From a virus, in the IMG/VR virus record IMGVR_UViG_3300033153_007400, positions 1 through 43,058 of that record: a stretch of 43,058 nucleotides of DNA, one strand, 5' to 3'. Shown piece by piece: positions 1 through 43,058 of the stretch (positions are counted from its first letter, which is position 1; every line of letters starts with the position of its first letter). Below the pieces are notes generated by a model, which saw nothing but the letters and a program-made list of their open reading frames with translations, had not been told where the DNA came from and did no database searches. The position numbers and the translations under genes were made by a program.

Positions 1-133
1 CCAAAAACACTGGTGGGTAATTTTGAACCGGACCGCCGTTTCTGGGCTGGAAACGCCCTTACCCATCTTAACGGGGCGCGTGACATTGACGGTTGTGGGT
101 CCTTCCCAGGGCTTCGAGCACTGCGGTCGATAA
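1..133. repeat. terminal direct repeat, left copy
   Basis: Identical to 42926-43058 except position 96 (T here, C at 43021). A repeat of this length at both ends indicates a circular molecule opened by the assembler or a terminally redundant phage genome. The single mismatch may be real population variation or a sequencing error. Confidence 0.95.
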
Positions 134-262
134 GAGGGCCGCGCGGCGGGGCATTTTTTTTGTGCGGTTTTGTGGTCCGGTCCGGCGGGGGTGGTCGTGA
201 CATCGTCGTCGGCCTTGACGGTGACATTGGCGGTGGGGGTGACATTTATTTAAGGTGACATT
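1..262 (+). other. leader region without a convincing gene
   Basis: No convincing gene. It is G-rich and carries five copies of the octamer GTGACATT or a one-base variant (80-87, 197-204, 221-228, 239-246, 255-262). The last copy ends directly at the ATG of the first gene. The same phrase precedes other early genes (before 1108 and 2467), so it looks like reiterated translation-start sequence. Through the circular junction this leader continues from 42690-43058, where a promoter or operator may lie. Confidence 0.6.
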
Positions 263-583
263 ATGAGTTGGTTAGACAGAATATTGGGAAGAAAGGAACA
301 GGCAGAGGTGATCGTTAAGCTCAAGTGCAGTATTTCGCGGCTGACAAAGGCACTCATTAAGGTGGGGGCCGAGGCTGTGAACTTCAAGAAGAAGTACGAG
401 GATCTGGCATCACAGCGAGGTCCGTGTTCGGCTTCTTGCTATCACCATCACACGCATCCCTGCGAGGGTTGCGGGCGAATCGGTTATCTGCCGAGTGTTT
501 GGGGGGAGCCGACTGACGGAGAGGTGGCCGAGCTCGAAGCCTCGACGAAGGCGAAAGGCAGACCAAAGGAAGTGGCGTTATGA
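263..583 (+). CDS. small early protein with Cys/His cluster
   Basis: A 106-residue protein of unknown function. The first half is a charged helix, possibly coiled coil (residues about 10-50). The centre has a Cys/His-rich stretch (CSASCYHHHTHPCEGCG, about residues 54-71) that could bind zinc. ATG at 263 follows TAAGGTGACATT, which provides a short Shine-Dalgarno. The stop overlaps the next start as ATGA (580-583), so the two are translationally coupled. It is the first gene of the early run. I do not recognise a family. Confidence 0.7.
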   Translation: MSWLDRILGRKEQAEVIVKLKCSISRLTKALIKVGAEAVNFKKKYEDLASQRGPCSASCYHHHTHPCEGCGRIGYLPSVWGEPTDGEVAELEASTKAKGRPKEVAL

Positions 584-855
584 GTTTGACTATTGCACAG
601 TGCAGGGTTATCGAGCGGATGCAGGCGGGGGCGGTGATTGGGGAATGGTGCCGCGGCAGCAAACGGAGCTACTCGCTGCTTTGGACAGAGGACCGGCCGC
701 GCTGGGAGCGGACGGAGCGGCATCTCCTTAGCCAGACCGTGTTCGCGTTGTTGGCGGCCGGTTTGATTCGGCAGGATGACAGCATCGGCGAGCGGATGCT
801 GCGGTTTAGTAGGGACGGCTGGCTTGTGCTTACCGAGAAAGGACGGGCGTTATGA
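580..855 (+). CDS. putative winged-helix DNA-binding protein
   Basis: A 91-residue protein whose layout resembles a MarR-like winged helix: an initial helix starting at ITAQ-like residues, a recognition-helix region with SQTVFALLAAGLI (about 52-64), then a beta wing ending in VLTEKGRAL at the C-terminus. This end is common in small phage wHTH proteins. It overlaps the preceding and following genes by ATGA, so it sits in a coupled early operon. A regulatory role is inferred from fold only; no catalytic motif is visible. Confidence 0.65.
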   Translation: MSLTIAQCRVIERMQAGAVIGEWCRGSKRSYSLLWTEDRPRWERTERHLLSQTVFALLAAGLIRQDDSIGERMLRFSRDGWLVLTEKGRAL

Positions 856-1100
856 GTCATTTTGTAATTGTGAACCGTTACGCCGGCGAGTTGCGGCGGG
901 CACCGGTCGCGGACTTGGTTGCGCACTTCGGCCTGGGCGGGCAGGTGCGCCGGGTGCTGTGGGACCTGCAATGCGAGACCATCGAGGACGTCTGCGCCCT
1001 GACGTGGAGGGAGATAGCGAGTTGCAGTACGGAGATGGCGCATCGCAGGATTATGTTGTTGCAGGAATACGCCAAGGCGGCGGGATGGTTAGAAAGGTAG
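852..1100 (+). CDS. helix-hairpin-helix protein resembling RNA polymerase alpha CTD
   Basis: An 82-residue protein. Residues about 35-80 read as VRRVLWDLQCETIEDVCALT followed by a helix and ending in LLQEYAKAAGW. This matches the spacing of the alpha C-terminal domain (short helices around 'L..L.C.TI.DL..LT', then 'L.E....AGL'). That fold binds DNA or protein partners. In a phage early operon it could steer host transcription, but this is inference. Start ATG overlaps the previous stop (ATGA). After its TAG comes TGACATTATG, the start of the next gene. Confidence 0.6.
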   Translation: MSHFVIVNRYAGELRRAPVADLVAHFGLGGQVRRVLWDLQCETIEDVCALTWREIASCSTEMAHRRIMLLQEYAKAAGWLER

Positions 1101-1107
1101 TGACATT

Positions 1108-1317
1108 ATGGCAGAGAAAATGAGTCTCTATGTTGATTTGCGTGGCAATATTTGGAAGGGTCCTTTCAACAACGAAAGCAACTTTCATTATGCGCGATTG
1201 CACGGCGTAACTAACGGGCGAAACATAGGTGTGATTCAGCCTATATGGTGTCAGGAAAAAAGTGAATCCGACCCATCGTGGCTGTTGATTGGCGAAGTCC
1301 CGCCGGAAAGGAAGTGA
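1108..1317 (+). CDS. hypothetical small early protein
   Basis: A 69-residue protein, beginning MAEKMSLYVDLRGNIWKG, with no recognised family. Its C-terminus PPERK-stop is created by the GGAAAGGAAGTGA module that is both the Shine-Dalgarno and stop codon for coupling to the gene at 1321. ATG at 1108 follows AAAGGTAGTGACATT. The protein is probably mostly beta structure with a conserved-looking Trp-rich second half (IWCQ, SWLLIGEV). Confidence 0.65.
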   Translation: MAEKMSLYVDLRGNIWKGPFNNESNFHYARLHGVTNGRNIGVIQPIWCQEKSESDPSWLLIGEVPPERK

Positions 1318-1320
1318 CTT

Positions 1321-1968
1321 ATGCCGCCGAGTGCTCTTCATAATGAGATGGCTTGTATGGCTTTGACGTGGCTTGCGAACAAGGCCACCGCCCGCGGTAT
1401 ACGGGGGACGACCGAGCTGGCCTTGGACCGGGGGTATGTCGCCGACGCCGTGGCCTTATGCTCGCTTCAGGATAGGTTCGTCCGCGCTTACTGCGAGCAC
1501 TCAAATCTCAAGCAGCTTGTCGGCAACGCTCATAGGAATAAGGAGTCCGGCAAAATCGAGTATACGTTCGCCGGCGACGTGGGGAACTACCTGGCCTGCA
1601 TCTTCGAGGCTAAAGTCACCAGGTCGGATTTTCTCGCCACTTTCGGTAACGGCGGGAGGCACAAGAACCGCCTCACACCGGTTGGGGCCCTGCACTGGTG
1701 CGTGACGCCCAGGGGCTTGGTTGGTCCCGACGAAGTGCCTGGGTTCTGGGGGTTGCTGGTTCCGTATGGGGGGGGTCTGAGCGAATTGAAAAAGCCGACA
1801 ATTCAAATACTGAACGAACCGGATATGGACCGAATCGCTCATAAACTATTATGGCCGCTTCAAGCATGCCGCGGCTATATCGAGTGCAAGGGGTGTGGCA
1901 GATATACAACAGCGGGTTATTGCAGCCGATGCAAAATGCGAGGCAAAAAAGAGATAGAAAGGAAGTGA
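1321..1968 (+). CDS. MmcB-like PD-(D/E)XK nuclease-type protein
   Basis: A 215-residue protein. The arrangement GIRGTTELAL, YVADAVAL (acidic residue about 41-42), then FEAKVTRSDFLATF (about 90-103) fits the D...ExK core of PD-(D/E)XK enzymes. It is close to what I remember of MmcB-family DNA repair proteins (E-x-K-V-S-R-x-D-F). A conserved-looking HWCVTPRGLVGPDEVPGFWG segment follows. The C-terminus has a CxxC...CxxC zinc ribbon (residues about 183-204) and ends in ERK-stop. It may nick or process DNA in phage repair or recombination. ATG at 1321 has AGGAAG nine bases upstream. Confidence 0.6.
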   Translation: MPPSALHNEMACMALTWLANKATARGIRGTTELALDRGYVADAVALCSLQDRFVRAYCEHSNLKQLVGNAHRNKESGKIEYTFAGDVGNYLACIFEAKVTRSDFLATFGNGGRHKNRLTPVGALHWCVTPRGLVGPDEVPGFWGLLVPYGGGLSELKKPTIQILNEPDMDRIAHKLLWPLQACRGYIECKGCGRYTTAGYCSRCKMRGKKEIERK

Positions 1969-1972
1969 TGTT

Positions 1973-2176
1973 GTGGGTCTGACCGATGACGAGGACGAAG
2001 CCGCCAGGCGGGTAATGGAGCCGTATGTGAAACAGGCCAGGCGGCTACTTGCCGAGCTTGACGGGATAAAAGGACCGGGGCGCAAGATGAAGGATTGGAA
2101 TATTGCGGCGGAGACGTTGACGGTCTTTGCGGCTGCGGCTTTGCATTGTGCATCGGATGGTCGGGAAAGGAAGTGA
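1973..2176 (+). CDS. hypothetical small helical protein
   Basis: A 67-residue acidic then basic helical protein with a GTG start at 1973, chosen because AAAGGAAG lies upstream (1958-1965). It contains a long amphipathic helix (EAARRVMEPYVKQARRLLAEL). It ends in RERK-stop, again formed by the ribosome-binding module of the next gene. There is no recognised domain. It is part of the coupled early run. Confidence 0.6.
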   Translation: MGLTDDEDEAARRVMEPYVKQARRLLAELDGIKGPGRKMKDWNIAAETLTVFAAAALHCASDGRERK

Positions 2177-2180
2177 CGTT

Positions 2181-2462
2181 ATGAGTTATAATTATCAAGA
2201 GCAGCGGGCCCGTATTTTTACCGACGAGGGGCAAAGGGCATTTCTGAAGGTTAGAGACGAGGCGGCCAGGCTGCTGGAAGAGGCCGGCGCGTTTATGATG
2301 TTCAACCCCCTGCGTGCAATAACAGACGATTCGTGGCTGCAGATGGCTTACGTGGACCGGCTCGTTGAGCTGGGCGAGATTCGAGAAATAACACCACCGA
2401 GGGCGGCTGGGCATCGCCGTGTATTTGTGAGGGCGGAACAATTAAGGCAGAAAAGGGGGTGA
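2181..2462 (+). CDS. putative winged-helix phage protein
   Basis: A 93-residue protein. The start at 2181 is set by GGGAAAGGAAGTGACGTT just upstream; a longer in-frame reading from 2127 lacks such a site. Two helices (residues 15-35) are followed by DDSWLQMAYVDRLVELGEIREIT and a basic beta hairpin with RRVFV, typical of small phage winged-helix proteins that recognise DNA. Exact function unknown. It ends QKRG-stop in front of GGGGGTGACATTATG. Confidence 0.6.
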   Translation: MSYNYQEQRARIFTDEGQRAFLKVRDEAARLLEEAGAFMMFNPLRAITDDSWLQMAYVDRLVELGEIREITPPRAAGHRRVFVRAEQLRQKRG

Positions 2463-2466
2463 CATT

Positions 2467-2727
2467 ATGAGTTTCTGGATTTGTGTGGGTTGTTTTTTTG
2501 GCGGCGGGGTGTTTGGGATACTGGCGGCGGCGTTGTGCGTTGCGGCCTGGGATGGGCGGCGGGGCGCCCCGCATATACCGGCGGATTCGATACCGCCCAT
2601 GCCGCCTGTTAAGCCGCCCAGGCTGGAGGATAGAGAGGTTTGGATTCGAGAGTTAGAAGAAGAGGTCGCCCGGCTCGTCGAGGCGCTCGCCAACGCCCTG
2701 GCGGCTGTAGGGAGGGGGGACGTATGA
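2467..2727 (+). CDS. small membrane-anchored protein
   Basis: An 86-residue protein with an N-terminal membrane segment (residues 3-30: ICVGCFFGGGVFGILAAALC and on), a Pro-rich linker (about 36-52) and a charged C-terminal coiled coil (REVWIRELEEEVARLVEALA). This topology resembles phage lysis accessory or anchor proteins, but no family is recognised. It overlaps the next small gene by ATGA at 2724-2727. Confidence 0.6.
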   Translation: MSFWICVGCFFGGGVFGILAAALCVAAWDGRRGAPHIPADSIPPMPPVKPPRLEDREVWIRELEEEVARLVEALANALAAVGRGDV

Positions 2728-2837
2728 GTATTTTGATTTTCTGTGGCCGTGTGGCCGTCTGTTTTTGTTCGTTTGGCGTGGTTTTGGCGATGCTTATCTG
2801 GCCGCTTTGGCGGGGGAAGTATGGGGTGCATAGATGA
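2724..2837 (+). CDS. 37-residue single-span membrane peptide
   Basis: A 37-residue peptide, almost entirely one hydrophobic helix (SILIFCGRVAVCFCSFGVVL) ending in a basic tail WRGKYGVHR. The ATG overlaps the upstream TGA (ATGA), and GGAGGGGGG precedes it. Position next to another membrane protein suggests they act together, for example as a small holin-like or membrane-modifying pair. That is inference from topology only. Confidence 0.55.
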   Translation: MSILIFCGRVAVCFCSFGVVLAMLIWPLWRGKYGVHR

Positions 2838-2919
2838 GAAGACAGAAGACAGAAGACAGAAGGCCCCGGCGAGATAGCTGGCGCATCTCACGGGGCGGGC
2901 AGAAGGCAGAAGGCGGTAG
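2838..2919 (+). repeat. CAGAAGN tandem phrase with embedded hairpin
   Basis: Junction sequence made of GAAGACA/CAGAAGA heptamers on both sides of a hairpin at 2864-2895 (CCCCGGCGAGAT arm, ATCTCACGGGG arm). The hairpin matches the one at 6565-6596 inside the second methyltransferase gene. Confidence 0.85.
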
Positions 2920-4002
2920 ATGTGGATAATCCCGAACAACTCACGGTTCTCTCGTTATGTACCGGGTACGGCGGTCTCGAACTCGGACTTTCCCGGGCAT
3001 TACAAAGACCTCTTAGAGTCGTTGGTGTGGAGATCGAAGCCTACGCCCTGGCGAACCTGGTTGCTAAGGCTGAGGAGGGTTCGCTGGCTATCGAGGCTCT
3101 GTGGCCGGACGTGCGAACCTTCCCGGCTCAGAGATTTCGAGGATGCTTTGATTTCGTCCTTGCTGGCTACCCGTGCCAGCCGTTCTCCGTCGCCGGCAAG
3201 CGAAAAGGCTCAGACGATTCCCGACACCTTTGGCCGCATATTGCACGAATCGTTGAGGCAGTTGAGCCTGTTTGGTGCTTCTTCGAGAACGTCCCCGGAC
3301 ACCTTACCCTCGGATTCGCCACAGTTTATCGAGAGTTACGAACGATGGGTTACTCGGTTGAGGCAGGACTCTTTACAGCGGCAGAGGTCGGCGCCCCCCA
3401 CAGACGGCAGCGGCTGTTTGTCCTGGCCCACCGCGACGAAGATGGGACAGGCGCAGACAGCGGAGAATCCGTCGCCCGGACAGACGGGAGGAACAACTTT
3501 AGCCGGAGCGGTGGGGCAATGGCCGACGCCGAATTGCCCGCGGGAACACTCGACGGGCTTGATGAAGGAATGGGGAGGTTGTCACAACAAGTTAAGGCAG
3601 TGGCCGACTCCGAACGTTCCGAACCGGGGTCCGGAGACAAGGGCGTCGAAGGCGAAGAGGCCGGAGTCCGGGGGGATCGATTTGCAGACGGAGGTGAAAA
3701 ACGTGGTTCGTCGAACGTTGCCTACTTGCCAAGTAGGTGGCCGGCCCGACCAGGCGAGCAGCAGTACGAATGGGAAGAGCCCAGAGTTGTGGCCGACTCC
3801 CTCGGTGACGTTCAACGGGGACTCGCCGGAGAGTTACGAGAGACGGCAGGAAAAAGTGCTGGCGACGCCGGGGAATCACGGCAAATCGGGGATAACGTTG
3901 GAGGCCAAAGTCGCTGCGGGCAAGCTGAATCCCGACTGGGTCGAGCAGCTTCAAGGGCTGCCTGTAGGGTGGACCGACTTAGGCTCCTGGGAAACGGGGT
4001 AG
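2920..4002 (+). CDS. overlapping WPTP-repeat protein in a second frame
   Basis: A 360-codon open frame, ATG at 2920, almost fully overlapping the methyltransferase in another frame of the same strand. From about residue 130 it shows ordered features: ESYERWVTRLRQDS, then four WPT-type motifs (SWPTATK, QWPTPNC, QWPTPNV, LWPTPSV), then LNPDWVEQLQGLPVGWTDL at the C-terminus. I recall phage proteins next to Dcm-type genes with this WPTP / LNPxWVExLMGxPxGWT signature, of unknown function. The N-terminal 120 residues are unlikely to be the true start; internal initiation or frameshift from the methyltransferase is possible. Confidence 0.6.
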   Translation: MWIIPNNSRFSRYVPGTAVSNSDFPGHYKDLLESLVWRSKPTPWRTWLLRLRRVRWLSRLCGRTCEPSRLRDFEDALISSLLATRASRSPSPASEKAQTIPDTFGRILHESLRQLSLFGASSRTSPDTLPSDSPQFIESYERWVTRLRQDSLQRQRSAPPTDGSGCLSWPTATKMGQAQTAENPSPGQTGGTTLAGAVGQWPTPNCPREHSTGLMKEWGGCHNKLRQWPTPNVPNRGPETRASKAKRPESGGIDLQTEVKNVVRRTLPTCQVGGRPDQASSSTNGKSPELWPTPSVTFNGDSPESYERRQEKVLATPGNHGKSGITLEAKVAAGKLNPDWVEQLQGLPVGWTDLGSWETG

Positions 4003-4100
4003 TGCCGCAACAGGCGGAAAAGGCGTTTAGGTGTCTCTATGAAATACGCAAACCAGAATCCAGAAACCAGAAGCAAGTATCCGGAATCCGGAAGTTTTAG
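2922..4100 (+). CDS. DNA (cytosine-5) methyltransferase
   Basis: A 392-residue C5-cytosine methyltransferase. Motif I is LSLCTGYGGLELGL (about 10-23). Motif IV is the catalytic GYPCQPFSVAGKRKG (about 82-96, nucleophile Cys in PCQ). Motif VI is FFENVPGH (about 124-131). Motif VIII is RRQRLFVLAHR (about 160-170). After a long Gly/Arg/Ser-rich variable region with repeated V/M-A-D phrases comes RLLGNGVVPQQAEKAF (motifs IX/X). It would modify phage DNA against host restriction. The GTG start at 2922 precedes motif I closely. The last 15 residues come from tandem junction repeats. The variable region is translated from the frame-shifted copy of the overlapping reading frame at 2920. Confidence 0.88.
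   Translation: MDNPEQLTVLSLCTGYGGLELGLSRALQRPLRVVGVEIEAYALANLVAKAEEGSLAIEALWPDVRTFPAQRFRGCFDFVLAGYPCQPFSVAGKRKGSDDSRHLWPHIARIVEAVEPVWCFFENVPGHLTLGFATVYRELRTMGYSVEAGLFTAAEVGAPHRRQRLFVLAHRDEDGTGADSGESVARTDGRNNFSRSGGAMADAELPAGTLDGLDEGMGRLSQQVKAVADSERSEPGSGDKGVEGEEAGVRGDRFADGGEKRGSSNVAYLPSRWPARPGEQQYEWEEPRVVADSLGDVQRGLAGELRETAGKSAGDAGESRQIGDNVGGQSRCGQAESRLGRAASRAACRVDRLRLLGNGVVPQQAEKAFRCLYEIRKPESRNQKQVSGIRKF
3721..3737 (+). repeat. 7-bp stem, 3-nt loop palindrome inside dual-coding region
   Basis: CCTACTT-GCC-AAGTAGG, followed by TGG. The same palindrome with loop GTC recurs at 25052-25068, where it forms the start of a tail gene. Confidence 0.85.
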
Positions 4101-4137
4101 CCACATCCGCAGGCGGCGTAGCCGGCGGAAAAAAGGG

Positions 4138-4196
4138 TGCGTTGCCGGGGTGGCTTAGAGCCACATAAACACGACCGAACAACACCCGGCAACGCA
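4138..4196 (+). promoter_or_regulatory. long stem-loop upstream of 4241
   Basis: A 14-bp stem pairs 4138-4152 (TGCGTTGCCGGGGTG, one G bulged) with 4183-4196 (CACCCGGCAACGCA). Its loop carries another small hairpin at 4150-4164. It lies between the methyltransferase and the next gene with no T-run. It may be a structured leader or processing site and not a terminator. Confidence 0.6.
4150..4164 (+). repeat. 15-nt palindrome (GTGGCT-TAG-AGCCAC)
   Basis: Perfect 6-bp stem followed by ATAAAC. One of the dispersed palindrome family, nested in the larger stem 4138-4196. Confidence 0.85.
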
Positions 4197-4208
4197 TTAT
4201 TATTTCAC

Positions 4209-4223
4209 GTGCCTGTGAGGCAC
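4209..4223 (+). repeat. 15-nt palindrome (GTGCCT-GTG-AGGCAC)
   Basis: Perfect stem placed just before AAAGGCGGTGACTGATT and the ATG at 4241, so it would sit in the 5' untranslated region of that gene. Confidence 0.85.
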
Positions 4224-4240
4224 AAAGGCGGTGACTGATT

Positions 4241-4627
4241 ATGAGTGCGATTAGGATTATCGAGAAGATCAAGTTGGGCAAGTTGGGCGAGAGGGAGACG
4301 GTGACGACGTTCGAGGTCGCCGGGTTCGGAAACGGCGTCGATGTGATTCTGGGATTGATGTTCAGGTATAAGGACCCGGGAGTATTACAGGAGACACAGG
4401 ACCGGGACCGGAGGCCGGAGAGTTCGACGGTCCTCGATCTGGGGCGTCAGATCGCACGGCTGACGGCCGAGAAGGCGGAAACCATCCGTGGGCTGTGGGA
4501 CATTATAGTGAAGACCAACCGGGATTGCAGCTGGTGCCACGATCACGTTGATGCGATGCTCAGGAGATTGGGGTCAACGGAGCCCCCAAGATGCTCACGT
4601 GCCTGTGAGGCACAAGGCGGTGACTGA
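4241..4627 (+). CDS. hypothetical protein
   Basis: A 128-residue protein starting MSAIRIIEKIKLGKLGERET. The N-terminal half is beta-rich (FEVAGFGNGVDVILGL). The second half is a long helix (LDLGRQIARLTAEKAETIRGL) followed by CSWCHDHVDAM, possibly metal-binding. The final residues (RCSRACEAQGGD) are encoded by a copy of the dispersed palindrome at 4599-4613, so the true ancestral C-terminus may have been shorter. The stop shares one base with the next ATG. No family recognised. Confidence 0.6.
   Translation: MSAIRIIEKIKLGKLGERETVTTFEVAGFGNGVDVILGLMFRYKDPGVLQETQDRDRRPESSTVLDLGRQIARLTAEKAETIRGLWDIIVKTNRDCSWCHDHVDAMLRRLGSTEPPRCSRACEAQGGD
4599..4613 (+). repeat. 15-nt palindrome (GTGCCT-GTG-AGGCAC)
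   Basis: Same sequence as 4209-4223 and again followed by AAGGCGGTGACTGAT. Here it lies in the 3' end of the 4241 gene and upstream of the 4627 start. The block has been duplicated as palindrome plus ribosome site. Confidence 0.85.
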
Positions 4628-5112
4628 TGACTGATACTGATACTCCCGTGCCTGTAAAGCGTGACACGGTTGGAATGACCGCGGCGGAGAATACGCCGCG
4701 CAGATCTCATGTGCCTATGAGGCACCACAAGGCACTTAGCGTTCGCCAGCCCTGGGCCTCTATGATCGCGGGGTTATGTCCGGGGGTTGTTAAGACTATC
4801 GAGACTCGGACGTGGCGGACGGACTATCGGGGGGACCTGGTTATCTGCTCTTCGGGGAAACCGGATACGCCCGGGATGCACTGGCCGCGGGGCGAGTATC
4901 CGGCCGGCTACGCCCTGTGCATTGCCGAGCTTGTGGCCTGCCGGCCGATGACCTGGCACGACTGCGAGAAGGCGTGCTGCGATCTTTACGATAGGGCTTG
5001 GGCCTGGGTGCTTCGAGATATTCGCAGGATCGAGCCGCCGGTCAAGGTCAAAGGGCGGTTGGGGATTTTTGGGATAGAGTTGAAAGTGCCTAAAGTTAAT
5101 AAAGTGAGCTAA
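4627..5112 (+). CDS. ASCH-domain protein
   Basis: A 161-residue protein. From residue 36 it reads LSVRQPWASMIAGL, then IETRTWRTDYRGDLVICSS and GYALCIAEL. This is the ASCH (ASC-1 homology) fold, a PUA-like module that binds RNA or acts on modified nucleosides; many phages carry one near DNA modification genes. The first 30 residues are encoded by a composite of palindromes (4680-4725) and are probably an extension. An ATG inside the palindrome (4719) leads directly into the domain. The last residues (KVPKVNKVS) come from the CTAAAGTGN phrase repeats. It lies between two methyltransferase genes. Confidence 0.82.
   Translation: MTDTDTPVPVKRDTVGMTAAENTPRRSHVPMRHHKALSVRQPWASMIAGLCPGVVKTIETRTWRTDYRGDLVICSSGKPDTPGMHWPRGEYPAGYALCIAELVACRPMTWHDCEKACCDLYDRAWAWVLRDIRRIEPPVKVKGRLGIFGIELKVPKVNKVS
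4680..4725 (+). repeat. composite hairpin-CAGATCT-hairpin
   Basis: Hairpin CGCGGCG/CGCCGCG (4680-4700), then CAGATCT (4701-4707), then the 15-nt palindrome GTGCCT-ATG-AGGCAC (4711-4725). It has the same architecture as 14633-14677 and 25021-25068. Here it is in frame inside the N-terminus of the ASCH gene. Confidence 0.85.
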
Positions 5113-5127
5113 AGTGACTAAAGTTTT
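5085..5127 (+). repeat. CTAAAGTGN tandem phrase
   Basis: About four copies of a 9-10-mer (consensus CTAAAGTGA) spanning the end of the ASCH gene and the start of the next. The family recurs at 11218-11262 and 14050-14097. Confidence 0.85.
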
Positions 5128-6814
5128 AACGGGCAGGATGCAGAAGATCGTGAATAATCAATCATCAATTATCAATCATCAATCGCCTGCAAGGCGCAAT
5201 GAGATAATCTTAGGCGACTGCCTTTCGATTATGCGGGGCTGGCCGGACGGTTTTATCGATATGGGCATAACGAGCCCTCCGTACTGGGGGTTGCGGAGCT
5301 ATGCCTGGGGCGGGGACCCCGGATGCCTGGCAGGCGGGGGCGACAGGCCGCCCCGACACAAGTGGGCGGATATCGATAAGGTTTATCAGGGCTGCTCATG
5401 CGGGGCAAGGCGGCCGCGGTATGGGCTCGAGCCGACTGTTGACGAGTACATAGAGAACACCGTCGAGATATTCTCCGAGGTCCGGCGCGTATTGAAGGAC
5501 TGGGGCACGCTATGGCTGAACGTCGGCGATGCTTACGCTCAGGATAGCAAGTGGGGCGGGGCGACGGGCGGCAAGCACGTTAGTGGGCTGCATGGCGGTG
5601 GGGGCGTTGGGCGAGGCAAGAGCAAAGCGAACCTACCCGATGGCAACCTTATCGGTTTACCCTGGCGCGTGGCTTTTGCGTTGCAGGCGGACGGCTGGTA
5701 TCTTCGGTCGGCGATAACGTGGGTCAAGGCATGGAGCTTTCACGACTGCGGCCAGGAGCGGGTCGAGGACGTTCAGACGGGGCTGTTCGGCCAGGAGATC
5801 GTCGATGTGATCGACGAGGGCAAGAGCTACGTCGGGTCGTGTATGCCCGAATCGCTAAGCGGATGGCGGTGGGTGCGGTGTCGGGTGAAGGTGAAAGCGG
5901 GGGGCACAAGTGGGGATCCTCTGGAAACTAATCGGCTTGGCAAGGGTGTAGACCTACGCAATGCACCCGAAGGATGGTTTGCCCAATGGGCCGATTGTCC
6001 CGGCTGCCTAAAGTGCGAGGCGAACGGCGGGCTGATCTTGAGGAAGGGGTCTTGGCGGCCCACTTCTGCTTCTGAGATGCTGTTCGAGTTTGCAAAGTCG
6101 CGCGAATACTACGGCGACGGCGAGGGGGTTAGGGAGGCGCACGTTGAGCCTTGGCGCAGTACCGGCAAAATCGAAAGCCATGGTCCTAAAAGTATTGAGG
6201 CAGTTAAAGCGGGGGTAAATGCTGGGTATGGCTTAGTTAGCAATAGACCTCGCGAATATAACCCCGTAGGGCGCAATCTCAGAAACGTATGGTGCATCCA
6301 GACTCAGGCCACAAGCGTCCCTCATTATGCTTCATTTCCTGAAAAGCTCGTCGAGCCGTGCATAAAGGCCGGTACTTCCGAGAAGGGAGTATGCCCGGAG
6401 TGCGGGCGGCCGTGGGCGCGGGTTATCGACCATAAGCAGGTTATGCGCTATAGGCCAAACGCTCATGTGAAATACGAAAATGGAGGACCGAGCGGACAGC
6501 CGGACCAAAGGGTTGCGGGCGTGGCGAATACCACTATCGGCTGGCGTCCGACGTGCGAATGTGGCCCCGGTGAGATAGCTGAGGCATCTCACGGGGCGAG
6601 CAGGGAAGCTAAACCAGCCGTTCCGGGTGCCTCACAGGCACGGGAGAATTTACCTGCCTCTAAGGCAGTTGTTTTCGATCCTTTTGCCGGCACTAATACT
6701 GTCGGGGTTGTGGCCGAGCGCCTGGGACGGGACTGGATAGGGTGCGAGATTAACCCGGAATACGCGCAGATAGCAGAAAAGCGAATGGCGAAGGCGCCGC
6801 TTCTGAGGAAATAA
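5114..6814 (+). CDS. N4/N6-type DNA methyltransferase (beta class order)
   Basis: A 566-residue methyltransferase with the catalytic motif TSPPYWGLR (about 53-61) near the N-terminus and the SAM-binding motif FDPFAGTNTVGVVAERLGRDWIG near the C-terminus (about 520-542). This order marks the beta group of N4-cytosine or N6-adenine enzymes. Several Cys pairs (CSCG, CPGCLKC, CPECG, CECG) suggest zinc-binding inserts. GTG at 5114 or ATG at 5138 are both possible starts; residues before NEIILGDCLSIM are encoded by ATCAATY repeats. About 33 residues just before DPFAG are encoded by stacked palindromes (6565-6668). With the C5 enzyme it probably protects phage DNA. Confidence 0.88.
   Translation: MTKVLTGRMQKIVNNQSSIINHQSPARRNEIILGDCLSIMRGWPDGFIDMGITSPPYWGLRSYAWGGDPGCLAGGGDRPPRHKWADIDKVYQGCSCGARRPRYGLEPTVDEYIENTVEIFSEVRRVLKDWGTLWLNVGDAYAQDSKWGGATGGKHVSGLHGGGGVGRGKSKANLPDGNLIGLPWRVAFALQADGWYLRSAITWVKAWSFHDCGQERVEDVQTGLFGQEIVDVIDEGKSYVGSCMPESLSGWRWVRCRVKVKAGGTSGDPLETNRLGKGVDLRNAPEGWFAQWADCPGCLKCEANGGLILRKGSWRPTSASEMLFEFAKSREYYGDGEGVREAHVEPWRSTGKIESHGPKSIEAVKAGVNAGYGLVSNRPREYNPVGRNLRNVWCIQTQATSVPHYASFPEKLVEPCIKAGTSEKGVCPECGRPWARVIDHKQVMRYRPNAHVKYENGGPSGQPDQRVAGVANTTIGWRPTCECGPGEIAEASHGASREAKPAVPGASQARENLPASKAVVFDPFAGTNTVGVVAERLGRDWIGCEINPEYAQIAEKRMAKAPLLRK
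5152..5196 (+). repeat. ATCAATY heptamers plus CGCCT-GCA-AGGCG palindrome
   Basis: Four ATCAATC/T heptamers (about 5154-5182) followed by a 13-nt palindrome at 5184-5196. Both are translated as the N-terminal tail of the methyltransferase. Confidence 0.8.
6565..6668 (+). repeat. stack of palindromes inserted in a methyltransferase gene
   Basis: In order: hairpin 6565-6596 (GTGAGAT/ATCTCAC core with CCCC/GGGG), a degenerate GCCG-TTC-CGG element with GGGAAGCTAAA before it (6602-6626), palindrome GTGCCT-CAC-AGGCAC (6627-6641), then GGGAGAATTTAC and palindrome CTGCCT-CTA-AGGCAG (6654-6668). The reading frame stays open through all of them. Confidence 0.88.
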
Positions 6815-6832
6815 TCAATAATCAATTGAACC

Positions 6833-7192
6833 ATGCACCAGCAACTGACATTTGACTTACTCCTGAACCCTTCGGTTACTGAGGCCGAGGAGGGGCGGCT
6901 GTGCGCCCAGGGGAGGGCTATGTTGGGGCTGTTTAGGTCGAGGGACTACATGGGCCTTACCGTTTCCACTATCGATCTGGCCGAGATCGGCTGCCAGTAT
7001 AACGCCCGGCTCTGGGAGGTCCGCCGGTTCCTGATACCGCAGGGGCTGTGTATCGACCTTATTGCCAAGGACCCTGTCGCCGCCGGGGTGAACCATTACA
7101 AGATCGTGACGCTGAGTAAGAGTACGTATTATGCGCAGCACAGGGATAAGTTAGAAGCAAGAAGGCAGAAGGCAGGAGACAGAAGAGCGTGA
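6833..7192 (+). CDS. winged-helix DNA-binding-like protein
   Basis: A 119-residue protein. Residues about 38-72 (DYMGLTVSTIDLAEIG then NARLWEVRRFLIPQG) match the helix-turn-helix plus wing pattern of small phage proteins. These are often found beside methylase genes. The C-terminus (ARRQKAGDRRA) is encoded by CAGAAG phrase repeats at 7150-7188 and is probably an accidental extension. Start ATG at 6833 has no strong Shine-Dalgarno. The upstream spacer holds ATCAATAATCAATTG. A DNA-binding role is inferred. Confidence 0.55.
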   Translation: MHQQLTFDLLLNPSVTEAEEGRLCAQGRAMLGLFRSRDYMGLTVSTIDLAEIGCQYNARLWEVRRFLIPQGLCIDLIAKDPVAAGVNHYKIVTLSKSTYYAQHRDKLEARRQKAGDRRA

Positions 7193-7228
7193 ATAATCAA
7201 TCATCAATTATCAATAATCAATTGACAA
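7193..7228 (+). repeat. ATCAATY heptamer array
   Basis: AATCAATCATCAATTATCAA and following, nearly the same phrase as 5152-5182 and 11769-11802. It fills the gap before the 7239 gene. Confidence 0.85.
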
Positions 7229-7238
7229 TGGAGACGAT

Positions 7239-7424
7239 ATGGACAGCAAAATGAAAATGATTGCCGATTCCGAGCAGAAGATGCAGAAGATTTTGGAAAC
7301 AAAGGGCGATAGATTGGATGCTTTTCTATTCGATCACTCGGCGCAGGTTGAGCAATACCGCGCGGCTAAAGCGTTAATTGCAGTTGCTCAGGCCCATCAC
7401 ATAGCTTGTAAAATGGAAGATTAG
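7239..7424 (+). CDS. hypothetical small helical protein
   Basis: A 61-residue highly helical, charged protein (MDSKMKMIADSEQKMQKILE), possibly a short coiled coil. ATG at 7239 lies after GGAGACGAT. It is followed by the palindrome at 7439-7453. No family recognised; it may be a small antitoxin-like or accessory factor, but nothing in the sequence demonstrates this. Confidence 0.5.
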   Translation: MDSKMKMIADSEQKMQKILETKGDRLDAFLFDHSAQVEQYRAAKALIAVAQAHHIACKMED

Positions 7425-7438
7425 TTTGTCCCACAAAG

Positions 7439-7453
7439 GTCGCTTATAGCGAC
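7439..7453 (+). repeat. 15-nt palindrome (GTCGCT-TAT-AGCGAC)
   Basis: Perfect 6-bp stem with a stem sequence unique in the window, followed by GTAGC. It lies in the spacer before the 7502 gene. Confidence 0.85.
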
Positions 7454-7501
7454 GTAGCAATTGCGCCGTCCATTCTGCGACGGCGGGAAAGGAAGTGACT
7501 T

Positions 7502-8092
7502 ATGACAAGAACGAAAATTGCACCCGGTGTGTATCGTTACGCCAAGAGGATAGGCCAGCCGCTGAAGATGCCGGAGAGCAGAGGGGAGAAGACAGAAGTC
7601 AGAAGCAAGAAGACAGAAGACAAAATCCAGGGGGCTAAACCCGCCGGTCCGGGTGCCTCAGAGGCACGGGAAGCTAAAGCCGCCGTTCCGGCGGCCGGGC
7701 AAATAACACATCCGCAACCCTGGCCGCGGCCGGAGATACATGAGAATTTACCTGGCTTTAAGGCAGCCGCCGTTCCGGCGGCGGGTGAGTTTGTGCGGCG
7801 ATTTCGCGCGACTTTGTACGAATATGCACATTTTCCGAGCGTCGTCGCCGTACGAGTTCGAGACGAAGGGTATGAAGCCTGTGCCCACATCGAACAGCTC
7901 GCAACTGAGCTCGCAGCGGCGGAGAAGTTATCTGCCTCTAAGGCAGCCGCCCGCGAGCGGGGGTTCGTTCGGATGGTCGAGGTGAACGGCCGGGCCCATG
8001 CGAAGATACGCGCTCAATGCAGCGAGATCGCCGAGATCAGGCGGGATGCGCGGGAATTATTGAAGGCTTTAACCACAGATTTCACAGATTAG
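7502..8092 (+). CDS. repeat-laden hypothetical protein
   Basis: A 196-residue protein with ATG at 7502 after GGGAAAGGAAGTGACTT, a strong initiation module. Only the N-terminal 25 residues (TRTKIAPGVYRYAKRIG) and the C-terminal half (FVRRFRATLYEYAHFPSVVA to the end, helical) look like ordinary protein. Residues about 27-45 are encoded by CAGAAG heptamers. Residues about 46-100 and 140-150 are encoded by palindromes (7653-7695, 7752-7782, 7932-7946), giving Ala-rich phrases such as GASEARE and SASKAA. The function is unknown. The gene looks like an ordinary small gene swollen by in-frame repeat insertions. Confidence 0.6.
   Translation: MTRTKIAPGVYRYAKRIGQPLKMPESRGEKTEVRSKKTEDKIQGAKPAGPGASEAREAKAAVPAAGQITHPQPWPRPEIHENLPGFKAAAVPAAGEFVRRFRATLYEYAHFPSVVAVRVRDEGYEACAHIEQLATELAAAEKLSASKAAARERGFVRMVEVNGRAHAKIRAQCSEIAEIRRDARELLKALTTDFTD
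7653..7695 (+). repeat. palindrome composite
   Basis: GTGCCT-CAG-AGGCAC (7653-7667), then GGGAAGCTAAA, then GCCGCCG-TTC-CGGCGGC (7679-7695). The same order of modules occurs in reverse at 28254-28310. Confidence 0.88.
7752..7782 (+). repeat. palindrome composite
   Basis: CTGGCT-TTA-AGGCAG (one mismatch) directly joined to GCCGCCG-TTC-CGGCGGC, preceded by GAGAATTTAC as at 6644-6653. Confidence 0.82.
7932..7946 (+). repeat. 15-nt palindrome (CTGCCT-CTA-AGGCAG)
   Basis: Perfect stem, in frame in the 7502 gene, preceded by GAGAAGTTAT and followed by GCCGCCCGCGAGCGGG, a second short palindrome. Confidence 0.85.
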
Positions 8093-8228
8093 CCACAGAG
8101 ACACGAGGTCAGAAGACAGAAGCAAGAAGTCAGAAGACAGAAACCAGAAGTCAGAAGACAGAAGTCAGAAACCAGAAGGCAGAGACCATTAACCAACTAA
8201 CCAATCACCGAATGACAGGAGTTTTATT
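8088..8228 (+). repeat. composite junction cassette, copy 1
   Basis: Order: TTAGCCACAGAGACACGAGG, then about ten CAGAAGN heptamers, then TTAACCAA-type octamers, then AATCACC and AGGAGTTTTATT before ATG 8229. Copy 2 with the same order lies at 9434-9607. Confidence 0.9.
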
Positions 8229-9428
8229 ATGACTACACAGTGTGTTCCAACCAACGCCGACGATGCGACGGCGGCCCTGCAGGGGGCAATCGATTCGGGC
8301 GTAACCAAAGTTATAGTACCCTACAGAGGCCGGCCTTGGGCAATCCGGCCAATTACGTTGGCGAGCGACCAGGAAATTATTTTCGAGCCGGGCGTAAAGG
8401 TTATCGCCGAGCAAGGGGAGTTTAAGGGTATGAACGACTGCCTGTTCGAAGCGAGCGATAAGGAGCATATTATCCTGCGAGGATACGGCGCTACGCTGGG
8501 AATGCGTAAAGAGGATTACATAGGAAGCGGCTACGATCAGGGTGAATGGCGACATATACTTCAACTCGTAGGTTGCCATAACGTGGAAGTATTAGGCTTG
8601 ACGTTACGGGATAGCGGCGGCGACGGTATTTATTTGGGACAAGGGGGTGCGACATCCCCGCATTGCAAGGATATATTCATCGAAGATTGCACCTGCGACA
8701 ACAACTACCGCCAGGGGATAAGCGTGGTAAGCGCCGAGGACCTGCGGATTGTAAACTGCACCCTCAAGAATACGTCCGGCCATTCGCCGGGCGCCGGTAT
8801 CGACCTGGAACCGAACGAGCCGTGGAATAAATTAGCCAATATAGTCGTTAGGAACTGCATATCCGAGGACAACGAAGGTCGCGGCTTTATAGTCTCCTTG
8901 CACAAGCTCAATGAGGTGTCTGCCGACATATCGATTGTGTTTAAAGATTGCTATGCAAAGGGCTGCGGCCGCGGTCTGGAAATCGTAACCAATAATCTCG
9001 TTGGGCCGAAGGGTTCGATTGAGTTTAGAAACTGCGTTGTCGAGGACGCCCTAAGCGCCGCCGCCTGGATCGTAACGAATACAAGGAGCTTCGGCCTGCG
9101 ATTTACCAAATGTAAAATCAATAACACCAACTGTGCGGACGCCTTTCCTGAAAAGGAGTACATCTTCTCGGACAACGAGTACGGCTTCCCTATCGTCCTG
9201 CGAATCAGGAGGCAGGAGACGCTCGACGCGGCGGGCGAGATATATTTTGACGACTGTTGGGTTTATGGGATTAAAGATGGTCCGGCCCTCTTCGTGCGGA
9301 CCTCCGGTTCCGGCGTCATAAACATCGGCGGCAATATTTATGCTCAACGCAAAGATATTGGAGAGCCGGTAACAGGCCCCGATGCGGAGAATATTCGACT
9401 TAACGTGGAATGGCGGGTCGATCATTGA
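8229..9428 (+). CDS. right-handed beta-helix protein (pectate-lyase/tailspike-like)
   Basis: A 399-residue protein. N-terminus: DDATAALQGAIDSGVTKVIVPY, the typical first turn of phage and polysaccharide-lyase beta-helices. It is followed by repeated short strands with N/D-C turns (IFIEDCTCDNN, LRIVNCTLKN, IVVRNCISEDN, FKDCYAKGCG, IEFRNCVVED). No signal peptide. This fold usually binds or cleaves polysaccharide. It is encoded far from the tail module and lies between two copies of a composite repeat cassette. It may therefore be an acquired depolymerase or receptor-binding cassette, though virion attachment is not evident. Start ATG has AGGAG eight bases upstream. Confidence 0.78.
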   Translation: MTTQCVPTNADDATAALQGAIDSGVTKVIVPYRGRPWAIRPITLASDQEIIFEPGVKVIAEQGEFKGMNDCLFEASDKEHIILRGYGATLGMRKEDYIGSGYDQGEWRHILQLVGCHNVEVLGLTLRDSGGDGIYLGQGGATSPHCKDIFIEDCTCDNNYRQGISVVSAEDLRIVNCTLKNTSGHSPGAGIDLEPNEPWNKLANIVVRNCISEDNEGRGFIVSLHKLNEVSADISIVFKDCYAKGCGRGLEIVTNNLVGPKGSIEFRNCVVEDALSAAAWIVTNTRSFGLRFTKCKINNTNCADAFPEKEYIFSDNEYGFPIVLRIRRQETLDAAGEIYFDDCWVYGIKDGPALFVRTSGSGVINIGGNIYAQRKDIGEPVTGPDAENIRLNVEWRVDH

Positions 9429-9433
9429 CCGTT

Positions 9434-9607
9434 TAGCCACAGAGACACGAGGTCGGAAGACAGAAACCAGAAGTCAGAAGCAAGAAGACAGAAACCAGAA
9501 TCCAGAGACCAGAAGACAGAAGTCAGAAGACAGAAGACAGAAGTCAGAAACCAGAATCCAGAGACAATTAACCAATTAACCAATCACCAAATAATAGGAG
9601 TTTTATC
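9434..9607 (+). repeat. composite junction cassette, copy 2
   Basis: TTAGCCACAGAGACACGAGG, about fifteen CAGAAGN-type heptamers, AATTAACC octamers, then AATCACC and AGGAGTTTTATC before ATG 9608. Longer than copy 1 by extra heptamers. Confidence 0.9.
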
Positions 9608-10450
9608 ATGGCGGAAGTCGCGATAGCACATTGCCGTCGATGCGGCGCCCGCTGCAGGGTAGGCGGGGCCGGGAATCCGGGGGCGAAAATGCTGCGACGA
9701 TCCAACGAGCCCAAAGGTCTCTGTGTCAACTGCGCCACTCACGACTGGCTGCGGAATACGTATCCCGTCAATATGCTTTTGGCGGAAAACGGGCCGAAGA
9801 TTTTAGTGCATTGGCATATACGAGAGCAGTTCGCCGACATTATGCGATGCGGTATGGCCGACGCCAAACCGGACGAGATCAACTGGAACCTGATGAACGA
9901 GAACTGGGATTTGCCGTTTCCGCACAAAATAAAGAGAAGCGCGGCTAATCCTTGTTCGCAACAGGACCTTGACGAAATCAAAAGCGGCAAACGCCGAGGC
10001 CTGGGCCAAAAGATTCCCGCGAAGAATAAGTACACTATCTGCAATCCGCCGAAGGTCGTTAGAAGTTTCAGGGAGTTGAATGAAGTTGAGGCCGGCCTCG
10101 GAGATGAACTCAAAAGTCTATTGGAAACTCAAAGAAACCCCAAACAAAGGAGCGTAAAAATGGCGAAAAAGAAGAAAAAGCACGTTGACGAAATGTTGAT
10201 TGATGTTTACCCGGAGAATATTATGGAGATCGTAGAGGCTGCGCGGGTCTATAAGAAACACCAAAAAGATCGCATGGCGTTTTTAGCAAAGGAGGTTGCT
10301 CAAAAACAAGTAGTTCTCGACTTGATAAAAGCGGGGAAGATGAAGACGCTCGATGGAGGCAAAATAAAGTTCGAGTACGATAGTGTGTTGATTACCATCA
10401 AGCCGCGCGATGAGTTGATCACGGTCAAAGAACAATCGCCCAAAGGATAA
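9608..10450 (+). CDS. Zn-ribbon protein continuing into a possible second product
   Basis: A 280-residue open frame. The N-terminal part has a Zn-ribbon-like CRRCGARC...CVNC (residues 9-42) and a conserved-looking middle (WHIREQFADIMRCGMADAKP). At codon 185 (ATG 10160) there is a perfect AAAGGAG seven bases upstream and a Lys-rich start MAKKKKKHVDEM. So a 96-residue C-terminal protein may be made separately. That C-terminal part is helical then beta (KIKFEYDSVLITIKP). No family recognised for either half. Either a stop was lost between two genes or the frame encodes nested products. Confidence 0.62.
   Translation: MAEVAIAHCRRCGARCRVGGAGNPGAKMLRRSNEPKGLCVNCATHDWLRNTYPVNMLLAENGPKILVHWHIREQFADIMRCGMADAKPDEINWNLMNENWDLPFPHKIKRSAANPCSQQDLDEIKSGKRRGLGQKIPAKNKYTICNPPKVVRSFRELNEVEAGLGDELKSLLETQRNPKQRSVKMAKKKKKHVDEMLIDVYPENIMEIVEAARVYKKHQKDRMAFLAKEVAQKQVVLDLIKAGKMKTLDGGKIKFEYDSVLITIKPRDELITVKEQSPKG
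10160..10450 (+). CDS. possible nested small protein (internal start)
   Basis: A 96-residue product if translation starts at ATG 10160, in frame with the longer gene. The case for it is AAAGGAG at 10147-10153 and a natural protein start (basic N-terminus, then EMLIDVYPENIMEIVEAARV). It is helix-rich. Function unknown. Confidence 0.5.
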   Translation: MAKKKKKHVDEMLIDVYPENIMEIVEAARVYKKHQKDRMAFLAKEVAQKQVVLDLIKAGKMKTLDGGKIKFEYDSVLITIKPRDELITVKEQSPKG

Positions 10451-10454
10451 GCGG

Positions 10455-10467
10455 CGCCTTAAAGGCG
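10455..10467 (+). repeat. palindrome (CGCCT-TAA-AGGCG)
   Basis: Five-bp core stem just after the stop of the 9608 gene, in the spacer before the 10510 gene. Confidence 0.75.
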
Positions 10468-10509
10468 GACCTTCGAGTCCTCTCCCGGCACGTAAAGGAG
10501 GGGGTTGCG

Positions 10510-10653
10510 ATGCGAAGCGTCGGCTGCGAGCTGGCCTTGGACTACGCCAGCGGCCGTGCGACTCTGACGCGCCTGGATACCGGCGAGGTAGTAGTCGAGC
10601 GGGACATGAGCGAAGAGGAAAAGCAGATGAATTTGGATTTTGACACGGATTGA
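10510..10653 (+). CDS. 47-residue hypothetical protein
   Basis: A short gene: ATG at 10510, TGA at 10651-10653. The full Shine-Dalgarno AAAGGAGG lies at 10494-10501, among the best in the window, which is the main reason to accept it. The product starts MRSVGCELALDYASGRATLT and ends in an acidic stretch, NLDFDTD. It is probably a small beta protein followed by an acidic tail. No family recognised. Confidence 0.6.
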   Translation: MRSVGCELALDYASGRATLTRLDTGEVVVERDMSEEEKQMNLDFDTD

Positions 10654-10670
10654 ACGAAGGACATAACTAC

Positions 10671-10694
10671 TTAACCAATTAACCAATTAACTTT
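10671..10694 (+). repeat. TTAACCAA octamer array
   Basis: Two and a half TTAACCAA units directly before the GTG start of the terminase small subunit-like gene. Confidence 0.85.
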
Positions 10695-10701
10695 TCCAAC
10701 A

Positions 10702-11229
10702 GTGTCTAAAAAAAAACGCTCAACCTCGAGGTCAAAGAAACGCAGCGGCCGGAACGCTGCGCAGCAAAACGACGCATTCTGCGTCACTCAGATAGCGGCT
10801 GCGGCTTATGCCGGCGTTTGCGTTCGCGTTGTTCGGCGGTGGAAGAACCAGCGGGGGATGCCCGTTACTCCGGAGGGGTGGTATATCAAGGAGATGCTGG
10901 ACATTTGGAAGGATAAAGACGCCGGCGGGCAGGGCGCCCTTATGGCCGAGCATCGGCAGCGGGATATTATCGCTACGGCGGGCAAGAAGGAGTATCAGGC
11001 GAGGAAATTGGCGGTCGAGCTGGCGGTGATCGAGGGGAAATATCATAGCGTCGCCGACTGCGAGAAGAGGAGCGGAAGAAAGGTAGTGGACCTGGTCAGG
11101 GGGCTCGAAGGGATGAGGAGGAAGGTGGAGGCGAGAGTGCCGGCGAAGGTCAGGCCGGTCGTTAGCAGGATAATGAAAGAGGAAATTCGGTATATGCGTC
11201 AGGGGTTCGCCGGTGAGAGAAGTGACTAA
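10702..11229 (+). CDS. terminase small subunit-like protein
   Basis: A 175-residue protein lying upstream of the large terminase. After a basic N-terminus there is a helix-turn-helix (VTQIAAAAYAGVCVRVVRRW, about 29-48, then MPVTPEGWY). This resembles the Nu1/terminase small-subunit DNA-binding domain that selects the packaging site. A long helical C-terminal part would mediate oligomerisation and contact with the large subunit. GTG start at 10702 is weakly supported: no clear Shine-Dalgarno, only octamer repeats upstream. Two small genes separate it from the large subunit. Confidence 0.68.
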   Translation: MSKKKRSTSRSKKRSGRNAAQQNDAFCVTQIAAAAYAGVCVRVVRRWKNQRGMPVTPEGWYIKEMLDIWKDKDAGGQGALMAEHRQRDIIATAGKKEYQARKLAVELAVIEGKYHSVADCEKRSGRKVVDLVRGLEGMRRKVEARVPAKVRPVVSRIMKEEIRYMRQGFAGERSD

Positions 11230-11262
11230 AGTGAACTAAAGTGAACTAAAGTGCCTAAAGTT
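11218..11262 (+). repeat. CTAAAGTGA tandem phrase
   Basis: Four units (GTGACTAAAGTGAACTAAAG and on), the same family as 5085-5127, followed by a short TATACGC duplication (11262-11276). Confidence 0.85.
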
Positions 11263-11286
11263 ATACGCTATACGCTATATTTATCA

Positions 11287-11297
11287 GCCTATAAGGC
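11287..11297 (+). repeat. short palindrome (GCCT-ATA-AGGC)
   Basis: Core of the dispersed palindrome directly joined to AAAGGAAGTGAC, the ribosome site of the 11316 gene. Confidence 0.7.
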
Positions 11298-11315
11298 AGA
11301 AAGGAAGTGACGACA

Positions 11316-11528
11316 ATGCAAGATCCCGATACAGGACGAATGAAAGCCGTAAGTCTCACGAAGTTTAACGAGATGCTCCAAGGGGGCCGGAACGTAGTGA
11401 CCGTAGGCGATGTTTTCCGGGTCCGACGCTGTTACTTTGAGATCGAGAACATATCCGACTACGGCATAAGCGCCAAGGGTATAACGCGCACAGAGTTTTT
11501 CGATAAGCGCAAGCACATGAGGCGTTAA
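11316..11528 (+). CDS. hypothetical small phage protein
   Basis: A 70-residue protein. ATG at 11316 is preferred over GTG at 11307 because the GTG lies inside the ribosome-binding sequence AAAGGAAGTGA. The second half (VGDVFRVRRCYFEIENISDYGISAKGI, about residues 29-55) looks like a small beta barrel seen in phage hypothetical proteins between terminase subunits. Function unknown. Confidence 0.6.
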   Translation: MQDPDTGRMKAVSLTKFNEMLQGGRNVVTVGDVFRVRRCYFEIENISDYGISAKGITRTEFFDKRKHMRR

Positions 11529-11545
11529 GAAGGGTAGGTTTGATT

Positions 11546-11770
11546 ATGGGTCGCAGACTGGGGGAATTTGGCGCAGTGTTTGGATGGTGTTACTCGCGTT
11601 ACGGCGGCTGGGGCTGGTGCTTGTTGTACTGGATGCCGGCGCGCCCGGATAGAGACGTGAAATATGGAGGGCCTCAGTGTCATCGTTCTCGGCCTATAAC
11701 GCGTGCGGGATTTATGAGCCAGGCCCGGGGGCTGCATTGGGATAGAAGGTCACGGTATGGGGAAAAATGA
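11546..11770 (+). CDS. hypothetical small basic protein
   Basis: A 74-residue protein starting MGRRLGEFGAVFGWCYSRYG. It is rich in Trp, Arg and Gly. The stop overlaps the terminase ATG by four bases (ATGA at 11767-11770), which supports real translation and coupling. The upstream site is weak (AAGGGTAGG). No family recognised. Unusual composition makes this moderately uncertain. Confidence 0.45.
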   Translation: MGRRLGEFGAVFGWCYSRYGGWGWCLLYWMPARPDRDVKYGGPQCHRSRPITRAGFMSQARGLHWDRRSRYGEK

Positions 11771-13761
11771 ATAATCAATGGACAATCATCAATAATCAAT
11801 CCAGCCCGTGGAGCGAGGCGGAACGTGATATCTGGCGGCCTCGGGCTGCTGCCAACGTATGGCAGTGGGCGGACGCTAATCGTCAGTTGCCGCCTACCAG
11901 TGCGATGCCGGGGCTGTACCGGTCGAGCTACGTGCCGTATATGCGGGCCCCGCAGGAGGCGTTTACTGACGAGGAGGTCGAGATTATCGTTATAATGGCG
12001 GCCGCCCAGGTGACTAAGTCTACGACGATGCACAACATGCTCGGCTTCTGCATAGCCGAGCAGCCGGGCCCGGCGAGCTGGACGGTTCCGACGCGGGAAG
12101 CGGTTATCGAGGCGTCGGGGAAGGTCAAGGCGATGGTGCAGGACTCGCCGGCCGTGCGGAGGCGTTGGGACGGTACGCCCCGGGCGCTATCGCGGAACCG
12201 CCATGTGTTCGACAACATGACGGTTAATTTCCTCTGGGCCGGATCGCCTATAACCCTGGCAATGCGGGAGGCCCGATACGAGTTCATCGACGAGCCGGAC
12301 AAATTCGTACTCTTCTCCGGCAGGGAGGCGAGCCCAATCGACCTATTGATCCACCGGGCGACTACGTATCACGATGCGAAGGTCGTTATCGCCTGTACGC
12401 CCACTACGCCGGAGGGGCCGACGGCGACGTGGTACGAGCGGAGTAATAAGCAGCAGTGCAATTGCCCGTGCCCGCATTGCGGCGAGTTTCGCGTATGGAA
12501 ATTCGTACAGTTGAAATGCCCGAAAACGCTTCGCGACCCGGACGAGATCATCTCTTCGGAGGATGTGTGGTACGAGTGCGAGGTGTGCGGGCATAAGATT
12601 CGCGAGGAGCTAAAGGCCGGCCTTGTCGCGGCGCATAAGTGGCTGGCCGACGGCGTGACTATCGACGCCGACGGCAATATCAGAGGCCGGGAACATCGCA
12701 GCCGGCGGATCTGCGGGTACCAGGTCTCGGCCCTGGTCAGTCCGTTTCCGCGGATAACGTGGCCGCGTATCTTAGCGAATTGGTTCCAGAGCAATACGGC
12801 CGAGGGGATCGCCGCCGGGGCCCTGATGAACTTTCACAACTCTATCGAGGGCATTCCGCACGTCGAGACGGGCAAGAGGCTCAAGGCCCGGGACCTGCAC
12901 CGGCTGACGGGCGACTTTAGCGGGGGGACGGTGCCGGATTGGTGCCTAATTTTAGTGGCCTCGGCCGACTATCACGAGACTCAGCGGGGTATTATTCGGA
13001 TCGACTGGGAGGTTCGCGGGTTCGGGTACGGATGCCGCAATGCAGTGATCGCAAGCGGTTCGGCTCAAAGCTGGGACGAGTACGATGAGGCCGTGCTGCT
13101 GAGCCCGTTCCCGTGGTCGGATGGGACGAGTAACGAGGACAAGCCGTTCAGGGCCGTTAGGTGCTCGTTCGAGGATGCGAGCTTTATGAGCGATAAGGTC
13201 TACGAGCATTGCAATCGGCATCGGGAGATATGCTTCCCGGTAAACGGCATAGGCGGCGGGCGGAGGCAGCCGGTGCAAATGACCGACCTCGAGCAGGCGA
13301 CTATGAGGAGATTGACGACGAAGCAGAGAAAGCGATGGCGGGGGATGCAGCTCGTCCTTATCGATACCGACTACTTCAAGGACGTTGTAACGTCCTGGGC
13401 GGCGGATACGCGAGACGAGGACGGTAATATCACCGCGCCTGCTTTAACTGAGTTCTACGCGGAGGTCCCTTCGCTCTACTTCCGCGAGTTTACGAACGAG
13501 ACGAAGGTGTTCGTGCGCGATAAGAAAGGGAACGGCAAGTGGGTATGGCGGCCGGTATCGAAGGGCGCGCAGACCCACTGCCTGGATACGGCCGTGTATT
13601 CGGCGGCGGCGGCGTTCTATAAGCGGGCGTTCTGGCTGAGAGACCCTGCCTTAAAGGCAGATAAAATCGCGGCGGGGGCGGTGCCTCATAGGCACGTGAA
13701 ATCACAAACAAAGAAACGACGGGGCGGCGGGTTCCTGGACAATATGCCGCAGCTTCGCTGA
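11767..13761 (+). CDS. terminase large subunit, lambda GpA family
   Basis: A 664-residue packaging motor and nuclease of the GpA type. ATPase: a diverged P-loop MAAAQVTKST (about 78-86) and Walker B-like YEFIDEPDKF (about 171-180). A Zn ribbon follows (CPCPHCGE...CEVCG, about 236-280). Nuclease domain: SADYHETQRGIIRID (about 399-413) and IDTDYFKDVV (about 538-547), the positions of catalytic Asp in this family. Length matches lambda gpA (641). The first 13 residues (NNQWTIINNQSS) are encoded by ATCAATY repeats. The C-terminus contains two dispersed palindromes (13646-13695). Confidence 0.93.
   Translation: MNNQWTIINNQSSPWSEAERDIWRPRAAANVWQWADANRQLPPTSAMPGLYRSSYVPYMRAPQEAFTDEEVEIIVIMAAAQVTKSTTMHNMLGFCIAEQPGPASWTVPTREAVIEASGKVKAMVQDSPAVRRRWDGTPRALSRNRHVFDNMTVNFLWAGSPITLAMREARYEFIDEPDKFVLFSGREASPIDLLIHRATTYHDAKVVIACTPTTPEGPTATWYERSNKQQCNCPCPHCGEFRVWKFVQLKCPKTLRDPDEIISSEDVWYECEVCGHKIREELKAGLVAAHKWLADGVTIDADGNIRGREHRSRRICGYQVSALVSPFPRITWPRILANWFQSNTAEGIAAGALMNFHNSIEGIPHVETGKRLKARDLHRLTGDFSGGTVPDWCLILVASADYHETQRGIIRIDWEVRGFGYGCRNAVIASGSAQSWDEYDEAVLLSPFPWSDGTSNEDKPFRAVRCSFEDASFMSDKVYEHCNRHREICFPVNGIGGGRRQPVQMTDLEQATMRRLTTKQRKRWRGMQLVLIDTDYFKDVVTSWAADTRDEDGNITAPALTEFYAEVPSLYFREFTNETKVFVRDKKGNGKWVWRPVSKGAQTHCLDTAVYSAAAAFYKRAFWLRDPALKADKIAAGAVPHRHVKSQTKKRRGGGFLDNMPQLR
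11768..11802 (+). repeat. ATCAATY heptamer array
   Basis: Translated as the N-terminus of the large terminase; the same phrase occurs in the methyltransferase N-terminus at 5152. Confidence 0.8.
13646..13695 (+). repeat. two palindromes in the terminase C-terminus
   Basis: CTGCCT-TAA-AGGCAG (13646-13660) and GTGCCT-CAT-AGGCAC (13681-13695, followed by GTGAAATC), both perfect and in frame. Confidence 0.88.
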
Positions 13762-13794
13762 AATACGAAATCCAAATATCGAAATCCGAAACTA
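13761..13794 (+). repeat. GAAATCCGAAAT-type phrase
   Basis: GAAATACGAAATCCAAATAT and following, a third kind of near-heptamer spacer phrase between terminase and the 13795 gene. Confidence 0.7.
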
Positions 13795-14055
13795 ATGGAC
13801 AAATTCCTCGACAACTTGCCTGATATAGGGATGGGGCGGCGGAAACAGCCGAAGGTGCGCAAGAAATTACCCGCCTCTAAGGCAGCCGCCGTTCCGGCAC
13901 TGCCTCTGAGGCAGGGCGGGTTGAAGTGTCCTCGATGCGGGGGTATGGAGTGGGAGACGGTGACTACTAAGCGTATTCCGGGCGGTGTTAGGCGGTATCG
14001 GGTATGCGAAAACTGCGGGCGAGGTGTGAGGACCAGGGAGCGAATAGAGAAATGA
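13795..14055 (+). CDS. Zn-ribbon small protein
   Basis: An 86-residue protein with a C-terminal zinc ribbon: CPRCGG at about 44-49 and CENCGRG at about 71-77, separated by a beta-hairpin (WETVTTKRIPGGVRRYRV). This is the layout of NrdR/Ogr/Com-like nucleic-acid-binding ribbons. Residues about 25-40 (LPASKAAAVPALPLRQGG) are encoded by palindromes at 13872-13914. Possibly a phage transcriptional or translational activator; this is inferred from the fold. Confidence 0.62.
   Translation: MDKFLDNLPDIGMGRRKQPKVRKKLPASKAAAVPALPLRQGGLKCPRCGGMEWETVTTKRIPGGVRRYRVCENCGRGVRTRERIEK
13872..13914 (+). repeat. palindrome composite in coding sequence
   Basis: CGCCTCTAAGGCA core (13872-13884), a partial GCCGCCG-TTC-CGGC element, and CTGCCT-CTG-AGGCAG (13900-13914). 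Preceded by AAGAAATTAC, the same lead-in as 6644 and 7742. Confidence 0.82.
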
Positions 14056-14097
14056 GTGGCTAAAGTGAACTAAAGTGCCTAAAGTGAGCTAAAGTTA
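14050..14097 (+). repeat. CTAAAGTGA tandem phrase
   Basis: Five units of the 9-10-mer, filling the whole gap between the Zn-ribbon gene and the gene at 14110. Confidence 0.88.
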
Positions 14098-14109
14098 AGG
14101 GCGACAATT

Positions 14110-14379
14110 ATGGATAGGCGGACATTCTTAAAGGCGATAGGCGGCGTTGCGGCGGGCGGGCTGCTGCCGGTTTTGCTGGGCGAGCCGAAGGGGAAATATG
14201 ATTGGCCGTTGCCGCAACCGCGGACCGTCGAGGGCAAGGCTACGTTGACCTGGGCAGCCGGCGAGCGAATAACCGAGGGGGCGATGGTCTTTTATGGGGA
14301 GGACGGCAAGTGCTATCGGGTCACGTCGTATACAAAAGGCCCTATGCCTTGGGCCGCCTTGGATCCTTCTCGCCCCTGA
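14110..14379 (+). CDS. small protein with Tat-like N-terminus
   Basis: An 89-residue protein. The N-terminus DRRTFLKAIGGVAAGGLLPVLL has the twin-arginine consensus (RRTFLK) followed by a hydrophobic, Gly/Ala-rich core, as in Tat signal peptides. The rest (TLTWAAGERITEGAMVFY and a short beta pattern) resembles the small beta modules of capsid-decoration (DUF2190-type) proteins. A Tat-exported protein inside the head gene cluster is unusual. It could instead be a structural protein whose N-terminus mimics a signal. ATG at 14110 with weak AAGGGCGAC upstream. Confidence 0.6.
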   Translation: MDRRTFLKAIGGVAAGGLLPVLLGEPKGKYDWPLPQPRTVEGKATLTWAAGERITEGAMVFYGEDGKCYRVTSYTKGPMPWAALDPSRP

Positions 14380-14586
14380 TATCCACGGCCGCTTTTCACC
14401 AATCACCACTCACCAATTCACCACTCACAATTACCCCCTCCGCGGAAGATTTCATACTACATGTAGTACGTTTTTACTTCCGGGCCCTATATTGTGTGTT
14501 TTTTCTTTCCTTTGCACCGTTCGACAGCCGTATTGTAGAGGTATCGAAGACAGAAGTCAGAAAGCAGAAGTCAGAAAGGATTTGAA

Positions 14587-14622
14587 ATGAAACGACTAAT
14601 AAAATGGGGTAGCAGCGGGTAA
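14587..14622 (+). CDS. possible 11-residue leader peptide
   Basis: ATG 14587, TAA 14620-14622; the peptide reads MKRLIKWGSSG. AAAGGATTTGAA upstream is a reasonable ribosome site. It may be a leader peptide or the stump of a gene broken by repeat insertion upstream of the gpW-like gene. Weak evidence. Confidence 0.25.
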   Translation: MKRLIKWGSSG

Positions 14623-14632
14623 AGGCGCGTGA

Positions 14633-14677
14633 CGCTTTGCAGGATGCAAAGCGCAGATCTTACTCGCCTATAAGGCG
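14633..14677 (+). repeat. composite hairpin-CAGATCT-hairpin
   Basis: CGCTTTGC-AGGAT-GCAAAGCG (14633-14653), CAGATCT, then CGCCT-ATA-AGGCG (14665-14677). The ATG of the next gene begins at 14678, so the 3' arm AAGGCG doubles as its only candidate ribosome site. Confidence 0.88.
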
Positions 14678-14878
14678 ATGGCGTATACACTCGCAGAGCA
14701 GTTGGATTCGGTTCAGGCGGCCATTGTGGCCATCGAGACTTACGGCCAGGGGCTAACGGCCCACGACGGCCGGAGCCATACGAGGGCCGATTTGCAGACG
14801 CTATACACGAGGGAGCAGCAGATACTCAGGAAGATCGAGCAGGAGACTAATCGGGGCAGAACAGTAGCTGAGTTTTAG
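14678..14878 (+). CDS. gpW/DUF6148-like head-tail joining protein
   Basis: A 66-residue protein: an N-terminal helix (LAEQLDSVQAAIVAIETYG), a short hairpin with HDGRSHTRADLQTLY (residues about 28-42), then a helix with basic end. That helix-hairpin-helix pattern and the GRS-x-T-R-A-D-L motif match gpW-like/DUF6148 proteins, which sit just upstream of lambda-type portal genes and help close the head vertex. ATG at 14678 directly abuts a palindrome. Confidence 0.78.
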   Translation: MAYTLAEQLDSVQAAIVAIETYGQGLTAHDGRSHTRADLQTLYTREQQILRKIEQETNRGRTVAEF

Positions 14879-14934
14879 TGAGTAGTGAATGGTGAGTAGT
14901 GAGTGGCGAATTAACCAATTAACCAATCGCCAAC
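14879..14934 (+). repeat. GTGAGTAGTGA phrases and TTAACCAA octamers
   Basis: AGTGAGTAGTGAATGGTGAG followed by AATTAACC units. The first phrase resembles the reverse complement of the one at 14395-14432. Confidence 0.75.
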
Positions 14935-14941
14935 ATGACGA

Positions 14942-16516
14942 ATGCAAGAGACATCCGAATCAGAGTTTTGGCATAGTCCGAGGGCGGGCTCGTCGATGGG
15001 CAGAAATTCTCTGGCTCTAAGCCAGATGGTAGATTCTCTTGTTGGCATCTTCTCGCCGAAAACGGCTTATAAGCGGAAGGCGTATCGGTTCTGCTACGAC
15101 GCTTTGGACTCGCATCGGACTCGCAAGAAGCGGAGCAGCGGAGTGGGCGGGACGGGCGATTCCCGACTGACCGAGCAGAACTTATTCCAGTCGCGCGAGA
15201 TAACCCGCGAGATGTGCCGGAACAATCCCTTAATCGACGGCATGTTCCAGACGGAATGCGACGGTATAATCGGCAGCGGGGTGAAGATACAGGGCAGGAC
15301 GGGCGATACGAAACTCAACGAGGATCTCGAGGCGGCGTGGAAGGAGGAGATGCTCGATAAGGCCTGCGACGTTACGGGGAGCTATTTGTTCGGTCCGTAT
15401 TTAGGGATGCAGTTTCAGAGTTATCGAAGGGACGGCGACTCGGCGACGATCTATCATACCGATTTGCTCCAGGCGGTCGAGGGCGAGAATATCGGGACGC
15501 CCTGGGGGGGCCAGAAGAAGGAGCTCGATCCGAGCCACTTCGAGATAATCAACGGCGTTGCCTACTCGAAGAAGACGAAGGCCCGGATCGGATTCTATAT
15601 AGGCGAAAGCGACCGGAAATACGGATATATCAAGGCGGGGAGCTGGAAGAAATACAAGGCCGATAAGGTGCACCTGATGTTCAATCCGAAGCGGTTCAGC
15701 CAGAGCCGCGGGCGGCCGGCGCTGACCAGTGCAATCGATTTCGTCGATAAGCTGATGGGCTACGTGGACGCCGAATTGGTTGCGGCCAAGGTGAACGCCT
15801 GCTTCTCGATGTTCATTTCGCAGGAAGACCTTATGATGCCGAACGCATATACCGGGGGCGTATCCAGTACGGGCCGAGACGAGGACGGCAACCGGCTCGA
15901 AAAGATGGAGCCCGGCTCGATCCTCTACGGCAAGCCGGGCGAGAGCGCTACGGGGATCGGACAGACCCGGCCAGGTTCGCTGTTCGATCCGTTCGTCCTT
16001 CGGATGCTGATGTTTATCGGGCGGCCGATGTGTATGCCGCTGATGCTGATTACCCTGGACTTTTCCGGCGCTACGTTTATGAACGCCCGGATCGCGTATC
16101 AGAAAGTCCAGGATGCGTGGCTGCGGGAGCAGGAGTGGGTGGTTAAACCCTTCTGCTCGCGGACGTGGCGATGGAAGATAGGGCGCCTTCTCGAAACCGG
16201 GCGGATCAAGACGAGCAATCCGAACGTATTGAGCCACGAAGTGATCTGTAAGACGTGGCCTTACGTGAACCCGGACCAGGAGACGAAGGCGAACGAGCGG
16301 GAACTGAAGCTCCGCACAAATAACAGGACGCATATCTGTGCCCGGCAGGGCGGGGACTTCAAGGAGATTGAGGCCCAGAGGAAAATCGAGGACGAGCTGA
16401 TCGGGGAGAGTAAAACCGCCGACCCGGTGGCGGACGATGGGGACGAGAAAGGGGAAAACGACGATGGCGCCTCACAGGCACGTGAAGACAAAGAGGGACA
16501 AGACAATGAGAAATAA
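14942..16516 (+). CDS. portal protein, lambda GpB family
   Basis: A 524-residue portal protein. Diagnostic stretches: IFSPKTAYKRKAYRFCYDALD, LTEQNLFQSREITREMCRNNPLI, IIGSGVKIQ, LDFSGATFMNARIAYQKVQDAW. Length is close to lambda gpB (533). It forms the dodecameric ring through which DNA is packed and ejected. ATG 14942 gives this length; a start at ATG 15026 after the palindrome at 15011-15025 would begin MVDSLVGIFSPK, closer to the family's usual start. The end overlaps the protease start. A palindrome-derived phrase (GASQARED) lies near the C-terminus. Confidence 0.92.
   Translation: MQETSESEFWHSPRAGSSMGRNSLALSQMVDSLVGIFSPKTAYKRKAYRFCYDALDSHRTRKKRSSGVGGTGDSRLTEQNLFQSREITREMCRNNPLIDGMFQTECDGIIGSGVKIQGRTGDTKLNEDLEAAWKEEMLDKACDVTGSYLFGPYLGMQFQSYRRDGDSATIYHTDLLQAVEGENIGTPWGGQKKELDPSHFEIINGVAYSKKTKARIGFYIGESDRKYGYIKAGSWKKYKADKVHLMFNPKRFSQSRGRPALTSAIDFVDKLMGYVDAELVAAKVNACFSMFISQEDLMMPNAYTGGVSSTGRDEDGNRLEKMEPGSILYGKPGESATGIGQTRPGSLFDPFVLRMLMFIGRPMCMPLMLITLDFSGATFMNARIAYQKVQDAWLREQEWVVKPFCSRTWRWKIGRLLETGRIKTSNPNVLSHEVICKTWPYVNPDQETKANERELKLRTNNRTHICARQGGDFKEIEAQRKIEDELIGESKTADPVADDGDEKGENDDGASQAREDKEGQDNEK
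15011..15025 (+). repeat. 15-nt palindrome (CTGGCT-CTA-AGCCAG)
   Basis: Perfect stem; differs from the common CTGCCT/AGGCAG form by a compensatory C-G to G-C swap. Preceded by AGAAATTCT, the usual lead-in. Directly precedes ATG 15026 of the portal frame. Confidence 0.88.
16467..16481 (+). repeat. palindrome near portal C-terminus
   Basis: GCGCCTCACAGGCAC, one stem mismatch, followed by GTGAAGAC; compare 13681-13695. Confidence 0.75.
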
Positions 16517-17588
16517 TCATTCGAACCACGCTCCGGCGGGGGCGTGTGAGTTTATCAGGCCGGTCGAGAAATTCGCGGACGATGATGCCGATAACGGCCG
16601 GTTTCGGATCATCGCCTATTCGGGGGAGGTCATTCCGGACCATTGGTATTGGGGGAATGTTGCTTTCGATCTGAAGGGCCAGAAATTCGCAAAGGCGAAG
16701 ACGCCGATCCTCAGCGAGCATGACCACAATATGCGGATAGGATTCACGACGAGGCAGGAGATCGGCGAAAGAATAGTCGTCGAGGGCACTTACCTCTCGA
16801 ATGCGGAGGCGGCACAGATGAAGAGCGATATCGCGCAGGGGTTCCCGATGCAGGCGAGCGTATATAATCCGCCGGAGGTGATCGAGGATGTGCCGGCCGG
16901 CGCGAGCGTCGAGGTGAACGGGCATACGCTTAACGGGCCGGGGACGGTATTTCGCCGGGCGACAATACAGGAGGTTTCGTTTGCCGTGGTCGGCTACGAC
17001 ACGAATACCCGGGCGATGGCGATGGCGGAGGACGACAAACAGGAAATTCAATTTGAAGTAGTCAATACAAAGGAGTATGAAATGTCCGAGAAAGACAAAC
17101 AGATCAAGGAGCTGACGTTGGACCGGTTCAGCGCCGAGCATAGCGACCTGTACTCGCAGATCACTACGGCCGCCAAGGCCGCCGGCGGGAAAGAAGCGGA
17201 CGAGAAGTTCGCCGCATTCTGCGAGAAGTTCGGCGACTGCCCGGCGTTCGTTATCGAGCAATTCGGCAAGGGCGTCTCGATTACCGAAGCGACGGATGCC
17301 TTCGCCCAGAAGATGAAGGGCGAAAGGGACGCGGCTATTGCATCGGCCGAAGAGGCGAAGAAGAGTGCTAACACCGCCGCTGCGGTGGACGACCCGGCTC
17401 ATCAGGAGTTCTCCGACCTGCAGAGCAAGAAGGGCGCAGAGGCGGACGGCCTGGAAGGGGACGAGAAATACGCCGCCGAGTTCAAGGCCGATAAGCAGGT
17501 CCGATTCGAGTTCCGCAATAAGCTCGATGACTATAAGGCATTCCGCCGGAACGAGGAGAAGGGCCTGATCAAGGTTAAGACGGCCTAA
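16506..17588 (+). CDS. prohead protease with C-terminal scaffold
   Basis: A 360-residue protein. N-terminal HK97/U35-type protease: catalytic His candidate in LSEHDHNMRIGF (about 69-80), Ser candidate in MQASVY (about 115-120), and QEVSFAVVGYD at the end of the domain. From about residue 190 it is an Ala/Lys/Glu-rich helical scaffold that ends VKTA. ATG at 16506 overlaps the portal stop. An internal start at 17082 would give the scaffold alone, as in lambda C/Nu3. It would cleave scaffold and capsid termini during head maturation. Confidence 0.85.
   Translation: MRNNHSNHAPAGACEFIRPVEKFADDDADNGRFRIIAYSGEVIPDHWYWGNVAFDLKGQKFAKAKTPILSEHDHNMRIGFTTRQEIGERIVVEGTYLSNAEAAQMKSDIAQGFPMQASVYNPPEVIEDVPAGASVEVNGHTLNGPGTVFRRATIQEVSFAVVGYDTNTRAMAMAEDDKQEIQFEVVNTKEYEMSEKDKQIKELTLDRFSAEHSDLYSQITTAAKAAGGKEADEKFAAFCEKFGDCPAFVIEQFGKGVSITEATDAFAQKMKGERDAAIASAEEAKKSANTAAAVDDPAHQEFSDLQSKKGAEADGLEGDEKYAAEFKADKQVRFEFRNKLDDYKAFRRNEEKGLIKVKTA
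17082..17588 (+). CDS. nested scaffold protein (internal start)
   Basis: In-frame ATG at codon 193 of the protease gene, beginning MSEKDKQIKEL, with a perfect AAAGGAG at 17069-17075 and a six-base spacer. The 168-residue product is the helical scaffold without the protease. Lambda makes Nu3 from an internal start within C in the same way. The strength of the site makes separate production likely. Confidence 0.72.
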   Translation: MSEKDKQIKELTLDRFSAEHSDLYSQITTAAKAAGGKEADEKFAAFCEKFGDCPAFVIEQFGKGVSITEATDAFAQKMKGERDAAIASAEEAKKSANTAAAVDDPAHQEFSDLQSKKGAEADGLEGDEKYAAEFKADKQVRFEFRNKLDDYKAFRRNEEKGLIKVKTA

Positions 17589-17640
17589 GAACGGAAAACG
17601 GACGTTAGAAGACAGAAGTCAGATTAGCCAGGAGATTAGT

Positions 17641-17955
17641 ATGAAACATAAAGAAAAAGCGGCTGCGGAGGCGGCGGCGAAAGAGAGAGTTGCTGTGCCC
17701 GAGAAGAAGGCTAAGGCGGCTGGGGCGAAAGAGGTTCCCACGTTTAGCATCCCGGCCGACGATCCGTTCGTTGACGGGGCGGCTCGTGCCTACGGCGGGG
17801 ATATGATCGATCCGACGGCCCGGCCTTTGGTTCTTAGGGCGGACGACCCGGCGGCGCTTGCCGCGCTGGAGGCATACCGGCTCCGGGCGAGCGGGGGCTG
17901 CAACCACGCCAGGGCCAAAGCGGCGAACGAGGCGATAAACGCCTTCGCCAGGTGA
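17641..17955 (+). CDS. hypothetical head-region protein
   Basis: A 104-residue protein with an Ala/Lys-rich helical N-terminus (MKHKEKAAAEAAAKERVAV) and a folded-looking rest (ADDPFVDGAARAYGGD, PAALAALEAYRL). ATG at 17641 with AGGAGA upstream. It sits between scaffold and decoration genes, where lambdoid phages have small head-completion proteins. No family recognised. The stop TGA is the first part of the palindrome at 17952-17966. Confidence 0.6.
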   Translation: MKHKEKAAAEAAAKERVAVPEKKAKAAGAKEVPTFSIPADDPFVDGAARAYGGDMIDPTARPLVLRADDPAALAALEAYRLRASGGCNHARAKAANEAINAFAR

Positions 17956-17966
17956 CTTGTAGTCAC
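17952..17966 (+). repeat. 15-nt palindrome (GTGACT-TGT-AGTCAC)
   Basis: Perfect stem containing the TGA stop of the preceding gene, followed by ATAAG. Confidence 0.88.
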
Positions 17967-18003
17967 ATAAGCATTAGGATTTGGATTAAGGATTTATTGT
18001 TAT

Positions 18004-18018
18004 GTGCCTATAAGGCAC
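18004..18018 (+). repeat. 15-nt palindrome (GTGCCT-ATA-AGGCAC)
   Basis: Perfect stem followed by GGGAGTTTTGAA and ATG 18031, so it directly abuts the ribosome site. Confidence 0.88.
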
Positions 18019-18030
18019 GGGAGTTTTGAA

Positions 18031-18798
18031 ATGACTACATTAGCAGTTGACACGGCGGTGGTCGAGGTTAAGGGCGAGCTCGACTCGATACCGATTATCG
18101 CCTCGGACACCGTATTCGAGGGGGCTATGGTGGGCGAGAACTCGTCCGGCTACGGCCGGCCCTTAGTCGCCGGGGACAAATTCAAGGGCCATGCAATCTA
18201 CCAGGTGGCCAACGAGACCGGCTCGGCCGGCGATAAGGAGATAACCGTTCGTCGCGGGCGGTATCGGCTGGACGTCGCCTTAGTCGCCTTGATAACCGAC
18301 CTTGACGTACCGGTTTTCGCCTCGGACGACGCCACGCTAACGCTCGACGCATCGGGCAACAGCTTCGTCGGCGTGATTACCAGGTACGTCTCGGCGACGA
18401 GGATGGAGGTCGAGTTTAGGCCGGGCGAGGACGATGAGTTCGGCCCGGACCAGAACCGCGACACCAAGACGGACGACTATACCACCGACGCCGAGGATAA
18501 CGGCAAGATCATCTACCTCTCGACCGATACGAAGACGGTCACGCTGATAGCGACGGTGGCGGGGTATCGCGTGCGGATAGTCAATAACGCCGGGGACGGG
18601 ACGGCAGAGATCCACGTCGATCCGAACGCCTCGGACAATTTCCTGGGCGGGCCGGACCAGGCGGCCGGGGGCGACGGCAAGAAGCTGTCGAATACCAAGG
18701 CGACGCAGAAGAGGGGCGACTACCTCGACCTGCTCGGCGACGGGACCGCCGGCTGGAATATCGTCGGGATGAGAGGCACGTGGGCGATGGAATCGTGA
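18031..18798 (+). CDS. capsid decoration-like protein
   Basis: A 255-residue, beta-rich acidic protein upstream of the major capsid gene. N-terminal residues 20-75 (IIASDTVFEGAMVGENSSGYGRP, AGDKFKGHAIYQV) follow the pattern of DUF2190/gpD-like decoration proteins. A C-terminal half with strands around TVTLIATVAGYRVRIVNNAG resembles a further beta domain of fibre or decoration proteins. ATG at 18031 is preferred over an in-frame GTG at 18004 because GGGAG precedes it. It probably stabilises the expanded head. Confidence 0.7.
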   Translation: MTTLAVDTAVVEVKGELDSIPIIASDTVFEGAMVGENSSGYGRPLVAGDKFKGHAIYQVANETGSAGDKEITVRRGRYRLDVALVALITDLDVPVFASDDATLTLDASGNSFVGVITRYVSATRMEVEFRPGEDDEFGPDQNRDTKTDDYTTDAEDNGKIIYLSTDTKTVTLIATVAGYRVRIVNNAGDGTAEIHVDPNASDNFLGGPDQAAGGDGKKLSNTKATQKRGDYLDLLGDGTAGWNIVGMRGTWAMES

Positions 18799-18811
18799 GC
18801 CTTGTAGGCTC
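18797..18811 (+). repeat. 15-nt palindrome (GAGCCT-TGT-AGGCTC)
   Basis: Perfect stem with a distinct outer pair, starting within the TGA stop of the decoration gene and followed by GTAAG. Confidence 0.88.
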
Positions 18812-18892
18812 GTAAGTATGGTCCGCTCATACCGAGCGGATTGAAGAGGCTCTTTGCCGGTCTGTGATCGGTGACATAAGAATACCGGGTTT

Positions 18893-18918
18893 GCCGACGG
18901 ACCGATCAATCCGTCGGC
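18893..18918 (+). terminator. stem-loop between decoration and capsid genes
   Basis: GCCGACGGA (18893-18901) pairs with TCCGTCGGC (18910-18918). No T-run follows, so it may protect an mRNA end or stabilise the RNA. Another hairpin TCCGCTC/GAGCGGA lies at about 18822-18841. Confidence 0.6.
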
Positions 18919-18933
18919 GACGTAAGAACAATC

Positions 18934-18976
18934 AAGCGGCAGTTAGGTGCCTAACCACCTGGCTGCCGCTTTTTTG
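18934..18976 (+). terminator. rho-independent terminator
   Basis: AAGCGGCAG pairs with CTGCCGCTT and is followed by a run of T (CTTTTTTG). The inner loop holds a smaller TTAGG/CCTAA hairpin. It lies directly upstream of the major capsid gene, so transcription of the capsid gene may use its own promoter or read through at a set rate. Confidence 0.85.
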
Positions 18977-19007
18977 TTGCCCCTCCGGGAAGGATAGGCA
19001 ATCGATT

Positions 19008-19056
19008 AACAAATTAACCAATCAAGCAATCACCAATTAACCAATTAACTAATTTT
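19008..19056 (+). repeat. TTAACCAA octamer array
   Basis: About five variants of AATTAACC/AATCACC between the terminator and the ribosome site of the capsid gene. Confidence 0.85.
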
Positions 19057-19067
19057 GGAGTTTGATC

Positions 19068-20027
19068 ATGGGAGCACAAGGTTTAGGTTCAAGGGCGATT
19101 ATAGGATCGTTCTACAACATGCTGGAGACGGCGCTAGGAACGTCATGGCTGGATGCGATCTCGATGTACTTTACTTCGGACCAGGCGGAGGAGACGTACA
19201 AATGGCTCGGAATGACCCCGGCGATGCGGGAATGGATCGGCGGCAGGCAGGCGAAGGGGTTCCGCGAAAACGGCATTACCATCGTCAATAAGAAATTCGA
19301 GTCCACAATGGAAGTGCCCTGCGACTGGCTGAGGCGGGACAAGACGGGCCAGATTATGATCCGCGTAGGCGAATTGGCGAGAAGGGCGGCCGAGCACTGG
19401 GGCAAGCTGGTCTCGACCCTCATCATGAACGGGACCGGGGATACGAACGGGACGTGCTATGACGGCCAGTATTTCTTCGATTCGGACCACTCCGAGGGCG
19501 AGAGCGGGACGCAGCTTAACCTGCTGACGAATACGCAAGTGGCGGCATTGGACGTGACCACGCCGACGGCGCCGACGCCGGCGGAGGCGGCCGCGGCGAT
19601 CTTCGGAGTGATTGGGTATATGCTCAATTACAAGGACGATCAGGGCGAGCCGATCAACGACGGGGCCAGGGAGTTCCTGGTGATGACCTCGCCTGCTCTT
19701 TGGGTCCACATGGCGCCCGCTCTTTACAGCCCGCTTGTCAGCAGCGGCGAGTCGAACCCGCTGATCGGCGTTATCAATAACAGCGACTTCAAGGTCCGGA
19801 TAGTGGCGAACTCGCGGCTGACGTATACGACGCAGTTCGTGACGATGAGGACGGACGCGAAGACCAAGCCGTTTATTCGGCAGGACGAGGAGGGGATTCG
19901 AATGGCCGCTATCGCGGAGGGGTCGGAAGAGGAGTTCAATAACGACCGGCATTTGTACGGCGTTAAGGCGGTTCGGAACGTCGGATACGGATACTGGCAG
20001 CAGGCGGCGCACGCGACCCTAAGCTGA
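19068..20027 (+). CDS. major capsid protein, Mu gpT-like
   Basis: A 319-residue capsid protein. Length and phrases (WLGMTPAMREWIGGRQAKG, FESTMEVPCDWLRRD, DGQYFFDSDHSEG, FLVMTSPALW, YGVKAVRNVGYGYWQQAAH) match the Mu gpT head-subunit family, which has an HK97 fold. ATG at 19068 follows TTGGAGTTTGATC. It pairs oddly with a lambda-type portal and terminase, so the head module is mosaic. The C-terminus fits the usual end of the family. The palindrome 20028-20042 begins at the stop. Confidence 0.88.
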   Translation: MGAQGLGSRAIIGSFYNMLETALGTSWLDAISMYFTSDQAEETYKWLGMTPAMREWIGGRQAKGFRENGITIVNKKFESTMEVPCDWLRRDKTGQIMIRVGELARRAAEHWGKLVSTLIMNGTGDTNGTCYDGQYFFDSDHSEGESGTQLNLLTNTQVAALDVTTPTAPTPAEAAAAIFGVIGYMLNYKDDQGEPINDGAREFLVMTSPALWVHMAPALYSPLVSSGESNPLIGVINNSDFKVRIVANSRLTYTTQFVTMRTDAKTKPFIRQDEEGIRMAAIAEGSEEEFNNDRHLYGVKAVRNVGYGYWQQAAHATLS

Positions 20028-20042
20028 GTGCCTTATAGGCAC
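20028..20042 (+). repeat. 15-nt palindrome (GTGCCT-TAT-AGGCAC)
   Basis: Perfect stem immediately after the capsid TGA, followed by ATAAGTATTG. Confidence 0.88.
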
Positions 20043-20126
20043 ATAAGTATTGCGTAGCGTTACAGGAAATCCAGGGGCCGGATCGCCAACGGATTAGGCG
20101 GCCCCAGAGATAGAAAGGTTTTGGCT

Positions 20127-20348
20127 ATGACCGAGGAAACGGCGCAGTTGACTGAAGAGGTTTGCAAGGGGCATAGCGGGTTTCACGCGAGGCTCAGCAA
20201 CGTCGAGAAGGACACGGCCGAGCAGTGGACGGCGATCAATAAGATAATGAACCGGCCGCCGATATGGACGACGGTTATTATTTCGCTGCTTACGTTTCTC
20301 TTGGGCTGCGCACTGACATACGCCCGGCTGGCCATAAGTCCATCATAG
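20127..20348 (+). CDS. small C-terminally anchored membrane protein (XhlA-like)
   Basis: A 73-residue protein with a helical N-terminal region (ARLSNVEKDTAEQWTAINKIM) and one membrane span near the C-terminus (IWTTVIISLLTFLLGCALTY, about 47-66). This is the layout of XhlA/haemolysin-type phage proteins that cooperate in lysis. ATG at 20127 with AGAAAGG upstream. It is the best candidate for a holin-type protein in the structural region. It could alternatively be a virion membrane-contact factor. Assignment from topology only. Confidence 0.55.
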   Translation: MTEETAQLTEEVCKGHSGFHARLSNVEKDTAEQWTAINKIMNRPPIWTTVIISLLTFLLGCALTYARLAISPS

Positions 20349-20360
20349 GCCCGTAAGATC

Positions 20361-20564
20361 ATGGCATCGCAAATAGTCATAGAACGAATCGACGAGCTTG
20401 GCAGCGATATACAGAAAGAGCTATTCCTTATGAGATCGGCGAAGAACACAAAGAAACAGACCGCGGCAATCAACAAGGCCGTTACCGGGCTCTATAACTG
20501 GCGGCAGGGGCCGCTGGCCGGATTGGCGGCGGCCTTTGCAGAGACCGAAGGGAGGCCGACCTGA
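20361..20564 (+). CDS. hypothetical small protein
   Basis: A 67-residue protein, helical and basic in the middle (AKNTKKQTAAINKAVTGLYNW). The stop shares one base with the following ATG (TGATG). No family recognised. It probably belongs to the structural operon. Confidence 0.5.
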   Translation: MASQIVIERIDELGSDIQKELFLMRSAKNTKKQTAAINKAVTGLYNWRQGPLAGLAAAFAETEGRPT

Positions 20565-21001
20565 TGCTACCGGCATATTGGCGACTGATTGCCGTAAACA
20601 ACACCGACCAGACCTTGACATACGATAGCGCGGCGAGGCTCGCCGCGATAGTTACTCCCTATAAGTTCACATCGGGGGCAATGGCTCAAGGATCGAATAT
20701 CACGGACGATTTGGGTTTCGATGCAGGCGAGACCATTGCGGCGGCCGCTTCGTCGGAAGGCGATGTGCAGGACAATACGAGTAACTTGTACGTCGGGTTC
20801 ACCGGCATTTTCTCGGCAATCGCGGACGTCAATTTGACGGAGGGGACTATAGATTTGTATATGGAGGTCTCCCCGGACAATACCAACTGGCCGTCCGACC
20901 AGGCGGACTTCGACGTCACTATGGACTGTATTCTTTTAGCCAAACTGAACCTGTCAACGGACGCCGAAGACGAAGGGAGAGCTTGCTGCATAGAGTTTTG
21001 A
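20564..21001 (+). CDS. hypothetical beta-rich virion protein
   Basis: A 145-residue protein that begins WRLIAVNNTDQTLTYD and continues as alternating strands (LYVGFTGIFSAIADVN, TIDLYMEVSPDNTNWPSD). This kind of jelly-roll pattern is common for small fibre or decoration proteins. Start ATG overlaps the upstream TGA. It is followed after one base by the lectin-like gene, so the two are likely partners. Function unknown. Confidence 0.6.
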   Translation: MLPAYWRLIAVNNTDQTLTYDSAARLAAIVTPYKFTSGAMAQGSNITDDLGFDAGETIAAAASSEGDVQDNTSNLYVGFTGIFSAIADVNLTEGTIDLYMEVSPDNTNWPSDQADFDVTMDCILLAKLNLSTDAEDEGRACCIEF

Positions 21002-21002
21002 T

Positions 21003-22391
21003 ATGGCATTTCCAAACCGCATACGCCTGAAGCCGAGACTGGGAACACCGCTGAAGAAGGGCCATCGCCTGTCGAAGGGTCTGATCGGCTGCTGGCTCTT
21101 CAACGAAGGAGGCGGGCAGAGTGCGAACGACCTGAGCGGGAATAATCACGTCGTGACGTTTGCTCACGCACCCGGTAACGTGCCGGGGCTGTTCGGACCG
21201 GCCAAGGAATTTGACGGGGCGAACGATTACGGCTCGATCCCCGCCGCTGTGGCGGACCGAATCGAGCAGGCTAACGCCTTTACCATTTCGGCATGGGTGT
21301 ATAACTCGAACCTCGCACAGGATGGAACGGTGGTAGGCCAATGGAAGTCGGGGGAGAGCCAGTTTCTGCTCTGGATGGATGCGGGCGGCGCGGCGGACGG
21401 GTACGCCTTGATTGTTAGCGATAGCGCCGCGGGGACTACGCGGACATCCACAGATTCGGCCAACGCTATTGCCGACAAATGGCAGCACGTAGTTGCCACC
21501 TGGGACGGCACGACAGTTGCCGTGTACGTTGACGGCGTTCTGAGCAACTCAAATTCCGGGGCGAGAACAATCAGAAGCGCCGCCAATACGATAGGAATTG
21601 CATCGGACGAAGGGGGCGTGGCGGCGCGTTGTTTTCCCGGGATAATCGACCATGTAATGATCTTCGACTGGGCTTTAACGGGCGGAGAGGTCGCCGAGAT
21701 CCATCGCGAGCAGTTTCCGATGTTCGGGCCCGGTCTTATCGAGTTATGGGCGGGGACGGCGGCGGGGCCGGTATCGTCGATGTGCGGCTCTGTATCGGCC
21801 GAATCGAGGTTCGCCGGGTCTATCGGACGCCCGGCGGCGGCCGCGGGCGTGCCGGACTCGGAGTGGGACGAGTGGGTATCGCCGGTCAGCCACGAGGACC
21901 CCGGGAGTGTCTGGATCGACGAGGGGAACGCTTACGACGATAACCTGGTCAACTACGCGCTGGGAAACGAAAAGGACATCGCGCTCATATTGACGCTGGA
22001 CTCGGCGATTCGGAGCAACGCCCTCCGCGTTTATTGGAGTACGACCGGGGCGGACCCTTTCCCCTTTTACGCGGACGTGTACGATGTGACTGCCGCCCAG
22101 TGGGTGCGCGTTATCGAAGACGTGAATCACGACCAGGGGGGCGGGGCGTACACTCTGTTAGAGGCGTTTTTCACCTCTCGCGTGATAGACAAATTCCGCA
22201 TTTATTCCGGCTATGACGGCTACGTTTTCCGTCTCCACGAGATACAGGCGGGCAAGTCAGTCGAGATGGGCGGCGTTATCGAGGCCGAGCCGAGATTCGC
22301 AGGCGATGTGGAGGCGGAGGCTGTATTCGCCGGGTCAGTCGCGGCCGAGCCGAGATTCGCAGGGTCGGTAGCTGTAAAGGAGTGTGCGTAG
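21003..22391 (+). CDS. LamG lectin-domain structural protein
   Basis: A 462-residue protein. Residues about 20-240 are a LamG/concanavalin-like jelly roll: GLIGCWLFNEGGG, EFDGANDYGSIP, FTISAWVYN, WQHVVATWDGTTVAVYVDG, DHVMIFDWALTGGEV. Residues about 285-420 resemble a discoidin-like carbohydrate-binding module. The C-terminus carries repeated AE-x-RFAGSV-type octapeptides, also once at about 262. It is probably displayed on the virion to bind surface glycans, since the gene lies between capsid and connector genes. LamG proteins on phage heads have been seen to decorate capsids in some phages; placement here is inferred. Confidence 0.8.
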   Translation: MAFPNRIRLKPRLGTPLKKGHRLSKGLIGCWLFNEGGGQSANDLSGNNHVVTFAHAPGNVPGLFGPAKEFDGANDYGSIPAAVADRIEQANAFTISAWVYNSNLAQDGTVVGQWKSGESQFLLWMDAGGAADGYALIVSDSAAGTTRTSTDSANAIADKWQHVVATWDGTTVAVYVDGVLSNSNSGARTIRSAANTIGIASDEGGVAARCFPGIIDHVMIFDWALTGGEVAEIHREQFPMFGPGLIELWAGTAAGPVSSMCGSVSAESRFAGSIGRPAAAAGVPDSEWDEWVSPVSHEDPGSVWIDEGNAYDDNLVNYALGNEKDIALILTLDSAIRSNALRVYWSTTGADPFPFYADVYDVTAAQWVRVIEDVNHDQGGGAYTLLEAFFTSRVIDKFRIYSGYDGYVFRLHEIQAGKSVEMGGVIEAEPRFAGDVEAEAVFAGSVAAEPRFAGSVAVKECA

Positions 22392-22394
22392 AAC

Positions 22395-22436
22395 AGGGGT
22401 CAGATGACAGAAGGCAGAAGTCAGAGACAGAAGGGT
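22395..22436 (+). repeat. CAGAAGN heptamer array
   Basis: ACAGAAGGCAGAAGTCAGAG and similar, filling the spacer before 22444. Confidence 0.8.
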
Positions 22437-22443
22437 TAAGACG

Positions 22444-23337
22444 ATGGAGATTACGCGATTCGACCTATTGATCGACAGCGACAACACGATCCATCTTACG
22501 GGCCTCAAGGACAACGATACGGGTAGTTACATCAACGATGCTACGCCGGTCGAGATGAGTCTGTTCCGGCTCGCCGCTCGCAGGCCGGTCTTCATCCTTA
22601 CTCCGAACGCACAGGCTACGGGCGGGACGTGGACGCTTAGCTATCTCGGCTCGGAGACTACGGCGCTGGCCTACAACGCGACGATGGCCGAGATTCAGGC
22701 TGCGCTGGAACTGCTTACCGGCGTTCGGCAGGGCGATATTACGCTCAGCGGCCAGTTGATTTCCGCGGGTACGGGGGGGCTGGTGATCGAGTTTGTAGAG
22801 AGTTTCCGGGAGGTCGATCCGGTGACGTTCGACTTTTCGGATATAACCGGGCCGACCCAGGCGGCGTCAACCATAATCAAGCGGACCCAAGGTCTTTTTT
22901 CGGGCGACGTTATTGACAAGACGGGCGGCAAGGTCGGCATTCCGGTTATCCGGCACGAGGCGGCGAGCGGGGATTTTATCAAGATCGAGGGGGCGGGCGA
23001 GCAGCTCGACGGCGAATATACCGTCGATGCGACAACTTCGGCGGATGAGATCGTAGTGACGGCGGTCTTTGCGGACGTATCCCAGACGCTGACGGGCAGG
23101 GAGCGGCTCTATATCGGCATCGTCAACGGGACGGAGATTCCGATGAGCTACGTATCCGAGTCGGACGGTAATTACAAGGGCATCCTGCCGTATACACTCC
23201 AAGGGCTGATCGCCAACGAGCTGATCGCTACGTCCCACGGCAACGTCGAGATAGGGACGTACCCGCTGTTTGCAACGGCGGTTATGGCGGGCCAGCAGAA
23301 GGTGTGGCAGCGTTTAGGGGTAGCGAAATTCTCATGA
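22444..23337 (+). CDS. hypothetical structural protein with beta domains
   Basis: A 297-residue protein with strand-rich segments. Residues 50-140 (GGTWTLSYLGSETTALAYNATMAEIQAAL) match a module I recall in phage structural proteins in which a 'TG(T)F.L...G..T..L.(Y)(N)A(T).(A.I.(A)L..L' pattern occurs. The C-terminal half (DFIKIEGAGEQLDGEYTV, IPMSYVSESDGNYKGILP) is probably also all-beta. It overlaps the next gene by ATGA. Likely part of the head-tail or decoration set. Confidence 0.6.
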   Translation: MEITRFDLLIDSDNTIHLTGLKDNDTGSYINDATPVEMSLFRLAARRPVFILTPNAQATGGTWTLSYLGSETTALAYNATMAEIQAALELLTGVRQGDITLSGQLISAGTGGLVIEFVESFREVDPVTFDFSDITGPTQAASTIIKRTQGLFSGDVIDKTGGKVGIPVIRHEAASGDFIKIEGAGEQLDGEYTVDATTSADEIVVTAVFADVSQTLTGRERLYIGIVNGTEIPMSYVSESDGNYKGILPYTLQGLIANELIATSHGNVEIGTYPLFATAVMAGQQKVWQRLGVAKFS

Positions 23338-23678
23338 CGAATCCTTTCGATACGGCTTTAGAGAATACGGCGGCGGCGTTTACGACTACGTTCGCCGAGA
23401 CTATCGTTTACAAGCCGCTCGTCGGGGACGAGCGGTCTATCGAGGCCATAGTGACCAGGCATCCGACCGCACAACTCCCGGCCGCTCCGCACGGATACGG
23501 GCCGGAGGCATCTATCGACGTCGAGAATAACGCGGCGACGGGGATATCGACGAGCGAGGTAGATTGCGGCAAGGACCTCGTTAGCTTCCCCAGGCGGATC
23601 GACGGGGCGGCGAGGGACTGGCGGATACCGACGATCATATCGCAGGATGCGGGGAGGGTCTGTTATGAATGCAGATGA
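23334..23678 (+). CDS. head-tail joining/completion-like protein
   Basis: A 114-residue protein: TTTFAETIVYKPLVGDERSI, then AIVTR, and at the end RIPTIISQDAGRVCYEC. This is the beta-barrel pattern of lambda FII-like or other head-tail joiner proteins. Its location between structural and minor tail Z genes agrees. ATG at 23334 overlaps the previous TGA. Its 3' end overlaps the receiver-domain gene by 14 bases. Confidence 0.62.
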   Translation: MTNPFDTALENTAAAFTTTFAETIVYKPLVGDERSIEAIVTRHPTAQLPAAPHGYGPEASIDVENNAATGISTSEVDCGKDLVSFPRRIDGAARDWRIPTIISQDAGRVCYECR

Positions 23679-24060
23679 GTGTCTCATAGACACGGGAGCA
23701 CTGAATATATTGTATGTCGAAGACGATACGGCGTTCGCGATGGCGGTGGCCCAACGGTTTCTCGGCGGCCATGAAGTTGCGTTTGCATCGTCGATTTGCG
23801 CAGCTCGCAAATTACTGGACCGGCCGTGGGACGTGATTCTACTCGATTACGACCTGCCGGACGGCAAGGGCGATACGATCATAGCAGAGATCAGGGCGGC
23901 GGGGGATACGACTATTACTATCGGCGTATCGGCACGGGCCGAGGGCAACCGGAACATGCTCAACGCGGGGGCGAATGCCGTCTGCCCGAAGTCGAGCATC
24001 GAGTATATCGGCGAGGATATCGAAATGATTACAGCGACGCAGGAGGTTGCTTGTGGATAA
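23665..24060 (+). CDS. stand-alone response-regulator receiver domain
   Basis: A 131-residue CheY-like receiver: NILYVEDDTAF gives the acidic cluster (Glu19-Asp20-Asp21), VILLDYDLPDG the phospho-acceptor (Asp61), IGVSA the Thr/Ser switch position (Ser89) and CPKSS the invariant Lys (Lys109). All key residues are present, so it could be phosphorylated. There is no output domain. ATG 23665 overlaps the upstream joiner gene and the 3' end overlaps the tail Z gene, so it is locked inside the virion-morphogenesis operon. A palindrome (23679-23693) encodes residues 5-10. Possible roles: titrating a host kinase, or a repurposed fold in assembly. Confidence 0.85.
   Translation: MNADECLIDTGALNILYVEDDTAFAMAVAQRFLGGHEVAFASSICAARKLLDRPWDVILLDYDLPDGKGDTIIAEIRAAGDTTITIGVSARAEGNRNMLNAGANAVCPKSSIEYIGEDIEMITATQEVACG
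23679..23693 (+). repeat. 15-nt palindrome (GTGTCT-CAT-AGACAC)
   Basis: Perfect stem followed by GGGAG, like 6627-6641 but with a compensatory C-G to T-A pair. Confidence 0.88.
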
Positions 24061-24682
24061 GCCGCTTGTTGAAATCACGTTCGATAAGAAGAAGCTGGAA
24101 AATATCCGGCGGATGCTGGCCGACGTGCCGCGCGGGATGCCGAAGGTAATGTCCAGGGCGATCAATAAGACGGCTACGTCCGCCCGGGCGGAGCTGGTTA
24201 AGCGGCTTCGCGAGCGGCTGAACTTGAAGCAGAAGCGCGTCCGCCAGTACGTACTCAAGCCGACGAAGGCGACGTACAAGCGGTGGATTTCGACTATAAG
24301 ATTATCGCGGCGGAGCATACCGCTAATCCACTTCGGGGCCCGGGCGCTAAAGGGCAAGGGTGTGTCGTTCCAGATATACAAGGGCGGCGGGCGGAAGAGG
24401 ATCATTACCCCGCCGACGAGCGCGTTTATCCAGACGATGCCCGGCAGCGGGCACAAGGGCGTATTTCGCAGGCGGCCCGGCGGGGCCATCGCAGCCAGTT
24501 CGTTAGGGGAAAGATACATATACGAACTCAAGGGCCCGAGTATTGCCACGGCGTTCGAGGGCGCCGCCGGGATGGCGGCCCAGGCGCAGTGGTGGGCGGC
24601 GGGCAAGCTCGAAAAGAATATCGACGCTCAAGTGGCACACGTACTGAACAAGTGGCGATCAGCCGGGAGGGCCGCAGGATGA
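24053..24682 (+). CDS. minor tail protein Z-like
   Basis: A 209-residue protein of the prophage minor tail protein Z (GPZ) type: MPKVMSRAINKTATSARAEL near the N-terminus, RLSRRSIPLIHFGARALKGKGVSF in the middle, then AFIQTMPGSGHKGVFRR. GPZ helps finish the tail so that it joins the head. The GTG start at 24053 is chosen because AGGAGG (24041-24046) lies six bases away. It overlaps the receiver gene by eight bases and the next gene by ATGA. Confidence 0.82.
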   Translation: MDKPLVEITFDKKKLENIRRMLADVPRGMPKVMSRAINKTATSARAELVKRLRERLNLKQKRVRQYVLKPTKATYKRWISTIRLSRRSIPLIHFGARALKGKGVSFQIYKGGGRKRIITPPTSAFIQTMPGSGHKGVFRRRPGGAIAASSLGERYIYELKGPSIATAFEGAAGMAAQAQWWAAGKLEKNIDAQVAHVLNKWRSAGRAAG

Positions 24683-24954
24683 CGCCGGCGATTATCGAAC
24701 CTATTGAGGTTGGCCCCGTTCTTCTGGCGGCGAAGGAATGGAACGGGCGGTTTTACCGTCGCGTCCGATTAGCGGACGGCGGGGTGGTCGAATTGAAGTC
24801 GGCCGTTCGTTTGACGTACGGGCAATGGCAGGACCTGGCCCGCACGGTCGAGGCGGCGGCCGCCGCTGTGCCCGAACCTATCGAGCCGGGCGTGAAGTAC
24901 ATCGATAATGAGCGATACGAATGCACGGAATGGCAGAGGGCAGAAGTCAGATGA
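24679..24954 (+). CDS. hypothetical small protein
   Basis: A 91-residue protein: a short beta start (IIEPIEVGPVLLAAKEW), FYRRVRLADGGVVELKSAVR and then an Ala-rich helix. The last residues (WQRAEVR) are encoded by the CAGAAGN phrases. ATG overlaps the tail Z stop. It probably acts in tail completion because of its position. No family recognised. Confidence 0.58.
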   Translation: MTPAIIEPIEVGPVLLAAKEWNGRFYRRVRLADGGVVELKSAVRLTYGQWQDLARTVEAAAAAVPEPIEPGVKYIDNERYECTEWQRAEVR

Positions 24955-24973
24955 CAGAGGTCAGAAGGCAGAT
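24940..24973 (+). repeat. CAGAAGN heptamer array
   Basis: GGCAGAAGTCAGATGACAGA and following; covers the end of the 24679 gene. Confidence 0.8.
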
Positions 24974-25067
24974 GATATTTAGTACAGAGAAATGGAGCAA
25001 GAACGGGCGGGGCTTTGTAACGCCGGTCAGGATGACCGGCGCAGATCCTTGCCTACTTGTCAAGTAG
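24972..25067 (+). CDS. possible 31-residue upstream frame interrupted by a hairpin
   Basis: ATG at 24972 reads MIFSTEKWSKNGRGFVTPV and on to a TAG at 25065-25067, in the same frame as the large gene starting at 25068. The TAG lies inside the palindrome 25052-25068. Either this is a small coupled leader, or the original start of the large gene was here and the palindrome inserted a stop. No ribosome site is obvious. Confidence 0.3.
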   Translation: MIFSTEKWSKNGRGFVTPVRMTGADPCLLVK

Positions 25068-25068
25068 G
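25021..25068 (+). repeat. composite hairpin-CAGATCC-hairpin
   Basis: CGCCGGTC-AGGAT-GACCGGCG (25021-25041), CAGATCC, then CCTACTT-GTC-AAGTAGG (25052-25068). The first loop AGGAT equals that at 14641-14645 while the stems differ. The last G is the first base of the GTG start. Confidence 0.88.
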
Positions 25069-27113
25069 TGGCGGTTCGGACTTCTATTGGCACTGGTTTA
25101 TGGTCTGCTGCGGGTACGTGGGACACAGGCGTTCCCGTGAACGGGGACAGTGCCGTTATCGCCGACGGCCATACCGTTACCTTCGACGTCGACCAGAGCG
25201 GGTGGGCGAACGGCCTGGCCGGGCTGACGATTACGGGTACTCTTATCTGCTCGACCGAGGCGGGCGATTATTACCTCAAGTGCGCCGCCGACATTAGCGG
25301 CACGGGGCTATTCCAGGCGGGCTCCGCCCAGACGGACCTGCCGATTACTACGACTTTGACAATCGACTTTGCGAGCACCGCCAACTCGATAGAATTAGCC
25401 GACGGCCTGGACCTGCAGCTCTTTTGCACCGAGCCTACTAACAAGATCATCCGCCTCTCCGGCCCCGAGGCGGCGGGCCAGACGGAGCTATCCGTCGATA
25501 CCGACGTTACGGGCGATATTTGGAAGGCCGGCGATACGGTCCATATTAACGATATTGATAATGGCAGCGATTCGGAGGAGAGGATCATCGCTTCCGGCGG
25601 GATTGCGGCCGGTGCGATAACGGTGACGGCGGGGCTGACGAATGCGAAGATACAAGGCGCCTTAGTGATTCTTGTCACTCGAAACATTAAGATAACCGGG
25701 AGCACTGACTACGCTATTAAGAGCGGCTCAGGTGCTAACATCGGGTGCGAGATATCCGGCAACGTGAATGGCATCGTCGGCGGGAGCAATCAGAGAATAA
25801 GCGGGGTGCTCGCCGGCCATAGCTTCGGTATCAATGGCGGGGCCGGCAATATGATACTTGCTGCAATTACAAAAGGCACTTATGGCATCTATGGCGGTGT
25901 TAGGCACACAATAATCGGTACGATCTCCGGGTGCAGCAACGGCATCTTTGGCTGCCATAATTTGAGAATAAGCGGACTGATTTTAGGCAACACCAGGGGT
26001 GTTCGCTCGGGGGGTGGACACATAATAAGCGGAACAACATTCAAGAATACATATGATTTATATGAGATCTTCATTGGCGAATGTTTCAATGTATTATTCG
26101 GCGGAACGACGGAGAATTACAACTACAACGCCTCAAATCCCGCTTGGGTTTACGTCGCCTCTCAGGACCACGATCAGGTGGCCGACGCTTTTAAGGCATG
26201 GTGTCGGGGCGGGATTGTCACCAGCGAGACGGCTTCGCCGCCGGACGGGTATTCGATTTATTATCAGCACGCCTGCGAGGACGCGGACTATCCTTGTTTC
26301 CGGCAGGTGGAGGTGGCTTTAGGGGCTGGTGCTACGCTCGAGGCGATGGCGACGGTTCGGATCGAGAACGGCAAGGACCATTCGGCGTACAAGCCGCGAT
26401 TACAGATAATCGATAAGTTCTCCGATCCGTTGGTTGACTCGAACAATTCGGCCCTTGCCGAGGACCAGGTAGCCACAGCCGTCGGCGACGGTTCTACGTG
26501 GCAGGACCTCGAGGTGAGCTGGGAGAATACGGGCGATACGCCGAGGAAGCTGTTAGTGCGTATAGCGGCGAAGCACGCCGACAGTATAGTGGACGAGGTA
26601 TGGGAGTTCGGGGCGTCGCCCATAGAGGAGCCTCCGAGCGGGGGCGGGGGAGTTACTCCCGTTATCGAGCTGATCGCCGCCGAGATTGCCGATAGGATCG
26701 ACGAGATCACGGTGGCGAACACGTTCAACCAGGACCTGGTCGCGGTGCGGCCGAAGCGCAACGATTTCAAGGATATCCCGCCGGAGAACGGGAAGGTCCT
26801 GATATGGCAGGGAGACGAGGCCCCGCCGGACGCCGAGGCGATAGGGACCGAGGCGTGGCTCCAGGAGTTCCTGCTGATTGCATTAGTGATCGACAGCGAT
26901 GCGGCCGAGACGTCGATAGATACGAGGATCAACCAGGTACGCGCGGATATCGAGAAGAAACTAAAGGACGACCACACGAGGGGGGGAAATGCAATCGATA
27001 CGAAATTCGGAGGGTCGGTGAAATTCGACGAGGGCGGCGGGTTCACGGGGATCGCCGTGCAGTGCATTGTCCATTATCGAACGGAATATTCGAACCCATA
27101 CGAGAAAGGTTAG
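25068..27113 (+). CDS. beta-helix protein fused to a tail-terminator domain
   Basis: A 681-residue protein. N-terminus: WSAAGTWDTGVPVNGDSAVI with D-G-H-T-V-T-F, a G8-like start of surface beta-helix proteins. Residues about 225-330 form a beta-helix with short I-x-G repeats (ISGNVNGIVGGSNQRISGVL). A carbohydrate-binding-like beta domain follows. From about 530, after SGGGGV, the sequence IELIAAEIADRIDEIT, VLIWQGDEAPP and TRINQVRADIEKKL to VHYRTEY matches minor tail/tail-terminator proteins (gpU or DUF3168 type). No start codon occurs at the joint, so this looks like a genuine fusion. Start GTG 25068 lacks a ribosome site and directly abuts a hairpin. Confidence 0.72.
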   Translation: MAVRTSIGTGLWSAAGTWDTGVPVNGDSAVIADGHTVTFDVDQSGWANGLAGLTITGTLICSTEAGDYYLKCAADISGTGLFQAGSAQTDLPITTTLTIDFASTANSIELADGLDLQLFCTEPTNKIIRLSGPEAAGQTELSVDTDVTGDIWKAGDTVHINDIDNGSDSEERIIASGGIAAGAITVTAGLTNAKIQGALVILVTRNIKITGSTDYAIKSGSGANIGCEISGNVNGIVGGSNQRISGVLAGHSFGINGGAGNMILAAITKGTYGIYGGVRHTIIGTISGCSNGIFGCHNLRISGLILGNTRGVRSGGGHIISGTTFKNTYDLYEIFIGECFNVLFGGTTENYNYNASNPAWVYVASQDHDQVADAFKAWCRGGIVTSETASPPDGYSIYYQHACEDADYPCFRQVEVALGAGATLEAMATVRIENGKDHSAYKPRLQIIDKFSDPLVDSNNSALAEDQVATAVGDGSTWQDLEVSWENTGDTPRKLLVRIAAKHADSIVDEVWEFGASPIEEPPSGGGGVTPVIELIAAEIADRIDEITVANTFNQDLVAVRPKRNDFKDIPPENGKVLIWQGDEAPPDAEAIGTEAWLQEFLLIALVIDSDAAETSIDTRINQVRADIEKKLKDDHTRGGNAIDTKFGGSVKFDEGGGFTGIAVQCIVHYRTEYSNPYEKG

Positions 27114-27127
27114 TGCCTTAGAGGCAC
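27113..27127 (+). repeat. 15-nt palindrome (GTGCCT-TAG-AGGCAC)
   Basis: Perfect stem overlapping the TAG stop of the fusion gene, followed by ATAAGTAAAGGAG, the ribosome site of the tube gene. Confidence 0.88.
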
Positions 27128-27147
27128 ATAAGTAAAGGAGAAATATC

Positions 27148-28074
27148 ATGGCTTTAGAGGCACCGTTATTAACAAGAATGAGAGTTATTAAGGTCCTGGC
27201 GGAGACCGACAAGGGGACGAAAGTCGCCGGGACGCAGGCGATACAGGTCATGGAGCCGAGCATTGACTGGGAGGCGTCATACGAGCCGAGAGGGGACCTC
27301 GGCCTGTACCGGGGCAATAGCCAGGCGGGCGTTATAATCGGGATGAAGGGGATATGCCCGTTCGAGGCCGAGTTGCGCGGCGACGGCTCCCAGGGCCTGG
27401 AGGCGGGCCTGATACCCCTACTGCAGACCTGCGGGTTTAAGCAGACGGTCGAGGTCTATCAGGTGCACTCGGGCCATACCGACGATAAGACATTATCGCT
27501 CGATTTCTGGCAGGCGGGCGATAAGAAGGGGCTGGCCGGGGCGAGTGGGAATGTTGTCTTTGGCGGGCAGGTCGGCGAGCGGCTGATGTGCAAGTTCGAT
27601 TTTGCAGGGATATGGCAGGCGCCCACGACGGACGCCCTGCCGGCGTTCGCGCCGAGTACCACGCCGCCTATGATATTGCAGTCGGGGACGTTTACGTTCG
27701 CCACCGAATCGATCAAGATAGCGTCGTTCGAGCTCGATATGGGCAATAAGGTAGTGCCGTGGCCCGACGCCGACGCAGCGGGCGGCGTTGCTTATTACCT
27801 GATCGCGAACAACAGGCCCACCTTGAAGTTGATGATGTCGGCGGATACGGTTGCGGGGTTCGATTACTACGGCCGGCAACTGGCCGGGACGGCGGCGGCC
27901 GTCTCGCTCGCGCTCGACGACGGGACCGACAAGATCACGTTCACAATCCCCGCCGTTATCTCGGAGCAGCTCACCGAGGCGGATAAGGACGGGATCAAGA
28001 TGTATGACTTCGTGGGCGAATGCCTGCACAGCAGCGGCAACGATTCAGTGGCCATCGCCGTCACCGCGGCGTAA
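27148..28074 (+). CDS. tail tube protein
   Basis: A 308-residue protein. N-terminus LTRMRVIKVLAETDKGTKVAG, then AIQVMEPSIDWE and LYRGNSQAGVIIGMKGICPFEAEL, and a two-part beta-sandwich with FELDMGNKVVPWPD. These are the features of major tail tube proteins of siphoviruses with contractile-independent tails. ATG at 27148 with TAAAGGAG ten bases upstream. It lies between the tail terminator and tail chaperones, which is the normal order in lambda-like tails. It would polymerise around the tape measure. Confidence 0.82.
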   Translation: MALEAPLLTRMRVIKVLAETDKGTKVAGTQAIQVMEPSIDWEASYEPRGDLGLYRGNSQAGVIIGMKGICPFEAELRGDGSQGLEAGLIPLLQTCGFKQTVEVYQVHSGHTDDKTLSLDFWQAGDKKGLAGASGNVVFGGQVGERLMCKFDFAGIWQAPTTDALPAFAPSTTPPMILQSGTFTFATESIKIASFELDMGNKVVPWPDADAAGGVAYYLIANNRPTLKLMMSADTVAGFDYYGRQLAGTAAAVSLALDDGTDKITFTIPAVISEQLTEADKDGIKMYDFVGECLHSSGNDSVAIAVTAA

Positions 28075-28120
28075 GCGCCTTAACCCGGTGCGCAGGGATG
28101 TAACTTTTGAGGTTTGAGTT

Positions 28121-28381
28121 ATGGCAAAGCCAAATATATCAGAGATCCGCAGGGCGATAATCGCCAATAGGGGCGGACATGAGAATACGAGCGATACCGG
28201 GATTATGAAGGTCTGGCAATCGCTCGACGAACAGACGCGGGAAAAATACATCGGTGCCTCAAAGGCAGGTGAAACTAAAGCCGCCGGTCCGGCGGCTGCC
28301 TTAGAGGCACATAAGAAAGGAAAGAAACATGCCCTTAGCGCTGGAGCCAAACGCGACGTTCCGGGTGGTCCTCGAGAGTGA
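28121..28381 (+). CDS. hypothetical tail-region protein, extended by a palindrome composite
   Basis: An 86-residue frame. Residues 1-45 (NISEIRRAIIANRGGH, GIMKVWQSLDEQTREKYI) look like a small helical protein. From residue 46 onward (GASKAGETKAAGPAAALEAH and KKGKKHALS) the sequence is encoded by palindromes 28254-28310 and then runs 53 bases into the next gene. The natural end was probably near residue 45. Unknown function; position suggests an accessory to the chaperones. Confidence 0.5.
   Translation: MAKPNISEIRRAIIANRGGHENTSDTGIMKVWQSLDEQTREKYIGASKAGETKAAGPAAALEAHKKGKKHALSAGAKRDVPGGPRE
28254..28310 (+). repeat. palindrome composite
   Basis: GTGCCTCAAAGGCAG (28254-28268), GTGAAACTAAA, then GCCGCCG-GTC-CGGCGGC (28280-28296), then CTGCCTTAGAGGCAC (28296-28310) followed by ATAAGAAAGG. 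The outer base pairs of the two 15-mers are exchanged (G..G and C..C), as if recombined. Confidence 0.85.
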
Positions 28382-28778
28382 TAAGGACAAGGCGAACCCG
28401 CCCTATTTTGAATTGCGGTTTTTGTCGGGGCGGGGCTGGAAGGAGCTGACCCGCCAGGCCGGCCGGATTAAGAAGGCGAAGAGCGGCCCCGCCGCAATCG
28501 ACGTGGTCTACGATATGATCCGGACGGGATTGGCCGGATGGGACAATATGACCGATCCGGCGACGGGAGAAGAGATTCCCTACGACCCCGCCGATCTCGA
28601 CAGGCTGCTGACGATCAAGGAAGCCAACGAGCTGATGGCGAAGTTCCGCGATCAGGGGATTACGGTTGCTGCTAAAAAAAAATCCGACTCGCCGTCGGAC
28701 TCCGATACGGGCAAATCTGCAAAGACTGCCCAGGTCCGGAAAAATGCACAGACAAACCCACCGCCGCCGAAAGGATAA
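28329..28778 (+). CDS. tail assembly chaperone, G-like
   Basis: A 149-residue protein with a beta start (NATFRVVLESDKDKANPPYF, LRFLSGRGWKELT) and helices ending LDRLLTIKEANELMAKF. The order and helix content match gpG-type tail chaperones. ATG at 28329 has AAGGAAAG upstream. Codons 116-118 are three lysine codons (nine A's at 28674-28682), followed by a Ser/Asp/Lys-rich tail in the zero frame. A -1 slip there opens into the downstream frame and would yield a 235-residue G-T fusion. Confidence 0.78.
   Translation: MPLALEPNATFRVVLESDKDKANPPYFELRFLSGRGWKELTRQAGRIKKAKSGPAAIDVVYDMIRTGLAGWDNMTDPATGEEIPYDPADLDRLLTIKEANELMAKFRDQGITVAAKKKSDSPSDSDTGKSAKTAQVRKNAQTNPPPPKG
28674..28682 (+). promoter_or_regulatory. 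-1 ribosomal frameshift site (A AAA AAA)
   Basis: Nine consecutive A's in frame as AAA AAA AAA TCC. The -1 frame from 28682 has no stop codon up to 28781 and continues through the downstream gene to 29035, reading IRLAVGLRYGQICKDCPGP and on. This arrangement equals the G/GT frameshift of tail chaperones. Confidence 0.78.
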
Positions 28779-28780
28779 GA

Positions 28781-29035
28781 ATGACCTGTCCGGCGTGCGG
28801 CGGGTCCGCTAAGGGCTGCGACGAGTGCGACTACGGGTGCATATATTTTGAACAGTGTCCGCTTGAGATAATAACGAGAGACGTATGGGAAGTTATGCAG
28901 TATGCCGAGTTGTACGAAAAGGGGCTGCCGCCCGTGCACGGCGGGGCCCTGGACCAGGCATACGTATTCACCTGGGCCTGCCGAGTGATATGGGCCGAGG
29001 AGAACAAATTTAAGCCCAAGGGACTATTCGAGTGA
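28781..29035 (+). CDS. tail chaperone T-region (frameshift partner)
   Basis: An 84-residue frame beginning MTCPACGGSAKGCDEC and ending with EIITRDVWEVMQYAELYEKG and a helix with WACRVIWAEENKF. Such a helical segment is typical of gpT-like portions of tail chaperones. It can begin at ATG 28781 (AAAGGATAAGA upstream) or be joined to the 28329 product by a -1 frameshift. The frame-shifted joint adds more Cys (CKDC, EKC) ahead of CPACGG, giving a plausible zinc site only in the fusion. The palindrome 29032-29046 overlaps its stop. Confidence 0.72.
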   Translation: MTCPACGGSAKGCDECDYGCIYFEQCPLEIITRDVWEVMQYAELYEKGLPPVHGGALDQAYVFTWACRVIWAEENKFKPKGLFE

Positions 29036-29046
29036 TTCAGAGTCAC
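29032..29046 (+). repeat. 15-nt palindrome (GTGATT-CAG-AGTCAC)
   Basis: Stem with one T-G wobble, starting at the TGA stop, followed by GTGAGAG upstream of ATG 29064. Confidence 0.8.
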
Positions 29047-29063
29047 GTGAGAGAAAACAGGCG

Positions 29064-31019
29064 ATGGCAAAACACGATGTACTGGTAGTTGTTAAGGCAC
29101 GGGACGATGCCTCGCGCAAGTTTACGAGGATAGGCGGGTCGGCCCTGGGGATGGGATCGATGCTGAAAAAGGCGGCGGGTATGGCGGTGGCTTATTTCGG
29201 CGCTCGCTCGGTAATCAGAATGATTCAATACGGGGCGGCGTTCGAGCAGACTATGAGCCGCGTCGGAGCCAAAGCGAATGCGACAGGCGCACAGTTGGAG
29301 CAATTGACCAAAGAGGCCGAACGGTTGGGATCGGCCACGGCCTTCACGGCGACACAGGCGGGGGAGGGTATGGAATTTCTCGCGCTGGCGGGCTTTGAGG
29401 TGAACCAAATAATCGCGGCCATGCCGGCGACTCTGAACCTCGCGGCGGCCGGGCAGCTCGAGCTGGCGCAGGCGGCGGATATCACCGCCGGGATAATGAA
29501 GGGGATGGGTCATGGCGTGGAGGACCTGGAAAACGACGTCGATATCTTAGCCAAGGCGTTCACCTCGGCGAATACGAACCTTGTGCAGGTCGGCGAGGGG
29601 ATGGTCTATGTGGGGCCAATAGCAAGATCTGTGGAGATGGACATAGGAAAGATAACCGCAGCAATTCAACTTCTATCGGATGCCAAGATACAAGGTTCAA
29701 TGGCCGGGACGAGTTTGCGCCAGATAATAGCCGCCTTGACCGGCGGCATCCCAACGGCGGCAAGTGGGCTTAAGAAGCTGGGAGTGGTGACGATAGACGT
29801 AGAAGGCAAGCTCCTCCCGCTTGCGGACATCATCGATAAGTTGAATGCAAGCATGGCGGACCTGGGCAGCGCCGAACGGACGGCGAAAGTCCTGCAAATG
29901 TTCGGCAAGCGGGCCGGGCCGGGGATGGCCGCAATGCTACTCGAAGGCGGCGCGGCGCTTCGCGCATACGAAAGGCAGCTCGAAGATGCGGCGGGCACGG
30001 CCCAAAGAATCGCCGATCAGCAGCTCGATAACGTGGCAGGTTCTTACACTAAGCTCAAATCTGTTGTTACCGGCGTCTGGCTGGCGATACAAGAGAAGTT
30101 CAAGGGGTCGCTTCAAGACACGCTGGACGCGATGCGCGAATGGGTCGTGGACCACAAGGCCGCTATTCTCGAATGGGCCAACGCCTTTATCGAGGGGGTG
30201 TGGGACGTGAAGGACGGCCTGCTCTCGTTCGTCGAGTATATGCAGAAGGATTGGATCAGCGCGACGAAATGGGCCATGTCCAGCTTCCTTGATGTGCTCG
30301 AAGCGACGTTCAACAGTGCCGTGACATTGGCTATCGCGGGGGGTAGGGGGATTTGGAAGGGCGTCAAGAAAGGGGTGATGGGCGAGGGTGCAACGGGGGA
30401 GGGGGCGATTATGCAAAGGACGGAGAAACTTTGGCGGGAGGCTGATGAAAAACAGATTGATAAGTGGACGGCTTCAGGGTTGCCGGTGTACGGACAGGTC
30501 CGCAAACTGGCCGAGGCAGAACTATTGAGGGAGGAGGCCGAAAAACTAACTGGGCACATAGGCGAAATAGTGAAGTTGCAGTGGATGGACACCTTGGAAG
30601 AAATTTGGTCGAAGGCCCCGGCGGGCTTTCTGGAAGGGTTCGAGGAGCGCCAGCAGGAGCGAATCGACAGAGCACGGATACGCAGCGAGCGGCGTTTCGG
30701 ACGGGGTATGCTCGCAGGATTAGGGACCGCCGGCGGAGCGGGGGTTGCGGGCGGAGGGCAGGATGTAGTCTCGCAGATCGCTACGGGGGCGGCCAGGGGC
30801 GGGTTGGCGGCCCTGGAGTCGCGATTTATGACGTTCAAGCCGGGCCAGACGTTCGACCCTCAACAGCAGACGGCGAAGAATACGAAGGATATGGCCAGCT
30901 ACCTGAAGGATGCGGATAAGATGTTGAAGGGCATCGAGACGGGGATTAACGAGTTGGTTTTCGAGACCAGGGTGCTCCCGGCCCATGCGGCGGAGCTGCC
31001 GCAGACGAGGTTTACCTGA
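29064..31019 (+). CDS. tail tape measure protein
   Basis: A 651-residue tape measure of the TP901-core type: AFEQTMSRVGAKANATGAQ, LGSATAFTATQAGEGMEFLA, MKGMGHG, LVQVGEGMVYVGPIAR, GSMAGTSLRQIIAALTGG. The C-terminal part is helical with hydrophobic segments (about 410-430) that may enter the host membrane. At about 1.5 angstrom per residue, a tail near 100 nm is expected. It follows the chaperone pair and precedes tail-tip genes. Its stop shares one base with the next ATG (TGATG). Confidence 0.9.
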   Translation: MAKHDVLVVVKARDDASRKFTRIGGSALGMGSMLKKAAGMAVAYFGARSVIRMIQYGAAFEQTMSRVGAKANATGAQLEQLTKEAERLGSATAFTATQAGEGMEFLALAGFEVNQIIAAMPATLNLAAAGQLELAQAADITAGIMKGMGHGVEDLENDVDILAKAFTSANTNLVQVGEGMVYVGPIARSVEMDIGKITAAIQLLSDAKIQGSMAGTSLRQIIAALTGGIPTAASGLKKLGVVTIDVEGKLLPLADIIDKLNASMADLGSAERTAKVLQMFGKRAGPGMAAMLLEGGAALRAYERQLEDAAGTAQRIADQQLDNVAGSYTKLKSVVTGVWLAIQEKFKGSLQDTLDAMREWVVDHKAAILEWANAFIEGVWDVKDGLLSFVEYMQKDWISATKWAMSSFLDVLEATFNSAVTLAIAGGRGIWKGVKKGVMGEGATGEGAIMQRTEKLWREADEKQIDKWTASGLPVYGQVRKLAEAELLREEAEKLTGHIGEIVKLQWMDTLEEIWSKAPAGFLEGFEERQQERIDRARIRSERRFGRGMLAGLGTAGGAGVAGGGQDVVSQIATGAARGGLAALESRFMTFKPGQTFDPQQQTAKNTKDMASYLKDADKMLKGIETGINELVFETRVLPAHAAELPQTRFT

Positions 31020-31921
31020 TGGGTGTTATCGACGTAAAACCGGATTGGAAGGGGTTTAGCGCGAGTGTTAGCGAGGGCAGGATGACCGGGCGGGAGAGCT
31101 GGACGGTCCTGCTCGACGAGAACGATCTGCCGTCCGCCCGGCAGTTCGTGGCCATGACGGCGCCGGGTATTCCGCGCATGTACCAATCGAATCCGTTCTA
31201 TCGCTGGCTCTACGTCCAGGGCGTCGATCCCCAGGCGATAGGGCCGTTCTTTTACAGGGTCAATATCTCCTGGGGCGGCCTGGTGGCGGAGAGCGGGGCG
31301 CATACCGGCGAGCCGGTGGACCCGGTATTCATACCGGAGCTGTGGAGCTGGCCGCAGGCGGTAACTACCGAGCAGATCACCGTCGACATCGACGGGAAGC
31401 CGCTTATGAACTCGGCCGGCGTGACGTTCGATCCGCCGATGACCGAGGAGCGCCACGATTTCGTCGCCAGAGTCGTATTCTACCGCCGCGAGTTCGATGC
31501 GGTACAAGCGTGGCGGTATCGAGGGGCGATCAACGAGGATGTATTCCACGGATTTCCTATCGGGACGGTCCTCTGCACGCTCAATAGCGGCGACGAGATG
31601 CAGACTCCGTTCGGGCCGCGATACCGCAGGACTGTGGAGTTCCGCGTAGCGGCCGGGGAAGACGAGGACGGCGACCCGATTGGCTGGAGACGGAGAGTAC
31701 TCGACGAGGGATTAGGGGAGTACTACGGCACAAAGGACGATGGGACGCCGGATTACCGGCCCATTGTTATAACGGACCCCGAAACAGGGTTCACTACCCC
31801 GATAAGCGAACCGCAAGAGCTCAATGGGAGCGGGCGGAAGCTCGCCGACGGAGCCGAGCCGTATTGGCATTATTTCGTCACGAAACGGTCGCTGCCGTTC
31901 AGCGTATTCGGATTGGAGTGA
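31019..31921 (+). CDS. tail tip/distal tail-type protein
   Basis: A 300-residue protein immediately after the tape measure. It begins MGVIDVKPDWKGFSASVSEG and is strand-rich with conserved-looking MTAPGIPRMYQSNPFYRW, RVNISWGGL, and EFRVAAGEDEDG. In siphoviruses this place is occupied by distal tail or baseplate-hub proteins, but I do not recognise the family from sequence. ATG overlaps the tape-measure stop. Confidence 0.6.
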   Translation: MGVIDVKPDWKGFSASVSEGRMTGRESWTVLLDENDLPSARQFVAMTAPGIPRMYQSNPFYRWLYVQGVDPQAIGPFFYRVNISWGGLVAESGAHTGEPVDPVFIPELWSWPQAVTTEQITVDIDGKPLMNSAGVTFDPPMTEERHDFVARVVFYRREFDAVQAWRYRGAINEDVFHGFPIGTVLCTLNSGDEMQTPFGPRYRRTVEFRVAAGEDEDGDPIGWRRRVLDEGLGEYYGTKDDGTPDYRPIVITDPETGFTTPISEPQELNGSGRKLADGAEPYWHYFVTKRSLPFSVFGLE

Positions 31922-31925
31922 TGCA

Positions 31926-32555
31926 ATGGCAGGAGACGACCGCAGGGGCACGACAATATCAGCGAAGGACTTGCCGCTAATCGATCAGATGGTGAAGGAC
32001 TACGTCGGCGGGCGGCTCGGGCCCGGACCGGATAAGCTCCGGCGGCGGAGGCCGGCAGGCGGGGGCGGCGGGGGATCCAAGCAGTACGCGTTTATCGTGC
32101 GGTCGCTACAGAGGCCCGACCCGACGACGGAGCCGCCGACTGTGGCCCAAACTTGCTATAAGATAAAGCGGGCCAGTGAGGCGGATTACGACGCCTGGGC
32201 GGCCACACACGGCCTGTACGAGGCAGGCGATAAGGTGGTCTGGACGGACGGCCTGGACTATGAGTGCTTAGCCAGCCATACCAGCGCCGAGGGCAAGGAC
32301 CCGGATAACGCCTCGTATTGGACGCTCATCAGCTTAGACGCCTATATCCTCGGATATCCCTACACGGACCTGATCGGGACGGTCCCGTGGCTCAAGGTCA
32401 GCGCGGAGGTCGAGGTCGTGCAGCGGGATTTTATCTGGTACATCCACGCGACCGTGAGCAGGTGCGAAGAGGTCGATGACGATGGGGAGCTGTCCACGTC
32501 AATGCAGCAGAATGCAGACCCGAACGATTGGCGGGGAATGTCGGTGTATAAATAA
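31926..32555 (+). CDS. tail protein with carbohydrate-binding-like module
   Basis: A 209-residue protein. ATG at 31926 lies five bases after the preceding stop, with GGAG upstream. A Gly-rich linker (about 44-50) precedes a module at about 97-135: GLYEAGDKVVWTDGLDYECL followed by SHTS and YWTLI. This is the CBM5/12-like pattern 'YxxGDxVxxxGxxYxCxxxHTSxxxxxPxxxxYW'. It probably contacts polysaccharide on the host or substrate. The stop shares a base with the next ATG (TAATG). Confidence 0.65.
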   Translation: MAGDDRRGTTISAKDLPLIDQMVKDYVGGRLGPGPDKLRRRRPAGGGGGGSKQYAFIVRSLQRPDPTTEPPTVAQTCYKIKRASEADYDAWAATHGLYEAGDKVVWTDGLDYECLASHTSAEGKDPDNASYWTLISLDAYILGYPYTDLIGTVPWLKVSAEVEVVQRDFIWYIHATVSRCEEVDDDGELSTSMQQNADPNDWRGMSVYK

Positions 32556-35113
32556 TGACTTTAGATGTGACGACACGTTGTTATTGGGAAGAGGCCCAAT
32601 GGCCGTTGGTCTTGGCCAATACCGCGCCTCCGGAGGGCGAGAAAAGGGAGATTGCGGCCGCGCACTTCGAGGACATTCGCAAGCGGATATACGTGATCGA
32701 GAATCCGAATATTGGCAATGTCGCCTTGAGCTATCTCTTCACGGCCGCCAACTGGGTCGGGTCGTGGGACGCCTACGCCCCGCCGGATATCGCGGACCCC
32801 GGCGATATCACGGTGCGATACCAGGACGCCGAGGGGAATATCGATTATTACATCAATCGCATTGCGATGAGCGAGGGGACGCTCGATTCCAGACCGCCCC
32901 TGAGGCCGGACGGGCAGCTCGATTCGAGCTGGCGACTGGCGCCGGACCCGAACCGATACCACAGTTGGGACCACAACGCCGGCAAGCCGTCGGCGGGAGC
33001 GGTGGGGCGGTGGCGAGTGATCTATCACGGGCCGAGCGACGGGTGCGGACACCTCGAATACGTCTCGGAGACGCCGGCCTATAAGTGGCTGCCGCGACAA
33101 GTCGATCCGTACCGGCAGGTCGCGCCGCTGAAATACGCGGACGGCCGGGTCGAGAGGAGACATCAATCAGTTGAGTTCCAGAAGGACTTTATCTGCCGAT
33201 ATATCGGGCCGACGCACGAGCGCAGCCTGAACACGGGGCCATACGAACCGTGCCTCAATCCGCGGCGGCTGACTGAATATGTCTATGAGTTCGGCGAGCC
33301 GAGCTGGACGGGCGAGACGGACGAGGAGTGCGGCCTGTCGAACCAGTGCCACATGGACGCGAAAATGAACGCCGCCTATCAGGACAGGGTGATCAGGACG
33401 GCCGAAGAGCAGGGGTTCCGGTTTCTAAAGGAGGTGGACGAGACGTGGGTCGAGAACTGGCTGTCGGTCCAGACAAAATACCTCTGGGAAGATGCCGAAT
33501 ATTACACGGCGGGGAAGATCGTGTACAAAGTCGCCGAGACGGATGCGGTCCTTTACGTCTGCTACACGGGCCATACAGCTACGCCCGACCGCGAGCCGGG
33601 CGTAGGCGTCGATTGGGAGGACTACTTCGTAACGCCGGCCTACAACCCGACTTACGTGCGATCACAGCCGGTGTATGTGGCGATGAACGGCAGCGAGAAT
33701 ACCACGCCGCAGCAGTCATATACCTGGCTCTGGGGGTGCAACGACAGCGCTTACGAGCTGCTGCTCAAATCGTTAGGGGGGATCGAGAGCGTCTATCCGG
33801 CCTGGTCCGCGGACCACGGGGCGTATATCGTCGATGACGTTGTCCGGCACGGCGATATATGCAGGCGGTGCAAAGTGACGCACGATTCGGACGAGACCAG
33901 GGACCCGACGAACGGGGAGTATTGGGAGGCGGTGACGCAGTTCGACTGGTGGTGGGACACGACTTATCCGGGCGTGCCGCTGTGGCTCTATATGTATCAG
34001 TACGACGAGTCGCCCGTCGATTGGCCGCTGCCGCGCGGATGCTGGCGGCGGATGGGGAAGCATTCGCCCGGACGATTAGGCTCATTGATGTGGCCGGGAG
34101 AGAAGGGAGATCCGCCCGGATACCAGGGCCTCAAGCTGATAGTCAGCCAGGCCGCTTACCTCGCCATGCCGGAGGGACATCGCAAGTGGTATGCCGTTAG
34201 CGACGTCGAGGGACTGCACGCGGCTGCTTACGGGGACATCGAAGAGGCCCTGATCGCCAAACGCCACGACCCGACGCATATACGCTGGATCGAATATTTC
34301 GACGAGGACCTCGGCGAGATGGCCTGGGCCGGGCATTCGATCTACGAGATGCACCATGACCTCGTCAACGATATGCGCAACTGCCTGCTCCAGCTCTACC
34401 GGGTGGAGGCGGACGGATTGGATATAACGGCCAAGTACAATCAGTTCCAGTGCGTTGACGGATTAACGGCGGATACGAGCCTGGCCGCCTATACCCAGGC
34501 TCGGGTCTCGGCTATGAACAACCTGAGCGTGTGGACCGTGGGCTTCGGCTGGTTTCGCTACGGATATTTGGTGGAGATTGAGCTGTGGGACCCGCTCGGG
34601 ACGCCCCAATACTTCAGCAGCGGCGAGGGCGGAGTGCTGATGATCGATTTCTTCGTCGAAATCACGAAGCAGCAAGGCGCGTCGCAAGCACTCGATATCA
34701 GCAGTACAATTCTCCGCGTGGCGTATAAAGGGTCGGACGAGGGGGCGAGCAGCGCCAACGAACATGTCTTCGACGGCGCTACGTTTGGGATCGGCGACCT
34801 GACGGTTTACGCCGCGCCGGACGACGAGACCGAGCGCAACTGCTATGTGCGATTGGCCCTCGGGGCCGATAGCACCGCGGAGACATGGTTCTTCGAGGGC
34901 GAGCTGCTCGATCCCTGGCCGGCGACGGAGCCGGACGAGTTCTTCGACTTCGACGAACTGGGGACATTCTATTCAAAAGAATGGCGGCGGCGGATTTACT
35001 TAGTGATCGATGGCTACGGGATGGATAAGTGGGCGGTGATGGAATACGACTGGGACATGATACCTGAGGATGTGTGGGCCGAAGATTCTGCAAACATAAT
35101 TGAGGTGGCTTAG
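32555..35113 (+). CDS. large tail-tip/fibre protein with two carbohydrate-binding-like modules
   Basis: An 852-residue protein rich in Trp and Tyr. Modules with the CBM5/12-like pattern occur at about 313-358 (YYTAGKIVYKVAETDAVLYV then GHT...P...DWEDYF) and 416-460 (HGAYIVDDVVRHGDICRRCK then HDS...P.NGEYWEAV). Flanks such as QSYTWLWGCNDSAYELL and GWFRYGYLVEIELWDPLG are beta-rich. It has no recognised enzymatic motif. It is probably a receptor-binding protein shared with the 31926 product. Ends near the palindrome at 35116-35130. Confidence 0.65.
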   Translation: MTLDVTTRCYWEEAQWPLVLANTAPPEGEKREIAAAHFEDIRKRIYVIENPNIGNVALSYLFTAANWVGSWDAYAPPDIADPGDITVRYQDAEGNIDYYINRIAMSEGTLDSRPPLRPDGQLDSSWRLAPDPNRYHSWDHNAGKPSAGAVGRWRVIYHGPSDGCGHLEYVSETPAYKWLPRQVDPYRQVAPLKYADGRVERRHQSVEFQKDFICRYIGPTHERSLNTGPYEPCLNPRRLTEYVYEFGEPSWTGETDEECGLSNQCHMDAKMNAAYQDRVIRTAEEQGFRFLKEVDETWVENWLSVQTKYLWEDAEYYTAGKIVYKVAETDAVLYVCYTGHTATPDREPGVGVDWEDYFVTPAYNPTYVRSQPVYVAMNGSENTTPQQSYTWLWGCNDSAYELLLKSLGGIESVYPAWSADHGAYIVDDVVRHGDICRRCKVTHDSDETRDPTNGEYWEAVTQFDWWWDTTYPGVPLWLYMYQYDESPVDWPLPRGCWRRMGKHSPGRLGSLMWPGEKGDPPGYQGLKLIVSQAAYLAMPEGHRKWYAVSDVEGLHAAAYGDIEEALIAKRHDPTHIRWIEYFDEDLGEMAWAGHSIYEMHHDLVNDMRNCLLQLYRVEADGLDITAKYNQFQCVDGLTADTSLAAYTQARVSAMNNLSVWTVGFGWFRYGYLVEIELWDPLGTPQYFSSGEGGVLMIDFFVEITKQQGASQALDISSTILRVAYKGSDEGASSANEHVFDGATFGIGDLTVYAAPDDETERNCYVRLALGADSTAETWFFEGELLDPWPATEPDEFFDFDELGTFYSKEWRRRIYLVIDGYGMDKWAVMEYDWDMIPEDVWAEDSANIIEVA

Positions 35114-35115
35114 AG

Positions 35116-35130
35116 GTGGCTTAGAACCAC
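35116..35130 (+). repeat. palindrome (GTGGCT-TAG-AACCAC) with duplicated left half
   Basis: One stem mismatch. The preceding 35104-35115 repeats GAGGTGGCTTAGA, a tandem duplication that includes the stop of the 32555 gene. Followed by AGAAGGAG before ATG 35146. Confidence 0.78.
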
Positions 35131-35145
35131 AGAAGGAGTAATACA

Positions 35146-36135
35146 ATGGCAAATAAATACTGGAAAGGCGGTGACGGATCAACGGATATCGAGAAGGGCG
35201 ATTTTAACCGCAACGGGAACTGGCAAACCGCGACCGGTGGGGCATCCACTGTACCGACGGCGGCGGATGCAATGATATTCGACAGCCGGGCGGCTATCGC
35301 GTCGGGTTCGGGCGACCCGCACACAGACGGCCTCCACTGGAATTGCTATCACAACATGGCCAGCGGGCCGGACGACTGCCAGGGCTTTGTGCGGTCGGCG
35401 GAGTTTACGGGGCTGATCGGGAAGGCGGAGAACGCGGCGGCGGCCCCGCTACAGCTCTCTCTGGCGGCGGGCAAGGAAGTGATTTGCCGCGGCGTCGGCG
35501 AGACGTATCTCAAGATTAAGACGGACACAAAATCCGTGCCGAAGACCATCCATGACTGCACGACCGGGATTCTTGTACTCAGCGGCGTTAATGACACCGA
35601 TGCAGAATGGACGGAGATCGAGTGCAGGGGGGCCGGGACGCTGGAACTCGCGGCAGATACTCAATACGGAGATATCTACAATCGCGGCACGGCTACCGTG
35701 ATAATCAACGCGACTTGCCCGGCGGGGAACGTGCACACCTGGGGCGGGACCGTCTATTCGGACAGCCCGCTCACGAATATCAAAGCCTATGGCGACGCAC
35801 TGTTCACTATCGGCCGAACCACATTCACCAACCCGACAGAGGACCTCGATGTCGCGGACCTCGAATGGAAAAGCACCGGCAAGTGCACCTGGCGAGCGGC
35901 GGGTAAGATAACCGCATACGATCAGGACGGCGGCATAGTCGAGGCGGTCGGCAACGGGGCCAAACAGATAGGAAATTCGTCCGACGTCTGGACAATTAAC
36001 CGGGGGTATCTCGATCTGTCCGCCCAAAAAGGACCGCTCACGTTCGAGGCCGGTTCGACTATCGATGCGAAGGTGGCGAACGCCGTCAGGTTCCCGGCCG
36101 GGACTATAGTTGACGGATTTACGACGGGGAATTAG
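35146..36135 (+). CDS. tail-associated beta-structure protein
   Basis: A 329-residue protein. N-terminus KYWKGGDGSTDIEKGDFNRNGNWQTA is the 'W-G-x-(G)-D/W-x-x-N-W' start of surface beta-solenoid repeats, followed by strand turns (LELAADTQYGDIYNRGTATVII, AGNVHTWGGTVYSDSP). It resembles the N-terminal part of the 25068 protein. It would be the last gene of the tail operon. It converges with the leftward block, overlapping the next gene's stop by four bases, with no terminator between them. Confidence 0.65.
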   Translation: MANKYWKGGDGSTDIEKGDFNRNGNWQTATGGASTVPTAADAMIFDSRAAIASGSGDPHTDGLHWNCYHNMASGPDDCQGFVRSAEFTGLIGKAENAAAAPLQLSLAAGKEVICRGVGETYLKIKTDTKSVPKTIHDCTTGILVLSGVNDTDAEWTEIECRGAGTLELAADTQYGDIYNRGTATVIINATCPAGNVHTWGGTVYSDSPLTNIKAYGDALFTIGRTTFTNPTEDLDVADLEWKSTGKCTWRAAGKITAYDQDGGIVEAVGNGAKQIGNSSDVWTINRGYLDLSAQKGPLTFEAGSTIDAKVANAVRFPAGTIVDGFTTGN

Positions 36136-36668
36136 TGGACGAGCTTTAATTCAAAGACGGTTCTTTGGCCGCCCCTGATGGTTGTATAAGAACGTGTCCC
36201 GACTACTCGGAAGATCCTGTCGCGGCTTAGCGTAAATGCCTTATCATCCGCCATATCTGTTGTCGATATCCCAGTCATCCAGATATTCGGTTGCCTGAGC
36301 CAACTACTAAGCTCGATCATCATGTTGGAGGAATCGACGATTTGGACCACCTTGAGTCGGTCCGTTTCCGTGAAAAATACATGTTGACCGCTGCGAAGCG
36401 GCTCTTTCAATGGTCCGGCATCGCGCAGCTCGGGCGGCAATATGAGCAGGCGAATTGCCTCTCCCTGCCGTTCCAGTATGTTCATTATTTTTGTTCTTGC
36501 GTCTTCGAGGTTAGCGAGGCGGTCCTCGATCTTTTTGAGGCGAGTTTCCACGCGGCGCTCGTATGCCGCTGGGGACGACCCGTAGCCCGACCGGCGGCTG
36601 TAAGCGAAGATGTTCAGGGACAGGATGATTGAGACGACTAATACGATTGTGACCTTGTGCTGTTTCAT
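36132..36668 (-). CDS. exported or membrane-anchored coiled-coil protein
   Basis: A 178-residue protein read leftward. Residues 1-24 (KQHKVTIVLVVSIILSLNIF) form a signal or anchor. Residues about 35-75 are a coiled coil (YERRVETRLKKIEDRLANLE). The C-terminal part is beta-rich. Probably a host-surface or lysogeny-expressed gene and not a virion gene, because it is opposite in direction to all structural genes. No family recognised. Confidence 0.62.
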   Translation of the reverse strand: MKQHKVTIVLVVSIILSLNIFAYSRRSGYGSSPAAYERRVETRLKKIEDRLANLEDARTKIMNILERQGEAIRLLILPPELRDAGPLKEPLRSGQHVFFTETDRLKVVQIVDSSNMMIELSSWLRQPNIWMTGISTTDMADDKAFTLSRDRIFRVVGTRSYTTIRGGQRTVFELKLVH

Positions 36669-36671
36669 TTA

Positions 36672-37082
36672 TTATGCCTTCACTTCGGTCTGCTGATCTA
36701 TTTGCTTCGCACAATCCCCACAAACCACCTTGCCAATGCTTAGAACTGTAAGGTCCGAGGGTGCGTACATTTTACTACATGCGTCGCATTTATTCCTCTT
36801 TGATTTGACTATGATAATTGATAACAGTAATTCCACTTGGGCTAAACTGGTGATGACATCGTCAGACCTTGAACCAATACGGACAACAGCAATGCTAATA
36901 ATTATGCTGGTTATAAATACAAGAGCACACAGCAATCGCGTAAGCGCTATGTCGCCGTCCTGTAGCCAGAGAAGAAAGAGCCATACAGTGACAAACGTGA
37001 AACCGAGCGCTGCTAAATATAGGGCCCCACTGTTTGATGGCTTGACCTTTTCTCGCTCCACTAAAACATCTTTTCTTGCCAT
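36672..37082 (-). CDS. two-span membrane protein with zinc ribbon
   Basis: A 136-residue protein. Two membrane spans (about 20-42 with LYLAALGFTFVTVWLFLLWL; about 50-68 with LLCALVFITSIIISIAV) precede a C-terminal CDACSKMY...VVCGDCAK zinc-ribbon-like pair of CxxC motifs. It sits in the leftward block three bases from the 36132 gene. It could be a superinfection-exclusion or sensing protein; function unproven. Confidence 0.62.
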   Translation of the reverse strand: MARKDVLVEREKVKPSNSGALYLAALGFTFVTVWLFLLWLQDGDIALTRLLCALVFITSIIISIAVVRIGSRSDDVITSLAQVELLLSIIIVKSKRNKCDACSKMYAPSDLTVLSIGKVVCGDCAKQIDQQTEVKA

Positions 37083-37097
37083 TGTGAAACCCGCACG

Positions 37098-37457
37098 CTA
37101 CGCTTTTTTCTTCTTTTTCCGTCGATATTGGGGGTTCAGGACTTCGAGCATTTCCCTGATCGCCTTGCTCTCTATGTCCGAAAGGAATTGCAGACTGACC
37201 GAGAAATCTTTGGTGCTCAGACCCTGATAGGTCCTTATGCACATCCGGGCAACGGTTGCGGCCAACTCAGCAGGGTCGTTGGATTCAATGCCGTTAGCCT
37301 GAGCAATGAGGCGTTTTTGCTCATCGCCACTCAGGTTGACGAAGGCGAGAAGCGCGCCGTTAGTTATTGACCGGAGGTCAAAACCCTCTTTTTCAAGTGT
37401 TGCGAGAAGTGGTTCTGTTACATCCGTAAGTTCAAATGTGGTTCGTCTATTAGCCAT
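37098..37457 (-). CDS. hypothetical regulator-like protein
   Basis: A 119-residue protein with a basic start (MANRRTTFELTDVTEP) and a Lys-rich C-terminus (RRKKKKKA). The region TEPLLATLEKEGFDLRSITNGALLAFVNLSG is probably helical. ATG at 37457 follows a GCAGGGTG site on the leftward strand. First gene of the leftward block, adjacent to the A/T-rich control region. A repressor or ribbon-helix-helix role is possible but not shown. Confidence 0.5.
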   Translation of the reverse strand: MANRRTTFELTDVTEPLLATLEKEGFDLRSITNGALLAFVNLSGDEQKRLIAQANGIESNDPAELAATVARMCIRTYQGLSTKDFSVSLQFLSDIESKAIREMLEVLNPQYRRKKKKKA

Positions 37458-37884
37458 CACCCTGCATTTTCCAAAAAAAAACTTGCGACGTAAATCTTTA
37501 TGTGCTGAATACTTATATTAGTTTCGCACAAATTCTCACAAAAAGGCATATTTTTATGTTGACAACCATCGCCCCGCTTGCCGAAATAGGCGCAGTTATG
37601 GCAACGGTGAAAACAATCCGATTTGACGCCCTCTGGTCCGGCCCCCCTGCCACACGGATTAGAATACCAGACCCATCGGGCGTTTGTCAAGTAAATTCTC
37701 CTCGAATTAGGGTGATGAGTGTGTGGGCAGGGGGGTTGAGGGTGCGGAAAACGAATCAGAATAAAGCAGGTGGACGACGCCCGGGGGGAGTAACGCCGAT
37801 GGGATCAACGGCTTTTGCCCCAGGGGCGACTTCCGAAAGCAACCAATATACTCCCCATGCCATGCTTGTGCAAGTGGGAGATGT

Positions 37885-37934
37885 GAGCATCCTGCGAGAT
37901 GTCCGGTGATGAAAAGACCGGAGCAGGGATGCTC
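37885..37934 (+). promoter_or_regulatory. long stem-loop upstream of the integrase
   Basis: GAGCATCCTGC (37885-37895) pairs with GCAGGGATGCTC (37923-37934, one bulge), and the inner CCGGT/ACCGG pairs again. TTTGACATACGAAT follows. It may be an attenuator or a protein-binding site for excision control. Confidence 0.55.
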
Positions 37935-37974
37935 TTTGACATACGAATAGGGGAAGAAAGCGCAGGATTGGTGG

Positions 37975-38003
37975 TTGACGCTTGGCTTTGCAAGCCGTAT
38001 ATC
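37975..38003 (+). promoter_or_regulatory. sigma70-type promoter of the integrase
   Basis: TTGACG at 37975-37980, a 17-base spacer, TATATC at 37998-38003. The spacer contains GGCTT-TGC-AAGCC (37984-37996), a palindrome, so the promoter may be regulated by a protein or by DNA structure. The start of transcription would be about 38010. Confidence 0.7.
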
Positions 38004-38007
38004 TTAA

Positions 38008-38022
38008 CTGCCTATAAGGCAG
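38008..38022 (+). repeat. 15-nt palindrome (CTGCCT-ATA-AGGCAG) at the integrase leader
   Basis: Perfect stem placed at the predicted transcription start, upstream of AAAGGAGGTGATC. Confidence 0.85.
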
Positions 38023-38060
38023 TGGCTTGCAGCAACTGTGACCGAAAGGAGGTGATCAGT

Positions 38061-39053
38061 ATGCGTCACATAGTTAAGCCACAGTCAATGACTGATCTTG
38101 TTATGCAGTACATCAAATCCAACAAGCGAATCCAAAGACCCACGATGGACCTTACGCTCAAGGCGTTCGAGCACCTGATCGAGTCGGCAGGAAATATCAG
38201 GCCCGAGCGATTGACGTTCGGCGATTGCGAGCGGTTTCAGCAGGACATTTTACATGCCGGGTGCAAGCCGGTTACGGCGAACATTTACGTAAAGACAGCC
38301 AGGCCGGTATTGAGATGGGCGATGCGAAACGACTGGATCCCGAGCGACCCATTCGAGCACCTCAGATTATTCCCGGCGCCCGCCGGCGAGATCCGGATAT
38401 ATGATCGGGTCGAGTTCGAGCGAATGCTCACCGGCTGCCGGTCGAGGATATGGCAGGGCAGGCTACTGCTCGCCAAGACCGCGGCCATGCGCCGGGGTGA
38501 GATACTGAATCTCACGCTGCGGGACATCGACTTCGACAAGGGCGTCATTACCATTCGCCCCAAGAAGGAGAGCCGGGACACCTGGGAATGGACGACCAAA
38601 AGTAAGAAATTTCGCCAGGTGCCCCTGGCCGATGCGGTCGGTAAGTTTCTCACCGACTTCGTCTTACGCGACCTGCCGGTGAAGCAGCCTTATCTCATGC
38701 TCACCGGCGAGCGTTACGACCGGATTGAGCAGTTGCGCCGCACGGGCCTGCTCAGCGACAGAATCCGTCGATGTCCCGATGAGAATTGGACGAAGCCCTT
38801 TGAGAGGATTCGCGCAAGGGCCGGTATCCACGATGGAACTTTCCACGACCTTCGCAGGACTTGTATTACCGAATGGCTGGAAAGTGGCCTGCAACCACAT
38901 GAGGTAAAAGTGCTTGCAGGCCACGCCTCGATTGAGACGACGATGCGTTATTACGTCGCCACTCGTCGAGCTTTGATTGACCGCGCACGCGCGGCAAGTC
39001 AAAAGGTCATAAAACCAATCGGGGCGACGAGATTTGAACTCGTGGCCTCTTGA
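38061..39053 (+). CDS. int: tyrosine integrase
   Basis: A 330-residue tyrosine recombinase. The start ATG 38061 is set by AAAGGAGGTGATC (38045-38057), a full complement of the 16S tail. N-terminal SAM-like core-binding domain (about 10-110). Catalytic residues: Arg in MRRGEI (about 144), HDLRR (His262, Arg265), GHAS (His288) and Tyr297 in MRYYV. The final codons, IGATRFELVAS, are encoded by the 3' part of a tRNA-Pro on the other strand (39019-39066). This is the classic sign of an attP overlapping int. It would insert the phage into a host tRNA-Pro gene. Confidence 0.93.
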   Translation: MRHIVKPQSMTDLVMQYIKSNKRIQRPTMDLTLKAFEHLIESAGNIRPERLTFGDCERFQQDILHAGCKPVTANIYVKTARPVLRWAMRNDWIPSDPFEHLRLFPAPAGEIRIYDRVEFERMLTGCRSRIWQGRLLLAKTAAMRRGEILNLTLRDIDFDKGVITIRPKKESRDTWEWTTKSKKFRQVPLADAVGKFLTDFVLRDLPVKQPYLMLTGERYDRIEQLRRTGLLSDRIRRCPDENWTKPFERIRARAGIHDGTFHDLRRTCITEWLESGLQPHEVKVLAGHASIETTMRYYVATRRALIDRARAASQKVIKPIGATRFELVAS

Positions 39054-39066
39054 CCCCCAGTCAAGG
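39019..39066 (-). other. attP: attP core: 3' part of tRNA-Pro (GGG)
   Basis: Leftward strand: anticodon stem-loop CTTGA-CTGGGGG-TCAAG (anticodon GGG, G37), variable AGGCC, T-arm ACGAG-TTCAAAT-CTCGT, acceptor 3' strand CGCCCCG with A73. G72 implies a C1-G72 pair, typical of tRNA-Pro. The D-arm and acceptor 5' half are absent, so it is an attachment core that restores the host tRNA on integration. Confidence 0.88.
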
Positions 39067-39072
39067 GGTTGG

Positions 39073-39116
39073 AAGTCAAACGGTCATTGGAAAATAGGAA
39101 AAAGTCAAACGGTCAT
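39073..39116 (+). repeat. direct repeat, probable integrase arm sites
   Basis: AAGTCAAACGGTCAT at 39073-39087 and again at 39102-39116, just beside the att core. Paired copies next to attP are what arm-type integrase or excisionase binding sites look like. Confidence 0.7.
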
Positions 39117-39299
39117 GTTGCTGCAAGCTATTTTCCCCACTCTCTGAGGACGCATACCCTGGCTCGAAGGGGTTCAGGCCGGGGTTGTATCACCTCCGCG
39201 GCGGGACGAGAGATCCGCGTTTTTCGCCGATGCCATAACAGCTTTGACGATTCGCGCACTCTCTCCCGCCATTATTCAGCTTTTCATCACCCTCCTCCG
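39117..39299. other. spacer without features
   Basis: No gene, clear promoter or repeat was seen between the arm repeats and the terminator. Confidence 0.5.
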
Positions 39300-39330
39300 A
39301 ACTCCCAAGCCACGGGGCTTGGGAGTTTTA
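39300..39330 (+). terminator. terminator hairpin after integrase/attP
   Basis: AACTCCCAAGCC pairs with GGCTTGGGAGTT (12-bp perfect stem, 4-base loop ACGG) followed by TTA. It would end integrase transcription and may also act on the other strand because A's precede it. Confidence 0.78.
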
Positions 39331-39333
39331 TCC

Positions 39334-39421
39334 GCCCGCGTAGCTCAATTGGGTAGAAAAGCACTCAGCGATAACGTTTGAAACTCTGAGAAGGTTGCTG
39401 GTTCGAATCCAGCCGCGGGCA
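39334..39421 (+). tRNA. tRNA-like gene with a 17-nt anticodon loop
   Basis: 88 nt. Acceptor GCCCGCG/CGCGGGC plus A73, U8-A9, D-arm GCT/AGC with a GG-containing loop, T-arm GCTGG-TTCGAAT-CCAGC. All match canonical tRNA. The anticodon stem CTCAG/CTGAG closes a 17-nt loop (39369-39385) instead of 7, so the anticodon cannot be assigned. The loop contains TTTGAAA, similar to a UGA-anticodon loop. No CCA is encoded. It may be an intron-containing, remodelled or decaying tRNA. Confidence 0.6.
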
Positions 39422-39437
39422 TTTTCGCGTGAATAGC

Positions 39438-39579
39438 GGGGCGGCTCGATGTTGGTGTACCGAGTCGGGGGCAGGATATGGCGGACCCGCCATAGCGAGT
39501 GAGTGACGTAACACAGGCTCGGCCCCCGGTTAGCAAGTTTACGGCTGGCTTGTCGCAGGTTCGAATCCTGCCCGCCCCC
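39438..39579 (+). tRNA. second tRNA-like gene with a large insertion
   Basis: 142 nt. Acceptor GGGGCGG (39438-39444) pairs with CCGCCCC (39572-39578). D-arm CTCG/CGAG with a GG loop. T-arm GCAGG-TTCGAAT-CCTGC. Between D-arm and T-arm there is a long arm CGGGGGC (39466-39472)/GCCCCCG (39522-39528) containing TATGGCGG/CCGCCATA. A second stem GCAAG/CTTGT closes an 11-nt loop. No normal anticodon arm is visible. A T-run follows. Either a tRNA with an insertion or a tRNA mimic. Confidence 0.5.
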
Positions 39580-39614
39580 CTTTTTTGACAACTCCATACG
39601 CTAAGGAGATCACA

Positions 39615-40451
39615 TTGAAACCCAAATCTCATAGTTTTGAAATCGAGGACGCCAAGAAATATGGTGTCCCCGCCGCGATTTTTTTACACCACATGAAATT
39701 GTGGATTCAGCAAAATCGTGAGAACAAAGATTTCAGCCGCCATTTTCGCGATGACCGGTGGTGGACTTACAACTCCCGCACGGCCTTGGCTAAGATTTTC
39801 CCATATTGGACCCCCCGGCAGATACGCGGAATTATCGAGAAGCTCGAAACAGCAGGAGCCATTATCACGGCCCAATTGGGCGGAGGCAATCGCTCGAATT
39901 GGTACGCTTTTGAGGTCAAAAACCCATTGGACCAAACAGACCAATGCCCCCCGGACCATCGGACCAAAAAGGCCAATGGGGCATCGGACGAAAAAGTCCA
40001 ATCATCGGACGAAAAAGTCCAATCATCGGACGAAAAAGTCCAACCATCGGACGAAAAAGTCCAATGTATAAAAGGAACAGATAAACTACCAGATAAACTA
40101 CCAGATGAAATACCAGATAGGCAGGGATTTTCTCAAAGGGGTTTATCTGAGCGGGAGAATGATGAAAAGGAAGGCTTTGGTTTGCTCCTGCGTTTTGGAG
40201 TTGCAAGAAACGTTGCACATTCGCTCGCATTCATACATCACACACCACTGATGAGTATTTACGAGGTAATCAAAAACGGCCTGGCAAAACAGCGCGCGAG
40301 CGGTGGATTGTGGAAGCTCAAGGGTGGATACATGGTTGCTGCCCTGAACCAGGCTCGGAGCGAGGGGAAAATCATCGGACCTACAAAGGCGTCGGAGGCC
40401 TTGCGTAAAAAACTAAACATATCACGACCGGCAGCGTTGGCTGCAAAATAA
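39615..40451 (+). CDS. winged-helix replication-type protein with heptapeptide repeats
   Basis: A 278-residue protein with TTG start at 39615, preceded by AAGGAG and six bases. Residues about 8-100 (FEIEDAKKYGVPAAIFLHHM, WWTYNSRTALAKIF, RQIRGIIEKLETAGAIIT) match the winged-helix domain of phage replication-initiation or DnaD-like proteins. Then come four tandem SDEKVQS-type heptapeptides (about 124-150) and PDKLPDKLPDEIPD. The C-terminal 100 residues are helical. This is the best candidate for a replication function in a genome with no polymerase or helicase recognised. Confidence 0.7.
   Translation: MKPKSHSFEIEDAKKYGVPAAIFLHHMKLWIQQNRENKDFSRHFRDDRWWTYNSRTALAKIFPYWTPRQIRGIIEKLETAGAIITAQLGGGNRSNWYAFEVKNPLDQTDQCPPDHRTKKANGASDEKVQSSDEKVQSSDEKVQPSDEKVQCIKGTDKLPDKLPDEIPDRQGFSQRGLSERENDEKEGFGLLLRFGVARNVAHSLAFIHHTPLMSIYEVIKNGLAKQRASGGLWKLKGGYMVAALNQARSEGKIIGPTKASEALRKKLNISRPAALAAK
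39983..40066 (+). repeat. 21-bp tandem repeat in coding sequence
   Basis: Four copies of about TCATCGGACGAAAAAGTCCA with little change. Each contains a GGAC-GAAAAA-GTCC hairpin and encodes SDEKVQS. Confidence 0.88.
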
Positions 40452-40475
40452 CAACCTTTTTTTGGAGATTAAAAA

Positions 40476-41108
40476 ATGGATGAAACGAAAGTGAAGTTTG
40501 AGAAACGAATTGTGTTGAAACTGGCTGTGGTTATCTATATCGGCCTGGCTGTGTGCGGGTGTCAAAGCGTATCGACAATCGACCCGAACGACATCAAACA
40601 GGTCGCTGAGGACGTGAACAGCCTGATTGCCCGAGTAGATGCGTACCAACAGGCCGCTACAGCGGCGATGGAATCGCTGGCTGCGTCCGGTGCTATCGAT
40701 CCGAACAAGGCGGCTGAAATACTTGCGGCAAACGCTGATGTTGATCGGCTACAGGCTACCGTACAGAAGATCACGGCTGCTCTGCAAACGGCCGATTATG
40801 GTGGGGAAACCGGACTGCTGACGCTGATCACGGCGGCTCAGAGTGCAAACGCGGCTACAGCTCCGTGGAATCCTTACGTGGGAGTTATTGCGGCGGCGGG
40901 GACGATTCTATCGACGATCTTAGGCATATCGCTGAAAAAGAAGTCGAGCGAAGCGTCGGCGTCGGCGTTGAAGTACAAGGCACACAAACAGGGGGCCGAA
41001 AAGACGATGAAGGAAGTTTCGGTGGCGACGGATAACGAGGTAAAGAGGATCGAGACGCTGCTGTACAAGAACATCGGAGAGGCAAGGGCGGTGTTAGGAG
41101 TTACATAA
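40476..41108 (+). CDS. lipoprotein with an additional membrane segment
   Basis: A 210-residue protein. N-terminus is a signal with lipobox around LAVCGCQS (Cys27 or Cys29). A helical, Ala-rich periplasmic part follows (VAEDVNSLIARVDAYQQAA). Then a second hydrophobic segment at about 129-152 (YVGVIAAAGTILSTILGISL) and a basic helical tail. A lipoprotein tethered to both membranes is the layout of unimolecular spanins, but the long C-terminal tail is atypical. It could be an exclusion protein. ATG 40476 follows TTTGGAG. A terminator follows. Confidence 0.6.
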   Translation: MDETKVKFEKRIVLKLAVVIYIGLAVCGCQSVSTIDPNDIKQVAEDVNSLIARVDAYQQAATAAMESLAASGAIDPNKAAEILAANADVDRLQATVQKITAALQTADYGGETGLLTLITAAQSANAATAPWNPYVGVIAAAGTILSTILGISLKKKSSEASASALKYKAHKQGAEKTMKEVSVATDNEVKRIETLLYKNIGEARAVLGVT

Positions 41109-41129
41109 GAGAAGGATAACTTCTTAGCG

Positions 41130-41168
41130 GGGCGGCCGGTGTTCCAAGCCGGGCCGGTCGCCCTTTTT
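41130..41168 (+). terminator. rho-independent terminator
   Basis: GGGCGGCCGG (41130-41139) pairs with CCGGTCGCCC (41154-41163, one G-T pair), followed by a T-run (CTTTTTGG). It separates the lipoprotein gene from the radical SAM gene. Confidence 0.85.
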
Positions 41169-41187
41169 GGCGAACGAAAGGGAAGGT

Positions 41188-41946
41188 ATGCGAGTTATCT
41201 ACGAGCCAAGCGGCAGGGCAAGGGAGTATGCCTGGTTGGCGGCTAATCTGTTTCGCGGCTGTCGGCATGGGTGTGTCTATTGCTATGCCCCTCAGACCTT
41301 GAAAATGTGCCGAACGGAGTTTTGTCAGCCGAAAATACGGCCGGGCGTGATCGAACAATTACGCAAGGAAGCGCTGCGTTACCACGGCACGGATAAGCGC
41401 GTATTGCTCTGCTTTACGACTGATTTGTACCAGGGAATGGGCACTGAGTTTGACGAAGTCACTCGCGAGGCATTAGCAATCCTCCACGCAAACGAGATTC
41501 CATTCACGGTTTTAACGAAGGGTGGAACACGGGCTTGTGCAGATTTCGACCTTTATGGGCCCAATGATATCTTTGCGACCACATTGACATTTCGCAACGA
41601 CGCCAGGTCGCTGAGAACCGAGCCTAACGCGGCACTTCCTTTCGACCGAATCGAGGCAATCAAAGCGGCGCACAGCACTGGGATCCGGACAGAGGTGAGC
41701 CTGGAGCCGGTGATTGACGAGCAGGAGACATACGCGCTTATTGCCGAGACATGCGAATACGTTGATCTCTACAAGGTGGGTAAGCTCAACTATATGCCCT
41801 CGGACATTGATTGGGCCAAATTTGGCAAGGCCGTTATTCACATGTTCACCAAATTATCCAAGTCATACTATATCAAGAAGGACCTCGGTGCACACCTCGA
41901 GGGTATTGCATTTGAAAACACAGACACCCGGAGGGTGCAAAGATGA
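41188..41946 (+). CDS. radical SAM protein
   Basis: A 252-residue protein. The 4Fe-4S motif CRHGCVYCYA gives Cys25-x3-Cys29-x2-Cys32. A partial TIM-barrel follows with VLLCFTTDLYQG, FTVLTKGGT, TTLTFRNDARSL, EVSLEPVI and YVDLYKVGKLNY. Composition is like the spore-photoproduct-lyase/Rv2578c-related branch of short radical SAM proteins often seen in phages. The substrate is unknown; nucleic-acid repair or modification is likely. ATG at 41188 with AAAGGGAAGG upstream. It overlaps the recombinase gene by ATGA (41943-41946), so the two are co-translated. Confidence 0.85.
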   Translation: MRVIYEPSGRAREYAWLAANLFRGCRHGCVYCYAPQTLKMCRTEFCQPKIRPGVIEQLRKEALRYHGTDKRVLLCFTTDLYQGMGTEFDEVTREALAILHANEIPFTVLTKGGTRACADFDLYGPNDIFATTLTFRNDARSLRTEPNAALPFDRIEAIKAAHSTGIRTEVSLEPVIDEQETYALIAETCEYVDLYKVGKLNYMPSDIDWAKFGKAVIHMFTKLSKSYYIKKDLGAHLEGIAFENTDTRRVQR

Positions 41947-42689
41947 GGCGAGGCAAATCAAAAGGGAAGGCTCGACGCCACGATCCGCCGCCTGCGTGGA
42001 GTAAAGTGTTGACGCCGGACGAGCAGGAGCGTCTATGGCAATACCTGAACGGCACTGCCTCGAGCCGTGTCAGTGGGGAGTGCCTGGACACTGAATCGGT
42101 AGCGGCCAAGCGATTAACTCTAATGACCGACTTGTTGCTGTACACCGGTATGCGAGCATCCGAACTGGTCAAATTGAGAGTCGAGCACACGCCCTATGTT
42201 CTGGGTGCGATGGTGATCGAAATTTACGACAGCAAGTATCGCAGGGACCGCACAGTCGATGTCAGTGTGAGGTTGGCAAAGGCTATAGAGAGTTACATAT
42301 TGCAGGTTCGAGTGAGAACCCTGCCCCGGTGTGTTCTTCGTAGCGATACGAAGCGCCCGGTTTTCTACAACAGCCGCGGCAAGCCATACACCAGCCGTAG
42401 CAGCAACGGTCGGATACGGGCATCTTCTACATTCAACCGTGAGGTGCATTCTCTCGGCCTGCATATTGGGTTAAAGAAAACATTGAGGCCGCACATGTTT
42501 CGCCACAGTTTCGCGGTCAACACACTCCGCAGCGGCGTGAATGTACGGCGACTGCAGGCCATGATGGGACATAGTTCCTTGGCTATTACGGAGCGTTATC
42601 TACTGCTTGTAGATACTGATGGGTTGGGGGAAAAACTGGACCAACGACCGGCTCAAATAAAGGTGATTCACCCATGCAAAACTGCTTGA
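41943..42689 (+). CDS. second tyrosine recombinase (XerC/D-like)
   Basis: A 248-residue tyrosine recombinase with a shortened N-terminal domain. Catalytic residues: Arg71 in YTGMRASEL, Lys98 in YDSKYR, HMFRHS (His184, Arg187), GHSS (His210) and Tyr219 in ERYL. It differs from the integrase at 38061. The proximity to the genome junction (42926) suggests a role in circularisation, dimer resolution or a second integration or switching reaction. Coupled to the radical SAM gene. Confidence 0.88.
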   Translation: MRRGKSKGKARRHDPPPAWSKVLTPDEQERLWQYLNGTASSRVSGECLDTESVAAKRLTLMTDLLLYTGMRASELVKLRVEHTPYVLGAMVIEIYDSKYRRDRTVDVSVRLAKAIESYILQVRVRTLPRCVLRSDTKRPVFYNSRGKPYTSRSSNGRIRASSTFNREVHSLGLHIGLKKTLRPHMFRHSFAVNTLRSGVNVRRLQAMMGHSSLAITERYLLLVDTDGLGEKLDQRPAQIKVIHPCKTA

Positions 42690-42700
42690 AATCGGTTGCG

Positions 42701-42729
42701 TTTGACACAATTGTACTGGTTTTGTGTCA
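42701..42729 (+). promoter_or_regulatory. inverted repeat/possible operator-promoter
   Basis: TTGACA at 42702-42707 resembles a -35 box, and TGTCAT follows 17 bases later (42725-42730), a weak -10. The inverted repeat TGACACAA/TTGTGTCA overlaps both, as expected for a repressor site. Confidence 0.5.
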
Positions 42730-42867
42730 TTTCTACACAGAAACCGTGCTAACCCTTGTCGGTGTCGCTATTTATGTAATCCTTTGGCGCACGGTGTTTT
42801 TGCGATGTCACTCCGAAGCGCCTGGTGATAGCCGGTCGTATGCGTTTTTAGCCCAAAAACAGGGGGC

Positions 42868-42884
42868 GGACGCGCCGCGCGTCC
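42868..42884 (+). repeat. 7-bp stem, 3-nt loop palindrome
   Basis: GGACGCG-CCG-CGCGTCC, the same geometry as the dispersed palindromes but with a unique stem. Confidence 0.75.
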
Positions 42885-42925
42885 GGTGTTTTCCCAACAA
42901 TTGCGAGGGACATTGCGTTTTCAGG

Positions 42926-43058
42926 CCAAAAACACTGGTGGGTAATTTTGAACCGGACCGCCGTTTCTGGGCTGGAAACGCCCTTACCCATCTTAACGGG
43001 GCGCGTGACATTGACGGTTGCGGGTCCTTCCCAGGGCTTCGAGCACTGCGGTCGATAA
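42926..43058. repeat. terminal direct repeat, right copy
   Basis: Matches 1-133 except position 43021 (C versus T at 96). Confidence 0.95.

Follow-up and report, generated by a model that had tools for sequence, protein, structure and literature searches.

We found that a phage genome encodes a stand-alone CheY-like receiver protein (P0001) within its head-tail gene cluster, between the gene for a lambda gpFII-like head-tail joiner and the gene for minor tail protein Z (gpZ). The DNA analyzed, henceforth referred to as the window, is the whole stretch of 43,058 nucleotides of the IMG/VR record IMGVR_UViG_3300033153_007400. By architecture, P0001 is a single-domain response regulator with a phosphorylation site that appears intact in the sequence and in the predicted structure. 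Judged by comparison with related viruses, its gene was inserted into a conserved FII–Z pair in this lineage specifically and lies outside the conserved head-tail machinery. We tentatively propose, with a confidence that stays a little short of even, that a bacterial single-domain response regulator is carried here as accessory cargo between the FII-like and Z-like genes, is made late, and acts on histidine kinases or phosphotransfer proteins of the host. The genes and signals on which the argument draws are the following.

19062–20027, plus strand: major capsid protein, Mu gpT-like (PF10124, E 3.2e-41), used as a bait for relatives.
22444–23337, plus strand: structural protein, probably tail-type, the upstream neighbor of the joiner gene (phrog_10909, E 1.3e-6; a homologue in the related contig L006 lies at the same place).
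23334–23678, plus strand: head-tail joiner, lambda gpFII-like (AlphaFold2 (AF2) pLDDT 81.8; PDB matches to the lambda neck and portal).
23651–23658, plus strand: Shine-Dalgarno sequence GGGGAGGG of the receiver gene, within the 3' end of the joiner gene (direct reading).
23665–24060, plus strand: single-domain receiver (CheY-like), P0001, 131 aa (PF00072, AF2 fold, catalytic residues, codon usage).
24041–24046, plus strand: Shine-Dalgarno sequence AGGAGG of the gpZ gene, inside the receiver gene (direct reading).
24053–24682, plus strand: minor tail protein Z / tail completion protein (Neck1), with a GTG start (PF06763, E 3.1e-8; phrog_27, E 8.8e-32).
25068–27113, plus strand: beta-helix/G8-like N-terminal part that continues without a stop into a small tail protein at the tail-terminator position (PF10162 just below the cut-off).
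27148–28074, plus strand: tail tube protein (PF18906 below the cut-off; phrog_290, E 3.9e-11).
29064–31019, plus strand: tape measure protein (phrog_1533, E 1.9e-76).

The start of the receiver gene was placed by direct sequence reading at 23665, with GGAGG 7 nt upstream, rather than at the earlier ATG given by the ORF caller (23647), which has no Shine-Dalgarno sequence. The gene overlaps the joiner gene by 14 nt and, with the GTG at 24053 as the best start of gpZ, the gpZ gene by 8 nt. Its in-frame codon log-likelihood is +0.23 per codon, in the range of the phage structural genes, and the other five frames are negative. A consensus scan for sigma-70 patterns detected no promoter-like site next to the receiver gene, and a consensus scan of the plus strand detected no terminator-like site there. 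The gene is real and very probably expressed together with the virion operon, since it has its own Shine-Dalgarno sequence, overlaps its neighbors, shows no promoter or terminator of its own in these scans and has the codon usage of virion genes. Because it also has overlaps and ribosome-binding sites in common with both neighbors, the protein is probably made late. A chance ORF was ruled out by the PF00072 match and the in-frame codon usage, and an assembly join at the receiver was thought unlikely, as neither the two gene overlaps nor the two ribosome-binding sites are disrupted.

In a Pfam profile search, residues 15–110 of P0001 matched PF00072 (Response_reg) with 36.6 bits (E 5.7e-9), above the curated cut-off of 30.2 bits against which membership was judged. 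The AF2 model (mean pLDDT 85.6, pTM 0.81) has the order E-H-E-H-E-H-E-H-E-H, that is, a (beta-alpha)5 flavodoxin-like fold. Foldseek retrieved 523 PDB chains for this model at E ≤ 1e-3, and the 50 matches listed are, without exception, receivers or regulators that contain a receiver (TM about 0.66–0.81 by query). According to Pfam and AF2, the receiver domain spans approximately residues 14–120 of the 131 aa and an output domain is absent. In an alignment with CheY and about 40 bacterial receivers, the acidic pair E19/D20 (with D21 adjoining), the phospho-acceptor D61, S89 and K109 fall on the catalytic positions. These results confirm the original prediction of a complete CheY-like receiver that has its catalytic residues, lacks an output domain and overlaps both the joiner gene and the gene for minor tail protein Z.

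Two features that are common in receivers, and not required for membership, are missing from P0001: the switch aromatic (Y106 in CheY) is V, and K109 is followed by S in place of the usual P of the cis K-P dipeptide. In addition, the span from S89 to K109 is two residues shorter than in CheY, with alpha4 shortened by two residues. All three of these departures bear on function. As K-S receivers are common in bacteria, the V and the K-S dipeptide do not exclude membership in the receiver family, and they could mean that phospho-switching is altered or absent.

The family assignment also bears on whether P0001 might be a divergent receiver of the cyclic-nucleotide-processing cREC type, as in jumbo phages, acting in counter-defense. 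The cREC domains of phages keep the receiver aspartates (PMC7824862), which counts for this reading. We give it only a very slight probability, as the only Pfam family that P0001 matches at E 0.01 is classical Response_reg, its PDB matches are classical receivers, and PADLOC gave no match. Furthermore, the NAD/ADP-ribose-processing neighbors that define cREC contexts are absent, the neighbors being head-tail genes.

We examined the gene cluster in which the receiver lies. In the PDB, the joiner model is matched best by 114-residue chains from the lambda neck and portal complexes (E 2.2e-4 and 8.8e-4); from its length and from general knowledge of lambda, we take the neck chain to be gpFII. The upstream structural gene (22444–23337) overlaps the joiner gene by ATGA. 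Further downstream, the gene at 25068–27113 is homologous to a separate 154-aa gene of L006 (15720–16184, E 1e-42). It has no stop between its beta-helix/G8-like part and its tail part, and may be a fusion or contain a nested second start. A strong terminator-like hairpin on the plus strand (16 pairs, then TTTT) lies within the virion operon at 18934–18971, just upstream of the capsid gene. Directly after the capsid gene, a 75-aa ORF (20121–20348) has a coiled-coil-like N-terminal part and one hydrophobic C-terminal segment, a holin-like form with no PHROG match. Toward the end of the window (37899–42689), an integrase, a tRNA-Arg (39334–39421), a replication initiator, a radical SAM protein and a second integrase stand in a row, which is a possible attachment site or nested element. 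No kinase family was found among the window ORFs tested, and P0001 is the sole PF00072 match across the whole record, a result that also served as the positive control for the search of related viruses.

To gather related viruses, IMG/VR was searched with the capsid, gpZ and joiner proteins. Of the related contigs obtained, 18 distinct ones have both a joiner and a gpZ gene, and in all 18 these two genes directly adjoin each other, separated by −1 to 79 nt; the gap in the window is 380 nt and is occupied by the receiver gene. The 18 contigs include the one closest by gpZ (L084, 55% identity) as well as contigs with capsids 61–76% identical to that of the window (L002, L003, L006, L009, L011, L012 and L013). 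The gpZ of L085 is nearer still (71% identity over part of gpZ), and this contig ends inside gpZ. A search for PF00072 in 73 related records, many of which are fragments, gave no match, and the same search recovers the window gene. No orthologue of the receiver at the same place was found in IMG/VR, either by direct search or via the relatives of gpZ, joiner and capsid. A capsid search for the host among 395 genomes of one phylum gave no match and, having been run without a positive control, is uninformative.

These comparisons weigh on the idea that the receiver belongs to the head-tail connector, with its fold serving a structural purpose or one of timing. The gene lies precisely at the junction of the connector genes FII and Z, and its reading frame overlaps both, which speaks for such a component. 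Against it, the receiver is missing from every one of the 18 relatives with the same FII–Z pair, the joiner and gpZ are retained in relatives without the receiver (32–42% and 25–49% identity, respectively), and P0001 keeps all of its catalytic residues, which a structural role does not need. Because the FII–Z pair is uninterrupted in these relatives, an essential role in head-tail joining is strongly argued against. A structural role is unlikely, and we regard a virion or assembly component as highly improbable overall. The original prediction had also raised the possibilities that the receiver times assembly or is packaged in the virion. Both are weakened by the 18 contigs that keep the joiner and gpZ without it and by the 0 of 73 result. 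Its absence from the same place in related phages thus tells against the virion and assembly part of that prediction, and the claim of a real gene stands.

The main rival to action on host kinases is that the receiver is passive cargo, or cargo that benefits the lysogen: a host receiver that was captured by illegitimate recombination, is tolerated at a gene boundary that permits insertions, and has no defined role in infection or a role in the lysogen only. We consider this a serious, if unlikely, explanation. It is consistent with the presence of the receiver in one phage only. At the boundary that holds the receiver in the window, L084 has a joiner–gpZ gap of 79 nt filled with 9–10 nt repeats (ctaaagtga; 3925–3990), which suggests a tolerant, variable spot. 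Judging from the integrases and the tRNA of the window, the phage may be temperate, in keeping with passive or lysogen-benefiting cargo. On the other hand, the complete active site, the phage-matching codon usage, and the tight overlaps and ribosome-site coupling with the neighbors argue against a fresh neutral insertion, and the scan for sigma-70 patterns revealed no promoter from which the gene would be expressed in the lysogen. Set against the classical description of a phage moron, the receiver is an extra gene absent from relatives, and a promoter and terminator of its own were not found in the plus-strand consensus scan (promoters of sigma-70 type only). If the gene is neutral cargo, the FII–Z boundary would be a tolerant insertion spot and annotators should expect variation there. 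The window is not alone in having an accessory gene in this operon: the close relative L006 has a glycosyltransferase-like ORF (11639–12241) within the same virion module. Such genes in related modules count for the proposed reading of the receiver as inserted accessory cargo that acts on the host.

The best reading of the origin of the receiver is horizontal acquisition from bacteria. The nearest bacterial receivers are approximately 30–46% identical to P0001 over part of the domain, and a comparison with GTDB genomes gave two weak matches, to a 459-aa NtrC-type regulator (L082) and to a multi-receiver protein (L083). A bacterial stand-alone receiver of the same kind has a match in 292 of the 297 genomes of one phylum, so donors are plentiful. 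Chromosomal stand-alone receivers (L112 and L135–L164) resemble P0001 in the S/T-K span of 21 residues and in the K-S dipeptide; since the members of this set were collected for their similarity to a single protein of this type, its size is uninformative on frequency. Membership of P0001 in this chromosomal family with K-S and short alpha4 was suggested by the indel and the dipeptide, but the tree does not group them. Support around P0001 in the tree is weak, with a branch of >2.6 substitutions per site to anything, and the shared K-S and short alpha4 may be convergent. P0001 also matches PHROG 731 and 5982, unannotated families of 227 and 1030 positions that we suspect to be ordinary regulators and hybrid kinases.

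A stand-alone receiver whose site is intact can serve as a phosphate sink, as a direct inhibitor of a kinase, as a step in a phosphorelay, or as the binding partner of an effector. Given the intact phosphorylation site, the lack of an output domain and the absence of a phage-encoded kinase or partner, the likeliest place of action of P0001 is the infected cell, where its targets would be host kinases or phosphotransfer proteins. In the mechanism that we propose, a receiver gene captured from bacteria and inserted into a lambda-type head-tail operon would be expressed late with the virion proteins. In the infected cell, the protein would dock to a histidine kinase or phosphotransfer protein of the host, or to several of them, and, as a decoy or inhibitor, would take up the phosphoryl group or block the protein to which it is docked, so that a host two-component pathway is quieted during virion production. 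By analogy, sequestration of host kinase phosphate by the phage receiver is possible and is the class of mechanism that we prefer. The single-domain regulator Osp inhibits CckA at equimolar amounts (PMC9430884), and the phage protein PIT4 binds several host kinases (PMC10714779). The strong divergence of P0001, its presence in a single genome, and the loss of the switch aromatic together with the K-S dipeptide count against action on host kinases. If this action is real, the phage would be silencing host signaling via a borrowed receiver at the stage of virion production.

Alternatively, P0001 could be a true switch that is phosphorylated by a host kinase and then binds a host or phage effector, as do CheY, DivK and MrrA, thereby sensing the state of the host and timing late events such as assembly or lysis. 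The intact D61, S89 and K109, the free alpha4-beta5-alpha5 surface and the probable production of the receiver with late proteins are all compatible with a switch. It is also in line with bacterial single-domain regulators, which act via direct protein targets (PMC5964349, PMC12802240). However, the phage has no partner kinase or effector, V replaces the switch aromatic, and alpha4 is two residues short; we judge a switch to be improbable.

Receivers were also sought in other phages. No relatives of P0001 were found in the phage collection at E ≤ 1e-3, and at E 10 the matches were to generic regulators with only about 25–38% identity. An unrelated viral contig, L107, encodes a 257-aa protein (7914–8687) with a receiver that has all four catalytic residues, is only weakly akin to P0001 (34% identity) and likewise has an alpha4 two residues short. 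The receiver is followed by approximately 120 aa in which a coiled-coil-like region precedes a hydrophobic C-terminal segment, a possible membrane anchor. The surroundings of this gene resemble tail/fiber genes by reading, with virion PHROG matches only on the large downstream protein. The window may therefore not be the sole virion-type cluster with a receiver, and such cargo may recur. A broader proposal, which we hold to be distinctly doubtful, is that different phage lineages recurrently put lone receivers in virion operons, where they are made late to serve as decoys of host two-component signaling, soluble in the window and possibly membrane-anchored in L107. If true, these decoys would form a class of host-takeover protein that has had no name until now.

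We compared the receiver and its surroundings to known systems. The window follows the order of the lambda head-tail operon (FII-Z-U-V), with joiner, gpZ, tail-terminator position, tube and tape measure, and differs from it by the receiver between the FII-like and Z-like genes; to our knowledge, lambda has no gene between FII and Z. Like the CheY, Spo0F, DivK, Osp and MrrA type of regulator, P0001 is a stand-alone PF00072 protein whose phosphorylation site is complete and which lacks an output domain. Unlike these, it is encoded in a phage virion operon, has V as the switch residue, a short alpha4 and K-S, and has no cognate kinase nearby. The receivers with K-S and short alpha4 share with P0001 the stand-alone form, the S/T-K span of 21 residues and the dipeptide, whereas they are chromosomal genes and are placed apart in the tree. 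The L107 receiver differs in its C-terminal extension, in the phage that carries it and in the position of its gene. Small receiver or regulator proteins encoded by phages, as P0001 is, include CDS-30 of Alteromonas phage V22, a small receiver listed among auxiliary metabolic genes (PMC7289586), and BFVD entries such as A0A6J5RMP2. Receivers encoded by phages are not new in themselves; the new feature is the placement between FII and Z.
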